Part shown: in pieces, positions 1-64,000 of the stretch | How positions within the stretch are numbered: the first letter of the stretch is position 1 | How the letters are laid out: each line of letters opens with the position of its first letter | NCBI GenBank assembly: GCA_942159475.1 | Contig: OW804097.1 | Span: 6,167,685-6,231,684, forward strand | Source: Sthenelais limicola | Lineage: Eukaryota > Annelida > Polychaeta > Phyllodocida > Sigalionidae | Length of the DNA stretch: 64,000 nucleotides | Direction: 5' to 3' | Translations under genes and position numbers: made by a program | Notes under the pieces: model-generated | What the model was told of the DNA's origin: nothing | Databases searched by the model: none | Seen by the model: only the letters and a program-made list of their open reading frames with translations

Positions 1-217
1 TGCAAGAACATGTCCTGTGTTAAGGCCTCCAGACTGACCCCACAATCTCCCAGAGCTTTCCTCATGCGAGCCTCTGTGCCAATGCGTGAGGTCAGTCCAT
101 TGAATGTCCCATAGAACATCCGAGGGATGAGGGGACTGGATGATTGGTCAGTGCATGTGTCTTGACCACCCACTGACTGAATAATGAGGATGCACACCAG
201 TCCACAATACCTCCACA
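1..217 (-). CDS. secreted two-exon family protein, exon 1, cut by window edge
   Basis: This is the 5' part of exon 1 of a third copy of the family that is complete at 10120-12533. It is nearly identical base for base to 12317-12533. The start codon lies at 217-215, and the first residues form a hydrophobic signal peptide (MWRY, then a short hydrophobic stretch, then QDTCTDQ). About 72 codons are visible; the rest of exon 1 and all of exon 2 lie left of the window. I do not recognise the family, so function is unknown. The near identity with the 12-kb copy, which continues through 761, indicates a recent segmental duplication. Confidence 0.75.
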
Positions 218-761
218 TAATGTTGTTTTATGTTTGATGATTGGTGGTTATTTGCGGTTCAGTTTTACAAATGTAGCCACAGAACAGCAAAGCTATAATA
301 ACTTCTATTCTCCACAAGTGAGTTAAAGATATGGAAATTTGGATCTACGGTTTGGTTCACAAGCAAGACATCAATAGATTATATGAGTCTGGTCATGAAG
401 ATGTGTACCATGACACATATTGAATAGTTTGTTTTTATATTCATGCCCACTTACACAAATAAATTTAGAGTATGGTCTGACGTTGGTATGGTATGAGAAG
501 TTTAATATTCTAATACAAACAAACCAATTTAATTACACTTTTATCCATTACTTTTTGGTGGCTGAAAATAGTATTGCATAGTGAATAGACCCATTTACAA
601 GAATAAATCATGAAAGGTATTCATGCATTGGGAGCATGGTAGCCCAATGCCAAACAGAGCGTGGATATATGGTGATTTATATTGTTCTCTCATACAGAAT
701 ATGTAAATCATTACCGTATTAGCTACACAATATCTAAGCTCTTATATAAAGCTCTTAGGAT
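218..761. other. upstream block of the left secreted-gene copy (duplicated segment)
   Basis: This non-coding stretch lies upstream of the minus-strand gene at 1-217 and matches 12534-13080 closely to base 761. It contains a copy of a local motif, near 626-665 (ATTGGGAGCATGGTAGCCCA and following), which recurs near 12945, 14480, 17115, 17385 and, degraded, 18700. The motif is found upstream of every gene copy or its relic, so it is part of the duplication unit and may hold the promoter. I could not define a TATA box with confidence. The block ends in AGGAT (757-761), the left target duplication of the next element. Confidence 0.5.
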
Positions 762-975
762 CAGAGGCGTCGCTGGCAATTTCCAAGTGGGGGGGACATA
801 TTTTGGTATCTTGGACCTTTTTCCCATGTTCATGTATGAAGTGTACAACAACTTGAATCAGTTTTAAAGTCTAAAAATTAGTTCAAAGATGCCATTGTCT
901 GCTGTAAAAAAACTGATGAATTACAATAGTGCCAGTTCATTTTCATTGATTTATCATTTCAAGACATTCAAGTGT

Positions 976-1058
976 AATGCCCCCGTTGCATAACCATCTG
1001 CAAGTAGCTTTTTCAGTGTTAATATTGCGCTCGCAGATTGTTATGCAAAGGGGGCATT
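976..1058. repeat. 83-bp hairpin repeat
   Basis: Two arms of about 26 bp face each other (left AATGCCCCCGTTGCATAACC, right the near-perfect reverse complement ending GCAAAGGGGGCATT), separated by a loop of about 30 bp. Arms differ at three positions. It looks like a very short foldback or MITE nested in the 6.6-kb element. No coding content. Confidence 0.6.
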
Positions 1059-1483
1059 GTTACAAATCACTAACTAAAATCAGAAACAATTACAACAATC
1101 ATTAAATAACCATCTTAGAAGTATGAGAAAATTTTAAAAAATTTAAAAACATATCTAACCTATGAATTTTATGAATGCAAGGGAAGGTACATTGAAGAAT
1201 TGTATGTCATTCTCCATAATATTTTGGGTCAGTAGTTGAGCGAGAAATGAATCAATGCAACACAGTAAGAAAGTTTGATTTAGCCTTCTCATTGGTAGGG
1301 GGCATGGCGGATGTATCTCTGAACGAAACCAATAAAAATACAAAAATCTGACAACAATCTCTCAAGATTTTACAACATAATAGCAGGGTCGAAAAAAAGG
1401 CTCTCGCAATTGTTTCAGTTTTTTCAAGTGAGCTATTTTTGTGGGGCTTCGGTAATGGTCAAAACAAAGTTAAACAAGAATTA

Positions 1484-1731
1484 TATGGGTCAGATTTTCA
1501 GAAAATGTTCAATTCACCTTCACCAATCTTCTCAAATACCCCAAATTTCAGACGAAAATAAAGTTCAAAACACAGTTCAACCTAACCAAAAAGATTGCTA
1601 GAATCAATGCAATGCCGAATATACTTGAATTTACCTTACAAACTTATTGACCAAATTGCAGCGTAATTTTGAAGAATTTACTAAATGTGTACATCTGCCA
1701 ATTGTACATTTTCTGAAAATCTGACCCATAT
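1484..1731. mobile_element. 248-bp MITE with ~30-bp terminal inverted repeats
   Basis: The left end, ATATGGGTCAGATTTTCAGA and onward, is mirrored at the right end (…TCTGAAAATCTGACCCATAT). The arms run about 31 bp with one or two mismatches. The interior has no gene. A second, interrupted copy lies at 22560-23537, so this is a dispersed family. The flanking bases are TA-rich, and a TA-type target duplication is possible but ambiguous. Confidence 0.75.
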
Positions 1732-2640
1732 TACACTGGCTCTGTTAATTCAGGAAAACTATATTCTAACAAACTCTGACCTGATGTTGGGGTCCTCCCC
1801 GGCCCATTGAAATGAGCTCCCCTAAATTCTCATGTAGAATAACGCTCTTTTAATTTTTTAATAACAATTCAATTGTCATTGACCAAACTATAATCAGAAA
1901 GATTGGTCCTGTATTATATATTTTTTTAATTAAGGAATTGTATTACTTCTATTAGAAATAACTTCACAGAGTTGATACATAAAATCTGCATGCCCTTCCT
2001 CTCCTTGACAGTGGAAGTTTTTTTTATTATGGATATTTTCTTTAAACCTTGTCTCATGACAGAACATGGTTAACTGATTGAAAACAGCAAATCAAAATAA
2101 TGTCACCTGGTTAGGTTTCAGGGAGCTCTGAAATGTATTACCATTCACAATAGGATTCTAGGGCAAAAGGAAAATTTTGTCCATGGAATTGAACTTTTTA
2201 TAATTATATTGCTTCACAAGCAAAAAAAGGAGGGCCAACTGATAGCTATAGTATACCTATAGCTATAATGTTTTGAAGAATTTTCTATTTTCCTCCCAAA
2301 CTTCAATTGGATACATTGGTAGTCCCTAAGATGAAAAAGAAAGTATGTTGAAAACCATTTTCTTTTTGCTTTTTGTCATCACCCAATCATGAAACAAATA
2401 TTGTGAATTCTAACTGTTGATGCAGGAGACATTTGGATATAGCACATACACATGTCTAAATGTTAGAAATCTATTTGAAACACTAATGTAATATAATTTG
2501 ACGGAACAAGCAGGGACCTTACACATGGAAATTATCCCTTTTCTATTGAATGGGCCAAAAAATGATTTCTCCCAAAGTGGAATAGTACATGTGTCTAAGG
2601 ATCATTAGAATCGATCTGATGAGATTCTGGGAGGTTTTTT
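1732..2640. other. AT-rich interior of the 6.6-kb element, no gene seen
   Basis: I see no coding region. A small perfect hairpin at 2241-2265 (ATAGCTATAG, TATAC, CTATAGCTAT) is the only structure of note. Confidence 0.4.
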
Positions 2641-2654
2641 TTCTCTATAGATTC

Positions 2655-2945
2655 CCTCTAAACCACTTCCGTCCCCATAGATCCGTCCCTATAGATCAGT
2701 ATCAAGCCTATAGTTCAGTCTCAAGACTCCCTATAGATCAGTATCAAGCCTATAGATCAGTATCAAGACTTCCGTCTCCATAGATCAAGACTTCCGTCTC
2801 CATAGATCAAGACTTCCGTCTCCATAGATCAATTTCCGTCTCCATAGATCAATACTTCCGTCTCCATAGATCAATACTTCCGTCTCCATAGATCAATACT
2901 TCCGTCTCCATAGATCAATACTTTCGTCTCCATAGATCAACTTCT
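2655..2945. repeat. ~22-bp tandem array, two related unit types
   Basis: The right part (about 2765-2940) is eight units built on CTTCCGTCTCCATAGATCAA with a 20-22-bp period. The left part (2655-2765) repeats a related unit, CCTATAGATCAGTATCAAG. The two types share the core ATAGATCA, so one probably evolved from the other. The array lies inside the 6.6-kb element. Confidence 0.85.
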
Positions 2946-3635
2946 CCCTAAGTTGGTGCTGACATCTAGCGTATGTGTTTGAACCTAATTTAGAAGCCTA
3001 GTGTCGTACCGCTCTTGCTGCCGCTGCAGCGCGCTTTACGCGAGTCTAAAGATTTCAGTAGGATAGCTATGTCGATATATTTCAGTCACGTGACCAGTGT
3101 GCCATGTCTAAAGCATTGGCTTGTCGCGGGAGGCGATGTTCGCCTCAGTATCTGCAATTTCTGGGTCCCCAAATTTGGTTGACTTATTCACAGCAGCGCA
3201 TTTCGCAAATTTTTTTTTTTTTCATTTTCTGACTATTGTAAATTTTTGGGGGTTTTTTGCATTTCTCTAATTATGAAGTTTAATGGTTTATGGACGTTTC
3301 CTGTTAAAAATTATACAATTTTTTCGATCAACAGTACAATAAAACTTTTTTCAAACAATGGTATTTTATTACAACATTTCTCGTTGTAGAATTAGCCTGA
3401 AGCTATACTAATCTTTCTCTCTCCAAAAGTGCAACATTAAAAAATTAACAAATGTCATCCTGGTGACCTAGGGTGAATATAATACTTGTTGTACCAAGCA
3501 CCGATGTACAATAATGGTAACAAGTTAGTCCAGGAGATAACTTGTACTTAACAATAACGTTTGATTAATCAGTGTGTCTGCCGATTGTCTTTCCCTGAGT
3601 ATCTGTGTTTGTATTTCAGCTAGTTTGGACACTTT

Positions 3636-5726
3636 CTACTTAAATATGACCGTGAGATTGCAGTCTTTAAAGGTGTTACCTGCAAACATATCCTCCATCC
3701 CACGTCTATGTTTTGTCACATGTCGGTTGTAGATATTGGATTCTGGTTGACTTATCACCATAGCAGTTTCTCTCATTGTGTCTGTATTTTCTTTTTGTTC
3801 CTTTGTTTCGCCAGATGTTGAGGCCTTGGGATTCTGAATGTGTTTCGATGTTTTCTTTGGATACGATTTATCACAAAACTTGCCTTTCTTTTTAGTCTCC
3901 TCCGACCTCTTTTCTTCTCTAATCATTTTGTTCATCTTCCTTACTTCCGCCAAATCTTCATAGAGAAGGTTTTCCTCTTCTTCTATTTCTTCTAGTGTAG
4001 GTGGGGGAGGTGATGGCTGAGAGTGCCTTTGAGTTAATGGGAGATCGTCGTCTTTGTCTGGGGAAGCAGTCACCTGTTGCAATCAGAAGCACAGTATGAT
4101 TAAATAAATGAATAATCTCTAGTTTCTACAATCAACTTGATTAAATATGCTTAAAACGATACCTTTTTTTTGCAGTTGGTTATTATTTTTTTAGATTTTT
4201 TTTTGTGTGCTCTCCCTACACACATAGTATAGAACATACATGGTCGATATTTCTTGTTGTTTAATATTGTTTTTTATGAATAAAAAAAGGATATTACTTT
4301 ACCTGGGTTAGTAGCAGATTTAATTCTGGGTCATCCATGCTTGTGTTCATGTCGAAACCAGTCTCCTTTTCTATTTCGGCAGCAGGGCGTTTCTCATTCA
4401 CCAGGATTTCAGTCTGGTCACCATCTTTATCAAAGGTTACTCTCATTTCCATTGTAGTCAGGATCCCACCATGCATGATCGGATCAAAAATTGTTGTCGA
4501 ATTCTGATATTTCTCCGCTGAATTTAGACTGGAGTGTTGAACTTCATCCACATGAGTTTCATCTGTTTTTTTGCCTGTCACACATTCTTGGGGTGAGTTG
4601 TTTTCGACAGTCATTGTGTCTTCTTTTGATGTCACGGTGTGGGTCACTGGCTTTTTCTTTTTTAGGGATAGGCGTGATTTTGATGGTACTGGCGATTTGT
4701 TTGCTGGAGAGGTAACAACCGAACCACCTTGCTGTGCCCCATCTGTCTGGTTGGTGTGAGAAGGATCAACTGTGTAACCAGCATATGAAGACATAGTGTG
4801 TGACATGCGTTTCCTTTTTTCCCCGTTTGTGAATGAATAATATTGGATCGACTGGGCACAAGTATGTCCAGTTGTCGCCATTATGTCATTGTCCTCGAAG
4901 TTGGAGTCCCTTAAGACTGTCACAACTGTTGCACGGATACAATGATTTGTATATCTCTTTGATAACCCAGCTCCTGTTGAAATATCTGGCATAAAATTGC
5001 CTAATGTACTCTTACCGACTGGTGAGTTGCAATACCATATCTCATCCTCTTCCTTAGCTGATGCTAATGGGCGCTGATAAAATCGTTGTGATTTTGGATT
5101 TAATTTCGACAAATATTTCTTGAGTGTTTCCATGAGACAATTTTCGCCGCCTATGGCGTACAACCTTTGGTCATGATGCTTGCGTTTCCTATTAGCAGTT
5201 GGTTGGTGGTTTTTTTCCATTGGCTTGTGGTTCAAGGTAGCATATTCCTCATTATGCTTGTCACGCTTAAAGACAAACTGTGTCTTCTCCAACTTTTCCA
5301 AACCCTCCCGACCTCTCCTTCCGAAATGCAATAAAGTTTAAAAAAAAACTCTTAGTTGTAGACCTACAGGTGTATTTGGATCCAACACATTCGAAGCATA
5401 TATCAATTTCATATCACTAGGAGGAATCGGTTGGTGAGATTTTTCGATGTCATTCCCTGATGTTGAGACTACCCTCACACGGGCATTTAGCACTTTATTC
5501 GCACAAATAAAGGCGTTATCTGAGGTCAAATTAATATTTCAGAGGAAAGGTGGATCGTTGAGATGTCGAGTTAATGCACAACGTATGGCCATGAGAGCTG
5601 ATATACTGTATTCCTCATTATTTTTCTGCTTACAAATCTCCGCATAAAAGTGCTGTAGCAAGGCAGCCAATTCACACACAGGCAGTTGTTCGAAGGGTAA
5701 GTTCTGTCCTCGAGCTTTCAGCCAAT
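3636..5726 (-). pseudogene. DUF3504/Crypton-type tyrosine recombinase, last exons, two in-frame stops
   Basis: Two exons are clear: 5726-4303 (acceptor ATTTACAG before it, donor CAG|GTAAAG) and 4073-3636 (acceptor GCAACAG), joined in phase 0. The first carries the KIAA1958/ZMYM-like DUF3504 pattern: LHFGRRGRE, then FYQRPL, then a YTNHCIRAT box with the catalytic H-x-x-R, then TGH and a YY nucleophile region. The last exon is acidic and basic low complexity ending FAGNTFKDCNL, typical of these proteins. In-frame stops sit near 5550 (TGA) and at 5340-5338 (TAA), the latter inside an otherwise matching VFF..LLHF block. The N-terminal exons are not visible. It is probably dead, unless the stops are assembly errors. 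Confidence 0.75.
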
Positions 5727-5759
5727 CTGTAAATAAAAAATAAATAAATACCTTATAAA

Positions 5760-7330
5760 AGTAGCCACACTAAAAATATTTCCTCGGAAATTATTCCTTA
5801 AATAATTTATTTAACTTTGAAAAGGTACTTGGATATGAACAATGTATCGGCAATTTGGATAAAAATTAAATGCCCTCTGTGAGTCAAATCCATATAGTGG
5901 ATAGGCCTAATGTACATCTAAGGTTGTTTCTTATGTATGGGTTTAGTCATTGGGTCCTAAGTTTCAGGTCATATGAATCGTTTTTTTTAAAGAGGATCAG
6001 ATTTTTCTATTAGATTATAATTATGGCTGATTTGTACAGAACTTCGGGCTATTTGGGGGTAAAATATTAAATTCATTGAAACTACTATTGTTTCACATAA
6101 TCGATTCTACACATGTTTTAAAGTCCACCTCAAAACTTGGGAGCACTAATCTTAAAGTCCCTTCCTTGAGCAGACAAAAATTAATGAAGAAAAGCATAAA
6201 TTTCCTTGTCTTGCATTCCAATGCCCTTGGATATATTAAAAGTGAGATGAATAAAACTTATAAATTCCATTATGAATGCCAATTCTGTGTAAAAATGATG
6301 TTTTCTCCATATTTTATCGAGATATATATTTCATGTTTTGTTAGGGTTTTTCTTTGGGATGGAAAGCAACAATTAGTGTTAATGTGTTATCATTGTTTTC
6401 TGGCACTTTGTGTTATTTTTTATAAATGCCTAGGAAATGATGACACGAAGGAAAGGAGTGGGCTCTCAGAGTAGTTTATTTCTTTCCAGAGCGGGCTCAT
6501 TCTGCCCCAACAAAACAACTTCAAAACTTCAACTCTCAATTCAGGACAAAAAGAAAAAAAAATCACTCTAGGCTCTGCACCGGCTGGTACTGTACTGATC
6601 ATTGCGGGCCGGTCGTTAAGCAACGGTAAACACGCCCAATTCAGGTGTGGCAGTGGAGTCTCTCTACATTTATACATACATTCATCTACATGAATATACA
6701 CCAAAAATCCCATGACCAGGACATGACAATTAATGGTGAATTACCATTATTATCTGTCAATTACTTAGCTCTGCACAAAATAGTCTTAGCACTGCAACCA
6801 TCTTGAAGAGGACGTTGGAATGCAACAGGGCATTGTTGACACACATATTATGCAATCACTGCTAATAATAGATACAGACATTGGTGGGAGATCAATGAGA
6901 TGAATATATTAATATTTAATTAATTATTTTTTACATCAGCATCTTGATTGACACCAGACCAGTGCCAGATAAAGTGGTTCTGACCAGTGCCTCTCAATTC
7001 AAATTTGAGGAAAATCCCTATTTTCAAGACTCCTTAGAGCATTCAGAGATAATCATATGGTAATTTGTTTCATTAACACTAAAGCATCCTTAAAATGTGT
7101 ATTTGTAATGATGTTTTTTATGCAAATGAAGCATACACCTTTTAGATTAAAACAAAATTCTACAGCCTTGGACCTTTTCTACTTTGTACTAAATATTAGA
7201 AGGCTACAGAATGAAAGTTATTCAGAGGGCCTTAGACCTGATTTTGGGAGGATTTTTTTAGAGCCTCGGGCTTGGACCTTTTTTGGCTGCCACCAAAAGT
7301 GGGGGGGGACATGTCCCCCCCCCCCCCATC
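5760..7330. other. right part of the 6.6-kb element, no gene recognised
   Basis: This segment is AT-rich and contains open frames on both strands (for example 6076-6474 plus) with no recognisable domain, splice sites or composition. The last 100 bases are poly-G and poly-C runs belonging to the right inverted terminus. I see no gene. Confidence 0.4.
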
Positions 7331-7607
7331 CCCCCTGGCAGCGACGCCCCTGAGGATAGTAGTTTGCTTTGGTCTTTTTTATTTCTTACACAACAGCAGC
7401 CACAATTTAATAGTAACTCAACTATTTGTCTTCATCAGAAACTTATTATATATTCAACTAGGTTATCATAATTACTTCATTTCACCCTGAAATACATCCC
7501 CAAAAGAGAACAACATTATGTTTGAGCCTATTTCAGGTCAACATGGATACAGTTGCCTTGCAACAACTCCAGGTTGCCAATTGACACATTCAGTTCCATG
7601 GTGACAC

Positions 7608-7655
7608 AACAGTGTTACCAGCTGAGCTAGGAACAGTGTTACCAGCTGAGCTAGG
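7608..7655. repeat. 24-bp exact tandem duplication
   Basis: Two adjacent copies of AACAGTGTTACCAGCTGAGC plus TAGG lie at 7608-7631 and 7632-7655. The paralogous segment near 13330-13355 has one copy, so the doubling occurred after the segmental duplication. Confidence 0.9.
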
Positions 7656-7856
7656 TGGAACTTTCTACTTTTGCACATTTGTTCAGTTGTGGTAGCGCAG
7701 TTGGTGAACCAAGTCATTTTCCAATGATAACACCAACAGAAAGACAACAATGGTCAGTATTATTTGTATTGATTTTATTGATGTCTTATTAATTTACATC
7801 ATTTACTACAAAATGGCATAGTAATATGATAAAAGATTACATTTACTGATTGACAG

Positions 7857-8982
7857 GTAATTAAACGTTTTCGTGACTTGTTGTTAGACGGGCAAGTTTA
7901 TGATGAGATTCTGAGAATGACTCCAGAGCAGCTGAACAGACTCTTTTTCATGTACCTAAAAAAGAATTATGGGGGAAATATGGAACCAGATTCCATCACT
8001 AGTTTCCATCAAGGAATGACAGGTAAATGAATAATTACTAAGCTATCTGTTTTAAATTGATATTACAGTTACAAGAATCCTAGAAAATAGGCCTACATCA
8101 CTACTCAATTGAAGACTAAGTTCCTGGTTTTATTTCATAGGTTTCTGCCAGAAAACAATTACCCAGAAAGTATCATAACAACAGTAAAATCTTTCCTCAT
8201 CTAGAGATGTTCTGGCAGCCAAGTGTAAAAACCTGAAGTCATTGGGTCTTGACCATAAGCCAAATCATGGTGAGAGCCTTACTGATTCAATGAGGAAACG
8301 CTTAGAGAGTGGAGAACTAGGAATGGATGACAGAAGATCCTTCCAAATGCTATATTTTTCTTTTTTACCCAAGGCTTCAGCTTTAGAGGGAGTCATGAAT
8401 TGGGGCGATGTACAACTAAAAGTTCATGAGTAAGGAAATGAATTCCTTGTTTTTAATGAGAAATTGATAAAAACATGCACAGGTGACTGTTCATCTGGTT
8501 GTAGAGTATTTGCACAGAAGATATTCGCAACAGGAGTAGAGAGGTGCCCTGATCACTTCTGTAAGTGTTTTGCAGCTCATCAGCCAGAAAGCATGCCCAA
8601 ATCAGACTCTGAATGTCTGACAGTTAAAAGCTGTGGGAATGATAAGGTTTGTTACAGCGCCCAGAGCATGGGGAAAAATTCAATTTCAAAGTTGTTCCAA
8701 TGATGGCCAATAATGCTGGGACTACAGAGAAGATTACTAACCACTCCCTCAGGAAAACCACATATTTTGATATGCCAATTAACAGGACACAAAAACATAA
8801 ATAGTCTAACAAATTACACCACCGCTGACATGAGCCAGCAGAAAGCCATGTCAAATATCATAATGCCTGCCTCAACAAACGAGAGGAAAAGTCAAGCTTT
8901 GCCCTTGACTTCAGGTCCCACCTCAAGAGCAACTAATAGTAATGTTGTTTCTCTTCCAGCTTCTAAGCCCAAGAAGGTATAA
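7857..8982 (+). pseudogene. DUF3504/Crypton-type recombinase relic, left copy
   Basis: An exon-like block at 7857-8022 (acceptor TTGACAG, donor ACAG|GTAAAT) encodes MTPEQLNRLFFMYLKKNYGG and then a DSITSF helix typical of the DUF3504 N-terminal core. From about 8142 the family pattern continues: RLESGELGMDDRRSFQM, GVMNWGDVQL, ATGVERCPDHF, then NHSLRK and GHKNINSLTNY, the boxes with the catalytic H-x-x-R and G-H of tyrosine recombinases. These blocks lie in different frames: a one-base insertion relative to the 13.9-kb copy is at about 8195, a stop follows KVHE (8431), and further shifts lie near 8700-8780. It is a degraded gene. Confidence 0.75.
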
Positions 8983-10119
8983 CTGATCGTTTACTTAAGT
9001 ACAGGGATACTTGCAGGGGGAACCATACATGGGTGTGTAAATAAACATAAGTTATATTGTCAGCAGCTCTCAAGGTGAATGTGTCTCCCAAAGCAGATAT
9101 AGAGAATAATCATGGAGAACTAAATAATTATAACTGAAACCATATGAAATGCATTTCTGATTAAGATGATTCATCATGTTCATGATCTCATTATCTCTGA
9201 GTTTCTATGACTGAGGTGATCCAGTGAGTGTTGACAGTCGTAGAGTAAATGTTCCTGTCACTCTAATATGTTGGAATTTTTTCAGGTCTGCAGTCAATAA
9301 GGCACGTAAGTATCATGGCAGCAGGGTGCAAATTAACAAAAATTAGTCGCGTTGTTGTACTGATGTGTGGAGCGGAAGTAAACAATCTCCATAGAGTTAG
9401 CCTTGGGGCGATAAATACAGTTTTTGTATTGAATTTACTGTGTTTATATGTAAGCAATATTAAGGTATTGCTGCCATTCAGTGTTATTATATCTCAACCA
9501 AGAACCAGTAGAATTTTATTGTAGTTGAAAACATGGCCAGAAATAAAAATCTTTCTAAAAGAAACGCTGTGAAGCAAGGTTTGAGAATGCTGTTTAATTG
9601 AACACCAACACCACATACGGTTGTCAATCTGTTACACATATGTCAGCTGAAGATGAAATATTACATGAATCAGCAAAACCAACTGGTTGATATACTGGTC
9701 ATATACCTCTTTTTTTTTGTAGAAGCGAATAGCACCTATGAATTTATTTAAGTCAGCTGTCACAATGTACAAAAAAAATGTGTTTCTTCTATCTTACTTT
9801 TAAACTAATGCTCAAATGTTATTTATTAAATGTGCTATGTAATGGTTGATGCTATATGAAAACATCATTTAGAATAAATTCTAGCATACTTCAGTAATTT
9901 AGTTAACCAACATAAAAAGGTAATGTCTGAAATTAGTAAAAACCATCATTTATTATATTCTTTAAAATGTCTCTCATTCTGATAATAATGTTCTTGTTAT
10001 ACCTTGTTCAGTACATATCCTTTTCGATGACTTGAAACGTACCACTTGTGTGGAATTATTTGTCAAAATAAAATATGTTTTAAAGAAAGAAAAATTGTAG
10101 CTGATATTTTCTACATCAT
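8983..10119. other. intergenic, nothing recognised
   Basis: AT-rich sequence between the recombinase relic and the 3' end of the secreted gene. Short open frames (9315-9524 plus, 9263-9457 minus) have no recognisable features. Confidence 0.35.
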
Positions 10120-12533
10120 CTACTGCTTGCCAGGAAATGCAATGATGTACCTCATGTCCAACACCCCATTTGTGGTTACAGCCAGCCCCCTCCATGAGCC
10201 CTCTCCCCAGGTGTTGTGGTGGACAACAGCGTCCAAGGGCATAACTCCTTCATCACTGGCTCCTTTAGGTGACTTGGAGTACATGTGAAAACAGAAATCT
10301 GAACCATGCAGGGCAAACCTGGAAACAGACATACAAAACTGATTAATTGATAGGTATCTTTATTTGATGTATGAAATAAACATCCTTATAATAAAATACA
10401 TGTGATATATCACAATGTTGATTATATCACTGCATCCTTGTAATTAAATATTATGGTGATTATCGACTATATCTAATAGAGCGTACATTGAGTAGTAACT
10501 AACATGTTGATTATCTACTATATGAGTAATTCTACCAAACATGCAGCATTTGATTTTAGGAGGTGATTTCTTTTTAGAAAAAATCAAACTCGTTGAATCT
10601 ATACAATTTTTGGCATACACACAGCAGGGAATATCAGCATAACACAGGCGACGTTTGGGAAAGCTGTGGCAAATATTTCAATTCCTACTCCAGATACCTT
10701 CATTTTTGCCTATTATTTTTCCTTATTTTTGTTAAACAGATATATCATTATTTTATAGTGTAGGTTGGAGGTGAATTACCCAGGAATTATGCCAGTAAAT
10801 TAAATGATGAAGTCAGAGCTAGAGAATTGATGTTGGCTGCAAAAGTAGGACCTGGTTGTAACCAGAAGTTTGAATACCTTCTTGTCAAAATATCCATTTC
10901 ATTTGTATACAATTACTGTGCTAAAATAGAAGGATCTCTTTTATTTCTAATAATTATGACATAACGGCGATGCTATTGTATAACAGTGGCATTACAACAA
11001 ATGCTCACTGTAATTCAACAGCATCGGCATTTATATTTATATTTTTCACCAAATTTAGGCAGGCCTAAACAATTATTAAGAAGGGTGAAAATACATAAAA
11101 AAAATATTGGAGATATTCTACATGTTGTAATGCTAAATATTCCCACGCCAGTTCGAGGAATTTTATGGGAGGCAATAAATGATTTCAGAAGCGTTGTGGG
11201 CTGATAACTTTTATTTTCATCTAAACTATGCCTATATATATTTCTTCCCTCCACAAAATCGAAATGCAATTTAATATCAATAGTTACTATTGTGGTATTT
11301 CATTGTTTTGGAGCTAACATGTCGTAAAGGCAACACAAATATTCCAAAACAATATTTTCCATGCCTAGCTCACTTTGAATTAATGGTTACATGAATATTG
11401 TGTTTTTCACAATATTCTGTCGAAACCTTTCTTTTCAGCATAAGTAATATATTTTTTAAATGAGTCTGTGTATTATATTTAGATTCCATAATTATTGTGT
11501 TTTTTTTAACCTAAAGTACCACGTTTTTCGCAGTAGTGGCAAAGATTTTGGCATAACTCTGAAAGTATGGTTTTCACAGGCTTATTTCTGCCAATGAATC
11601 CAAGGAAAACAATTATAATCATGCGTGATCATCCCAAATAGAGGTTGTCTATACCATAGGCTGGAAAACTAACTGACTGAGAATTACCCATGTAGAATAG
11701 TGAGTACATTGAGCATAAACTACCACATCCACACTGGTTGGACTATAATAGTGTACTGGAGGATGAACCTTCCAATCCTTTACTTCTTCTGCACCATGAC
11801 ATAACACATGCATATCAAAAGCCCAGTACAGAAAGGTCGGACACTTTCTGATCGAAGTTAACTAGGCATTTTCCCCCATGCAGAAGGTGATTATGATATA
11901 ATATTATATTATTTCCTGAGAGAAAGTAACAAACTCAGGGAAGATAAAAGACAGTTGAGTTAGTCTTCAAAAGTTACATTGAAATTAATTTCATTTCATC
12001 TAGCTTTGAGAGGCTGGGAGATATGGGGTGACTAACCTGGCATGTCCAAAACCAACACTCTGTCCTGGCTTCAGGTCACCTCTAGTTCCAGTAAAAGTAG
12101 CATTCACTGCAGCATTGACTCCAACAGACCAACCAACAACATAGAAAGGACTTCTAAGGTAGTTGGCATATTCATAGAAGAACTCAAATTCAATGATATC
12201 CACCTTTTCTCCTGGGATAGTCGCAAAGGGCACAACCATCAATGTATCATCAGTGTATGTCTCAAATGGGTTAGACATAGTAGCAGATAGGTCAACACCA
12301 TATAAGGTTTGGAAGTGCAAGAACATGTCCTGTGTTAAGGCCTCCAGACTGACCCCACAATCTCCCAGAGCTTTCCTCATGCGAGCCTCTGTGCCAATGC
12401 GTGAGGTCAGTCCATTGAATGTCCCATAGAACATCCGAGGGATGAGGGGACTGGATGATTGGTCAGTGCATGTGTCTTGACCACCCACTGACTGAATAAT
12501 GAGGATGCACACCAGGCCACAATACCTCCACAT
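10120..12533 (-). CDS. secreted protein of unknown family, two coding exons, complete
   Basis: Exon 1 is 12533-12037 (497 nt, donor CCAG|GTTAGT) and exon 2 is 10318-10120 (199 nt, acceptor TTTCCAG, stop TAG). The phases match: the arginine codon is split 2+1. The product is 231 residues. It begins with a hydrophobic signal peptide of about 18 residues. The mature part has three cysteines (C22, C59 and C175), an acidic aromatic patch FEFFYEYANYL, and ends WGEGSWRGLAV…FPGKQ. It has no membrane segment after the signal. The start is supported by the identical position in three copies. I do not recognise the family. The intron contains unrelated open plus-strand sequence (10740-11204). An extracellular or secretory-granule role is inference only. 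Confidence 0.8.
10740..11204 (+). other. open plus-strand segments inside the intron, unrecognised
   Basis: After a possible acceptor (TTTTATAG at about 10760), about 60 codons are open (…NYASKLNDEVRARELMLAAK…), and a 72-codon frame follows at 10986-11204. Codon texture of the first segment is protein-like, but I recognise no domain. It may be a fragment of an inserted gene or chance. Confidence 0.2.
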
Positions 12534-13080
12534 AATGTTGTTTTATGTTTGATGATTGGTGGTTATTTGCGGTTCAGTTTTACAAATGTAGCCACAGAAC
12601 AGCAAAGCTATAATAACTTCTATTCTCCACAAGTGAGTTAAAGATATGGAAATTTGGATCTACGGTTTGGTTCACAAGCAAGACATCAATAAATTATCTG
12701 AGTCTGGTCATGAAGATGTGTACCATGACACATATTGAAAAGTTTGGTTTTATATTCATGCCCACTTACACAAATAAATTTAGAGTATGGTCTGACGTTG
12801 GTATGGTATGAGAAGTTTAATATTCTAATACAAACAAACCAATTTAATTACACTTTTATCCATTACTTTTTGGTGGCTGAAAATACCAGTATTACATAGT
12901 GACTAGACCCATTTACAGAAGAATAAATCATGAAAGGTCTTCATGCATTGGGAGCATGGTAGCCCAATACCAAACAGAGCATGGCTATGTGCTGATTTAT
13001 ATTGTTCTCTCATACAGAGTGTACACATCATTACCGTATTAGCTACACAATATCTAAGCTCCTATATAAAGCTCTTAGGA
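12534..13080. promoter_or_regulatory. upstream block of the complete secreted gene
   Basis: It is the counterpart of 218-761 and partly of 16684-17230 and 18420-18860. It includes the recurrent motif near 12945-13010 (CATTGGGAGCATGGTAGCCC … GTTCTCTCATACAGAG). Conservation between copies could reflect either recent duplication or a shared promoter. At about 13081 it continues into sequence matching 7353 onward without the 6.6-kb insert. Confidence 0.45.
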
Positions 13081-13555
13081 TAGTAGTTTGCTTTGGTCTT
13101 TTTATTGCTTACACAACAGTAGCCACACTTTTGTAGTAACTCAACTATTTGTCTTCATCAGAAACTTATTATATATTCATCTAGGTTATCATAATTACTT
13201 CTTTTCACGCTGAAATACATCCCCAAAAGAGAACAACATTATGTTAGAGCCTATTTCAGGTCAACATGGATACAGTTGCCTTGCAACAACTCCAGGTTGC
13301 CAATTGACACGTTCAGTTCCATGGTGACACAACAGTGTTACCAGCTGAGCTAGGTGGAACTTTCTACTTTTGCACATTTGTTCAGTTGTGGTAGCGCAGT
13401 TGGTGAACCGAGTCATTTTCCAATGATAACACCAACAGAAAGACAACAATGGTCAGTATTATTTGTATTGATTTTATTGATGTCTTATTAATTTACATCA
13501 CTTACTACAAAATGGCATAGTAATATAATGAAAGATTACATTTACTGATTGACAG

Positions 13556-13930
13556 GAAATTAAACATTTTCGTGACTGGTTGTTAGACAGGCAAGTTCAT
13601 GATGAGATTCTGAGAATGACTCCAGAGCAGCTGAACGGATTCTTTTTCATGTACCTAAAAAAGAATTATGGGGGAAATATGGAACCAGATTCCATCACTA
13701 GTTTCCAACAAGGAATGACAGGTAAATAATTACTAGGCTATCTGTTTTAAATTAATATTACAGTTACAAGAATCCTAGAAAATAGGCCTACACCGCTACT
13801 CAATTGAAGACTAAGTTCCTGGTTTTATTTTATAGGTTTCTGCCAGAAAATAATTACCCAGAAAGTATCATAACATCAGTAAAATTTGCTTCATCTAGAG
13901 ATGTTCTGGCAGCCAAGTGTAAAAACAGGT
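13556..13930 (+). pseudogene. DUF3504/Crypton-type recombinase relic, right copy, truncated
   Basis: The block at 13556-13721 (acceptor TTGACAG, donor ACAG|GTAAAT) and the block from 13836 (acceptor TTTTATAG) match 7857-8022 and 8142 onward. Here the FASSRDVLAAKCKN stretch is open, where the left copy has an extra base. The joined frame still fails at the splice (phase mismatch gives a stop). Similarity ends abruptly near 13926, so the catalytic half is absent. Confidence 0.65.
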
Positions 13931-15224
13931 TCACCTGTGATTGGTCCATTTCCTTTTTCCGTAGAAACCTGACTGTTACCGAAGTGGCCTTGCTCGCTCG
14001 CCATGTGTTTGTATGCAGGAAAAGTGGATCAAAGCTGTGGGAAATGTGATCGGGAAATCGGTTATTACTCAGTTTCGATACGAGCAAGACCCTGTTGTAA
14101 TGGAGGTATTCGCATGGTAAGGCTTTCCCCTAGGCCTGGAGACATTGTTTCTGGCTATCAGAAGTCAGGAAGTGGCATTTTCAGACGATCAAGGGTGGTC
14201 AGGATTATAATGGTATTTTCGATTAGAAAGGAGGCGTGGCTTAATTTTTACGTTCTATGCTTAGGCATATACTATGCCACTAATTGTGCCTTGTTGTCCA
14301 GGTTACTATGGTCGAAGTACTTTAACTGAACATCAGGCCAGTCTAGAAGGCCTATTATTTGACTGGAAAGATGGGGAGCAGAATCAAGCGTCACTCATGT
14401 GTTGTCCATGTGATACCGCCGACCCACTTTCTATCACTGACTGCACAAAGCTTTAAAGACGGCTATACGCTACCCATGCATTGGGATCATGGTAGCCCAA
14501 TACCAAATAGAGCGTGGCCCCAGAGCATGGCTATGTGCTGAGTGTAGATATTATTAGAGTATTATAGCTTCAAACACCTTGTAAATCTGGTCTGATACTG
14601 TTTTAGTTTTGTCTTTGGTCGCTGACAAAAAAGTGATATATTATTACTATGGTGAATATAGATATATTATCTATAATAAAGAGGCATATACAATGCTCTT
14701 TTGTGGCTAATGCAAACATACAGTTGTTTTAAGGACATGGAGCATTACAATGGTTGTGAAACCTCCCACATGACTTCCAAATCATTTCCAACTTACCATA
14801 CATCCCATCAATCATATGGCTGCCATGAATATTATATAAACTAGGTTCAAATATAGGGTTTGTCAAAGAGATTATAATGATGTTTGACTCTGATGGCGAG
14901 CCCACACATTCAGACTTAACATTGGCTGTGATACTAATATATAGTGAAACTTAGCATGGGTTGCATCAGGACAGCAGGTCCCAGCTACACTAATGTTCTG
15001 ATTCCAAAAAAAAGGATCTGTGTGAAATTGGAATATACATTACATACATGGTTTCCCCATGGTCCTTGTATTGTATTGCATAATATTGTATTTATAACGT
15101 ATATGTAAGCCAGTAATATGATGGCTTTCACCATGGATAAGTTATTTCTACAATTGAATTTAATCTAAGCCAAGAAAATGGTTTTCCACTAGACATTTAT
15201 TGTAGCTGACATTCTCTTTATCAT
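13931..15224. other. intergenic with a relic of the upstream motif
   Basis: Beyond the point where the duplication ends, I see no gene. A partial upstream motif lies at 14475-14545 (CATTGGGATCATGGTAGCCC, then the CATGGCTATGTGCTGA part), followed by text also found near 17220 (GGTCTGATACTGTTTTAG). This indicates an old, gutted duplication unit. Confidence 0.45.
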
Positions 15225-16683
15225 CTACTGCTTGCCAGGGAATGTGATGATGTACCTCTCATCTGTAACCCCATTTGTGGTAACAGCCAGGCCCCTCAGT
15301 GAGCCCTCTCCCCAGGTGTCATGGTGGACAACAAAGTCCAATGAGTTGACACCTTTAGCATCAGGGGTTCCTCTAGGTCTCCTGTAGTACATGTGAAAAC
15401 AGAAATCTGAACTCTGCAGGGCAAACCTGGAAAAAGACATACAAAACTGATTAATTGATCGCAATCTTTATTTGATGTATTAAATGAACATTTTGTAACT
15501 AAATTGGCTGCATGTGACTTATCATGATGTTGATTATATCACTATATCCTTGTAATAATATGACAATTAAATATGGTGATTATCTACTATATCTAATAGT
15601 GAGTACATTAAGTAGTAACTAACACATCCACACAGGTTTGAATATAGTAGTGTAGTCAGGGAGGTATATACAAGGGAGTAGCAACGAACAATATGCGTGG
15701 GTGGCATATAGTTGAAAGTAATGCCACTACTACTACTAGCGCCAACTATTTATAAGTTCATCACTAGTATGCTCTTCCCTGGTAAAGGGCAATCAAACTA
15801 CCTGGGCTATATGTGGTACTATTGCCGACAACAGTACTGCAGTGTCACCTGGCATGCAGTGGCTAAATTAAGTCCAAGTTGCGGATATTTTAGTTCAGTC
15901 AATGAGTCGTTGCTACTCCCTTGTATATACCTCCCTGGTGTAGTGAAGGTTTTTATTTCTGCAGGATGAATCTCCCAATCCTTTACATGATCTGACACTT
16001 TCTGATCAACGTTAACAAAACATTGTTCCCAATGCAGAAGGTGATTACGTCATAGATTATATTATATTATTTCTATTATCTCAGGGAAGATTATGACAGT
16101 TTAAATACTGTTCAAAAGTTTCAGTGAAATGACATTGTATTTTTTTCATCTATGTTTAAGAGGATGAGAAATATGGGAGGACTAACCTGACATGTACATA
16201 ACTAACCCTCTCTCCTGGCTTCAGCACACCTTTAGTTCCAGTAAAATTAGCATTCACTGCAGGATTGACTCTAACAGACCAGCCAAGGTAAAATACAGGA
16301 CTCCCGAGGTAGTTGGCATATTCATAGAATAACTCAAACTCAATGATATCTGTTGCGTCAGCTTGGATATTAACGTAGGGTGCAAAGGTGATTCTATCAT
16401 CAGTGTATGTCTCAAATGGGTTAGACATAGCTGCAGACAGATCAAGACCATAGGATGTTTGGAAGTACAAAAACATGTCCTGTGTTACCGCCTCCAGACT
16501 TCCCCTGCAGTCTCCCATGGCTTTCCTCATGTCAGACTTGCTGCCAGATTGTGGGATCCGTCCATTGAAGGCTCCGTAGAACATCCGAGGGATGAGGGGA
16601 CTGGAGGACTGGTCAGTGCATGTGTCTTGTCCAGTCACTGACTGAACTATGAGGACACAGGCCAGTCCAAGATACCTCCACAT
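15225..16683 (-). CDS. secreted protein of unknown family, second complete copy
   Basis: Exon 1 is 16683-16187 (497 nt, donor CAG|GTTAGT) and exon 2 is 15426-15225 (202 nt, acceptor TTTTCCAG, stop TAG). The architecture, exon 1 length and split arginine codon are the same as in the 10-12.5-kb copy. The product is 232 residues with a signal peptide (MWRYLGLACVLIVQSVTG), conserved CTDQSSSPLIPRMFYG, and the C-terminal block WGEGSLRGLAV…TFPGKQ. It is clearly more diverged from the other two copies than they are from each other, so this is an older duplicate. It is intact. Function is unknown. Confidence 0.8.
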
Positions 16684-17975
16684 GATCTTCTTTTATATTT
16701 GTTGAAGTGCCACTGTCAGTTCAGATTCCCAAATTTAACCACAGAACAGCAAGACTATGTTAACTGTTCTACACAAGTTAGTAGAAGTGATGCAAACTGG
16801 GGTATATATTAGGTGCACAAGCAAAGGTTCACTAAACTATTTGAGCTTGGTCATGAAGATATGTACCATGGGGCATATTGAACAATCTATTTTTTTGTTT
16901 TGCACAATTGCACAAATAAACCCAAGATATGGTCTGACATTGGTATGACATGAGAACAATTTACCATTGTGATACAAACAAACCAATTAGCAATCCAAAT
17001 TTACTTTTATCCACAGAATCTTGTGGTTTTATTTGTTTGGTTGTAAACACCAGTGTTGCAAACATTGGTGACTAGACCCGTTTACAGAAGAATGAATTAT
17101 GAAAAGTATTCATGCATTGTGAGCTCGGCCACCCAGTACCAAACGGAGCATGGCTATGTACTGATTAATATTGTTCTCTCATACAGAGTGTACACATTAT
17201 TAGAGTATTAGTTTCAAACAGCTTGTCCATCTGGTCAGATACTGTTTTAGTTTGGTTTTTGGCTACTGACAATACAGTGGTACACTACCCACACAGAGGT
17301 AAGAATAATATAAGGCACACAGGGTTTTACAATGATACAGGTAAAACAGATAATCTTAGGTTAATCATACATCATGGAAGGTATTCATGCATTGTGAGCA
17401 TGGAAGCCCAATACCAAACAGAGCATGATTATGAGCTGATTTATATTGTTCTCTCATACAGAGTGTAGACATTATTAACATACTAGCTAGACTATATCTA
17501 AGCAGTATCAACTGGTATGATAGTACTCTCGTTTGGTTATTTGTTGCATACAAAATAGAAGCTGTACAGCGGTAGTACCTAAACTATTTGTCTTCATCAC
17601 AAACTTGTTAAATCTTCATCAGGTGTATCCCAAATATAGTAATATGTAATATGTAGTTCAACTACTTCCAACTACAACTATATTACAACTACTTCTAAGC
17701 TGGTCTTGGTATTAATATCAATACCAATAAATAATCATAAATAACTAGAAATGATACAGAATAAATGTACAAATTAATGTCAAACTATTCACCAAAATCA
17801 GGGACCCACAAACCATGCACAAATCGAAATATTCAGTAAAAATGACTCTAATTATACATAAATCGATAGAAATGTACAAATATACTCTAGACTATTCACA
17901 TATGTCAACCGAATGTATCCAAGGTTGTAACAACCCTCGGTATGGCCATAAATACATGTTAGAAAAAAATTAAAA
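16684..17975. other. upstream region of the second copy plus a second motif block
   Basis: The segment to about 17240 is homologous to 12534-13080. A second run of the motif follows at 17370-17480 (CATTGTGAGCATGGAAGCCC…TCTCTCATACAGAGTGTAGA), so the upstream block is itself duplicated in tandem. No coding region is seen. Confidence 0.5.
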
Positions 17976-17977
17976 TT

Positions 17978-18165
17978 GGTAGGTGACCGACAATCGGTCA
18001 CCCTCCTGACAATAAATTTACATTATTGTCGGGAGGGGGTCACGACAAGGCACCGACGAAATGCACAGGTTGACCGATTGTCCATCACCCTGTGACTGAT
18101 TGTCCGTCGCCCGGTATCCACTTGACCGATTGTCAGTCCCCCCTAGTGACTGACAATCAGTCACC
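17978..18165. repeat. cluster of short palindromes built on GACCGATTGTC
   Basis: GTGACCGACAATCGGTCAC is an almost perfect palindrome (about 17986-18001). It is followed by a hairpin with arms CCTGACAATAA and TTATTGTCGGG, and then three more forms of TGACCGATTGTC or TGACTGATTGTC in both orientations. The density is far above background. It may be a protein-binding cluster or the debris of a foldback element. Confidence 0.6.
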
Positions 18166-18419
18166 GTTTGTTGTGCAAGTGGATAACGGGCTTTATTCTC
18201 ATCTTCGTCTACCTTATAGATTCTATGTGTGTGTAATACTACAGAAGCTCTCATTTTCAGTTCACACATTAAAAATAGCATAGAAAGAGACCCTCCTTCG
18301 GAAATATTTTGCCTGTGTATAAACGCCTTGTGTATACACAGCCAATTTATTATTTATGTATTAAAGTTGACTTGTTCTAAGCCAAACATAATTTAAGGTT
18401 TATTGATAAAACTACCTTT

Positions 18420-18870
18420 CCTCTCACCGTGTGTTTTATATTTGATGATAACTTTTTCACATGTAACCACAGAACTACCAAGTTATACTAACTTTTATTC
18501 TCCACAACTAAGTTAAAGAGCTGCAAATTTACACATATATAAACTTAAATTATGGTATAAGACAGAGAACAAATTTAACATAGTATTCCTAACAAACCAG
18601 TTAGTAATCCAAATATACTTTTATCTATAGGTTTTTGTAATTATTGGGTGGTTGTATAGATTGATAACTTGGCCCATTTACAGTTGAACTCTCGGGGGAA
18701 AAGCCTTCAATGATCAGTAGGCCTACCAAACGGAGCATGGCTATGTGCTATTTTGTTCTCTCAAACAGATTGTACACATTCTAAGCGTATAACCTACGCA
18801 ATATCTAAGCGTGTAAGGCTGGTATGATACTAGTTTTCTTTGATTTTTGGTTGCTTACATTTACCTCAAC
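18420..18870. other. orphan upstream block of a lost secreted-gene copy
   Basis: It matches the region upstream of exon 1 in the other copies (TTTTATATTTGATGATAAC, then AACCACAGAAC, then TATTCTCCACAA, then ACTTTTATC, then AACGGAGCATGGCTATGTGC), but no exon 1 lies beside it at 18300-18420. It marks a fourth unit whose coding part was lost. Confidence 0.5.
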
Positions 18871-19867
18871 AATGAAACTAGAAATTTGATGTGAATTGGT
18901 CAGCTGGACCACTAGCGACTACCCCGCCCTCTGAGAAGAGGCGGACTGCCACGGAACTAAAAATCAAAGCTGTCGCAGGATATCTCGGTCCTTCCCAGTA
19001 CTGTCCAGGTCAAATGGATCGTCCAGTCAAGCAACTTTAACAACCCGTACGGCAAACGCGTTGGTGTCAATCGAAAGTTATGATTGTATAATAATTTTTT
19101 TACTGGAGGAATACATACGTTTATGGTACACAAACATCAGAATCAGCACTTCATTATTGGCAATATCGCGTGACCATTCCGATCCCTTATTCCATTCCGT
19201 ACCGGCTCCATAACGTCACCGGAAGTCACATTCACGCTAATATACGTAACCGGCAAATGGGATATATTCGAAATGGATAGCGGTATTGTTGATATGTTTA
19301 AAGGGTGGGTGGCGTTGACGTACACAGCACATTGTGGTGTGTACGTCTACGGTATTTAACACTAAATCAAATGGATATTGTAGGTAGGAGGGATATACAG
19401 AGTGGGAGGGGGGGGGGGGGGCGGCGGGGGACAATCCTTTATTTTTAAATATAAAAACCATCTAAAAGCCTTCAGATCTGGTGAAATATTATAACCAATT
19501 TACTTCCTACAAATAAATACCTTGTGCGGTTACTTTCTGGATCCTATAAATGTAGTACACCCCCCCCCCCCCCCCCCCCAACCACGGACAATTGGTGTCA
19601 ATGCTTGAGTAAGAGGTAACCTCATGTGGTCAGGGGGTTAGGACATAACTAAACTAAACTTCCCAATTGGGGTTACATATCTCAACTCTATAAACAGGAA
19701 AACAATCTAAAGAGATGTATTTGAATATTCCTGCATCTGGCATATACATGACTATAGCAAAATACGTTTACCCGATTTTATATTTCTTTTTTGATATTTT
19801 AGAATTTTCTAACACTTCATCTTTAACAATTTGACGATTCATTACGAATAAAACATCATTTCAACGA
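18871..19867. other. intergenic with hairpin and homopolymer runs
   Basis: No gene is seen. A perfect 10-bp hairpin GACGTACACA/TGTGTACGTC lies at 19317-19347. A 14-base G run is at 19408-19421 and a 20-base C run at 19560-19579. The 18890-19260 part is relatively GC-rich and could hold an exon or promoter, but I cannot support one. Confidence 0.45.
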
Positions 19868-20330
19868 TTGATTGAATTGAATTGAATTGAAAAATCTATT
19901 ATTTGTCAATAATAAAATAACAGTTACATAGAAAATGACAAGCAAGTCGACAGACTTCTGAGATAATCCCAGTTCTTCCAGACGTTCCAGTGTTGTCTCA
20001 TATCCAAACCATGTTTTCATATCTTATACACCTGCTCGACATACTTATTAACCTTTGTTTTTAATCATTTTCTGTTTTTCTGATCAAACACCGCATTGTA
20101 TTTCAATACACAGTACCTCTTTTTAATTTCATTTAAAAAGGCCTTAAACACAATGTTGTTTTCATGGAATAATTTCTGTCGATGAATATAGGTTTTGGCC
20201 ATTTGGATAATCTAATTAATAAATAATTCTGTTTTAACTTCCACCGCCGGCTGAGGTATTTTCCTGTAATAAACTCGGTTCCATATCTTGAATATATCAC
20301 TATAAAACATATTAACAATCCTTGGGCTTA
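19868..20330 (-). pseudogene. 3' fragment of a non-LTR retrotransposon
   Basis: Read on the minus strand, the segment from about 20330 to 20065 encodes the C-terminal tail found after the reverse transcriptase of L2/Rex-type LINEs (AKTYIHRQKLFHENNIVFKA, …EIKKRYCVLK) and stops near 20065. One upstream stop breaks it. The 3' end at 19868-19890 is a short tandem repeat (CAATT units on the minus strand), as expected for LINEs that end in microsatellites instead of poly(A). The rest of the element is absent. Confidence 0.55.
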
Positions 20331-20410
20331 TTTCTACCAAGAAAAATGTTAATTAGCCTACATCCATATTATGAAATTTTCCATTATTTGGAACCAAGCA
20401 GTGTTTTCAT

Positions 20411-21255
20411 CTTTCAGAGCTCTAGCAATCCACATAATTCTGTCCAAAAGGATAGCCTATAGATATCTTTGATTATCTTTAAATATGGCCACCATGCACT
20501 GGCCTTCAAAACTGTCATATATTAGCTCCTGTGTCCTTACCAGGAACAGCTAGGAACTGTCAAAAAGCACATTTCCCTTGTTAACAAGGTGGAAGGTGGT
20601 TTCCTTAAGCGCCAGATAAATCGGAAAAACAACTATTCTTATTTTTTTGTTGGCCTTAAAATTAGATTAGTGACTATATCATGATCTGCATTTGTATCTT
20701 TAGATACTTTTCTGATTGGGACTTCTTTCCCATTTAAACCTATGGGGCTATATTCCTTTGGGTTTTTTTTTAAATAGTTTATTCTGCGGAAAACATTATA
20801 CTGCATGGAAACTATTCTCAGTTACACAGATTTGCTTTGAAGTTTGAAAAATATCATCATATATAGTAAATTATATGCTGTTACCTGGTGGCTCAAACCT
20901 ACACTGTGTCACTTACATGCCATTAGTTCCCTATGGTGCCGCCGCAAGACTTTCGCGCATAAAATGTCCATTCAGTTCCATTGGAGAAGCTCACTTGAGC
21001 CTGAATCGTAGGCTACTAATTAAGGTGACTCAGTAGTGATTTTGATTATTGATGAATTTTTCTAAAATTTTTACCAATGATAGTTGACATGAAATAATCA
21101 TTATTGAGTTGAAAAAAAACATAGGTCACCAGGCTAGTTTTCATGCGATGGCAGTATGGAGATAATAATAATGAATCATATTTGAGTAATTTTACTACAT
21201 TTGAGTGATTTATTAACATAATTCGTTTGAAATGGTTCTGACATGAATTCAGACA
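20411..21255. other. intergenic, nothing recognised
   Basis: AT-rich sequence without recognisable genes or repeats. Confidence 0.35.
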
Positions 21256-22309
21256 GGGGCCATCCACAAATGACGTCATGCTTTTTTTGGCCATTTTTTA
21301 CCCCCCCTCCCCCCCATGTCATGTTTTGTCACACTGTTCCAGACCCCCCCTTAAAAATGATAAAAAATGATGTCATGTTTGCAGCACCCCCCCCCTTCCA
21401 TACAAACACAACTCCCCCTTTTAAAAAAGCTTATAATCAATTAGGTATAGCAATTCAATAAAATATGCAGACCCCATTATTAGAACTATGATCCACAACA
21501 TTGAAATCTCCATATTAAAAATCTAAGCCCCTGAACTTGAATAGGCTACTTCACAAATTCATTTAGTACATTATTGACCACTCTGTTAAGATTAGTTTTC
21601 TACCCACCAATGTATGTGGGTCTAATGAGTTGCACATGTGCACAGAGATTGGGGTTAATCACGCACTCACTGAATATGTGAGTGGCCTATTAATCACTGG
21701 GGCTGGACAAAATTTGACCAGATGGTGGCACTAGTTGCCATCAGAAAACCCCATTGATTCTTAGGCTGTTACAGGGCGCCCCAAGGGTTTGGCAGTGATA
21801 AAATTTAAAAAAAACATTAAATCTGACTTACATATTGTGCAAAGTTATGGAGACTATATTTTAGGATGTAGTAATGGAACATAGCACATCAAAGGCTTTA
21901 AACAAGATAAAGTCAGTGTAGTCTCACAGGGGTCAGTTCTATGATCACTTTTCTTCATGATATATATTATAGACTTTATTTATTTAAAGTGGCACTTGCC
22001 GATCGCAAAACCCATTTATGAGAGTTTGGTCAAAATTACAGAAAATCAGTACAATAGAACCTCCTTTACCCATGGCCATCCGGATTTGATCATATAAACA
22101 CTTATTTCTTTGGTATTTTCCGAATTTTCATGTTGAAAATTATATTGGACTGCCAGACCAAAATGACCCGGGTACAGTGTGGCTGTTACACATTCTGTAA
22201 CGGCTGTCATTGACGCATTGTCAGAGTGAACATCATGATATAAACAAAGCTATATACCGTAAAGTACTCTTTCTCACTGGATGTATATATAACTAGTAAA
22301 GTACCCGTC

Positions 22310-22560
22310 CTCCGGACGGTCACCCTCTCTCCCCACACTTCCACCTCTCCCTCTTTTCCCTCCCCCTGTTCTCTGACTTTCATACCTGTTTTTCTCTCCC
22401 AACCCGATTCCACCCCTGCTCTCCTTCCCTCTTCCTCATGCTCCCCCTCCTGCTTTCTCTCCCTCTCCTCTCTCCCTTCCCTTACATCCTCGCCCTCCTC
22501 TCTTTCCCTCCTCTTCTTTCCCTCCCCCTTCCCCTTTTCTATTTCTACACCCCTCTGCAT
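22310..22560. repeat. pyrimidine-rich low-complexity tract
   Basis: Nearly all C and T on the plus strand. The open frame it creates on the minus strand (Arg/Glu/Gly-rich) is a composition artefact. The tract could form triplex DNA. Confidence 0.8.
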
Positions 22561-23537
22561 GTGGGCCAGATTTTCAGAAAATGTACAATTCACATTCACC
22601 AATCCTCTCAAATAACCCAAATTTCAGACGAAAATAAAGTTCAAAATACAGTTCAATCTAACTAAACCAGTGTTCCCGAAAACTTTTTACTGACGTCAGC
22701 CAATGTGGCCGACGTGAACAAGCCCCACGCCGGCCATTTGTCAATGACGTAGGCCATTTTTTACCTACAAAAAAAATTGTAATGGTACCTGCAAATTCAC
22801 ATGAAAAAAACACCTATGACGGAAACCTTATTTGACAACACCTATGGCCGAATTTCACCTATGTCAAGGCAGGAGTAGGCCTAATAAAGACTAGGGGGTA
22901 TGGGGGCATGCCCCCCGGAATTTTTTAAAAACAAGCAATGAAATGGTGCCTTCTGGGGACATTTTAACATCATTTTCTAGTAATCTGAAACTCACTCTCT
23001 GGTACATTTTAAGTATTTAGGGGTTAAATATTATCTGGATATCAACATAACTTTCCCAGTTTGATTCCCATAATACAGTTTTATTATTCACAGAAATTTG
23101 GATGAACTGCTTCTAGGCAAGGGGAAAATATTTTATCACTTGGTATTAGCATGTGTATAATTCGGCCCCACATGCAAATTAATAACATTCTATTTTCATA
23201 GTATACAATTCCAGGCGGGGGCTTCATCAGTAGGCCTATGCATGTATAGGTAATTAGAATATTAATACTTTTCACATCAAACCAAATGTTAGCCTACATT
23301 GAAGGTGACAACGACGTCGGCCAAAGTGGCCGACGTGAAAAGAGTAGACGTCGGCCAATGAAATTTTACGTCGTGCCGACGTCTTTTCGGGAACACTGCT
23401 AAACAGATTGCTAGAATCAATGCAATGCCTAACATACTCAAATTTACCTAGTATTGGCCAAATTACAGCCTAATTGATCAGAATTACCAAATGTGGACAG
23501 TTGCCAATTGTGCATTTTCTGAAAATATGACCCATGT
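22560..23537. mobile_element. second copy of the 248-bp MITE, split by an insertion
   Basis: The left half, 22560-22667, matches 1484-1595, and the right half, 23399-23537, matches 1595-1731, including the terminal TTTTCTGAAAATATGACCCAT. The interruption at 22668-23398 is a separate element. The order of insertion is therefore clear: MITE first, then the 731-bp element. Confidence 0.8.
22668..23398. mobile_element. 731-bp non-autonomous element, CAGTGTTCCCGAAAA termini, CTAAAC duplication
   Basis: Perfect 15-bp inverted termini (CAGTGTTCCCGAAAA) are flanked by CTAAAC on both sides (22662-22667 and 23399-23404). Subterminal iterations of GACGTCGGCC and GGCCGACGT occur in both orientations near both ends, the usual pattern of transposase-binding sites. 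There is no transposase gene. The CAGTG terminus recalls hAT, but the 6-bp duplication is not the 8 bp of hAT, so the superfamily is open. Confidence 0.75.
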
Positions 23538-23719
23538 GTTTAGGTCCCCCTGGACGTAGGTTGTGGAAAATGATGTAGTATCTCACAGGGGCTTTCCCGT
23601 CCTATAAATAGAGTGTAGAGATCGCAATTTAAAAAGGCTTCAAAATCACATTTTCACCCCAGATACCTTCACAAACCACATACGACGACATCCAGAGAGG
23701 GGGGGACACACCTCTACCG

Positions 23720-24560
23720 ATGAGTAAAGTGGTTTATAATACAACAAATTCCGAGAACATTCGGGGAAAAAGAAACCCCTCTTTCCCTTATATGGATTTC
23801 TACCTCTTTTCGAAGAAATCGCTCTACCCTTATATTATATGGATGTGTATTCAATCTGCCCAAAGGCTATGGGGTGCATTTCTTACCAAAAATCAGCATA
23901 TTGAAATTATTTTAAAGAAGTGGATATAGGTTTAAACATATAAAACAAACTGATACATGCAAGTTTCCTGCTGAGGTTTGCGGAGGTTTGTGTACATTTT
24001 TGTGACGTTGTGTGTCAGTGCGTCATTATGACCTAGTTACTGCTATTTCAAAATGAAACCATGTCATGCCTTCACTGTGGTCATCTCGCATTGAGTAACC
24101 ATGATAAAAAGCAACCCAGGATAAGTAGAAACAATTTGAAATGAGTTTGAGAACACCTGATATAGCTTGAACTAAATTCTTGTTATATTTTACACAAATC
24201 CCGATTTTTATTCCCAGTGACCTTTGCCACTTTAATAAATGCAGTCTAAGGCTACCACTCAAGTTACATTACACCTGTTTCTATTCATTTATTTCTAAAG
24301 TTAAGTTTAAGGCCAATACATTATTTAAATTATTATAGAAAAAAACACAATATCCATTAGGGTTGTCTTCACATGGTGCCATTGTTGAAGTTTGATATTC
24401 AAGAAAAATGAAATGATCTGGATATATTTCTAGATATCGAGGCCATAGAAGCATGCGTCCAGTAATCTTCTATTCCAAGATGTATTACAAATGAATTTTT
24501 CTTAGAGCACAAGTTTCCCAATCACGGTAGTCTTTTGATTGAAAAAATATAAAAACATGA
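23720..24560. other. interior of the 3.4-kb interval, no gene
   Basis: AT-rich with no recognised coding region; short open frames only. Confidence 0.35.
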
Positions 24561-24859
24561 TGTCATACATGAGTTGACCCCCCCTCCCCCCATTGTCATG
24601 CCTTGTCATAGAAACTCAACCCCCCCTCCCCCCCTAGGGCATGACGTCATTTGTGGATGGCCCCACATCAAATTTTACTCAGACATTCAACATATATATA
24701 CTTATCATCAGACAATGTTTTTTTTCCTCAGATCCTGAGTTAGCCCCCTAGAAGCCCCCTAGTGGCAGTATGGGGCAGTAGCAAAATTGACTTTGACTGA
24801 TGACAATCAGTGTTTTTAAAAAAAACTGTTTGATGAATATTTTTAAAATTTAATATGAA

Positions 24860-25290
24860 TTTAGATACCGTATTTACCAACTCATACACAAAAAATCAGG
24901 ATGGCTTTCCAGGCTAAATTTTTCTATATTACGACTTATTTATGAGAAAATTTTGGAAAAAAATTAAATTCCTGATTAATATTTGATTTGAACAAAAATG
25001 GCTGCATAAATCTTGATGAAATTCTATATGGATACAGCTATCATAGTTACTAACTCGCACACCAAAAATCAGCATGAATTTCCAGGCCGATCTTTTTGTG
25101 TTACAACTTAATTATGAGAAAATTGGCTAAAAATGAGAAAATTCTTAATAAATATTTGATTTATACACATGGCTCCATAAATTTTAATGAAATTTAATAT
25201 GGATGTATAGGGATCGTAGATACTAACTCCCACACCAAAAATCAGCATACACTTTCTATCTGAAATGTTTATATCAAGACTTAACATACA
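24860..25290. repeat. ~178-bp tandem repeat, about 2.5 diverged units
   Basis: Recurring blocks start near 24870, 25045 and 25223 with TACTAACTC(G/C)CACACCAAA and AATCAGCATG, each followed by TATGAGAAAATT and ATGAAATT..ATATGGAT. The period is 176-179 bp and divergence is substantial. It resembles an old satellite fragment. A separate 45-bp duplication (ATATGTATTGAATACACA) follows at 25325-25395. Confidence 0.65.
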
Positions 25291-25499
25291 TACTTCCTCT
25301 GCATAATGCTGATATTCCCTGCTATATATGTATTGAATACACATAATTATATCAGTACTGAGCTATATGTATTGAATACACAAGATCAGTACTGAGTTAC
25401 CTTAAGTGGTCCCATCTTATATTAATTCTTTACACAGAAATTGGATTTTATTTCTCACTGTAAGTTGCAAAAGAAGCAAGTGCGCCTATTTTCCTTTTA

Positions 25500-25682
25500 C
25501 AAATTACATATGCTTTGAGTTCTGCTAGCCGCTAGCCTAGGCCCTCCAGGGACCGGGTAACGATACTCGAACACACCGTCAACCGGCGGAACTGATCCAA
25601 TGAATGGCTTTCTTCCGAACGCACCGGCCACACTTCCGGAAGCATAGGAGCGCGAATTTGAAGTGATCTTTGCTCGTAACTG
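25500..25682 (+). promoter_or_regulatory. candidate promoter and non-coding first exon
   Basis: This is a GC- and CpG-rich island in AT-rich surroundings, with an ETS-type motif ACTTCCGGAAG at about 25632-25642. It ends in a good splice donor, CTG|GTAAGA, at 25682/25683. It has no long open frame, so it would be 5' untranslated. It lies 11 kb upstream of the SAP-domain start codon at 36989 and could be the first exon of that gene, with the gypsy and LINE copies sitting in its intron. This link is inference. Confidence 0.3.
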
Positions 25683-26301
25683 GTAAGATTTCCATTAAGA
25701 ATACTTGATAATTGTATATTGTCATGGTGATATTTTACACCTACTCACTCCTTGTGATGTTAGTGATGATTAGGCCGTCTTTATTTCTCCGCTTCATTGA
25801 GTTTTGCTACGTTTTAGTGACTAATATGTGTAAACATGGTATCAAGCCCTGTTACTACTGGAAATATCGCTCAGGCACGGCACTAAACGTTTATTTAAAG
25901 TTCTATGGGTTTTGTTTTTCGGCTGAAGCCGGGCATAGTCATTTTTTTGTAATATCATGACACGTTCCATACAGTTCTGTTTACTAACCACCAAGCCTAA
26001 CCTAGGCTATACCGTACGTATGTATTTGTTCTAATTTCTATGAACATAATAACTGTCATTAGACTACGTCTACAGCCGGACGAAAATTCAAATATTCACC
26101 TGTCTCTGATTTTGTTCTCTAGCCCAGCCTCTCAGATTAGACAATATATTGGAAACTGAACCCATGGCTTTCCCGGCCCTTGATGGCTTGAAGCAGACGA
26201 AATTCAATATTTTCAAAAACCTTGCCATCTCGCCTATCATCATTTAATTTCCCAAGTTCAACTCAAGTCAAGGGCCTAAGCATATCGGTTCAAATGGTTC
26301 A

Positions 26302-26454
26302 TGTAGTGTTGGTATACACATTGACCATTTCAGTGAATCCCGTAATCGCCATGTATTGTAATACAAACCGGAAATAAAGGTTCCTGATTAACAACAATGG
26401 CTGTGTCTGACAAGTTCCTTCAACTCTCTGTAAAACTAGCTTAAGAATACTACA
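26302..26454 (+). repeat. 5' LTR of the truncated gypsy element
   Basis: The segment starts TGTAGT and ends ACTACA, contains AATAAA, and is followed at once by a primer-binding-type sequence TGGCGACGAGGATTGCC (26456-26472). At 153 bp it is short but in the range of small gypsy LTRs. No second LTR was found because the element's 3' half is missing, so the left boundary rests on the TGTAGT/ACTACA pairing. Confidence 0.6.
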
Positions 26455-26741
26455 TTGGCGACGAGGATTGCCTTCACATTTGGAGGAGGAGAACCTTACA
26501 ACCTAAGGAAACTGGACAAAGCAGATCAGACTTGTGACAGTGAGTGAAATGTACTTAATGGTGTGGTGAAAGTGAGTGAATTCAGTCACCAGTGTTTGTC
26601 ACTGTCTACACAAGGCCTAGTGTGACACAAGGACTGTGGCAAGTGTTAAAACTAAAAAGATTGAGTGCAGTGACAGTTCTGATTGTGTTTTGGTCCATAT
26701 TCCTGTTAGTTACCGAACTATTGTGTCTCCTATATGTCACC

Positions 26742-27578
26742 ATGGCAGCTGCTAAAGGCCCAAAACTCAAAATTCAACCCTTTGATGTCACAGGGGATAG
26801 ACTCTCTCTAGGACAGGCATGGTCAAGGTGGATTGAGAGATTTGAGAGGGACCTACTCTACAATGGTGTGGAAGCAAGTGATGCAGCAAACAGTGCTGTT
26901 TGTCAGATGGCACTTCTGATTTATGCTGGGACGGCAGTTGAGGACATACATGACACCCTGGCTGATGTGGAAAAACCAGCAGGGGTAACAAATGCTAACT
27001 GGACTGCTTATGCCAAATCTAAAGCTAAACTAAATGCACGATTCTTGCCAAAGAAATCAAACGATTTTGCGTTATGTGAGTTAGTGACCCAGAAGCCACA
27101 AAAAGATGAGAGCATGGTAGATTTCGCAGCCAGACTACGGAGATCAGCGGTAAAATGTGACTTCAATAACTGGTCAGCAGACAAAATGATAAAGTGTCTC
27201 ATCATCGGTCACATGAAAGATGAGGAACTGCGCCTAAGCCTGCTTCAAGAAGAGTTGGAACTAGACCGAGTGCTGGACAAAATCAAACTGAAGGAGGATA
27301 CGACTGCCATGAGCAAGCGGATGGGAGCATCTGAAGGTTTTGCCAGCGGAGAGAGTGTGCAACATGTACAAGGGAAGAAGAAACGATTCATAGGCACGTC
27401 GGCCCAACACCGCGTCGGCCCAAGCCCCGTCGGCCCACCTGTGTGCCCCGTCGGCCCACCTCCAAAACCGCTTCGGCCCACCCCCAAGGCCGGCTCGGCC
27501 CACCCCCAAGATACTGATGCTAACTATAACCCTAAACCTAACCTTAAATGTGTGGTCCTAGGTCAGTATAGGCAGTAG
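26742..27578 (+). CDS. gypsy gag, capsid part, disrupted
   Basis: The likely start is the ATG at 26742 (context CACCATGG), not the upstream in-frame ATG. About 210 residues form a Ty3/gypsy-type capsid (WSRWIERFERDLLY; AKLNARFLPKK; FAARLRRSAVKCDF). From residue about 219 the frame enters the GTCGGCCCA array of an inserted element and ends at 27578. The original protein would have run on into the zinc-knuckle region that resumes after 27755. It assembles virus-like particles in the cytoplasm in intact relatives. Confidence 0.7.
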   Translation: MAAAKGPKLKIQPFDVTGDRLSLGQAWSRWIERFERDLLYNGVEASDAANSAVCQMALLIYAGTAVEDIHDTLADVEKPAGVTNANWTAYAKSKAKLNARFLPKKSNDFALCELVTQKPQKDESMVDFAARLRRSAVKCDFNNWSADKMIKCLIIGHMKDEELRLSLLQEELELDRVLDKIKLKEDTTAMSKRMGASEGFASGESVQHVQGKKKRFIGTSAQHRVGPSPVGPPVCPVGPPPKPLRPTPKAGSAHPQDTDANYNPKPNLKCVVLGQYRQ

Positions 27579-27760
27579 CCTAGGTCAGTATAGGCAGTAG
27601 TTATATCCCACTAGCATCCTGACGCCTAGTTTTTAGTTGATACCTTTATATTTACCTAGTGGGCCGACGCGGTCTACCCCTTGGGCCGACGCGGCCTAAG
27701 CCTTGGGCCGACGAGGCCCAAGTGCCTGGGCTGACGCGGTTTTGGACCGAAGCGTCTGGG
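27397..27760. mobile_element. foldback-like insertion with arrayed GTCGGCCCA termini
   Basis: The left 110 bases hold six iterations of CGTCGGCCCA with spacers of 5-13 bases. The right 95 bases hold four iterations of the reverse complement, TGGGCCGACG. The AT-rich centre has a 23-bp direct duplication (CCTAGGTCAGTATAGGCAGT plus AG) and a short CCCTAAACCTAACCTTA stretch. Inverted ends made of tandem units define foldback-type elements. It interrupts gag between the capsid and the zinc knuckles. Exact ends and target duplication are not clear. Confidence 0.65.
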
Positions 27761-29410
27761 TACCGAAGAAACAGCAGTGGTCCAAAACAAAGAAAGATGA
27801 CTCTAAAGACAGAAAAAGCATGTGTTTTACTTGTGGGGGTAAACAGCATGGGAGTGATGAAGAGTGCCCTGCCAAGAAAAGGAGGTGCAATAAATGTTCA
27901 AAAATAGGTCATTATGGGAGAGTATGCAAAAGCAAACTTAGAAGTGTACAATACCTTGATGAAGGTAATGGTGAGTCAGAAACTGACCAAGGTCAAACCA
28001 GTGATGATGAAAGTGTTTTTGTCTTATATGATTCTATCAATGCCATAAATGAGCCCAAAGGTAAATTATATGTCAAAATGGCAAATGTAAAGGTCGAAAC
28101 AATTATTGACACAGGGTCAAGTGTTAATGTTATTGACAGGGCAACATATGAGAAACTGGGAAAACCCAAGTTATCAAGACATCAAAGTAAACTGTATCCG
28201 TTTGGCACTAACGATAAGATCAAGGTTGAAGGGGTTTTTACAACTGATGTTGAAACTAAAGACAAGGTGGTGCTTGCAGAAATTCTGGTTGTAAAAGGTC
28301 TGCGAGTTTGCAATATTTTGTCTGAAGATTTATCCCTGAAATTAGGTGTTGTGAAGTATGTCAGATCAATTCGTGATGTTGTAGAAAGTAAGTACCCTGA
28401 GGTGTTTAAAGGGTTTGGTAAGCTAACCAGTTTTAAAGCAAAGGTGCATATCGACAATAGTGTCAAACCAGTTGTTCAGAAGTCCCGTAAAATACCATTT
28501 GCATTAAGAGATAAAGTAGAGAAGAAACTGCAAGAGCTAGAAATGCTAGATATAATCGAGCCTGTTCAAGAAACACCAACCGAGTGGGTATCACCAATGG
28601 TTATTGTCCCAAAACCAAATGGAGATGTAAGAATATGTGTTGACATGAGGAGGGCCAATGAAGCAGTTGTAAGAGTAAGGTATCCAATACCTACTATAGA
28701 TGAGATAATGGTTGATCTAAATCAGAGTGCTGTATTTTCCAAGATAGATCTGAGAATGGGGTATCACCAGATTGAACTCGATGAACAGTCAAAGGGTATC
28801 ACTACGTTCAACACACACAAAGGGTTGTTCAGGTACAAAAGGTTAATGTTTGGTATATCAGCTGCTCCTGAAATCTATCAGAATGCAATAAGCCAGGTAC
28901 TTAGTGGTTGTGACGGTGCTGTAAACATATCAGATGATATTCTAGTATATGGTTGCACCACAGGGGAGCATGATGCAAGGCTAGAGAAAGTACTCCAGGT
29001 CCTCTCTGAAAGGAAGCTAACGGTAAATAAGGAAAAATGCCAGTTCCGAATGAATAAGCTCACATTCATGGGTCATGTGCTTAGTGGTCACGGCATTGAG
29101 GCAGAACAAGCAAAAGTGGAAGCTATCAATGAAGCAAAAACTCCAAAAGATGCATCAGAAATCAGGAGTTTCCTGGGACTAGCAACATACTGCTCAAGGT
29201 ACATCCCAGATTTCGAAACAACTGCAGAGCCACTGCGACGCCTTACAAGGAAAAACACACCTTTCACATGGACTGATGAGCAGGAAAAAGCATTCACGAA
29301 ACTCAAGAGCTGTTTGAGCTCATCAACTGTGCTGGCCTACTTCAACAAAGAGGCACATACACAGGTCATTGCAGATGCTTCACCGGTAGGATTAGGTGCA
29401 GTGTATATAG
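27750..29410 (+). CDS. gypsy zinc knuckles, protease and reverse transcriptase, 3' truncated
   Basis: After the insertion the frame opens with two zinc knuckles (CFTCGGKQHG…C and CNKCSKIGHYGRVC). An aspartic protease follows with IIDTGSSVNVID. The reverse transcriptase has MVIVPKPNGDVRICVDMRRA, then FSKIDLRMGYHQIEL, and an active-site box ISDDILVYG where most gypsy elements have Y(V/L)DDI; the two aspartates remain. The connection domain and the RNase H start (DASPVGLGAV) follow. The annotated open frame runs on to 29472 in LINE sequence. Loss of RNase H and integrase makes it non-autonomous. Confidence 0.8.
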
Positions 29411-29631
29411 AGTTGGCTTTTGGAGGTATCGGACGTGTGTGTGGGAGCTCCGCCGAGACTGCTCTAACTTGATCATATATTGGACTAAAATCATTATTTT
29501 TTCATCTGATAGTTTCCTATCAGAGTGAGCTGGAATGACAGAGCTGAGTGAGTGTATTTTTGTGAACATTTGATCTATATTTGACTGTTTTTTGGAGGAA
29601 CATTTACTAAATTCCCTATATATCGTTCAAT

Positions 29632-31737
29632 ATGGAAGGCGATGCGCCAGTGTTTTTGACGCCAAACCAAGCAGCCACAGCTTTCAACCGACCGCTAATC
29701 CCTTTGTTGGACAACAATGAAAATGCTCTCCCAACTGTTGAACCTCTGTCTGATTTCGATCTGGTTTCAATTGCTGAATATGCGATCGATGTAGGGGATG
29801 AAAGTATTGATTCACTTAAAAAGTCACTAAATTTTGCCCACAAGAACTATGAAACAATAGTAAGCAAGATTGACGAACTTGTACTCAGCGAAAATAGTAT
29901 AAAGAAAGAAGTACTCGAATTAAGATCTAAAGTGCATGATTTGAACGAAGTGAAAGAAAATCAGCACGAGAAAATCCTCTCTTTGGAGACAGATTTACGC
30001 AGATCAAACCTACTAATCAGTGGAGTGCCCTACAACAAAAAGGAAGATACATACAAAGTAGCCCTTCAAGTATTAAATGAGATCTGCCCCACGATTAAGG
30101 AAAAAGATATACACCATGCCAGGAGACTGTGGAAAAAACAACTGGGTTCTCGTCAAATCTTGATTAAATTAAAGAACGAGCCCATGCGAAACTATATCTA
30201 TGACAGACGATCAAGTCTGAAGGATAGTCACGATTTCCCCAGAGTATACATCAATCCTGACTTGCCGGATGAGATACAAGAAAGAAAATCAAAACTAAGG
30301 ATGGTCAAATATCATGCTGAAAAAAAAGGAGGGAAAACGGTTGGGAAAATCGTAAGGGACAAGCTGCAGATAGACAATATCTGGTACAAGCACGACCAAC
30401 TCGAATTGCTAGATGATGGATATAGGCTGAGTGACGCTAAAACCAAGAGAACAGATGCCAGTATTTTTTTCCAATCGCAATATTCTCCCTTAAGTAATTT
30501 CTTCCCATCCCCCATCAAAGTCGATGAGCTTACGTTTAATTGTGCAGAACAAGCGTACCATTACGCCAGGGCAAACCTCCTAGGCAAAAGAGAAGAAGCT
30601 ACGAGGATATTCCTCGAGAAAGATCCAAGAAAAATAAAAAGAATTGCCCAAGAAGTAGAATCCACCGAAAAATGGGAAAAGCTCAAAATCCGTGTCATGC
30701 GAGCAGTTGCAGAAGAAAAGTTTTTGCAAAATGAAGATTTAGCTGACTACTTGATAAATACAGGAACCAGATCCCTATACGAAGCAACTAGTGATCGCTT
30801 CTGGGCGATAGGTTACCATTTACATGCTGATCAAATTGGTGGGGATAAATACATAGGCGAAAACCTCATGGGACAAATCCTAGAAGATATCCGTGCTGCA
30901 ATGAAAAATGAGATAACAGCAGAAGACAGGATAAAACGCAAATTCAAGGGACTAAACGGAGAAAAACCCAAACCATCAAATAGTAGTTCTCCCAAACCTA
31001 GAAGGAAGAAATATGAAACAAGAGATGAAAATCAGAAATCTGACATGGCCACAGGTGGGGGAAATGAGCATGCAACTTGGTTAACCCAGTACCAGGAAGA
31101 CATGTTTAATGATGCACACGAACAACGACCCAAACATAGAAAGAAGAAATATGTAACAAGGGATGAAAATCAGAAATCTGATATGGCCATAGGTGGAGGA
31201 AATGAGCACGCAAATTGGTTAACACATTACCAAGAAGATGTCTTTAATGATGTACACGAACAACGACCCATGTCATCAAGCCAGCCTATGCCCCATAGAG
31301 AAAAGTACATCCAACCTAGTGAACAAGTTCTAGGCCCTTTAGGCCAGGTACGTCCCAATATGCCTCCACCTTCGTCCCCCACTGAGGAATCCATTAGTAC
31401 AACCCAGGTGAGGACAACCACTGGATCAGTACGAATGCAGTCGCAATCCCCAACGTATGCTGAAAAATTGACTCCGCCATACCTAAGATCTGGATCTAAC
31501 TCTAAAACAAGCAAGAAGCCAACACCTGGAGAAAAGGAGGTAATTTCAAATCCTGAAAAATCTAAGAACAAATCTCAGAATTCTTCTAGGAATCGATCAG
31601 CTAAAAAACCCCAGGTAATCGAGCAGAATTGTAATGAAAATAACCTATCCGTCTCTGATAATGAAATTGAAATTGATGGAGAACTATCTCTAAGCAAAAT
31701 GTGTAAAATTGACGCAGAAGGGCACTGTAAAGCGTGA
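29632..31737 (+). CDS. LINE ORF1: coiled coil, RNA-binding-like core, NADAR domain
   Basis: 701 residues. Residues about 60-120 form a coiled coil (heptad-rich, ending EKILSLETDLRRSNLLISGV). Residues 120-250 match the L1/CR1-type ORF1 RRM and C-terminal pattern (RRSNLLISGVP; RQILIKLKNEPMR; YINPDLPDEI). Residues about 275-425 are a NADAR/YbiA-like domain: FFQSQYSPLSNFFPSP, the conserved NCAEQAYHYA (E306), WEKLKIRVM, KFLQNEDLADYL, and SDRFWAIGY (387-395). A 42-residue direct repeat follows (RDENQKSDMA…GGGNEHA, twice), then a Ser/Pro-rich tail. NADAR enzymes cleave ADP-ribose linkages, including guanine ADP-ribosylation. A role protecting the element's nucleic acid is inference. Confidence 0.85.
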   Translation: MEGDAPVFLTPNQAATAFNRPLIPLLDNNENALPTVEPLSDFDLVSIAEYAIDVGDESIDSLKKSLNFAHKNYETIVSKIDELVLSENSIKKEVLELRSKVHDLNEVKENQHEKILSLETDLRRSNLLISGVPYNKKEDTYKVALQVLNEICPTIKEKDIHHARRLWKKQLGSRQILIKLKNEPMRNYIYDRRSSLKDSHDFPRVYINPDLPDEIQERKSKLRMVKYHAEKKGGKTVGKIVRDKLQIDNIWYKHDQLELLDDGYRLSDAKTKRTDASIFFQSQYSPLSNFFPSPIKVDELTFNCAEQAYHYARANLLGKREEATRIFLEKDPRKIKRIAQEVESTEKWEKLKIRVMRAVAEEKFLQNEDLADYLINTGTRSLYEATSDRFWAIGYHLHADQIGGDKYIGENLMGQILEDIRAAMKNEITAEDRIKRKFKGLNGEKPKPSNSSSPKPRRKKYETRDENQKSDMATGGGNEHATWLTQYQEDMFNDAHEQRPKHRKKKYVTRDENQKSDMAIGGGNEHANWLTHYQEDVFNDVHEQRPMSSSQPMPHREKYIQPSEQVLGPLGQVRPNMPPPSSPTEESISTTQVRTTTGSVRMQSQSPTYAEKLTPPYLRSGSNSKTSKKPTPGEKEVISNPEKSKNKSQNSSRNRSAKKPQVIEQNCNENNLSVSDNEIEIDGELSLSKMCKIDAEGHCKA

Positions 31738-31779
31738 TAACCCCAGTAGCTTATATACTCTATTTAAATTGCAGAAAAA

Positions 31780-32394
31780 ATGAATCCCTCAACGATAGTG
31801 GTAACAGATTCTAGAGGAAAACATCTCCAACCATATATAAATTCAAGTGATATTATAATATATCCCTACAGTGGTGCCGGTCTGAAACGCCTATCAGTTG
31901 AATTGAAAAGGAAAATAAATCTCCATCATCCAACAAATGCTATCCTCATTGGAGGCATTTGCGATTTTTGCTTGAAAAATCGAGAAACACAGGAGATAAC
32001 GCTAGCTTCTTATCACGAGGGCCAGCTGGTACGACATATGATATCCCTATATGAAGATTCTCTCAATTACCTTCAATACGAGCAGACCATATGTAACATA
32101 TCGTTAGGAGGTCTAATAGGAGTTCAGTTGAATAAAGCGAATAACCTGGAGGGTTTCTCTGAGCACCAAAACATGATTTCTAATGCCATAGTAACCATCA
32201 ACCAAGACCTGCGAATGATGAATTTCAATAGAAGCCTAAATCATCCTCACCTAATAACGAAAGTGCACAAGTATGAAAAACATCGCCCGAGACACACCTA
32301 TACAAGGCTGCCCGACGGAATCCACCTGGATGAGATAGTCTTAAAAAACTGGGCCAAACAGATCAAGTTATTCCATGAAACCCCACGCATATAG
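31780..32394 (+). CDS. LINE ORF2: SGNH-hydrolase-like protein
   Basis: 204 residues, starting 42 bases after ORF1. It begins with a beta strand and nucleophile block (TIVVTDSRGKHL, Ser11), followed by GAGLKRL, a block-III-like LIGGICDF, and ends with LPDGIHLDE, giving the Asp179/His182 pair expected in block V of SGNH/GDSL hydrolases. Esterase-like domains occur within ORF1 of some CR1-type LINEs; here it is a free-standing cistron. The substrate is unknown. The short gap suggests reinitiation or a downstream start on the same transcript. An alternative is a non-catalytic fold, since block II glycine and block III asparagine are weak. Confidence 0.7.
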   Translation: MNPSTIVVTDSRGKHLQPYINSSDIIIYPYSGAGLKRLSVELKRKINLHHPTNAILIGGICDFCLKNRETQEITLASYHEGQLVRHMISLYEDSLNYLQYEQTICNISLGGLIGVQLNKANNLEGFSEHQNMISNAIVTINQDLRMMNFNRSLNHPHLITKVHKYEKHRPRHTYTRLPDGIHLDEIVLKNWAKQIKLFHETPRI

Positions 32395-33727
32395 AATTTA
32401 AAATGACAATATAATTTTTTAAACTAATCGAACACGCAGGATGATGATAATCATTGTCTGTGATATAATTCAACAGCTAGTAATGACTGGACACGCTATC
32501 CTAATAACCATTTCTGAGTGAATAACCATTGTAACTTATATCTCACACTACTATTCATGCCTCGATACCCTATACCTAATTATACCATCAAATGCGCTAT
32601 ATTTAACAACAACTGTGAAATGATCACCCTGAAAGCCAGTACAGGCAACTAGAAGTAGATGGGCTCAAGTCTTATGAAATGTTGGAAATAATATTATAAA
32701 TTATAACAGTAAAATTATCCTCTAAATGCATGATAAATCGCTGGTTTTTGTATTAGAAACTTTCCCTACACAATGAATGATATGAATGTTGATAATCACA
32801 TGTTCTCTTATATTGATAGTAGACATTACAGTACATTTGTGAAGCTCAAGAAGGGGGCCGCCAGCAAGACCAGACGACGATATATCATCGCTAGTCGACC
32901 TCGCCACCCTCTCCCACGAGCAAATTCATTGCATTTCTTGGTACGAATACACAATGGACACTTGTATAAGAATATTCGGAAAATTGCCATCTTTTCTTCC
33001 TTGATATGCCGGTAAGTGACCTATCAAATACTACTCTGATAGCCTGGAACACTGTACTTATAAGAAACATGAAATACAGATTTGGCGACCATGTTTAGAT
33101 ACGTTAAAAATGCCTAATACAATGATATTTTATAACCTATGTTAAAACCCAATGGTACGGTGCAAACATGGTAAAGATAAATCGTTATGTTGAAATTATA
33201 TACCAGAACACAAATGGTACGGTCCAATCAGAAGGTGATTACAAATAAAGTTTATCTCTAACGTTAAAAACACCAATGGTACGGTGCAAACTAAAAAAGC
33301 AAACTCTGAAACAATTCGGATTGATATATGCTATGCCCCATTCACCAACGGTAGGTACAGGCAAGTCAATACAGATGGCGCCACTAAGGCAAAGTTTTTG
33401 GACCGCCCACCTGTTTCTGATATAAATAGAAAATCGAGACGTTGTACTTAGTTGATTTCATGACAGCAAGCTCGCCGCATCGCTGGGTAGTAAACCCCAT
33501 ATGTATTGTTGTATTGTTATACGCTCGAGGTTTGAATTGATTAACACTGTTGTACCTTCCTTGAGAAAATGCAAAACTCATATGACGATGATCGTTGCTG
33601 AGGGATGCAAATGATTTAATGTTATATATAACTGGTTTGTGTGTTTGATAAGATAGAAGACAAAGTTGTCATATGACGATAATCATTACTGCTAGTTCTT
33701 CTTATTACTGTCCTACGTAAATAACTA
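32395..33727. other. 1.3-kb spacer between LINE ORFs 2 and 3
   Basis: No convincing ORF. It contains a spaced triple repeat (33147-33292) and two copies of CATATGACGATAATCATTAC-type sequence at about 33580 and 33669. An 80-codon frame at 32773-33015 is unrecognised. Such a long spacer is unusual in a LINE and may hold an internal promoter or ribosome-entry structure (inference). Confidence 0.5.
33147..33292. repeat. three evenly spaced copies of AATGGTACGGTGCAAAC
   Basis: Copies begin at about 33151, 33213 and 33275, a 62-base spacing, each preceded by an A-rich stretch; the middle copy reads CGGTCCAATC. The intervening sequence is not repeated, so the motif itself seems constrained. Confidence 0.7.
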
Positions 33728-36592
33728 ATGGCAGTCCAGGTTGATGAAAAGCAACTTGAAAATTGGAATGATTTAACGAAAATGAATGGGTGTAAAGTAA
33801 TCCATCTTAATGTTCGCTCTTTAGTCCCGAAATTTGATCAGTTAAAGGAAGAAATATTTAATAAGCACATTGATATAATCTGTTTCACAGAAACTTGGAT
33901 AAAAAACGACTCCTGCCTAAATTCGATTGATCACCCGAATTATAATCTGATAAATCTTAATAGAGAAGGTAATAAGCACGGAGGCGGTGTATGCATATAT
34001 GTAAGAGATACTTATCAATTTAGTCTAAATGAACAGCTTTCTGTAAGTAATGAACATATTGAAATTCTGTGTCTCACAATTAGTAAAGAGTACATGAAAC
34101 CCATTCTATTGAGTGTGGTCTATAGACCTCCGCAAGCTAACATCAACGCAGGTTTCACCCATCTTAGAGATATATTGAAAGATTCTGAAAGTCAAAACCG
34201 CTTAGGTTCAATGATATTAGTCGGAGACTTTAACATTGATCTAAATGACAAGCAAAATCCCAAGTATAAAATTGTAAAGGACTTGCAGAAAGAATTTAGT
34301 TTAACTACAAACTCAAAATTTACAACACGCTTCGGCCTTAGGAAGGACAGTGTTTTGGATTATTTCATGTATAAATCAAATAAGTCATCTACTTCGGGAA
34401 CCATTAACTATAATATATCAGATCACCAAGTAATATACCTAGTCCTAAAACACAAACGAATCAAAAAAGATCCCTGTGTAAAACGTAGAATTAGATCAAT
34501 GAACAGAGTTAATAAGGAGAATATTGAAACTATTCTGGAAGGCATGTCCTGGGATGAATATTATAAAATTGAAAATACTGATGATGCATGGTTGTATTTG
34601 TATGATAGGATGCTGGAGATAGCTGACAAGCTTGCACCCTGGAAAACTATTCATATTAGACTAAATAGGCCAAAATGGTATACGCAAGATATCATAAATG
34701 CTTGCAAAGTCAGAGAAGAACTTTTCAGAAATGCAAATATCACCAAAGATCAGCACGACATCCGTGCAGCCAAAGTCCAGAGGAACCATGTCAATAGTAT
34801 GTTCAGACGAGCGAAATCCGAATATTATATTGGTCTATTGAATGATAACTCGCAGGATAGCAAAAAACTATGGCGGACCATTGATGAAATCACATCTAAC
34901 AAAACTAAAGAAATTACAAATATGTATACCCATGATAATATTAAATTGGACATACCCAATTCTGCCAATATGTTAAACGAACATTACTGTTCGATAGGAA
35001 GTAAAATACAGCAGAAACTTCCTCATATACCACTAACACTCAAAGATGAAATTATAAATGAAAATTGTACAAATTTTGAAACCATCTCGCTGGATACTCT
35101 AAGTAGACTAATTCATGACATGGATACCTCGAAATCGTCTGGCTGTAGGGCTATTAATGCTAAACTTTACAAGGAATTGTTTTTATGTTTGATCAACCAA
35201 TTGAAGTATTTAATGAATCTATCGATCAACAGTGGTGTTTTTCCCACCGCTTGGAAAATGGCTATTGTTAAGCCTATTCCTAAGAAAAGTAATGTAAAAT
35301 TACCAGGGGACACTAGACCCATAGCACTTACTCATGTGGGAGGCAAATTATTGGAGAAATATATAGCTGAACAAATTTGGAATCACCTGAATATTAACGA
35401 CATCCTAACCCCAAATCAATATGGCTTTAGGAAAAACAGAAGTACACATGAAGCCTTATACGAATTAATTAACCATATCAACATTAATAATAATAATAAT
35501 ATGCTCACTGCTGCAGTCTTTATAGACTTCAGCAAAGCTTTTGATAGTGTAAATCATAAAATTATTACAGAAAAACTAAAAAAGATCGGCTTCAATAATC
35601 TCGCCTTAAAATGGCTAGAATCATACTTGACAAAACGATCACAACTTGTGCGAATATCAGATTACCACTCTGAGCCTTCCCCTATTGAGTGTGGAGTCCC
35701 TCAGGGATCAATATTGGGCCCGATTATTTATCTTATTTTCTCCAATGATATTAATAAATTGAATTTAGCCTCCCACTACATCCTCTACGCGGATGACACT
35801 GTCTTATTTACATCCGGCAAAGACATTGACGAGTTAACAAAGAAAATGAACGAAGACCTTAGCATATTCTATAATTGGTCTATCCAAAACAAAATCCTGG
35901 TGAATACTGGTAAAACTAAATCAATGTTGTTTGGAGAGAGGAAGAAAAGTAATACTAATCTCCAGCTGAAAATTAATCAAAACGAGATTGGATGTGTTAA
36001 AGATTATACCTACTTAGGTATAAATATTGATAGCAAACTAAATTTTAATGAACAGAGTAAAATACTAATAAAGTCGCTTCATCATAGAATATATCAATTA
36101 TCTATAATCCGGAAAAATCTTAATAAAAGAAGTGCATTGCTGCTGGTCAAAGCGAATATCTTGTCTATAATTGACTACAGTATCGCATTAATCAGTAGAT
36201 GTAACCAGCAAACACTTAATAGTATCCAGCGTTTGCAAAACAAAGCACTGAAAATTGCTTTAGGATGCCCACCTCGGACATCAACAAATGAAATCCACCT
36301 GACAACAAAAACAATGAAAATCAAACACAGGATTGATTTTCTTCTCTCCAAACAAGCATTTACTGTAATAACAAAGCTTAAAGAGTCTGGTACCCTGCCT
36401 GTAAACCGAGCAACTCGTCAGTTTGATGCACCTATATTACCCATTTTTACCCCCAGAAAGAATTCAGATATCCAATCTCTCCATTATCAAACAGGATCCA
36501 TTTGGAACAAATTACCCATCAGACTTAGAAATATTGAAGATAATAAAATGTTCAAAATTCAAATCAAACGATTTTACTTAGATAAAGAATAG
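33728..36592 (+). CDS. LINE ORF3: apurinic-like endonuclease and reverse transcriptase
   Basis: 954 residues, open throughout. The N-terminal third is an exonuclease-endonuclease-phosphatase domain: HLNVRSL, CFTETWI, GGGVCIYVRD, VVYRPP, VGDFNIDL and SDHQVIY. The reverse transcriptase follows with FIDFSKAFDSVNH, GVPQGSILGP and YADD (687-690). The tail has LQNKALKIALG and WNKLPIRLR. There is no RNase H, consistent with the CR1/L2/Jockey group. It nicks target DNA and primes cDNA synthesis from the LINE RNA. All catalytic boxes are present, so it may be active. The start is the first ATG in frame; a downstream start is possible. Confidence 0.9.
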   Translation: MAVQVDEKQLENWNDLTKMNGCKVIHLNVRSLVPKFDQLKEEIFNKHIDIICFTETWIKNDSCLNSIDHPNYNLINLNREGNKHGGGVCIYVRDTYQFSLNEQLSVSNEHIEILCLTISKEYMKPILLSVVYRPPQANINAGFTHLRDILKDSESQNRLGSMILVGDFNIDLNDKQNPKYKIVKDLQKEFSLTTNSKFTTRFGLRKDSVLDYFMYKSNKSSTSGTINYNISDHQVIYLVLKHKRIKKDPCVKRRIRSMNRVNKENIETILEGMSWDEYYKIENTDDAWLYLYDRMLEIADKLAPWKTIHIRLNRPKWYTQDIINACKVREELFRNANITKDQHDIRAAKVQRNHVNSMFRRAKSEYYIGLLNDNSQDSKKLWRTIDEITSNKTKEITNMYTHDNIKLDIPNSANMLNEHYCSIGSKIQQKLPHIPLTLKDEIINENCTNFETISLDTLSRLIHDMDTSKSSGCRAINAKLYKELFLCLINQLKYLMNLSINSGVFPTAWKMAIVKPIPKKSNVKLPGDTRPIALTHVGGKLLEKYIAEQIWNHLNINDILTPNQYGFRKNRSTHEALYELINHININNNNNMLTAAVFIDFSKAFDSVNHKIITEKLKKIGFNNLALKWLESYLTKRSQLVRISDYHSEPSPIECGVPQGSILGPIIYLIFSNDINKLNLASHYILYADDTVLFTSGKDIDELTKKMNEDLSIFYNWSIQNKILVNTGKTKSMLFGERKKSNTNLQLKINQNEIGCVKDYTYLGINIDSKLNFNEQSKILIKSLHHRIYQLSIIRKNLNKRSALLLVKANILSIIDYSIALISRCNQQTLNSIQRLQNKALKIALGCPPRTSTNEIHLTTKTMKIKHRIDFLLSKQAFTVITKLKESGTLPVNRATRQFDAPILPIFTPRKNSDIQSLHYQTGSIWNKLPIRLRNIEDNKMFKIQIKRFYLDKE

Positions 36593-36912
36593 ACTCACCA
36601 CTTGCTCGGCTCTTTCTTTCCACACTCACTCCCACCTCGATGAAACATTTTTTTTCTATAGATATGTTTTCTCATCTACCATCATTTCTCAAATCATCTG
36701 TCCATATTAATTTAAATTGAACCTCTTAAGTATAATGTAATCTGTTTCAGTTTGTTAATATCATCATCATTTTTTATAAAATTATACAGCATTGTCCATA
36801 GAATGAAATGCAGACAACCTATAAAATCGCAAATTGTATGCGGCGGTTAGCTCTGCAAAAATTTTCATGTTATTTCGTACGAAAATAAAAATGATTAAAA
36901 AAAAAAAAAAAA
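36593..36912 (+). other. LINE 3' region and poly(A) tail
   Basis: A 300-base untranslated segment ends in AATAAAAATGATT and a run of 16 A at 36897-36912. The tail ends 76 bases before the SAP-gene start codon. Confidence 0.7.
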
Positions 36913-36988
36913 TATAGGTAAAGTACTGAGGACGCTTAGCTTGAGCTTGACGAACCATATCAACTTCCAACCAACCTATACCACCACC

Positions 36989-37125
36989 ATGCCCAAGGTG
37001 AAGAATAAATCCGCCAACGTCCCCAAGGACCATCCATATGGGGGGATGACAAAGAAACAACTCAAGGAACAACTCAAGAGGAGAGGATCTGCAGTTTCAG
37101 GTCCTAAGGTTGAACTCATGGCGAG
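36989..37125 (+). CDS. SAP-CARD host gene, exon 1 (SAP domain)
   Basis: The start codon at 36989 has context CACCACCATGC. 45 codons plus two bases encode a basic leader (MPKVKNKSANVPKDHPYGG) and a SAP motif, MTKKQLKEQLKRRGSAVSG then PKVELMA, which binds AT-rich or scaffold DNA in other proteins. The exon end is best placed at 37125 using a GC-AG intron (GCGAG|GCAAGT, the consensus GC donor). This leaves phase 2, and joining to exon 2 at 50973 completes ARLES, the expected end of a SAP helix. The alternative donor, CAA|GTATAA, gives a stop in exon 2. The 13.8-kb intron is full of repeats. Confidence 0.7.
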
Positions 37126-37469
37126 GCAAGTATAAATATGATAATAATTATGTAGCAGTTGTCATATAGTTTACCACTATTCCTCTTTCATTTAAACCTG
37201 ATTGCTTCATCTGGGCATATAGTTATAATTGGGAGTTTCTGTTTACGATGCTGTTGCTGCGACGTGCTACCACAAAGTGAGTCAAATGCTCTTCCGACAT
37301 GACATCATGTTATATGTAACGTAACAAACACCCCAGATTAAGGATTTTCATTGGATTATCCTAGTCTGGTTGTTAGCTCCAGTCCTTTTGCATAGTAACC
37401 CATTATTTGTCAACAGATCACTCGGTATGATGACCAAAAAACAAAAAAAATAATTGGGAGTTTCTTTCT

Positions 37470-37632
37470 GGATATTCATGAAGTGCCTTTCTGTCTCTTT
37501 TTCTCTGTCTCTCTCTCCCTTCTTCTCTATCTCTATTTCCTGCGTAAGACCATAAAGTGCCTTTCTGTCTCTTTTCTCTGTCTCTCTCTCCCTTCTTCTC
37601 TATCTCTATTTCCTGGGTATGATCATAAACTG
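37470..37632. repeat. ~80-bp pyrimidine-rich duplication
   Basis: Two units of GTGCCTTTCTGTCTCTTTT…CTATTTCCTG(C/G)GTA lie side by side in intron 1, just before the 76-bp satellite. Confidence 0.8.
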
Positions 37633-38018
37633 CCTCCCTCTCAGCTCTCCCGCCCTTGATATAACCTTTATATGTGTTGATAAGGGTGTAAAGCAACCAA
37701 TCTCACTCACTCACTCTCAGCTCTCCCGCCCTTGATATAACCTTTCAATGTGTTGATAAGGGCGTAAAGCAGCCAATCTCACTCACTCCCTCTCAGCTCT
37801 CCCGCCCTTGATATAACCTTTCAATGTGTTGATAAGGGCGTAAAGCAGCCAATCTCACTCACTCCCTCTCAGCTCTCCCGCCCTTGATATAACCTTTCAA
37901 TGTGTTGATAAGGACGTAAAGCAGCCAATCTCACTCACTCCCTCTCAGCTCTCCCGCCCTTGATATAACCTTTCAATGTGTTGATAAGGACGTAAAGCAG
38001 CCAATCTCACTCACTCCC
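37633..38018. repeat. 76-bp minisatellite, five units
   Basis: CTCTCAGCTCTCCCGCCCTT begins at 37638, 37714, 37790, 37866 and 37942, an exact 76-bp period. Units 2-5 differ at only a few positions; unit 1 is more diverged. It lies in intron 1 of the SAP gene. Confidence 0.95.
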
Positions 38019-38511
38019 TCCTGTGTTACCATCGAGTGAATCAAAATGCTCTAGTATGTGACGTCACACGGTAACTGAACACCTGTTACAGGTGGGTTAT
38101 GTTACTAGGGATATATTGATTAGTTTTAAATTTTAAATGAGTTTATATCGGTTGCCCTGTTATTCTTTCTCTTGCCTTGAGTTTGATGTGACAAGAGAAA
38201 GTTTATTGGGTAAGTTTATTGCGTAAATCTTTCTTCAGTGTTTTATTTATGTTTCTAGCAAATATAATACTTATTATCATTATGAGAGAAAAAACTAGAA
38301 TTGTGAATACACAAATATGAAGTCAAAATTATGGTTTGTAACAAATCAGAAAAGCTGTTTTATTTGATAAAAAATTAGGCCGGGAATATTTTAGCTTCAA
38401 AGTAGTGCTGTGTATTTTATACCCTAATTACCCTAGGTCTCACACCTTAATTACCCACGCGAACATGTATATATGTACCTCTCACCCCCATGACACCTAA
38501 GTACACTTAAA

Positions 38512-38943
38512 ATGATCATATTACCAAATATCGACTATGGGGATGTCTTCTATGATAGCTCAAACAAAAGCCTAATAAAAAGGCTGCAGTCACTGTTAAA
38601 CACTGCCATAAGAGCTACTCTAGACCTCAGCAAAAGAACAAATGTTGATGAAGAAATGAAAATATTAAATATACACTCAAATGCACTAAGAAGAAAAATA
38701 CATGAATGTGTCTACTATCTAGCCAGAAATAACACAAATATAGACGAGAGAAAACTCCCAACTAGAAATCATGCAAAAAATCGAAAAATCCTGAAAATGG
38801 AACATCCAAATTCTTCTTTATTCAGAAATAGTTTCCTTTATAAATCAAAATGTATCTGGAATGCTCTCCCAACTAAAATGCAAAATATAGAGACCCAACG
38901 AGAATTTAGGCAGAAATTAGAACTTTTCTACTTAGAACAATAA
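38512..38943 (+). pseudogene. LINE 3' fragment, C-terminal tail of reverse transcriptase ORF
   Basis: 143 open codons match the region after the reverse-transcriptase domain in CR1/Jockey LINEs: ILPNIDYGDVFYD, LQSLLNTAIRATLDL, then CIWNALPTKMQNI and a final FYLEQ. The sequence differs clearly from the LINE at 33728-36592 and belongs to another family. Everything upstream of about 38500 is missing, a typical 5' truncation. The 3' part runs to about 39235 or beyond. Confidence 0.7.
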
Positions 38944-39232
38944 TTAGTTAAACAAATAACTAACCAAACGTTGGAACCTTCTCAGTTGATCATTAATATT
39001 GAATGAACAGATGTCTGTGCTTTATTATTACTATGTATGTCATTTTGTATTCCTTGTATCTGGTATCGTATTATATACTAAATTATATCAAGTAATGCCA
39101 TTTTTTTATACTTGTAATGCAATGAGGCGTACACCCATTGTAAATCTCACTCATCCTGCCTCATACAAGAGTAAAATTCACCGACCATCCAATAAAGAAC
39201 ATTATTGGCAGATCCCAGTATAGGGATCCTTA

Positions 39233-39480
39233 ACGAATGGTCATTTTCCATATATGTAGCATCTTAAAAATGATGTTGATTATAATTATTATCATCCCAT
39301 ATCATGTTTAAATCTATCCAGCCACTTGGAAGTATATCCAACGTAAGATCTCAACGAATGGCCATATTCTGGGTACACATTATTGACAATAATATTAATT
39401 AATATTATTATCGTCTCATGTTATGTTATGTTTAAATCTATCCAACCTCTTGGAAGTTTATCCAAAGTAGAAAACATTGT
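39233..39480. repeat. ~120-bp imperfect tandem duplication
   Basis: AACGAATGG(T/C)CATTTTC…, …ATGTTTAAATCTATCCA and CTTGGAAGT.TATCCAA occur twice, at 39233-39345 and 39355-39475. It may be the 3' terminal repeat of the LINE fragment. Confidence 0.6.
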
Positions 39481-39552
39481 CAAATGTCTTGAATATTACT
39501 TGTTAGTCGTAGGTCCATCTGACACCCTTCATTTACTCGAATATTATATATT

Positions 39553-39976
39553 TGTAGTGAATTACCCGGCCGGTTCGTGATCGCAGTTCGAGTAACAACA
39601 CTAAACCCAGATCTAATAGTCCTTGCTAGCAGTCTCCTGTTTATTACCAATTATAATCACACAAGTCCAGGGCACTCTAATAACACAGTATAGAGTTGCG
39701 TATATACAACAGCAGCATAACCCTTTAGATAAGAAACAACCCGATTCTACTGGGTGTTGAAATATAAGAACAAGTGCAAACAAATGAGATCAATACTGTA
39801 AAATACCATAAACAAGAGCCTCACAGGCACACAGCGCCACCTGTTACATAAATGCAATAATCCAATACCTTCCGGACAAGTCCGGCTATTACCCGGCTGT
39901 GTCAGCTGATGCCCGGATCATGTTTGGAACATGCCCGGGCAGCACTGCAGCGAGCGGACAAACCTAACTCACCACA
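39553..39976 (-). repeat. 3' LTR of the 10.9-kb gypsy
   Basis: 424 bp, TG…CA in either reading. On the minus strand it begins TGTGGTGAGTTAGG and ends TTCACTACA. It differs from the other LTR at four positions. Confidence 0.95.
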
Positions 39977-39999
39977 ATGCCCCCTATCCTTTTTCTTTT
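39977..39999 (-). promoter_or_regulatory. polypurine tract
   Basis: Directly inside the 3' LTR the minus strand reads AAAAGAAAAAGGATAGGGGG then CAT, the purine run that primes plus-strand DNA in LTR elements. Confidence 0.75.
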
Positions 40000-40569
40000 A
40001 GGCGGGTCCAACCGACACAGACAAATACATGACTGTTACATAAGGTTGCAAAAAGAATATATGCCAACACAATAAAAAACCCACACATGAGTTATGAAAG
40101 GTCTACCGGATACACAATACAAGATACACACGCAGTGGAAAACACAAGAATGAAACATACAGTATAAAAAGGTATAAATCACCGAACTTCGTCTGTCTAT
40201 ATCAGAAGAACAAGACGAAGAAAAATATATTTACTGTCTTTCAAATGATGTTCCACGGCACAATCCAAGGTATCTGGAACAAGTTCATCTAAAACGATGA
40301 AGTAAAGCACGCTCCAGTTAATCCTTTGAGTATCGTTTACAATGTCCGGTAAGCACAGTCCAGGTAAGTCCAGGGAAGGCAGGAGAAGAAAGGCATAGCA
40401 CTGCTAGCAAGGTATCACCACGTTCAGCATCCGTCCGGGTAGTCACATGGAGTAGTCACCCGCTGGGGAATGACGCTCCCACGCCGCCATCAGATTTACC
40501 AAATATAAACGATTAAATACCAGATATAGCCATTTATCAACCACGACATCTCCTATTTAAACATATGAA

Positions 40570-43257
40570 TTACATGGTTTTAATCTCCTCGTCCTCATCA
40601 CCAACCGAGAGCATGCCTTCACTACTACCCTCACCGAGTAACTTAGCCTCCTCGGCCGGGTTAGGGTAACCAGTGTCCGATTCGGTCGCACCATCTTGCT
40701 CTAACCGCTGAGCGTCCAGCGAGGCCGATTGAGTGGGAGTAGTCTCCACAACCCCTTGCGCGTAAGAACTATTTACAAACACCATGTCCGGCCTACCTTG
40801 GTGTCCAGCAGGCGAACTACTCTGCAACGGGGGTTGGTTGCGAGGAAAACCAGGTGGAATGCTTCCGGAGGCACTCATACTACCTACACCCGCTCCAATG
40901 CCAGCAGCCGAAATACTGTCAACCAGATTACTAAATGTTCCCATACCCGGGTGTTGAGGGGGTCTATACTGCAGGCCCGCCATCATGAAATTCCGATCAA
41001 AAACCCTCGAAGGAGTTGGAGGGGGTCTAACCATCTGTGCCTCCCGGCTCATACCCATCTGAGACATATCCATTTGCGATTGAGAGGCAGAAGGCTGCAT
41101 CTCATCAACCATATACTCCCGGCTCATATCCAAGGGATTGTATGCAGTGGACTGCAGTAAACTTTCCCTCATCATTGAGCGGAATACACTAGCCATGGCA
41201 TTCCGGTTCTCTGCTATCACCGAGTTGAGAGTCTGCTGCAATACATGAGGCACAGCCGGATCTCTAGTGTCCAGTTTTTCACCAGCCGGGGAAGCAGTGA
41301 CAGAAGGTTCAATTATCCTGTCTGTACCGACCGATTTATCAACTCCTGGTTCCACCTTCTTCCTCTTTGGAGCAGGAGATGCCCTTTCGTTTTCCTCCAT
41401 CGTAGCCACTTTTTCCTGTAATGACAGGATTTCCTCCCTTGACCGGGCATCGACATCTTTATAGAATTTGAGTTTTGCCTCTAATTCCTTAACCCTTTTC
41501 TCCAAGGCTGGGATCCTTTCCGCAGCAACTCTACATTTTTCCAAGTTCTCCAGTGGCCGACAAGCGAAATCCACAGCTGACTGAATTCTCTTCATAGCCG
41601 TGCATGTAGCCGCCTGGATATCGGCAAAACCATCGTCCATCGCCCCGGAAACTCCCTGTAGGGAGCGTTGCACCTCACCAGATTCAGGCAATTCCATGCT
41701 TGGTGAATAATCCACAGTCTCCTGCGAATCATTACAACCACCCGAATGATCCAAGTTGCCCGTCGCCGAGGTATTGGCAGCTTGGACTACACTTGAAGCA
41801 GGAGCTACTCCTGTATCCACAGAACCGGGTACAGTGTCCGGGTTAACACCAATCGCCGCAGAGGGGCCGGAACCACCACCTCTAATCACTTTTCCTCTCG
41901 GACCAGCTAAGTCCCAAGCACCAAAGAGAGGGGGAGGGGCAATTGGAGCGTTGGAAATCTTTTTCCCAACCACCTTACTACTCCGTTTTCCAAGTTCAAT
42001 TCGCTCCATATCCAAAACACCAAGTTTGCTATAGCGCTGACAGCCAAAATTAGGAATTTCGTCTGTCAGGACGCTAAAACCAACAGCATATTCCCTAGCC
42101 TTTGGTTTACCATCTTTATGTGCGACCATTAGATGCCCCACCATGTCGGAACGCCTATCCAAACGGACGTTACATGACATGGCGTGTGCACACGTCAATA
42201 CCAGCACAGCCGGACAGTGCTCCTCGCACAGGTGCCGAAAGAAACGCTCCCGGGTGCGGTATCGCTTCACTCCTCCCTTATTCAACTCAGAACCAGTGTA
42301 ACGGCAATAGGTGAATGGACACCTAAATCCGGGCTGCCACAACGAACTCACACCTTCCAGTTTGTTCTTAACCATCCCACTAATGACAGTATCACTGGTC
42401 TCAGCACGACCAGACCGGTTTTTCAGAAAATGGAATCTGGCCTCGTACTCCTGCATCATAGGCGCTTTATCCCAATAACCCTGTAGACATTCGTCCTCAT
42501 CCTCTGACTCCGGGCACTCAGGCACAATCAACTTGGAATCGTTATCCTCAGCCGGATCGATGTCTGCCACATTCCGCTGAGTTAACTTGACCCTTTCCAA
42601 CAATCCCCGGCGTCTATAGCGGTCAGCGCTCCTGATAGGGAAATCAGTGTCATACTGGCGTTTCGGCTGACCTTTCCAGTGAGTGCCCTCATGAGCTCTC
42701 CGGATATCTTCCACCGTTTGTAAGGAGTTGATGCTACTACTCCTAGACCTCTTGACCTTAGGGGGGTTAGTAGCTTGCACCAACTTCCTTCCCCGGCTAG
42801 TACCACCAGCGGCAGCGGCCGCCGCTACCGTAGGGAATTCCTCCATCTCAACATCATTACCCGGTTGCTGCCCGGAGTTAGTTGCGGCCGGCTTAGACTT
42901 AGCCTTGCCGGACGTACCCGGGTTAACATTTCCAGTTTTATCGCCAGACTTGGGTTTCTTCTCCTTATCCGATTTCTTTCCAGTTTCTTTCTTATCCTCG
43001 CCAGAACCAATTTTCTTGTCTTCCTTCCTACCCTTGCTGTCAGAAGAAGACTGTCGAGAACGAGATCTCGACTTGTCTCTGCTCTCCTTCCTCTCCTTAG
43101 ACCGGGAGGTATGTCCAGTTTCCTTCTCACCATGTTGCTCAGGACCAGACTCACGACCCTCGGCCTGAGCCGTCACCACTGTCTCCTCGACTGGGGTGAT
43201 ATCGCCACCACCAGTATCACCACTTTCCACCTCCATGTCGACCTCGGCATCAGCCAT
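40570..43257 (-). CDS. extra gypsy ORF downstream of pol, zinc-finger and coiled-coil protein
   Basis: The first methionine of the frame is at 43305, but MADAEVDMEVE at 43257 is a better start, giving 895 residues. The order is: a charged low-complexity N-terminus (KSRSRSR-type and Lys/Asp/Ser-rich), then residues about 300-390 with two zinc-finger-like units (CPFTYC…HLCEEHC; CAHAMSC…HLMVAH), then a coiled coil (LEKRVKELEAKLKFYKD and on), then a Met/Ser/Pro/Gln-rich tail ending in an acidic stretch. It has no signal peptide or membrane segment, so it is not an envelope. The frame is unbroken, unlike pol. It may be a nucleic-acid-binding accessory protein (inference). I know of no family match. 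Confidence 0.75.
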   Translation of the reverse strand: MADAEVDMEVESGDTGGGDITPVEETVVTAQAEGRESGPEQHGEKETGHTSRSKERKESRDKSRSRSRQSSSDSKGRKEDKKIGSGEDKKETGKKSDKEKKPKSGDKTGNVNPGTSGKAKSKPAATNSGQQPGNDVEMEEFPTVAAAAAAGGTSRGRKLVQATNPPKVKRSRSSSINSLQTVEDIRRAHEGTHWKGQPKRQYDTDFPIRSADRYRRRGLLERVKLTQRNVADIDPAEDNDSKLIVPECPESEDEDECLQGYWDKAPMMQEYEARFHFLKNRSGRAETSDTVISGMVKNKLEGVSSLWQPGFRCPFTYCRYTGSELNKGGVKRYRTRERFFRHLCEEHCPAVLVLTCAHAMSCNVRLDRRSDMVGHLMVAHKDGKPKAREYAVGFSVLTDEIPNFGCQRYSKLGVLDMERIELGKRSSKVVGKKISNAPIAPPPLFGAWDLAGPRGKVIRGGGSGPSAAIGVNPDTVPGSVDTGVAPASSVVQAANTSATGNLDHSGGCNDSQETVDYSPSMELPESGEVQRSLQGVSGAMDDGFADIQAATCTAMKRIQSAVDFACRPLENLEKCRVAAERIPALEKRVKELEAKLKFYKDVDARSREEILSLQEKVATMEENERASPAPKRKKVEPGVDKSVGTDRIIEPSVTASPAGEKLDTRDPAVPHVLQQTLNSVIAENRNAMASVFRSMMRESLLQSTAYNPLDMSREYMVDEMQPSASQSQMDMSQMGMSREAQMVRPPPTPSRVFDRNFMMAGLQYRPPQHPGMGTFSNLVDSISAAGIGAGVGSMSASGSIPPGFPRNQPPLQSSSPAGHQGRPDMVFVNSSYAQGVVETTPTQSASLDAQRLEQDGATESDTGYPNPAEEAKLLGEGSSEGMLSVGDEDEEIKTM

Positions 43258-43305
43258 GAGAGTCACCAATGTAACCTGCAATGTACCTCGTATTTGTACA
43301 CACAA

Positions 43306-43856
43306 CCAATAAGGGACAAACTTTTACTTTTTCTGGGGCAAGGTTCAATTCAGTTTCTAGAGAGACACCATACACGTGTGCCCTGAACGTTACTCTGCCA
43401 CTGACTGCCGACTCACGCTCCGTCCTCTGACCTCGATGCGCCAACCTCCAATCAGAACGCTGGGACACATCCAAAAATAGCACTCTCTCCCTGTCACCGA
43501 GTTGGTTTCAATCGTAGCCCCCTCGTGGCGACCTACAAATGCACCCGCCAACTCCAAGTTAAGTTATCCATATAACCGGGCCACCGAGCATGGCACTAGA
43601 AACCATCTTAATCAAGCCATTCAGTCCTGACACCCAATAGGTTGATTTAATCCTATTTGATATACAAACAGGCGTGTATGGAAGAAACTACACCATGATC
43701 AAACAATTAGATGCCAGAAAAGAATGCACATGAAGTATCCACGTATAGCTACCTGTATTAGCACAGAAAAGTGTCTACCGCAAACATTTCCCATGCATCA
43801 ACCAATGTACTTCTCGTTGTGTCATTTTTTAGCACCAGTCGACGAAACAATAAACC
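43306..43856. other. spacer between gypsy pol and the extra ORF
   Basis: 550 bases without an ORF. It presumably holds the splice acceptor or other signal for expression of the downstream ORF; I could not pick one. Confidence 0.4.
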
Positions 43857-44906
43857 TTATTTGAATCCCAATCTGTCAGGCTGTCTTACATTTCTCTGAG
43901 GACGTTTTAGTAAATACTCAGATTTAACCAATTTGTCCAGAGCCTTAGGTAATACCTTATCAACATCAGAAACCAGATTTCCTTCCTCTACATCACTTTC
44001 TGAGCTCGACTCACCCGAAGACAGCGCAGCGGGTAGAGGCGGTTTATCCCCCACTGCCACAGCCTTAGCTTTGGGTGGCCGGCCACGCCTCTTCACATGA
44101 TGGACAATTCGGTTGCCCGGAGTAACCTCAGGAGCTTCAGTACCCGGCATTACCTTCCCGTCTGGGGCAACTCGGATAATATCTCTCCCGGCAACCAGTT
44201 GTTTCTGATACTCCGGAGCCCGGTGCAAGTTGGTTACTTGGACCGGTTTACCATCTGAATTGAAAGCTTTCTTCAATAAATTACCATTCCATCGAAGAAG
44301 ACCATCTGTTGTTCTTAATTCATAAGTACACCCTTGAACTCTCCTTACCACCTCAAACGGGCCATCCCATTTGGGTCCATATTTCTTTTGCGCTAATGGT
44401 GTTGCATAGCGCCATACCATATCACCAGCCTGAAACACCCGGGGTCTAGCCCGTCTATCAAAATATCTTTTCTGATAAACTGCAGCATGACCCAACCGTT
44501 CCCTTACGAATTTATGCCCCTTCCTCAACAGTTGTCTTATCTCCTCCACAAATGCAGTGTGGCAGGGAAAGTCAACATCTCCAGTTAATGTGCCATATAT
44601 GATATCAGCCGGAGTAACCAGCTCAGTACCAAACACAACACTATTCGGCGTGCAATATGTGCTTTTATGTACCGCACCCCTGTACGCGTGGGCAATACAG
44701 GGCACCAGCAGATCCCAGTTTACATCATCGTACTCTGTTAAGCAAGAGAGCTGCTCTACCAAGACTCTATTAAATCTCTCTACCTGCCCATTCGCCATTG
44801 GTCTGTAGGGAAGAGTCATCAGCTTCTCAATATCCAACATTTCCAACAATTCCTTTAACAGAGCTGACCGGAGCTCCATCTGTCTGCAGGGACACAGGCG
44901 GTCCAT
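43857..44906 (-). CDS. gypsy integrase, C-terminal part, out of frame with pol
   Basis: It contains the end of the integrase core with the catalytic Glu (RPMANGQVERFNR) and a C-terminal GPF module (KYGPKWDGPFEVVRRV, LRTTDGLLRWNGN), then a basic and acidic tail. The first 10 or so residues of the open frame are shadow sequence. The true continuation comes from the upstream pol frame, which is broken at about 44865-44880 by a small deletion between short direct repeats next to the second catalytic Asp. Integration function is therefore lost in this copy. Confidence 0.85.
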   Translation of the reverse strand: MDRLCPCRQMELRSALLKELLEMLDIEKLMTLPYRPMANGQVERFNRVLVEQLSCLTEYDDVNWDLLVPCIAHAYRGAVHKSTYCTPNSVVFGTELVTPADIIYGTLTGDVDFPCHTAFVEEIRQLLRKGHKFVRERLGHAAVYQKRYFDRRARPRVFQAGDMVWRYATPLAQKKYGPKWDGPFEVVRRVQGCTYELRTTDGLLRWNGNLLKKAFNSDGKPVQVTNLHRAPEYQKQLVAGRDIIRVAPDGKVMPGTEAPEVTPGNRIVHHVKRRGRPPKAKAVAVGDKPPLPAALSSGESSSESDVEEGNLVSDVDKVLPKALDKLVKSEYLLKRPQRNVRQPDRLGFK

Positions 44907-47604
44907 ACCTCAATATCCACTCAGTGAACAACGCCATAGCACAAGTTGCCGCAGTATGATCCGGCAAGGGATATGCCTCAGCCCATTTTGAGAAGTAGTC
45001 GGTTACCACCATTACACAGACATTACCTCTCGGAGTCTTTTTAAATGGACCAATTATATCCAAAGCGACCCGGCTCCAACGCACTCCATGTAATTCCTTT
45101 CTCAGTGGAGTAATGCCTTTACCACCCCTGCTTTTGCAAGAAGCGCAAGCTTCACAGCCTCTTACCCAGTCAGCTATATCCAAGTTCATCCGGGGCCAGA
45201 TAAATTTCTTTAACGCCGCCTGGTATGTCTTGAATTCACCAAAGTGGACTGAGAGCTTGTTCCCGTGCAAAGTCTGAAACAACTCCTTCCTCAAGCAGAA
45301 TGGAACAGCCGCTCTTGTATACACCACACCATTGTCGCTTTCCCATTTCACACACAATAAACCGTCTACCAACTCCATTTTAGGCAGCAGCTTAGCATAG
45401 AAGCAATATTCGTCATCCTCAGCCAATAGGTCCTTTTTCTCCGGGCAAGGGGCATTGCTTTCCAGCAAGGCTGCTATCCTCTTCAATATCTCATCCTCAG
45501 CTTGTGCCTGTCTTAACCGATCACCAGCCAATTGCGCAAATATCTCATACTCCATTGTCATCACAGCAATAACCGCATCATGCTCACCGCAGTCAGGGCA
45601 ATCTTCTCGCGGGCATTTCCGGACAGGTAATCTCGATAATGCATCAGCATTCGAATGATTTTTCCCAGCCCGATGAGAAATCTGCTTAGCTGAAATACCA
45701 TAGTGTTGAAGGGTAGTTAACCACCGAGCCAACATACCAGATGGGTCCTTAAAGGTCATCAACCATCGTAACGAGGCATGATCCGTTCTAAGAACGAAGT
45801 CTTCCCTCCCTATGATGTAGTGTTGGAATTTGCCCAAATACGTTAGCACAGCCAACAACTCCCTTTTTGTAGCGCAATAATTCCGCTGAGCTCGGCTCAG
45901 ACTATTACTTGCATAGCTGAGTACAACCTCTTTACCCTCCTGAATCTGAGACAAAACTCCGGCCATACCAAATCCACTGGCATCTGTATCCAGGATTATA
46001 GTACCAGCCGGCTGCGGGTATCCCAGGACAGGAGCTTTAGTCAACAATTCTTTTAAACGACCAAATGCCTCCAAACATTTTTCATCAAAAACCACCCCTT
46101 TTGTCTTTGAATTAGCTCCTATCACCAGAGCTTGAATAGGTTCAGCAATCTCAGAGAACTTAGGCATAAATTCCCTATAGTAAGACGCGAACCCTAGAAA
46201 CTGACGTACCTCTCGTACAGTAGAGGGCACTGGCCACTCCCGAACCCGGTCTAACTTAGAGGGGTCTGGCCGGATCCCCCCTTCAGACACTATCCGGCCC
46301 AGGTATTGCACTTCCAGTTTAAAGAATTCGCACTTCTTGGGTTTCAATTTTAGCCCATAAGACCTAAGTCTCTGCAAGACTAATTCAGTATTCTGCAAAG
46401 TTTCATCCAGGGTCCTACCAAATATAATTATATCATCCAAATACACCAAGCAAACCTTCCAGCGCAGACCCGACAGCATTTGTTCCATCATGCGCTCAAA
46501 GGTAGCCGGGGCATTACATAAGCCAAAGCTCATGACCTTAAATTGATACAAGCCCATAGAGGAGACAAAAGCGGTCTTCTCCCGGCTAGCTGGATCCATG
46601 GCAATTTGCCAATACCCACTTTCCAGATCCAGTGTGACAAACCATTTATTGCCTCCCAATGCATCGATACATTCATCAATTCTGGGAAGAGGGAATGAGT
46701 CCTTCTTTGTGACGGCATTTAATGGCCTATAGTCTACACAAAACCTGTCAGTACCATCTTTCTTCTTTACAATCACAATACCAGCCCCCCAAGGACTATT
46801 ACTCTCTTCAATTACGCCTTTATCAAGCATATCCTGTATTTGTTTCTCCGCCGCCTCCCGCTTAGCCGGCGGTAACCTTCTGCAACCGGACTTAATTGGA
46901 GCTGCATCTCCAGTATCAACCCGGTGCGTTACTACATTAGTATGACCCAATATTTCACCCGGTAACTGAAAACAATCCTTATAGGACAGCAATAATTTCA
47001 ACAGTCTTCCTCGATCAACCGCCCTGACCAAATCTGACCCTATCACCAACTTCTCCAGGGGACAACTATCACCAAGAGGCATTGGGACCTCTGGTTCCAG
47101 TAATTCCACATCCACGATAGGTGAATACTTATCATTAGCCAACTCTCCCTCTATAGCCGTATGCAGTTCAACCAGTATTGGTTCTCCCGTCGGGTTAGTT
47201 CCCAATAACGTATTTCCGATTTGCGTTTCCGTAACCGGATCATTATATTCCAGGAAACTTCCCAATTCAGAGCCGTTTGGGGCAAAGATCTGGCCTCCAC
47301 CGGGGGACCCAAGAACTCCACCTGAGCAAACAGACGAGAAAGCGTCCACGAAAACACTCTCAGTCTTATTCACTACCAGAGATCCACTTTGCAATGGTCT
47401 GCACGCTACAGTGTGTTCACCATCTTCCAAGGTGAATTTGCCCGACCAGTCTGAATTACACTGGTGTAAAAATATAAAATCTATACCCAGTATTCCGGCC
47501 TCTACACCGACTAAACCACTCACAACCAGACAGTTGAGAGCAAACCATTGATCACCTACTCCTAATGCAACCATGTGTAACCAGGTTATGTCCGGTGCCA
47601 GCAT
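44827..47604 (-). CDS. gypsy pol: protease end, reverse transcriptase, RNase H, integrase start
   Basis: The frame enters in the protease C-terminal half (AGILGIDFIF). The reverse transcriptase shows GIVIVKKKDGTDRFCVDYRP, then VTLDLESGYWQIAM, then LVYLDDIIIFG. RNase H has TDASGFGMAGVLSQ and CATKRELLAVL. The integrase zinc motif is HGNKLSVHFGEF…CEACASCK. The core begins with DIIGPF and reaches LQTDG (first and second Asp), after which the frame is lost. The last 15 residues of the open frame are out-of-frame noise. Length and order fit the Ty3/gypsy norm. Confidence 0.9.
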   Translation of the reverse strand: MLAPDITWLHMVALGVGDQWFALNCLVVSGLVGVEAGILGIDFIFLHQCNSDWSGKFTLEDGEHTVACRPLQSGSLVVNKTESVFVDAFSSVCSGGVLGSPGGGQIFAPNGSELGSFLEYNDPVTETQIGNTLLGTNPTGEPILVELHTAIEGELANDKYSPIVDVELLEPEVPMPLGDSCPLEKLVIGSDLVRAVDRGRLLKLLLSYKDCFQLPGEILGHTNVVTHRVDTGDAAPIKSGCRRLPPAKREAAEKQIQDMLDKGVIEESNSPWGAGIVIVKKKDGTDRFCVDYRPLNAVTKKDSFPLPRIDECIDALGGNKWFVTLDLESGYWQIAMDPASREKTAFVSSMGLYQFKVMSFGLCNAPATFERMMEQMLSGLRWKVCLVYLDDIIIFGRTLDETLQNTELVLQRLRSYGLKLKPKKCEFFKLEVQYLGRIVSEGGIRPDPSKLDRVREWPVPSTVREVRQFLGFASYYREFMPKFSEIAEPIQALVIGANSKTKGVVFDEKCLEAFGRLKELLTKAPVLGYPQPAGTIILDTDASGFGMAGVLSQIQEGKEVVLSYASNSLSRAQRNYCATKRELLAVLTYLGKFQHYIIGREDFVLRTDHASLRWLMTFKDPSGMLARWLTTLQHYGISAKQISHRAGKNHSNADALSRLPVRKCPREDCPDCGEHDAVIAVMTMEYEIFAQLAGDRLRQAQAEDEILKRIAALLESNAPCPEKKDLLAEDDEYCFYAKLLPKMELVDGLLCVKWESDNGVVYTRAAVPFCLRKELFQTLHGNKLSVHFGEFKTYQAALKKFIWPRMNLDIADWVRGCEACASCKSRGGKGITPLRKELHGVRWSRVALDIIGPFKKTPRGNVCVMVVTDYFSKWAEAYPLPDHTAATCAMALFTEWILRYGPPVSLQTDGAPVSSVKGIVGNVGY

Positions 47605-48202
47605 AACACGTCACTCTACACGGTATCAAGTGAGGTCTCACTGACAGCTGGTCAAATACACATTTCTTAATCAGTGTGCATTGAGCACCCCAGTCCACCA
47701 AAAACTGTCCGGTTACATTCCCTACAGTTACACTCACATACCACCTCTCCTCTATTCTGGGACAATGCAGATCAGAGATTTGTATGCCATAGTCCTGAAG
47801 GTCATATGCCATAATCTTGTGTAACCTAGTACCCCAACAACCACTTTCAAACCTCAAAATTTGTCCGGGTACACAAGAATAGCCCGGGTCTCCACCCCGG
47901 ACGCTCACAGCCGAGCATAGCACCAGAACTGACCATTGTAAAGAACGATCTGTGTGACTCGTTCCCCGAGAACTTTCCCGTCGGGCGTCCCCTAGCTTCC
48001 CGGGGCACACCTCCTGCTCCCCGCCGGCCAACTCCGCCTTCATTATATGACCAGGTATGGCGTGCATAGAACTCGACCGGGCACTTCCTACGCCTGCTTG
48101 GAAGGCCCTAGCGCGTTTTCCGCCTCTTCCTTCTCCTTCAACTTGGCCATAAACCGGACCACCCCTTCCATAGCTGCAAGGTGCTGAACTTGCTTCTGAC
48201 AC
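47552..48202 (-). CDS. gypsy gag-pol linker and protease N-terminal half, broken
   Basis: This frame overlaps the end of gag by 115 bases and would be reached by ribosomal frameshifting or a readthrough-like event. Near its end it has the retropepsin block QFLVDWGAQCTLI. The active site is Asp-Trp-Gly instead of Asp-Ser/Thr-Gly (TGG codon at 47692-47690), a single-base change that should inactivate the protease. A second frameshift near 47575 separates it from the protease C-terminal half. Confidence 0.7.
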   Translation of the reverse strand: MSEASSAPCSYGRGGPVYGQVEGEGRGGKRARAFQAGVGSARSSSMHAIPGHIMKAELAGGEQEVCPGKLGDARRESSRGTSHTDRSLQWSVLVLCSAVSVRGGDPGYSCVPGQILRFESGCWGTRLHKIMAYDLQDYGIQISDLHCPRIEERWYVSVTVGNVTGQFLVDWGAQCTLIKKCVFDQLSVRPHLIPCRVTCYAGTGHNLVTHGCIRSR

Positions 48203-50004
48203 TGTCGGAACAAGTGGCCTTCTTCTCTACAAAAATAACACATAGGCGGAGGTTTATCACCCATAGCACCACTTTTGTATGGATATTTCTTCACAAACGG
48301 TTTATTTTTATTTTCTCCATTTCCTTTATTTCTAGCTTGCCAAGCTTTAAATTCAAAGAAATCAGCCGAATCAGTAGAGACACCCGTTGCTCCTGTAGCC
48401 TCTACTATAGCCAACTCCCTAGATTGTGATTGGCCCAATCCAACTTCCATGGTCGATATTGGAACTAATCTAGTAGTTTCTTTGCAAACATCCCTGTATC
48501 TAGTGGCACTAGCACCCGCCAACACTACATTTTTAGGATTTTGTAGCGCCACATATTTTGCCATTTCCGGATCCATCAAACCATCTAGGAATACTTTGAT
48601 GGCCATGGAATGCAATGTCGAATCCCATTCACCAAATGCGTATAAAGCCTTTAAAGACACCAGTTGAGCAAAGTTAGAAGGACTTTGATTAGCCGTTTGA
48701 CGCAGAGCAAAGAATTCCCTCTGCCTGGTATCAGCCGGTTTCTCATTTTCGTACTCATAATCCATCATATCAAATACTTCATCCAGTGTATACTTATCAG
48801 CTTTTAACGCTATATTTGGCATGTGATCGGACACCGCAGCCATTAATTGCACTTTATAAGTGTCATCATCCCAATTCATGGCTCTGGCTACCGATAAGGT
48901 TGACCGATGATACTCCCGCCAATCCTTCTTACCATCCCATATCGGAAAATTCAATGGTTTGGGTTTTAATTCCGGTTTACTCATGTTACGACCAGGTTTA
49001 CCATACGGTACTTTACTCTGCACCGGGTCATAAGTAGCTGCCGGGTCCATAGAGCGACGCATATTACGCCTCGCCACTGGATTACCACTCTCGCCCGGGT
49101 TTTCATCAGTACCGACAGTATTATCCGGAGGAGCGGTCACACGACCAGAGTCAGTATTGCCCCTATTATTATATAACACTACTTCCTTCTTCTCAGGGTC
49201 CCGTGACCCACCCCGATTAACTTCTACATTTCCACACCGGCGAGACTGACCAAATTCGGGTAACTCACCCATGATACGGGCATAGGTATTATCAGACAAC
49301 TGGGGAGGCTTCCTATATGGAGTGCTACTGTAATTTCCCCGGCTAGCGGGTGAATCACACTCCTTAGCTGCCTTCAACTCTTTAACCAGTTCCTCCATCC
49401 TATCCGCCTGATCCTGGATAACCTGTCGTAACTCTCTATCTTCCTCCTGTACCTTAGCTAGATCTTTTGCTGTCCTAGCAGCAGCTTCTAGCGCATCTCG
49501 ACTATGTCTAGCCGAAATAGCAACCCATTCATTCATTCCATCGATTCGTCGACGCTGCGAGCCAATAAGAGTGTCCATTTTGTCAAAAGTCATCCGCCTA
49601 CCCGTTCCCCTCAACACATCATTTCTCCACATCAGGGTCAAATCCTGCTCTTCCTCATCATACCAAGCCGGCTTTGGTGGAGGCGGAGAACATGGAGGAA
49701 CTATAGGTCCAGGTTGCTTCTTGCGTTGACCAACCACTTCATCAAAACCAGGGCCAGGTGTTAAACCTACCCAGGAGACACCCCTACCTCGCCCGGCTGT
49801 CCTATAGACTGCAGGAGGAGTTGAATGAACCATAGCAGTAGCTCCGCCACCTTCTACATCCACCTCCAGATTATCTCTGACTTCATCATAGTCAGTCCAA
49901 TCTACCATTTTATATCCAGATGCTAACCAATTAGGTCTACCAGTTTCGTCCTCATACTGGACCCGTCCTCTTCCTCTTCCAAACATAAGTTTGGCGAGTC
50001 TCAC
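48088..50004 (-). CDS. gypsy gag
   Basis: 638 residues, intact. The N-terminal third is charged with a coiled coil (about residues 165-215). The central capsid-like region has FPIWDGKKDWREYHRSTLSV and ADTRQREFFALRQTANQSPS. Residue about 585 on is a CCHC zinc knuckle, CYFCREEGHLFRQC, which binds the element RNA. The start, MRLAKLMFGRGRGRVQYEDE, lies 38 bases inside the 5' LTR boundary, so the leader is very short. Confidence 0.85.
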   Translation of the reverse strand: MRLAKLMFGRGRGRVQYEDETGRPNWLASGYKMVDWTDYDEVRDNLEVDVEGGGATAMVHSTPPAVYRTAGRGRGVSWVGLTPGPGFDEVVGQRKKQPGPIVPPCSPPPPKPAWYDEEEQDLTLMWRNDVLRGTGRRMTFDKMDTLIGSQRRRIDGMNEWVAISARHSRDALEAAARTAKDLAKVQEEDRELRQVIQDQADRMEELVKELKAAKECDSPASRGNYSSTPYRKPPQLSDNTYARIMGELPEFGQSRRCGNVEVNRGGSRDPEKKEVVLYNNRGNTDSGRVTAPPDNTVGTDENPGESGNPVARRNMRRSMDPAATYDPVQSKVPYGKPGRNMSKPELKPKPLNFPIWDGKKDWREYHRSTLSVARAMNWDDDTYKVQLMAAVSDHMPNIALKADKYTLDEVFDMMDYEYENEKPADTRQREFFALRQTANQSPSNFAQLVSLKALYAFGEWDSTLHSMAIKVFLDGLMDPEMAKYVALQNPKNVVLAGASATRYRDVCKETTRLVPISTMEVGLGQSQSRELAIVEATGATGVSTDSADFFEFKAWQARNKGNGENKNKPFVKKYPYKSGAMGDKPPPMCYFCREEGHLFRQCQKQVQHLAAMEGVVRFMAKLKEKEEAENALGPSKQA

Positions 50005-50026
50005 CCTACTTCCAGCAAAAACTAGT

Positions 50027-50039
50027 GGTCACGGCACCA
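50027..50039 (-). promoter_or_regulatory. primer-binding site
   Basis: Three bases inside the 5' LTR the minus strand reads TGGTGCCGTGACC, beginning TGG as expected for pairing with a tRNA CCA end. I did not identify the tRNA. Confidence 0.65.
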
Positions 50040-50042
50040 AAT

Positions 50043-50466
50043 TGTAGTGAATTACCTGGCCGGTTCGTGATCGCAGTTCAAGTAACAACACTAAACCCAG
50101 ATCTAAAAGTCCTTGCTAGCAGTCTCCTGTTTATTACCAATTATAATCACACAAGTCCAGGGCACTCTAATAACACAGTATAGAGTTGCGTATATACAAC
50201 AGCAGCATAACCCTTTAGATAAGAAACAACCCGATTCTACTGGGTGTTTAAATATAAGAACAAGTGCAAACAAATGAGATCAATACTGTAAAATACCATA
50301 AACAAGAGCCTCACAGGCACACAGCGCCACCTGTTACATAAATGCAATAATCCAATACCTTCCGGACAAGTCCGGCTATTACCCGGCTGTGTCAGCTGAT
50401 GCCCGGATCATGTTTGGAACATGCCCGGGCAGCACTGCAGCGAGCGGACAAACCTAACTCACCACA
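50043..50466 (-). repeat. 5' LTR of the 10.9-kb gypsy
   Basis: 424 bp, four substitutions relative to 39553-39976. It is followed by TATT, the target duplication. Confidence 0.95.
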
Positions 50467-50972
50467 TATTTCTATTTTTAAAGCCTAGGTTAAATATTCA
50501 AATAGGCTCCCAAAATTAAAGGTAACCGCCGGCAGAAATGGAATTAAATTTTCATATAGGCATGTAGACCCTTTTGTCGTTTCACATTGTATCTCGTATT
50601 AAGTTAGACAAATATCTTTACACATCAATGCTATGGCACACCTCCCACCCCCACCCTCCCATACAGGTACTCAGATTTATATACCCCAAAATGTATCCAT
50701 AAAGGACGAGTATAACGCACCCTATAGCACTACTCTTCAAGTTAGGTTGTCATAATGGAATTATACACTTCTTTATGTTTGAGTTTATTTGAGTAGATAG
50801 ACAGATTTTCAGAATAATATATGCAAACAGGATATTAAAAAATAAATGTTTGAACTACTTTCTTTGTACTGTTGGATTGAAACGGCGATATATATATGGC
50901 TTTTTGCCAATAAATGTCTTCAATTTTTCCCTTCGGATTTTCTTAATTATTCATATATTTTTTCCTGTCTAG

Positions 50973-51051
50973 ATTGGAATCGTGTGACGAAAATTCCAAC
51001 TTAGTGAAGAGTAGCCAGGAAGCACCAGCCTCAGTCAAAACTGAGCCAAAG
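50973..51051 (+). CDS. SAP-CARD host gene, exon 2 (linker)
   Basis: Acceptor TTTCCTGTCTAG and donor CCAAAG|GTAAAT define 79 bases. With phase 2 entry the frame reads LESCDENSNLVKSSQEAPAS then VKTEPK, completing the SAP helix and adding a Ser/Glu-rich linker; VKTEP resembles a SUMO-acceptor context (psi-K-x-E). It ends in phase 0. The assignment to the gene at 36989 rests on phase and the SAP continuation. Confidence 0.6.
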
Positions 51052-52250
51052 GTAAATGTGTTTTCATTTCTCTAACTTTTATTGTTTTTATGTTGACATC
51101 CATTGAGACTTTGTAAGTAACAATTATATTTGTCAGCGACATCCAAAGAAACAACTTGACCATTCTTCAACTTAAACGGAAATGTAATAAATTGTCAATT
51201 AGATATGAACATAGTGCCAAATTAGTATAATCTCAGGATTACATATAACCATTCCAGTAGTAATTCAAAAAATATTTTCTGAAAAATAACCAATTTTTAA
51301 TCTCTTCAGAAAAGTTTCTTGGGTCATTTCCTGAAAAATTTAAAGCTACTTTTTCTGCAAATTCTAAGTTCTTCTCGGGGTCATTTTCTAACAAATTTGA
51401 ATATGGGTTAGTTTTAAGAAAATTGAATTGAAGAGAATTAAACATTTACATTAGGTACTTTTTCCAGAAAATTCTCCTTTCGGTCATTTTTGGGATAAAA
51501 CTCCTTGGATCAATTTGCATTATTCTCAGAAAATTCTTCTTTGGGTCATTTTCGGAAATAAATGCCTTGACAGCCTCATCAATAGAAGTGGTCCGAATTG
51601 AGAAATCCCCATTGACCCACCGAGGCCAGAATGAAGGCTCACGGTCAATTTGGACCGGAACTGGGGCCAGAAACATTTGTTTACATTTTGTGTCATAGGG
51701 AAGTGTATGGACGTAGGGAGGACCCCACATTAATGTCATTTTAGCAATAGAAAAACATCTAATATAACCACCAAATTAGAGGATATAAAACACAACAATA
51801 TGCACATCAGTTAAGCTCTCATTGGTTACCATGTCAGCTCCAAGAAATTCAATAAATTAGGTTCATTTAAATGGTTAAATCAAGTCCATCTTACAGACTG
51901 ACATGTAGATGAACCAAGTGACCTATACCCCACTTGCCCTGGACCCGGTCCCGCACATAGGCCTGGCCTTAGCTGTGGTCAGGAGGTTCCAACCTTTAAT
52001 GTGGGGGTCTCCTATTCTCCAAGCAATGGGTATCAACTAAAAACCCCATCCCTTAATTTTTATTTTGAGTTTTTTTGTTTTATTCAAGATATCCTGCCTT
52101 CTTGGCGTATATAATGTTATTTATACTCTTCAAATACATGCAATGCCAATGGTATACACATACAATGTGTATAAAAATAAATGAAAATTGATTGAAGTTG
52201 ATCTTATTGTTGTAATGATTTTACCTCAAATTCCCATCTAAACCACCTAA
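51052..52250. other. intron 2, left part, with a degenerate repeat
   Basis: At 51260-51560 the motif AGAAAATTCTTCTTTGGGTC recurs about four times in diverged form. This produces two adjacent minus-strand frames (51739-51446 and 51445-51239, same frame, one stop between) with repeated ENDP-type residues. I regard these as repeat artefacts. A weak inverted pair (GAGGACCCCACATTAATG at 51717 and its partner near 52000) may bound a ~300-bp element. Confidence 0.4.
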
Positions 52251-52366
52251 TTTTGAACGTAATGGTTGAAAATGTCATTGTTTCACCAGACTACAAACAA
52301 TGGTACCCAGGGGACTAAATATCTTGGATTGATAAACAATGACATTTTCAACCATTACGTTCAAAA
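52251..52366. repeat. perfect 33-bp inverted repeat with 50-base loop
   Basis: The left arm at 52251-52283 (TTTTGAACGTAATGGTTGAA…) is the exact reverse complement of 52334-52366. It would form a strong hairpin. It sits about 400 bases before the retroelement fragment with the env gene. Confidence 0.9.
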
Positions 52367-52750
52367 TATAGTCTCTTACGAAAATGCCTCCCTTAGGCTA
52401 CGACTAGTGCTGTTACTAGTTCGGACCACGGTCCTACCACTGTTCTACCTACCTTCAATAATTGCTTATCTCCCTAATACGAGACAGGCAATAGGGGCGA
52501 CACTCAGTCGCCAGAAGGACTGTCTCCTTATAAGGGACAGTAGCTCAAATTGTCCCACTCTAGTATTTAACAATCAAACCTAGGGACACCATTATATTTA
52601 TCAAGTGTCACTAAATATAAAAACTTAATTAACTGGTAATTAACCTTAAAATACTGGGCCCAGTGTTAACCTATAGTTAACCAACGCGGCCAAACTAGCG
52701 CCTGACGAGACCTTATAAGGTCGAAACCACACAGAGACCCCATGTGATGT

Positions 52751-52815
52751 TGTAAAATTGACAAGCCCAAATTGTCTAATTTTAAGTTAAAGTTGTCTCA
52801 TTCAGCCAGACATTC
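52751..52815 (+). repeat. 65-bp direct repeat, copy 1
   Basis: Identical to 57215-57279 over 65 bases. It includes the first 15 codons of the following ORF. Confidence 0.95.
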
Positions 52816-53803
52816 TGAAGCCAGCCGTAAGTATAATTATGAGAGGCTTAGAGCTCGGGCAAATGCTGGTGACTTACGTGTAGGTGACTCAGTAGTTGTA
52901 TTAGCAGGCGCCAGAGCGCCCCTAGATCCTAGATGGGATCATGGGTATACAGTCCTAGGTGTAAGGGGAGCTGTAGTGATCGTAAGAGACCCACAAGGTC
53001 AGAGAAAACTAATAAATCGGGAGAGAATAAAATTGGTATCTGGGGATATTGCTTGGGATACAGTTAGGAATAGGCAAAACAGGGCAGGCCAAGGCAGGCG
53101 CAATCGGGCGAGAATACGGGCTCGGGCAGTGAGGCCACTCCCCCCTGAACCTCCTGGGCAAAATCTAAATGTTGACCCCAATGCTTTAATACATGAACCT
53201 TTGCTTCCACCTGTGAATCAAGTCTATCTCCAGGCGGAAGATCCAGCTGTAGGTGGCGCTGCGGACGTGGAAATGGTACCGGAAGTCGAGGAAGAATTCT
53301 ATTCAGCCGACGAAGATATGGGTAGTGACGTGGACCAACCAGAGGTTCCGGATCCGCCCCGTCGTCCTCCTTATAATGCTGACCAGAACCAAGCCTTGGT
53401 CATTCCACCACCGGCTCCAGCACCGTTCACACCACCTCAGATGAGGTACAGGACTCCTGCAAACATAGAAGAGACTCCAGTTAACCCAACTGGAAGAGCA
53501 ACACCTAGGACTCCAAGTACTCCTCTACCACCTCCTCAGATACGCACCAGGTCTCAGACAAGGGCCTTGATAGCAGCTCCGCGGATTGTGCTCCCACCAG
53601 ACAATCCTCAGCGTCATTTACATAGGCGTTTCCATGCCAAGCGGAGAGTGCCTGCTAGCCCTAGAGAGCCTAGTCCACTGAAGGAGAGCGAGCCTAAACC
53701 TGGAAAGAGAGCAAAAAGAACATCAGCTTCTACTGACCAAGTACCGGACACGCAGGCAACCTCAGCACCAGATGCACAAGATGGCGGTGGGGACAGTGAC
53801 TAA
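52772..53803 (+). CDS. retroelement pol C-terminal fragment (integrase tail) with Pro-rich extension
   Basis: 343 residues. Residues about 12-90 resemble the C-terminal domain of retroelement integrase: an Arg/Ala-rich helix (ASRKYNYERLRARANAG), then LRVGDSVVVLAG, LDPRWDHGYTVLGVRG and VVIVRDPQGQRKLINRERI. The remainder is a Pro-, Arg- and acid-rich tail. The integrase core, RNase H and reverse transcriptase that should precede it are absent, so the element is 5' truncated at about 52751 and the ATG is fortuitous. It overlaps the next gene by 32 bases in another frame, the pol-env overlap seen in errantiviruses. Confidence 0.65.
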   Translation: MSNFKLKLSHSARHSEASRKYNYERLRARANAGDLRVGDSVVVLAGARAPLDPRWDHGYTVLGVRGAVVIVRDPQGQRKLINRERIKLVSGDIAWDTVRNRQNRAGQGRRNRARIRARAVRPLPPEPPGQNLNVDPNALIHEPLLPPVNQVYLQAEDPAVGGAADVEMVPEVEEEFYSADEDMGSDVDQPEVPDPPRRPPYNADQNQALVIPPPAPAPFTPPQMRYRTPANIEETPVNPTGRATPRTPSTPLPPPQIRTRSQTRALIAAPRIVLPPDNPQRHLHRRFHAKRRVPASPREPSPLKESEPKPGKRAKRTSASTDQVPDTQATSAPDAQDGGGDSD

Positions 53804-55733
53804 GGGGTTACTGTTGCTCACCTGTTACCTCATTTGCAGCCAAGCAGACATCTTCGAGGAAGAAGGTGTGCTGGTATACTCGGCTGGGGAGGTAAGGGCC
53901 CTCACAGCAACATGGACTGCATTAATGTTCCTCCAGCCCCCTGCTCCTCCGCCTATGGAGTCGTGGCTCCACATCCTTGAAGCTAAGATGGAAGGACTAC
54001 ACGAGCAGCAAGTGGTAGGAATCACCGACCTCAGAACATGGCGGCTTCATGTTCAATTCATCAAGGATCATCTACCCACTCCACCAGTTCGCACGAAGCG
54101 AGCTCTACTAGGAGTGGTAGGAATGATCAGCCGATCTCTCTTCGGTACAGCTACCACAGACCAGATCGACGAGCTCCGAGCGGCAGTGGAGGCATCGCAG
54201 GCAGGCCTCAGTGTGATGTCTCACTTCCAGTCAGAGATGGTTTCTGTGGTAAACCAGACCCGTCTGTTCCTACGAGAGAATCGAGTCGACATCCAAAACC
54301 TGCAAGAGATAAGCCAAAATCTGACTGACCAGGTATCTGAAATTGTTCATCATTTAAATGGTTTTTCTAGAGATATTCATCGTATGCATATGAGAAGAGA
54401 GGTTGATCAGGCCCTAAGCCAAGTTGACCGCATTATGCTGGTATATTATAGGCAAATTGATTTATTCCATCGCCAGAGAACACACCTAGAGCACGGGTAC
54501 TTGACTGATGAAATATTACCTGAAGTACATTTAAATGAAATTCTTCACCAATTGAGTGAGAGGGGACACCAACCAATAGACGATGTTCGTTGGTACTACA
54601 GAAGTGTACAAGTTCAAATCATATCTGAGTCAGACGAGCAATTAGTTTATCAGGTGGTCATCCCTGCAGTTTCGGCTACTAAGTATTTACACTATAAACT
54701 AAGGTATTTCCCTACCCCTTATGGGCCATCCTACCTCAAAATCATCAAGGGCATCGCTGAATTAGCGATGGACAGTGTCTCTAGTGGTGCCTCTTTTGTT
54801 CCTAACCACTGCATGGGATACAGCCCAGCTGTATGTTCCTCTGCGTTGGAGAACCTAAAACCAACATGTGAAACAGAAATAATTTTAGGCAAAGGTCCAG
54901 TAAAGTGTCAGATAGAGATTAAGAAGCGTGGCAATGTCAGTAACGAAATATTCAGAGATTTTGAACAACTGTCATCGGTTATCCTTGCAGTATACTTTCC
55001 AGTCGAGACTGTATTAAGGTGTATCAGTAAGAAACCTATAAGAAATGTTTTTACCAAACACACACGGGTCACAGTAAACAGTGGCTGCGTCTTATATAGT
55101 GAAGATTGGAGGGTGCGCAGCATCGAGCAACATAATTCCACGATCAGAATTCCACCCCCCAAAGCCCTGTCCCTACCCTCTCTCAACTTAACCTATAGAA
55201 AGTTCGAAGACTATCCTGAGCTGAAGCAACAACTCCAGTTCAACAGCAGAATCGACGTCCCCCTAATTTCTCTGACCGATATTCCCCTTCCTCCTACGGT
55301 GCAACCTTTTTCCTTCTCCGCATCCACCACATGGGGATTCGCGACCCTCATGCTCACCCTAGCAATCGTGATTGGATTGATAGGAGTGGTGGTGTATGTG
55401 AAGAGGAAGAGAGACGGCTCTTGCCTCCCTCTCTTAGGTAAACGTCCTAACCAGAGTCTAGATAGACTACCCAGTAAACCTTCTGCCCCTCTTCCCTCCT
55501 TCCCCAATGTCTTTTCTAATTTATACCCATCCCAACAGCAACCCGCTGAAGAGATTCCACTGCAAGATTCTGAACCCCAGTCCCTTGGCGGTACTGACGA
55601 TCTCGAAAACCCGGAGACCCAACCCCTCCAAACTGACCCCTTATCCTCCTTTAGACAGAATACACCCCCAAAACCCCCTCGATCGATGGATATGAAGCAA
55701 AGATCTGCAGTACCCCGTGGAGTAGTGTGTTAA
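53772..55733 (+). CDS. env: envelope fusion glycoprotein, baculovirus-F/errantivirus type
   Basis: 653 residues, open throughout. A signal peptide (LLLLTCYLICSQA) is followed by a short first subunit. A furin site, RTKR (107-110), comes next, then a hydrophobic fusion-peptide-like segment with the family's SRSLFGT pattern. A long coiled-coil region and several N-glycosylation sites follow. There is a membrane segment at about 523-543 (LAIVIGLIGVVVYV) and a Pro-rich cytoplasmic tail of about 110 residues. This is the layout of class I F proteins of baculoviruses and insect gypsy retroviruses. It is the last gene of a truncated element in intron 2 of the host gene. Intactness may reflect recent insertion. 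Confidence 0.75.
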   Translation: MHKMAVGTVTKGLLLLTCYLICSQADIFEEEGVLVYSAGEVRALTATWTALMFLQPPAPPPMESWLHILEAKMEGLHEQQVVGITDLRTWRLHVQFIKDHLPTPPVRTKRALLGVVGMISRSLFGTATTDQIDELRAAVEASQAGLSVMSHFQSEMVSVVNQTRLFLRENRVDIQNLQEISQNLTDQVSEIVHHLNGFSRDIHRMHMRREVDQALSQVDRIMLVYYRQIDLFHRQRTHLEHGYLTDEILPEVHLNEILHQLSERGHQPIDDVRWYYRSVQVQIISESDEQLVYQVVIPAVSATKYLHYKLRYFPTPYGPSYLKIIKGIAELAMDSVSSGASFVPNHCMGYSPAVCSSALENLKPTCETEIILGKGPVKCQIEIKKRGNVSNEIFRDFEQLSSVILAVYFPVETVLRCISKKPIRNVFTKHTRVTVNSGCVLYSEDWRVRSIEQHNSTIRIPPPKALSLPSLNLTYRKFEDYPELKQQLQFNSRIDVPLISLTDIPLPPTVQPFSFSASTTWGFATLMLTLAIVIGLIGVVVYVKRKRDGSCLPLLGKRPNQSLDRLPSKPSAPLPSFPNVFSNLYPSQQQPAEEIPLQDSEPQSLGGTDDLENPETQPLQTDPLSSFRQNTPPKPPRSMDMKQRSAVPRGVVC

Positions 55734-55870
55734 AACAACGACTCAGATGAATATGTGGTGTGAGATAAAATTAAGCCGATATAATGTTAGTCTTAAGTGC
55801 AAATGTGAGCAGATTCTGATTTTAAAATGTTTTGTAGTGCTAATTTAATTTGAATCTAATGGTAATAATT

Positions 55871-57214
55871 ACAAAGGAGGTGTTGTCACGAAAGCTGTTT
55901 AGTTTACTCTAAAGCAGGCCTAGTGCTGGACTGTGGACAAAGTCCTCACCCCTTTCGTAGAATTTAATTAATTGGTCTAGTCACCAATTCCTACCTAGTA
56001 AGTACGCCCGGTGTTAGCTTGCAGTGGGACGCACTCTTCTGCTCAAGTTAGGGTGAGAAAGCTAGCTGTTATGTGAAGGAATAAGCCACCACTTGAGAGA
56101 GGACGATGAAGGACCCGTTCTCTGAAAGTAGGGTGAAGCAAAATGGGAGGTTGTCACGTTGTTGATGGAGTAGTGATACCACGGAGACCAGCCTAGGAAC
56201 GGTCGGTAGTCACTAGACCGATGTGCACACCTCAGCGGGCCATTTTTGGGTCGAGAGAAGGGCTGAAAATATAAAAGAATCTTGTCAGTCTTCTAGACCA
56301 GAGGAGCCAGGCTCCCAAAGGAAATGTATAAGTATGTACCAGTGTCGCCACCTTGAGGATGTTCACGGCGACAGGTACCTAGAAAGTGTATAAGATACAT
56401 GCTGCCACCTTACGGACGTTAAGTAGTGATAGGCAGCCCAAGAACGAGTAAAAGTATAAGGCAATATTCAAAGACTGCGTGAAAATGCCTGAGACGTTTC
56501 TACGGGGAGAACCCATAGACCAGCAAAGCCGAGATATTGATGAACAATACATTAAACTCAAAAGACAGTGCGGTAATACGCCACCTAGTGAAAACTCTTA
56601 AGAGACTGTGTTTACGAATTATCCGAGGCGGGTTCGCCGTACCTCAGTAATAATTTTTACGCTAAGGCATTGTAAAATCTTTAGCTATTATTTTGATTTA
56701 GGGGAGTGATTTCTTTCTCTGTACTTCTCTAGATTGTCCTATTTTTGCATTTTTCAATTGTATAAACATGTATGTACTTACGGGAGAAAGGGAGCCTCGA
56801 TCCACATAGGGATGGCCGCTGTGAATTCGTCCGGCGGGCCAAAGGTTAAAAATCCCGTAGATAAAAATACTGGATCGAGGTGCCCCAACGTAAATAAAGG
56901 TCTCTCATGTGGAATTAGATATCGGGCATCAAACTCCCAAATCTAATGAAGCAAGAGGGTAGAATTTGACTGGGGATGGCAATGGATTCGTGAGTGGAAG
57001 AAAAGTGATGCCCACTTATGGTTCTAGGTCGGGGGTTCCGGTTCGGCAGAACTCGGTCAGCCAAGGGGGTCGCCGCTCGGTGATACTCGGGGTTGCTCGG
57101 GGGTTGTCGGCCGGAAACTAAAATGAGGGTTGCGTCGATGTGTTGTCTGCTCCTAGAGTGGTTCGGAGAACTATGTTGTACACAGTTCTCCGAACCAAAT
57201 GAGATTGGGACGTA
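55871..57214 (+). other. polypurine tract and probable LTR of the env element
   Basis: ACAAAGGAGG (55871-55880) directly precedes TGTTGTCACGAAAG (55881), a plausible polypurine tract and LTR start. A TATA-like box followed by an initiator-like site lies at about 56262-56285 (AATATAAAAGAATCTTGTCA). GTTGTCACG recurs at about 56154. No 5' LTR exists for comparison, so the right end is undefined and the length is a guess. Confidence 0.4.
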
Positions 57215-57279
57215 TGTAAAATTGACAAGCCCAAATTGTCTAATTTTAAGTTAAAGTTGTCTCATTCAGCCAGACATTC
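57215..57279 (+). repeat. 65-bp direct repeat, copy 2
   Basis: Exact copy of 52751-52815 with different sequence on both sides. It repeats a piece of pol downstream of env, showing a second truncated copy or a tandem rearrangement. Confidence 0.95.
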
Positions 57280-60190
57280 GTCGCGCCCCTACCGGCCAGA
57301 AGGCTACCCACACTTTCTTACCGCCACAACGCTCGCGGATTTCTTATCATCCCAAAGTCCAAAGGTACAGGTGAGGTCCAGGTCTGACCGTTATCTCAAA
57401 GTCAATCACGTGGGAAAGGAGGGGAGGGGCTGACCGCCAGGTCAAGGGAGGGGAGGGAATACAGATTAAAGAGTGGGAGGGAGAGGGGAGGGGAGATAAC
57501 CCCGTGACCTGGTCACCACCCAAAGAGATTGGTCAGAGTGGCAGTGGTCACTCTGAGCCTCGTTTTTAATAAGTGTCTGTCATTGTTATCCTGTGGCTGA
57601 TTGGATCTCTAATGTAACCTGTCAATTAATTGGACCAACGAGACCAAAGCCAATCAGCGCAGGACCAGTGTATTTCGTCCTAATCTGTCTAGTATAAAAA
57701 TAAAGGAAAGATGGAAATCGGTCTCTTCCGAGGCTGGTACTGATTTGAAGCATACATCTCTGTGTGTTGCGTTGATTAATTTCTCGCCCAACTACTGACC
57801 CTGAATTATTACGAAGAATGACCCGCATTTCTTCAATGTGACTGAAAACATTATATTTTATTATAATCTCATACAGTTCATCAAATTACTCTGATCTAAT
57901 TCTATAGACAGACCGAGTCCTACGGGACTCACTTGACCAAACCCGAGTTGCTGCAACAACGCGGATGAGGTCACAATCGGGGTTACCACACTCACTAAGC
58001 AACAACAACAGTTGCCCAGGTGAGCTCAGGTAGAACGTTCATTTCTGAGGCCCAGCCTCAGTTGTGGTAGCGCTATCCAGGTGAAACACACGTCCCACCC
58101 TAAACCACCTAATTTGGGCGGGTCCTCCAAATGCAAATGGGAATGTTTAAACAGTCCTGTAGCAAAAACGACTGGACAAAATCCTCCATATTCTGGTCAA
58201 ATTACCTTTAGATTGATTGGACCAGAATGGAACAATTAGTAGTTCTTGACCAATGGTAGCTGAGAGTACAGCTTTAATAGTGACAAAGAAATAGGGACCG
58301 CCCCCATGCACCCCCACCCCCACTTCCCGTCCCACCCCCATGCACCCCCACCCCACGCACCCTATACTAAAAAAGAAACACATGAGATATTGCCAATTTT
58401 ATTATTTTATCTAGATCCAACTGAAATAAAGTCAGGGGTGTAAGGGTAATAACAGAAATCTGGGCCCAATGATATTAATCAGTTGCCATAGCAACGATAA
58501 ACAGAAAGAACCTACCCAAACTATCCCCATAGTAACTCCATGATGTCAGCTTCATAGACACCAAATTATTTTCATATATCTCAACATATCTTTTTCCCAA
58601 CATTTTTTTACATTTGATGACGAGTCACAAGAATTAACCATATGCAGGCCTACACCGGGCCCACACACAGCTACTGCTATAATAGATACTTGAATTACAG
58701 TGGTATTAAAAGTGAAGGTACCTCGAATCGGCAAAAACGGAATTACAGTGGTACTATGGATTTTGTTCAAACACCGATCATGAAGCAACAATAAGTTTTT
58801 TGCCCTATTAATGCACACCAAACTATTGCTAAACAACATTGCAAGAGATCTGCTGATTCAGATTTTATATTAAACCATTCATTTAAGTATAGGCAAGACC
58901 TTGCCGCCATATAGCTGCGACGAGGCCTGAACTCGGGTTGAACAGACCTATATTGCATGTGTCAACATTGAATTTTGAACTTTATTATTGTCTTTATTAT
59001 GGTGGAATAAATATTCTATGTTCGCCAAACCTCTCCTTCATGTTCTCATTTAATCAATTGTTCATATAATATAATCATTCAAAATATATCCTATGCTTAA
59101 ATGCCTCCCACAACAGACTATCTATAATTGAAAGAAAACACAGGAGCTGAACTCCCCCGGTACCCATGTAATTCGAATTACGGAGACAGGCGTAAGCACA
59201 GTGCTTAGGGCCCATAGTGACATATCAAGGTATACTGGTATTTGTTCAAATGTCAGCGCAAGAACTCTGTTACCCATAATTGGGCCACTCTTAAAATGTA
59301 AATCTAGCTACCGCCCAAGTATTACACAACTGTCAAGACCTGCAATACATGGCACAAGTTAAAAGTCTATAATGCTGCAAATTATCGTTAACTGATCTTG
59401 ATTTTCAATTTCAATTTATCAATGTTAGATTTCAAGGATAAAATGAAGTTATATAATACTATCTGTGAAGATAAACAGCCCACTAGACGAGGAGGTGCTA
59501 GTGGCAGAGCAAAGCAATGCCTGCATTTACCATGACGTCATAATGCACCCCCGCCCACCCAGGGGCTATTTTTTAGTCTGGCAAATCCGTCTCGCTCACC
59601 CAACTACCTATGTTTTCGCTGCCCATGGGAGAAACCAAGTACGGATTTGCCATCCTCAACATGTTTAAGAAGCAAAACGTCGGGGTTCATAGTGTCTATA
59701 TTGTACTCGTAATGCACATACCCTGATTTCCCAACGCATGTCTAGCGATGTCCAGTGCTTAAGCCTTAACCCCCCTCGGCCGTACGGTAACACTCCGTTA
59801 CCTTCGTGTAATGACATCATAGTCTCGGGGATTCCCCACCGGAACCCTACCCAGAACGAGGCCCATGTAATGACGTCATAGCAGCAGGGAATCCACAGCG
59901 CCGATCGGCGATGTGGAGATTAAAGCTAAGAAACGAAACGATTTGGAAGGCGTCGGGAGACGCCATAGGAGGGAGGTGGGTGGGATGGTGGGCAATGTCA
60001 ACGTACAAATAATTCCATGTTTAGTAAAGTAAATAGCCCAAGACTTCTCCTGTTGTGACGATATCCTGCCGATTCCTGGTGCCACATATACTCTCGAACC
60101 AGATGTAATGGAACATCTTATAATTTAATGGAACATGATATTGTAACTTGGTTGTACTGAAATATTGTGTTTTTTTCTGTGAAATTCCAG
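57280..60190. other. intron 2, right part, no gene seen
   Basis: 57420-57500 is G-rich. A TATA-like GTATAAAAATAAAG at about 57691 could belong to a retroelement LTR. 58290-58365 is a CACCCCC-rich tract. CTAAACCACCTAATTT occurs at about 58100 and also at 52238, linking the flanks of the env element. 59500-59900 has three TGACGTCATA or TGACATCATA boxes in GC-richer sequence, possibly regulatory. No ORF is convincing. Confidence 0.4.
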
Positions 60191-60213
60191 ATAATAAATG
60201 TGGCAGAGGCTAA
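60191..60213 (+). CDS. SAP-CARD host gene, exon 3 (23-nt microexon)
   Basis: A pyrimidine-rich acceptor (TTTTTTTCTGTGAAATTCCAG) and strong donor (GTGAGTA) bound 23 bases reading IINVAEA plus AA. Entry phase 0 and exit phase 2 are exactly what is needed to connect exon 2 to exon 4, where AA+C gives Asn. It is short, so the call rests on splice-site quality and phase. Confidence 0.45.
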
Positions 60214-60279
60214 GTGAGTATATGACGTCCTTTGGCTAACTGAACTTTAGTATAGTTTTAGTATAGTTTGTGCTGAAGC

Positions 60280-60352
60280 CTCCCTCTCCTTCCCTCCCTT
60301 TCTCTCTCCCATCTCCCTTCTCTAGTCTACTCCTCTCTCTCCTCTCTCTCTC

Positions 60353-60388
<36 letters not shown>

Positions 60389-60442
60389 CCCTCTCCTCTC
60401 TCTCTCACTCTCTCTCTCTCTCTCTCTCTCTCTCCTTTCACT
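60280..60442. repeat. CT microsatellite
   Basis: A long (CT)n/(TCTC)n tract with CCT interruptions in intron 3. The Arg/Glu and Ser/Leu frames across it are artefacts. Confidence 0.95.
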
Positions 60443-60469
60443 GAAATGGGGTGGTACATGGGATGTTTG

Positions 60470-61108
60470 AATGCACATCACAAGAAAATATGACATGTAT
60501 TATATATGTTCTTTTATTATATGCGCATTCCATATGAGAGGTGCTATAAAATATTCATATAGTATGCATACTATATGAACTACTTCGTCACCAAGTCGGC
60601 CACTGTTATGCACCAAGTTTTATGCCTATATAATAAATAAAGATTGGAACTCGCTTGAAATAATCGGCATTGTGCTTATGTGGACAAATCTAGTCCAATA
60701 AATTTTCGATTATTGCCGGCTCGTTCCATTCTCTCTATATATATGGTCTTCCAATATACATTGTTTATATAGGTCATAAAGCAATCCATCCTCACCCAAC
60801 CCCTATCTTCTTTTGCACATAATTTTATATGAGTTCTAGTTAGCAGACAAAGGGGACAATCCACATTTGTATATATATGTGCATCCCACTTGAGAGGTGC
60901 AATGAAAATATTGTATAGTATGCGTAAGATAAAAGTTTTAATTGGTTTTCATCTAGCTTTTAGATACTTAATGATGATTCAAAAACACAAAACCAAGGTT
61001 TATATTTCATTAGAAAATTTTTAAGCATATATATTAACAAGTTGGTCAGAGCAGTGGGAATATCACTCCTTGCTGTGCTGAGGTCTTTTATTTTTACTTT
61101 TATTCTAG
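60470..61108. other. intron 3 remainder, nothing recognised
   Basis: AT-rich. A TGCAC/CTTGAGAGGTGCAAT.AAAATATT-type sequence occurs twice (about 60535 and 60890), each followed by ATATAGTATGC, a short dispersed repeat. Confidence 0.35.
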
Positions 61109-61304
61109 CTCTGACACCAGCCATAAACCATGGGAGGAGAACCATAGGGAAGGGCTAAAGATGGTCTCTGAAGATAAGGCACTGGTCAGCAAGCTGTTTG
61201 ATGGCCAGTCATTACTGAGGTCAGACATAATCTTGTCTGACAAGTTCTGGGACATGTTGGTGCAGAAAAAAGTTGTTGATGAGAAGTTGAAATCTGATAT
61301 ACAG
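61109..61304 (+). CDS. SAP-CARD host gene, exon 4 (CARD, first half)
   Basis: Acceptor TTTTATTCTAG and donor ATACAG|GTATTT. Entering in phase 2, 65 codons read SDTSHKPWEENHREGLKMVS and on, containing helices with the CARD pattern: HR..L at the start, LVSKLF, then SDKFWDMLVQKKVVDEKLKSDI, matching the hydrophobic spacing of CARD helices 1-4. CARDs mediate homotypic assembly in apoptosis and innate immune signalling. It exits in phase 0. Confidence 0.6.
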
Positions 61305-61453
61305 GTATTTTAAACATACTTTCCTATTTGGTTATTTGGCCATTTACACACACTTTAAGAGAAAGGCTCTTCCTCATTACATTATTTTCCAAACCTTGAT
61401 GTTTTGATTGCTTGTAGAGCATAAATAAATCATGGATGCAATACATTTTCCAG

Positions 61454-61626
61454 GCCTTTGATTCCAAGGAATTCCAGGTGTATGATTTGGTGGGGCGCCT
61501 GATGAGAGGCAAGGTGCACCAAGTCCATGGCTTCTTCTGGGTGCTTGTCAATACAGATCAGGACCATATTGTAGAGAAGCTGGGCTTCCCTGCCAAAAAC
61601 TACTTTGATGTCCAGCTGATTATAAA
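61454..61626 (+). CDS. SAP-CARD host gene, exon 5 (CARD, second half)
   Basis: Acceptor TTTTCCAG and donor AA|GTAAGT. 57 codons plus two bases, phase 0 entry. FQVYDLVGRLMRGKVHQVHG, then FFWVLVNTDQDHIVEKLG, fits CARD helices 5 and 6 (…LL..L..RG..AF..F…L…..HL.E.L). About 15 further residues follow. Exit phase 2 requires another exon to the right, not seen before the Penelope-like element; it may lie beyond the window. Confidence 0.6.
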
Positions 61627-62011
61627 GTAAGTAAAAAGTTTAAATGATTCTGAAGATGGTAAGAATCACTCAAGTCGACAACTACCACTCCAATATATAT
61701 AGAGGAATTGTGTAAGGAATGTGTAAACCCACGACACATAATGTGTACTAGGTGACACATAATGTGTCGTTAATGTGTAGGAAGTGAGAATAAGAGGTTC
61801 GATGGAATTGATGGATATTCATTGATGGTTCAATAAATAAAAAATTTTGTATATGAAATATAGTTATTAAGAGTCGGATCTATAGGTTTAAGTCCGATAA
61901 GTTACTTGAAGTTTATTTAAGTTAAGTGGAAAGGTTATAAGAGGGGCAGAGTCAAATCTATAATTTGAAGCTCGACAGTATAGTAGTCTATACTTAACCT
62001 TACTGTGAATT
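61627..62011. other. intron with small palindromes
   Basis: GACACATAATGTGT occurs twice at about 61733-61768, each an ACACATAATGTGT palindrome. No gene is seen. Confidence 0.4.
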
Positions 62012-62692
62012 TTAGTCAAGGTAGCCGGAGTCGTTTAGGTAGGGACCCAGGATCCGAGCTGCACATCTGTCCAGTATCCTAACGATCTGATGTAGGTGAT
62101 ACAGCACCTGGTTAATATCTCGGTGGCTAATGGGGAGGCTTTCTTGGTTCTTCCCAGCGGCTGGGGTGGCTGGTATGCTGTGGGGGGAGCTGATTGATGC
62201 ATTGTTCTCCACTGTAATTCGTAAGTTAGGTACAGTTTCGACTGTACGGCTTCGGGGATTTGGGGTTGGGCGAATGGTCACTTGGGTGTGAGGGTTGACT
62301 GTCTGGCTCAGAGTCAGGCTTGGGTTTGGGTAGCTTCATCTATGGTGTTGGGGATGGGGCTGGGGGCTGGTTGCAGGTCAACCATGACCTCTTCCGGCTG
62401 GTTTTCGTTGCTCAGGGTCAAATTAGAGAAGTTGGCCATTATATCTTCCGTGTGGGGGATCAGCTCTTTTTCAGGATACTCGATCTGAGGTGAGGTATGT
62501 GGGGATTCTTTTACGACTTCCATGGTGGGTTTTGAGGGTTGGGAGTGGGTGTGACTGTGGGAGCGGTGGTGGTATGATTTCTTGTCAGATGAGTGGCTGC
62601 TTTTTGACTTGCTGTGGTTTTCTTTTTCACTGCGGTGACTGGTTTTGGAGGGGTTGTCATATCTTTAGTGCGGTGATACCGTCTACGTTTCT
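62012..62692 (-). pseudogene. tail of the Penelope-like ORF or a second small ORF, broken
   Basis: Minus-strand fragments: a Lys/Arg- and Thr/Pro-rich stretch (RLKKRRRYHRTKDMTTPPKP) directly after the GIY-YIG ORF but one frame away, an acidic stretch (62523-62314), and a piece ending HLHQIVRILDRCAARILGPY (62281-62012). Codon texture suggests one former reading frame with indels. No domain is recognised. Confidence 0.4.
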
Positions 62693-63727
62693 TTAGACGG
62701 AGGGAGGTTTGGTGGGTTGAACATGATCGATGAGGGGGTTGGGTTGGGGGGAGGGGCTCCTCATTCGCTTCTTTCGGAAGGATGAGGAACTCGCTGATGT
62801 CAAATTCATCTTCTTTGGGGGGGGGGGGGGGGGTTGATTTTGACTTCCATCAAGGGTAGTATGGGAGTCTTGGGCGGGGGGGGGGGAGGGGTCGTCGGCT
62901 TGTTGGTGGCCTGAAGGTCCTTCCCTGCAAATGTGATTCACTGGTGTTATAGTGGGTTCTACATGGGGGGATTTGCGAAATGTGGAGTTTAATACAGAGT
63001 TTAAAGAGTTGTTCATTTTAGGTAGATGTCTCTTATGTGAGCCGTAGGGAGCCCTTAACAGGTGGCTCTTATGGATAAGTATTGGTACATGGTTCCCAAT
63101 AGAGGGTAGGGGGTCGTCACAGTGGTATTGGCGATGGTGTTGGAGAAGGCAACAACGTCTGGTGAAATAGCGAAGGCAGGGAAAACACACAAACCTACCT
63201 TCACCGTCTGGGTGACATGATCGTATGTGTCTTAGGACACACTGGTCATCGTTGCGGGTGACTTCAGAGCATTTAGGGCAGCGATATGTCATCTGGCTGG
63301 CCATTGGGATGTGTGTTGTCGGTGACAATCCAAATCCGAATGGGGGATGTTTACGTTTACAAATGGAGGTTCTTCCCTGAGGTTGTATTGAGTCTAGGAG
63401 GCGAATCCATCCTTCTTCAAGTCTTAGGCGGGTATTTGTATCTTTAGCAGATGAATCAAGTAAAGTAACTGTCAATTCTGTAGTTTGGAGGTCATGGTCA
63501 AGAAAATGCTTAGCCACTGGCTGTGTTCGATCCCATGTTGCTATATTTTGTTGGTGCTCATAGATATGCCGTCTGATGTTACGGCCTGTCTGTCCGATGT
63601 AGATCTTGCGACAGAGGGGGCAATTTATAGCATAAACAATGCTGTAGGAATCACAAGTGTTGTGTCCCACTACTTTGTGGGGTTTGTTGGAGGTGGGGGA
63701 TCTTATTGTGGTTGTACTGTTTATCAT
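62693..63727 (-). CDS. GIY-YIG endonuclease with C-terminal C2H2 fingers (Penelope-like)
   Basis: The GIY-YIG domain (residues about 25-120) shows SIVYAINC, IYIGQTGRNIRRHIYEH (catalytic Tyr, Arg and His) and the metal-binding Glu in LRLEEGWIRLLDSIQPQG. In Penelope-like elements this domain nicks target DNA and normally ends the protein. Here the frame continues about 220 residues with two zinc fingers, CPKC…H-x4-H and CFPCLRYFTRRCCLLQHHRQ (C-x2-C-x12-H-x4-H), then a Pro-rich basic tail ending at 62693. The first codons in this frame (MINSTTTIRSPTSNKPHK) belong to the element's Cys-rich linker, preceded by a frameshift. Confidence 0.7.
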   Translation of the reverse strand: MINSTTTIRSPTSNKPHKVVGHNTCDSYSIVYAINCPLCRKIYIGQTGRNIRRHIYEHQQNIATWDRTQPVAKHFLDHDLQTTELTVTLLDSSAKDTNTRLRLEEGWIRLLDSIQPQGRTSICKRKHPPFGFGLSPTTHIPMASQMTYRCPKCSEVTRNDDQCVLRHIRSCHPDGEGRFVCFPCLRYFTRRCCLLQHHRQYHCDDPLPSIGNHVPILIHKSHLLRAPYGSHKRHLPKMNNSLNSVLNSTFRKSPHVEPTITPVNHICREGPSGHQQADDPSPPPAQDSHTTLDGSQNQPPPPPPKKMNLTSASSSSFRKKRMRSPSPQPNPLIDHVQPTKPPSV

Positions 63728-64000
63728 TGGGCATATTTTACAGGAGAAGTATTACAGGGCCTCAAGATGGATCGTTTCGGGGCATGGGGGAAGCTGGAAT
63801 GAACCAGAATGTCTCTCAGGTTCAACGAGCGGCGGAATGCTACTAGGGTATGTTCCAGGAATTTCCTGTTCTTCTGATTGTCCCTAAGTCTGACTGGTTT
63901 TGGAGGGGTTGTTTGATAATAGTGAGGGAAAATGGTATTCTGGGGTAAGTAGGTAACTACAAAAGGGGATGATTTTGGATTTTTCGTTCTGCGGGGGGGA
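63723..64000 (-). pseudogene. Penelope-like reverse transcriptase C-terminal linker
   Basis: In the frame upstream of a one-base break near 63725, the minus strand reads FVVTYLP, then LVAFRRSLNLRDILVHSSF and RPCN, the linker between reverse transcriptase and GIY-YIG in Penelope-like proteins. Two stops follow at 63725-63720. The ORF extends beyond the window. Confidence 0.6.

Follow-up and report, generated by a model that had tools for sequence, protein, structure and literature searches.

An abundant three-ORF LINE lineage of Sthenelais limicola carrying a NADAR domain in its L1-type ORF1 and a probable SGNH-like companion ORF

We describe a three-ORF LINE lineage that is abundant in the genome of the annelid Sthenelais limicola, represented here by a copy in the window (the whole 64,000-nt stretch of contig OW804097.1 that was analysed). 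Its ORF1 carries a NADAR domain behind an L1-type RNA-packaging part; a small ORF, probably a diverged SGNH-like member as judged by motif, and an endonuclease-reverse transcriptase (EN-RT) ORF follow. A sequence-only reading had proposed an intact LINE with an RNA-binding-like region before NADAR in ORF1 and a separate SGNH-like protein; it called for a NADAR family HMM search, a search for the same fusion elsewhere and dN/dS across copies, and named LINE copies without NADAR as one result that would count against it. The intact LINE is borne out by three open frames, by the presence of the EN and RT motifs sought and by co-linear copies. The element is laid out as follows.

About 29415 to 36912, + strand: whole LINE, three open ORFs plus UTRs
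29415..29631, + strand: 5′ UTR, 5′ end approximate, recurring in close copies
29632..31737, + strand: ORF1, 701 aa, with coiled coil, RRM, CTD, NADAR and low-complexity tail
29800..30006, + strand: ORF1p coiled coil, residues 57-125 (AF2 helix; profile match)
30007..30411, + strand: L1-type RRM and CTD of ORF1, residues 126-260
30460..30912, + strand: NADAR domain of ORF1, residues 277-427
30991..31266, + strand: in-frame tandem duplication of 138 nt (46 aa) in the ORF1 tail
31780..32394, + strand: small ORF, 204 aa, SGNH-like by motif (Ser11, Gly32, Cys61-Asp62, Asp179, His182)
32395..33727, + strand: 1,333-nt non-coding spacer holding a 24-nt motif three times at 62-nt spacing
33728..36592, + strand: EN-RT ORF, 954 aa (RVT_1 and Exo_endo_phos)
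36593..36912, + strand: 3′ UTR and poly(A), 16 A at 36897-36912

The interval 29632..32394 thus holds ORF1 and the small ORF only, EN-RT lying outside it, beyond the spacer. Element extent was taken from the recurrence of the 5′ UTR, spacer and 3′ UTR in the closest genomic copies. The 5′ UTR query (29411-29631) was 99.5% identical in L020, 93% in L021, 77% in L022 and 95% in L023, with matches beginning at query bases 1, 6, 12 and 5, respectively. The corresponding values for the 3′ UTR were 99%, 95%, 79% and 97%, and it was also partly found in more diverged copies. The spacer was 98% identical in L020, 86% in L021 and 87% in L023, present in patches only in L022 and without match in the remaining 16 fetched loci (see below). 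No target-site duplication was found: exact 9-12-nt matches to the sequence after the poly(A) were sought in 28000-34000, and the only one, a 9-mer, lies within the element. A gypsy-like fragment upstream of the LINE shows no visible continuation after the poly(A), as judged by eye, and the 5′ junction may therefore reflect something other than simple insertion into an intact gypsy. An Rfam scan of 29000-37200 gave a single chance-level match (E 0.88, under its gathering score).

We searched for copies in the 1.13-Gb assembly (161 contigs). Scored places are the top-scoring candidates and all copy numbers are hence lower bounds. The best 64 of 6,240 loose ORF1 candidates gave 123 match rows, and the NADAR region was covered in all 64, at 54-100% identity over the matched stretch; LINE copies without NADAR were thus not seen among them. 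A NADAR-family search, in which the best 150 of 5,561 candidates were scored, returned places that all exceed the Pfam cut-off, 148 of them without inner stop. Similarly, the best 150 of 2,649 small-ORF candidates all matched, at 61-100% identity. We then fetched 20 loci from the ORF1 places, hand-picked for identity spread, so that ORF1 is present in all by choice. The small ORF was found in 19 (absent from L039) and EN-RT also in 19 (absent from L021), and the order ORF1, small ORF, spacer, EN-RT was kept in 18 of 20, with a spacer of about 0.7-2.3 kb; several ORFs of these loci are broken or partial.

These copies bear on two doubts about the unity of the element. ORF1 and the SGNH-like ORF might form one element and EN-RT an adjacent one-ORF LINE starting within the spacer, an arrangement that would fit the long non-coding spacer with its short repeats, the target-site duplication not being found, and a small-ORF codon usage far from those of ORF1 (r 0.38) and EN-RT (r 0.28). 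However, ORF1 and EN-RT are mutually closest in codon usage (r 0.74) among ten other window ORFs compared, and the same order recurs elsewhere in 18 of 20 fetched copies, with the spacer almost unchanged (98%) in L020. Since other copies are co-linear and the closest ones have the spacer in common, the parts form one element, and the highly improbable case of two side-by-side elements is refuted by the co-linear copies. Alternatively, the NADAR fusion could be a one-off capture or an assembly chimera, for which nothing speaks beyond the caution of the sequence-only reading. This is next to impossible and was rejected: the NADAR region is present in 64/64 scored places (best of 6,240), and four proteins from other sequence sources (P0001-P0004) carry the same domain order fused.

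The RNA-binding-like region that had been noticed before NADAR turned out to be a coiled coil, RRM and CTD of L1 type. Residues 57-125 of ORF1p form one long helix in the AF2 model, and ORF1p matches human L1 ORF1p both by fold and by profile (alignment A3 against 2ykp/2yko, E 3e-11). With a coiled coil, a single RRM and a CTD, followed downstream by an APE-type endonuclease and RT in one ORF, the element has the organization of a LINE with Type II (L1-type) ORF1. The two copies of the tail duplication are 88% identical and differ by 7.5 synonymous and 8.5 nonsynonymous changes.

NADAR itself was significant in both family collections: PF08719 at ORF1 residues 280-424 (E 3e-31, 109.3 bits for a cut-off of 35.1) and NCBIfam TIGR02464 (E 4.9e-31, 108.1 for a cut-off of 73.7), a model named for riboflavin-intermediate N-glycosidase, which is a different NADAR activity. 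The domain also matches the NADAR structures 8bau and 2b3w by profile and fold. As active-site reference we used 8bau, the ADP-ribose (ADPr) complex of Phytophthora nicotianae NADAR (PMC11543638); its chain numbering equals that of the paper plus 2, judging from residue letters. The ADPr-contact residues E43, K75, W89, E125, D130 and W133 correspond to ORF1 E306, K336, W348, E384, D388 and W391. K50 and R93 are replaced by R313 and K352, and R79, Y84 and D86 are lost (Q340 at the first, no match at the other two). Across 18 intact genomic ORF1 rows, some of them near-copies of one another (the window and 17 of the 20 fetched loci, L021, L023 and L032 being dropped as broken), E306, R313, W348, K352, E384, D388 and W391 are invariant and K336 is kept in 17. 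The domain thus has the YbiA-type catalytic Glu (E384 for E125), E306 (for E43) and a basic residue at the K50 position, which is Arg, not Lys. R313, invariant throughout, is thus fixed in the rows examined and not the defect of one copy. A K-to-R change at this position retained guanine-ADPr hydrolysis in vitro but no longer gave cells rescue from DarT1 (PMC11543638); in view of this failed rescue, an activity of another kind or of lower strength may go with the fixed arginine. Permutation of ADPr-contact conservation gave p 1e-4 on 8 of 11 positions, a flattering value since positions 79, 84 and 86 were omitted as non-conserved.

Selection was examined across copies, as had been called for. 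Most copy pairs are synonymously saturated, too diverged for dN/dS, and the NADAR dN/dS of 0.05 comes from the window-L022 pair (dN 0.066, dS 1.33), the single NADAR pair in the usable dS window. L022 ORF1 is 82% identical to that of the window over its first 477 residues. For the same pair, EN-RT gave dN 0.09 and dS 1.29 and the ORF1 tail dN 0.177 and dS 0.629; in this pair NADAR hence changes at about the slow rate of EN-RT and far below that of the tail. The RRM (dN 0.088) and the small ORF (dN 0.046) are saturated at synonymous sites. Between the window and L020, NADAR shows 4 synonymous and 0 nonsynonymous differences. Rows L021, L032, L034, L035 and L039 were dropped from the small-ORF alignment, L032 and L035 despite long open frames there, and L021, L023, L032, L033, L035 and L038 from that of EN-RT. 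The usable pairs are under purifying selection, on NADAR included. Selection seems to have preserved the fusion and the NADAR active site, suggesting a benefit of NADAR chemistry to the element; the enzymatic reading of the domain is supported by the conserved active-site residues together with this purifying selection.

The small ORF is the best conserved protein of the element, at about 65-76% identity in copies beyond L022, as compared with about 47-56% for ORF1 and 52-68% for EN-RT pieces. It carries TDSRG at residue 9, GGICD at 58 and DGIHL at 179, and S11, G32, C61, D179 and H182 do not vary in any of the 16 aligned rows. Ser11, Gly32, Asp179 and His182 fall within the SGNH-like blocks DSRG, SGA and DGIH and are kept in the distant locus L041 (29% identity). 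We take S11 as the block I Ser, G32 as the block II Gly and D179/H182 as the block V Asp/His. The block III Asn is lacking, the position being Cys61 in 16/16 rows and Cys also in L041. Pfam GDSL matched neither the small ORF, nor 12 members of its alignment A5, nor the L041 ORF. An NCBIfam search returned no SGNH-family match, PDB profile searches with 12- and 7-member SGNH-like alignments matched no SGNH chain, and a protein-database search gave 85 candidates, 0 at E 0.001. The single-sequence fold reached pLDDT 31 and was set aside. By hhalign, the family aligned weakly to four GDSL-type proteins with blocks I-III in register, at a probability of 1.2%, the score being equalled in 1 of 40 column shuffles, and A5 did not match P0006 (see below). 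An SGNH motif shuffle was not counted as evidence, its pattern having been written after viewing the sequence. Thus, of the SGNH-like protein proposed earlier, the companion ORF with its motifs stands, the searches of Pfam, NCBIfam, PDB and protein databases giving no family match; the label is a motif-level one, and the protein is probably a diverged SGNH-like member.

EN-RT was recognized as RVT_1 (E 1.5e-38) and Exo_endo_phos (E 1.8e-10), and all eight EN and RT motifs sought were present, including TETW, GDFNID, SDHQ and YADD. With its 954 aa and a WNxLP C-terminus, it presumably belongs to the Jockey/CR1/L2 group and not to Tx1. Searches of viral contigs with ORF1 and with EN-RT found no relatives.

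More distant relatives of the fusion were also found. At L041, an ORF1 with NADAR 28% identical to that of the window is overlapped by an SGNH-like ORF. At L040, NADAR is 22% identical and an EN-RT frame (25% identical) lies about 600 nt on, the SGNH-like ORF not being matched at E 0.01. P0001-P0004 have the domain order of the window ORF1 at 26-29% identity, so that the same fusion does occur in other sources, as had been proposed for checking. All four keep E43, K75, W89 and E125 (8bau numbering). At the K50 position three have Lys and one has Arg, the D130 residue is missing from P0004, and W133 is replaced by Phe in P0001. Two further proteins differ in architecture: P0005 shows weak zinc-finger matches, a NADAR barely above cut-off and CCHC knuckles seen by eye, and P0006 a GDSL match under the Pfam cut-off, a NADAR above it and a chance-level zinc-knuckle match. 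Alignment A4 matched two IMG/VR viral contigs, with NADAR 25% identical, and no genome contigs. One of the two was included in a NADAR tree of 19 rows, in which the window and P0004 group with support 91/86; with 2 of 16 inner branches starred, its resolution is too poor to count captures.

How might such a protein serve the element? We infer catalytic activity, a substrate, a benefit to the element and a role for the SGNH-like ORF, in a reading that may equally prove right or wrong: ORF1p would be an RNA packager with an in-cis, active YbiA-type NADAR clearing ADPr at the particle, the SGNH-like ORF being kept alongside. As in L1, ORF1p would package element RNA via its coiled coil, RRM and CTD. 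Within the particle, NADAR would remove ADP-ribose from guanine of the element RNA or first-strand cDNA, or from nearby ADP-ribosylated material, and reverse transcription and translation would thereby be unblocked. The second ORF would supply an SGNH-like protein, perhaps an esterase akin to those in other LINE ORF1s. Such a cis arrangement with the RNA-packaging protein probably places the substrate of NADAR at the particle. NADARs strip ADPr from guanosine in RNA (PMC11833690) and clear guanine ADPr from ssDNA (PMC11543638). Animals possess NADARs able to erase guanine ADP-ribosylation, and known writers are few (PMC11125620, PMC11543638). CARP-1 of clams and pierisins modify guanine N2, NADAR erasure of those marks being an assumption; by analogy with them, an animal writer of guanine ADPr is conceivable (PMC11543638).

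NADAR could instead be a reader that binds ADP-ribose or ADP-ribosylated sites without hydrolysis and anchors the LINE particle, for instance to damaged DNA marked by PARP. Some ADPr-contact residues are indeed altered (R79, Y84 and D86 lost, K50 replaced by R), and LINE particles encounter PARP-family proteins, ZAP/PARP13 restricting human L1 (PMC4441479). However, the carboxylate that a characterised NADAR requires for hydrolysis (E125 position) is E384, invariant in 18/18 rows, and the K-to-R change is compatible with hydrolysis in vitro (PMC11543638); we consider a pure reader unlikely. We judge it likewise improbable that the substrates are small molecules (riboflavin intermediates, cyclic or free ADPr, by-products of RNA repair), the element profiting from a dampened diffusible signal or from the removal of metabolites and not from the cleaning of its own nucleic acid. 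The TIGR02464 match above cut-off would agree with this, as would the suggestion that viral NADARs, chiefly phage ones, may favour soluble ADPr derivatives (PMC9503650); for NADARs of eukaryotic RNA viruses, the same source elsewhere favours macromolecular targets. In 64 of 64 scored places (best of 6,240) the domain is nevertheless covalently joined to a particle protein that binds RNA, which fits a local macromolecular substrate better.

Extending the particle-bound eraser reading, we tentatively suggest, as a rather doubtful possibility, an ADP-ribose arms race in which host or invader marks guanines of retroelement RNA or cDNA and the LINE would carry a particle-tethered eraser, in parallel to phage NADARs facing DarT-like defences, with the SGNH-like partner performing a second demodification or a membrane step. 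P0006, in which one chain joins a GDSL-like stretch to NADAR, is a hint that both activities may cooperate. The counter-defence role put forward in the sequence-only reading would be of this kind and is equally doubtful. A LINE family of many copies whose RNA-packaging protein retains what looks like an intact eraser is evidence for a link between ADP-ribose chemistry and retrotransposition. With a host genome, at least 64 scored ORF1 places, at least 150 scored NADAR places and a conserved active site, the family offers a concrete system in which the writer of the mark and its target can be sought. The element further widens the modularity known for LINE ORF1s.

The NADAR-in-ORF1 fusion as such is not new. 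According to PMC12477816, Ectocarpus Gypsy elements have NADAR in Pol, and a Repbase query found it in the ORF1s of several Tx1 LINE families from the Pacific oyster Crassostrea gigas; a role in RNA processing was suggested; among the literature matches listed, this is the sole account of NADAR in retrotransposons. The oyster elements, like ours, have NADAR within an animal LINE ORF1; the passages of PMC12477816 on them are without mention of a fusion to an L1-type RRM/CTD, an SGNH-like ORF, selection or active-site state. Ectocarpus Gypsy similarly acquired a YbiA-family NADAR, but is an LTR element of a brown alga with NADAR N-terminal in Pol. Type II ORF1s, found in the L1, CR1, L2 and R1 clades, have the coiled coil, RRM and CTD of the window ORF1, which adds NADAR and a tail after the CTD, the ORF1 types listed in PMC4120745 being without NADAR; in the same classification esterase ORF1s are Type IV, and ORF1 evolution is described as reticulate. 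As for the companion, the Type IV SGNH esterase ORF1 of ZfL2-1 likewise has Ser and Asp/His blocks, but there SGNH is a domain of ORF1 proteins reportedly devoid of RRMs, whereas here it is a separate ORF with Cys for the block III Asn and no sequence-level match to solved SGNH proteins (PMC3905857). In 2013, by that source, no esterase-containing ORF1p of Repbase had an RRM, and here an SGNH-like companion travels with an RRM-type ORF1 as a separate ORF. Finally, the ORF1 NADAR has the fold and most ADPr-contact residues of DarT1-NADAR, YbiA and P. nicotianae NADAR and differs from them by Arg fixed at the catalytic Lys and by its fusion to an RNA-packaging protein (PMC11543638).

The SGNH-like ORF was matched in all but one of the 20 ORF1 copies fetched from the S. 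limicola genome; in the exception, L039 (G000:C6:27132650-27142550), a 150-aa frame was observed between ORF1 and EN-RT. Elsewhere in this genome, a very diverged LINE with a NADAR-bearing ORF1 was found at L040 (G000:C6:73356700-73360700), where an EN-RT frame lies about 600 nt downstream of ORF1 and the SGNH-like ORF had no match within the fetched place. At L041 (G000:C2:62613000-62617000), the end of a diverged NADAR-ORF1 overlaps an SGNH-like ORF in a different frame, and both GGICD and DGLH are retained in the latter.

Features flanking the LINE and elsewhere in the window
1-18860: local duplicated segments, about 68-97% identity
4294-5337, - strand: frame matching DUF3504 and, weakly, phage integrase
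26592-29472: fragment of a Gypsy-like gag/pol, immediately 5′ of the LINE
37477-38020: tandem arrays with units of 73 and 76 bp, shortly downstream of the LINE
38506-38940: C-terminal portion of another LINE RT, 25% identity to the EN-RT
44827-47610, - strand: gypsy-type pol frame with RVT_1, RNase H and integrase domains
53682-55733, + strand: frame weakly matching the Baculo_F envelope family (E 0.0037, under cut-off)
62693-63748, - strand: frame weakly matching GIY-YIG, slightly under cut-off

The Gypsy-like fragment ends within its RNase H region, at the 5′ end of the LINE, and no continuation of it was visible by eye 3′ of the poly(A). The duplicated region includes two related, secreted-looking frames on the - strand (12000-12542 and 16156-16692), the first having no Pfam match.

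A stand-alone NADAR frame of 162 aa was observed at L042 (G000:C1:94854900-94856100) and may represent a host gene or another element. Frames of equal length were present at C1:89380390 and C1:66983187 among the best 150 of 5,561 candidates in the genome NADAR search. The short frames L043, L044 and L045 gave Pfam GDSL matches over cut-off. Among the GDSL matches listed, two frame lengths recurred: 212 aa in 3 rows and 248 aa in 6.

Two NADAR proteins from other sequence sources showed architectures differing from that of the LINE ORF1. P0005 (615 aa) carries weak zinc-finger matches at its N-terminal end and CCHC-like knuckles discerned by eye, and the catalytic Glu position of its NADAR domain is occupied by His. 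P0006 (516 aa, four member sequences) combines on a single chain a NADAR domain and a GDSL lipase match (E 3e-6, under the Pfam cut-off).
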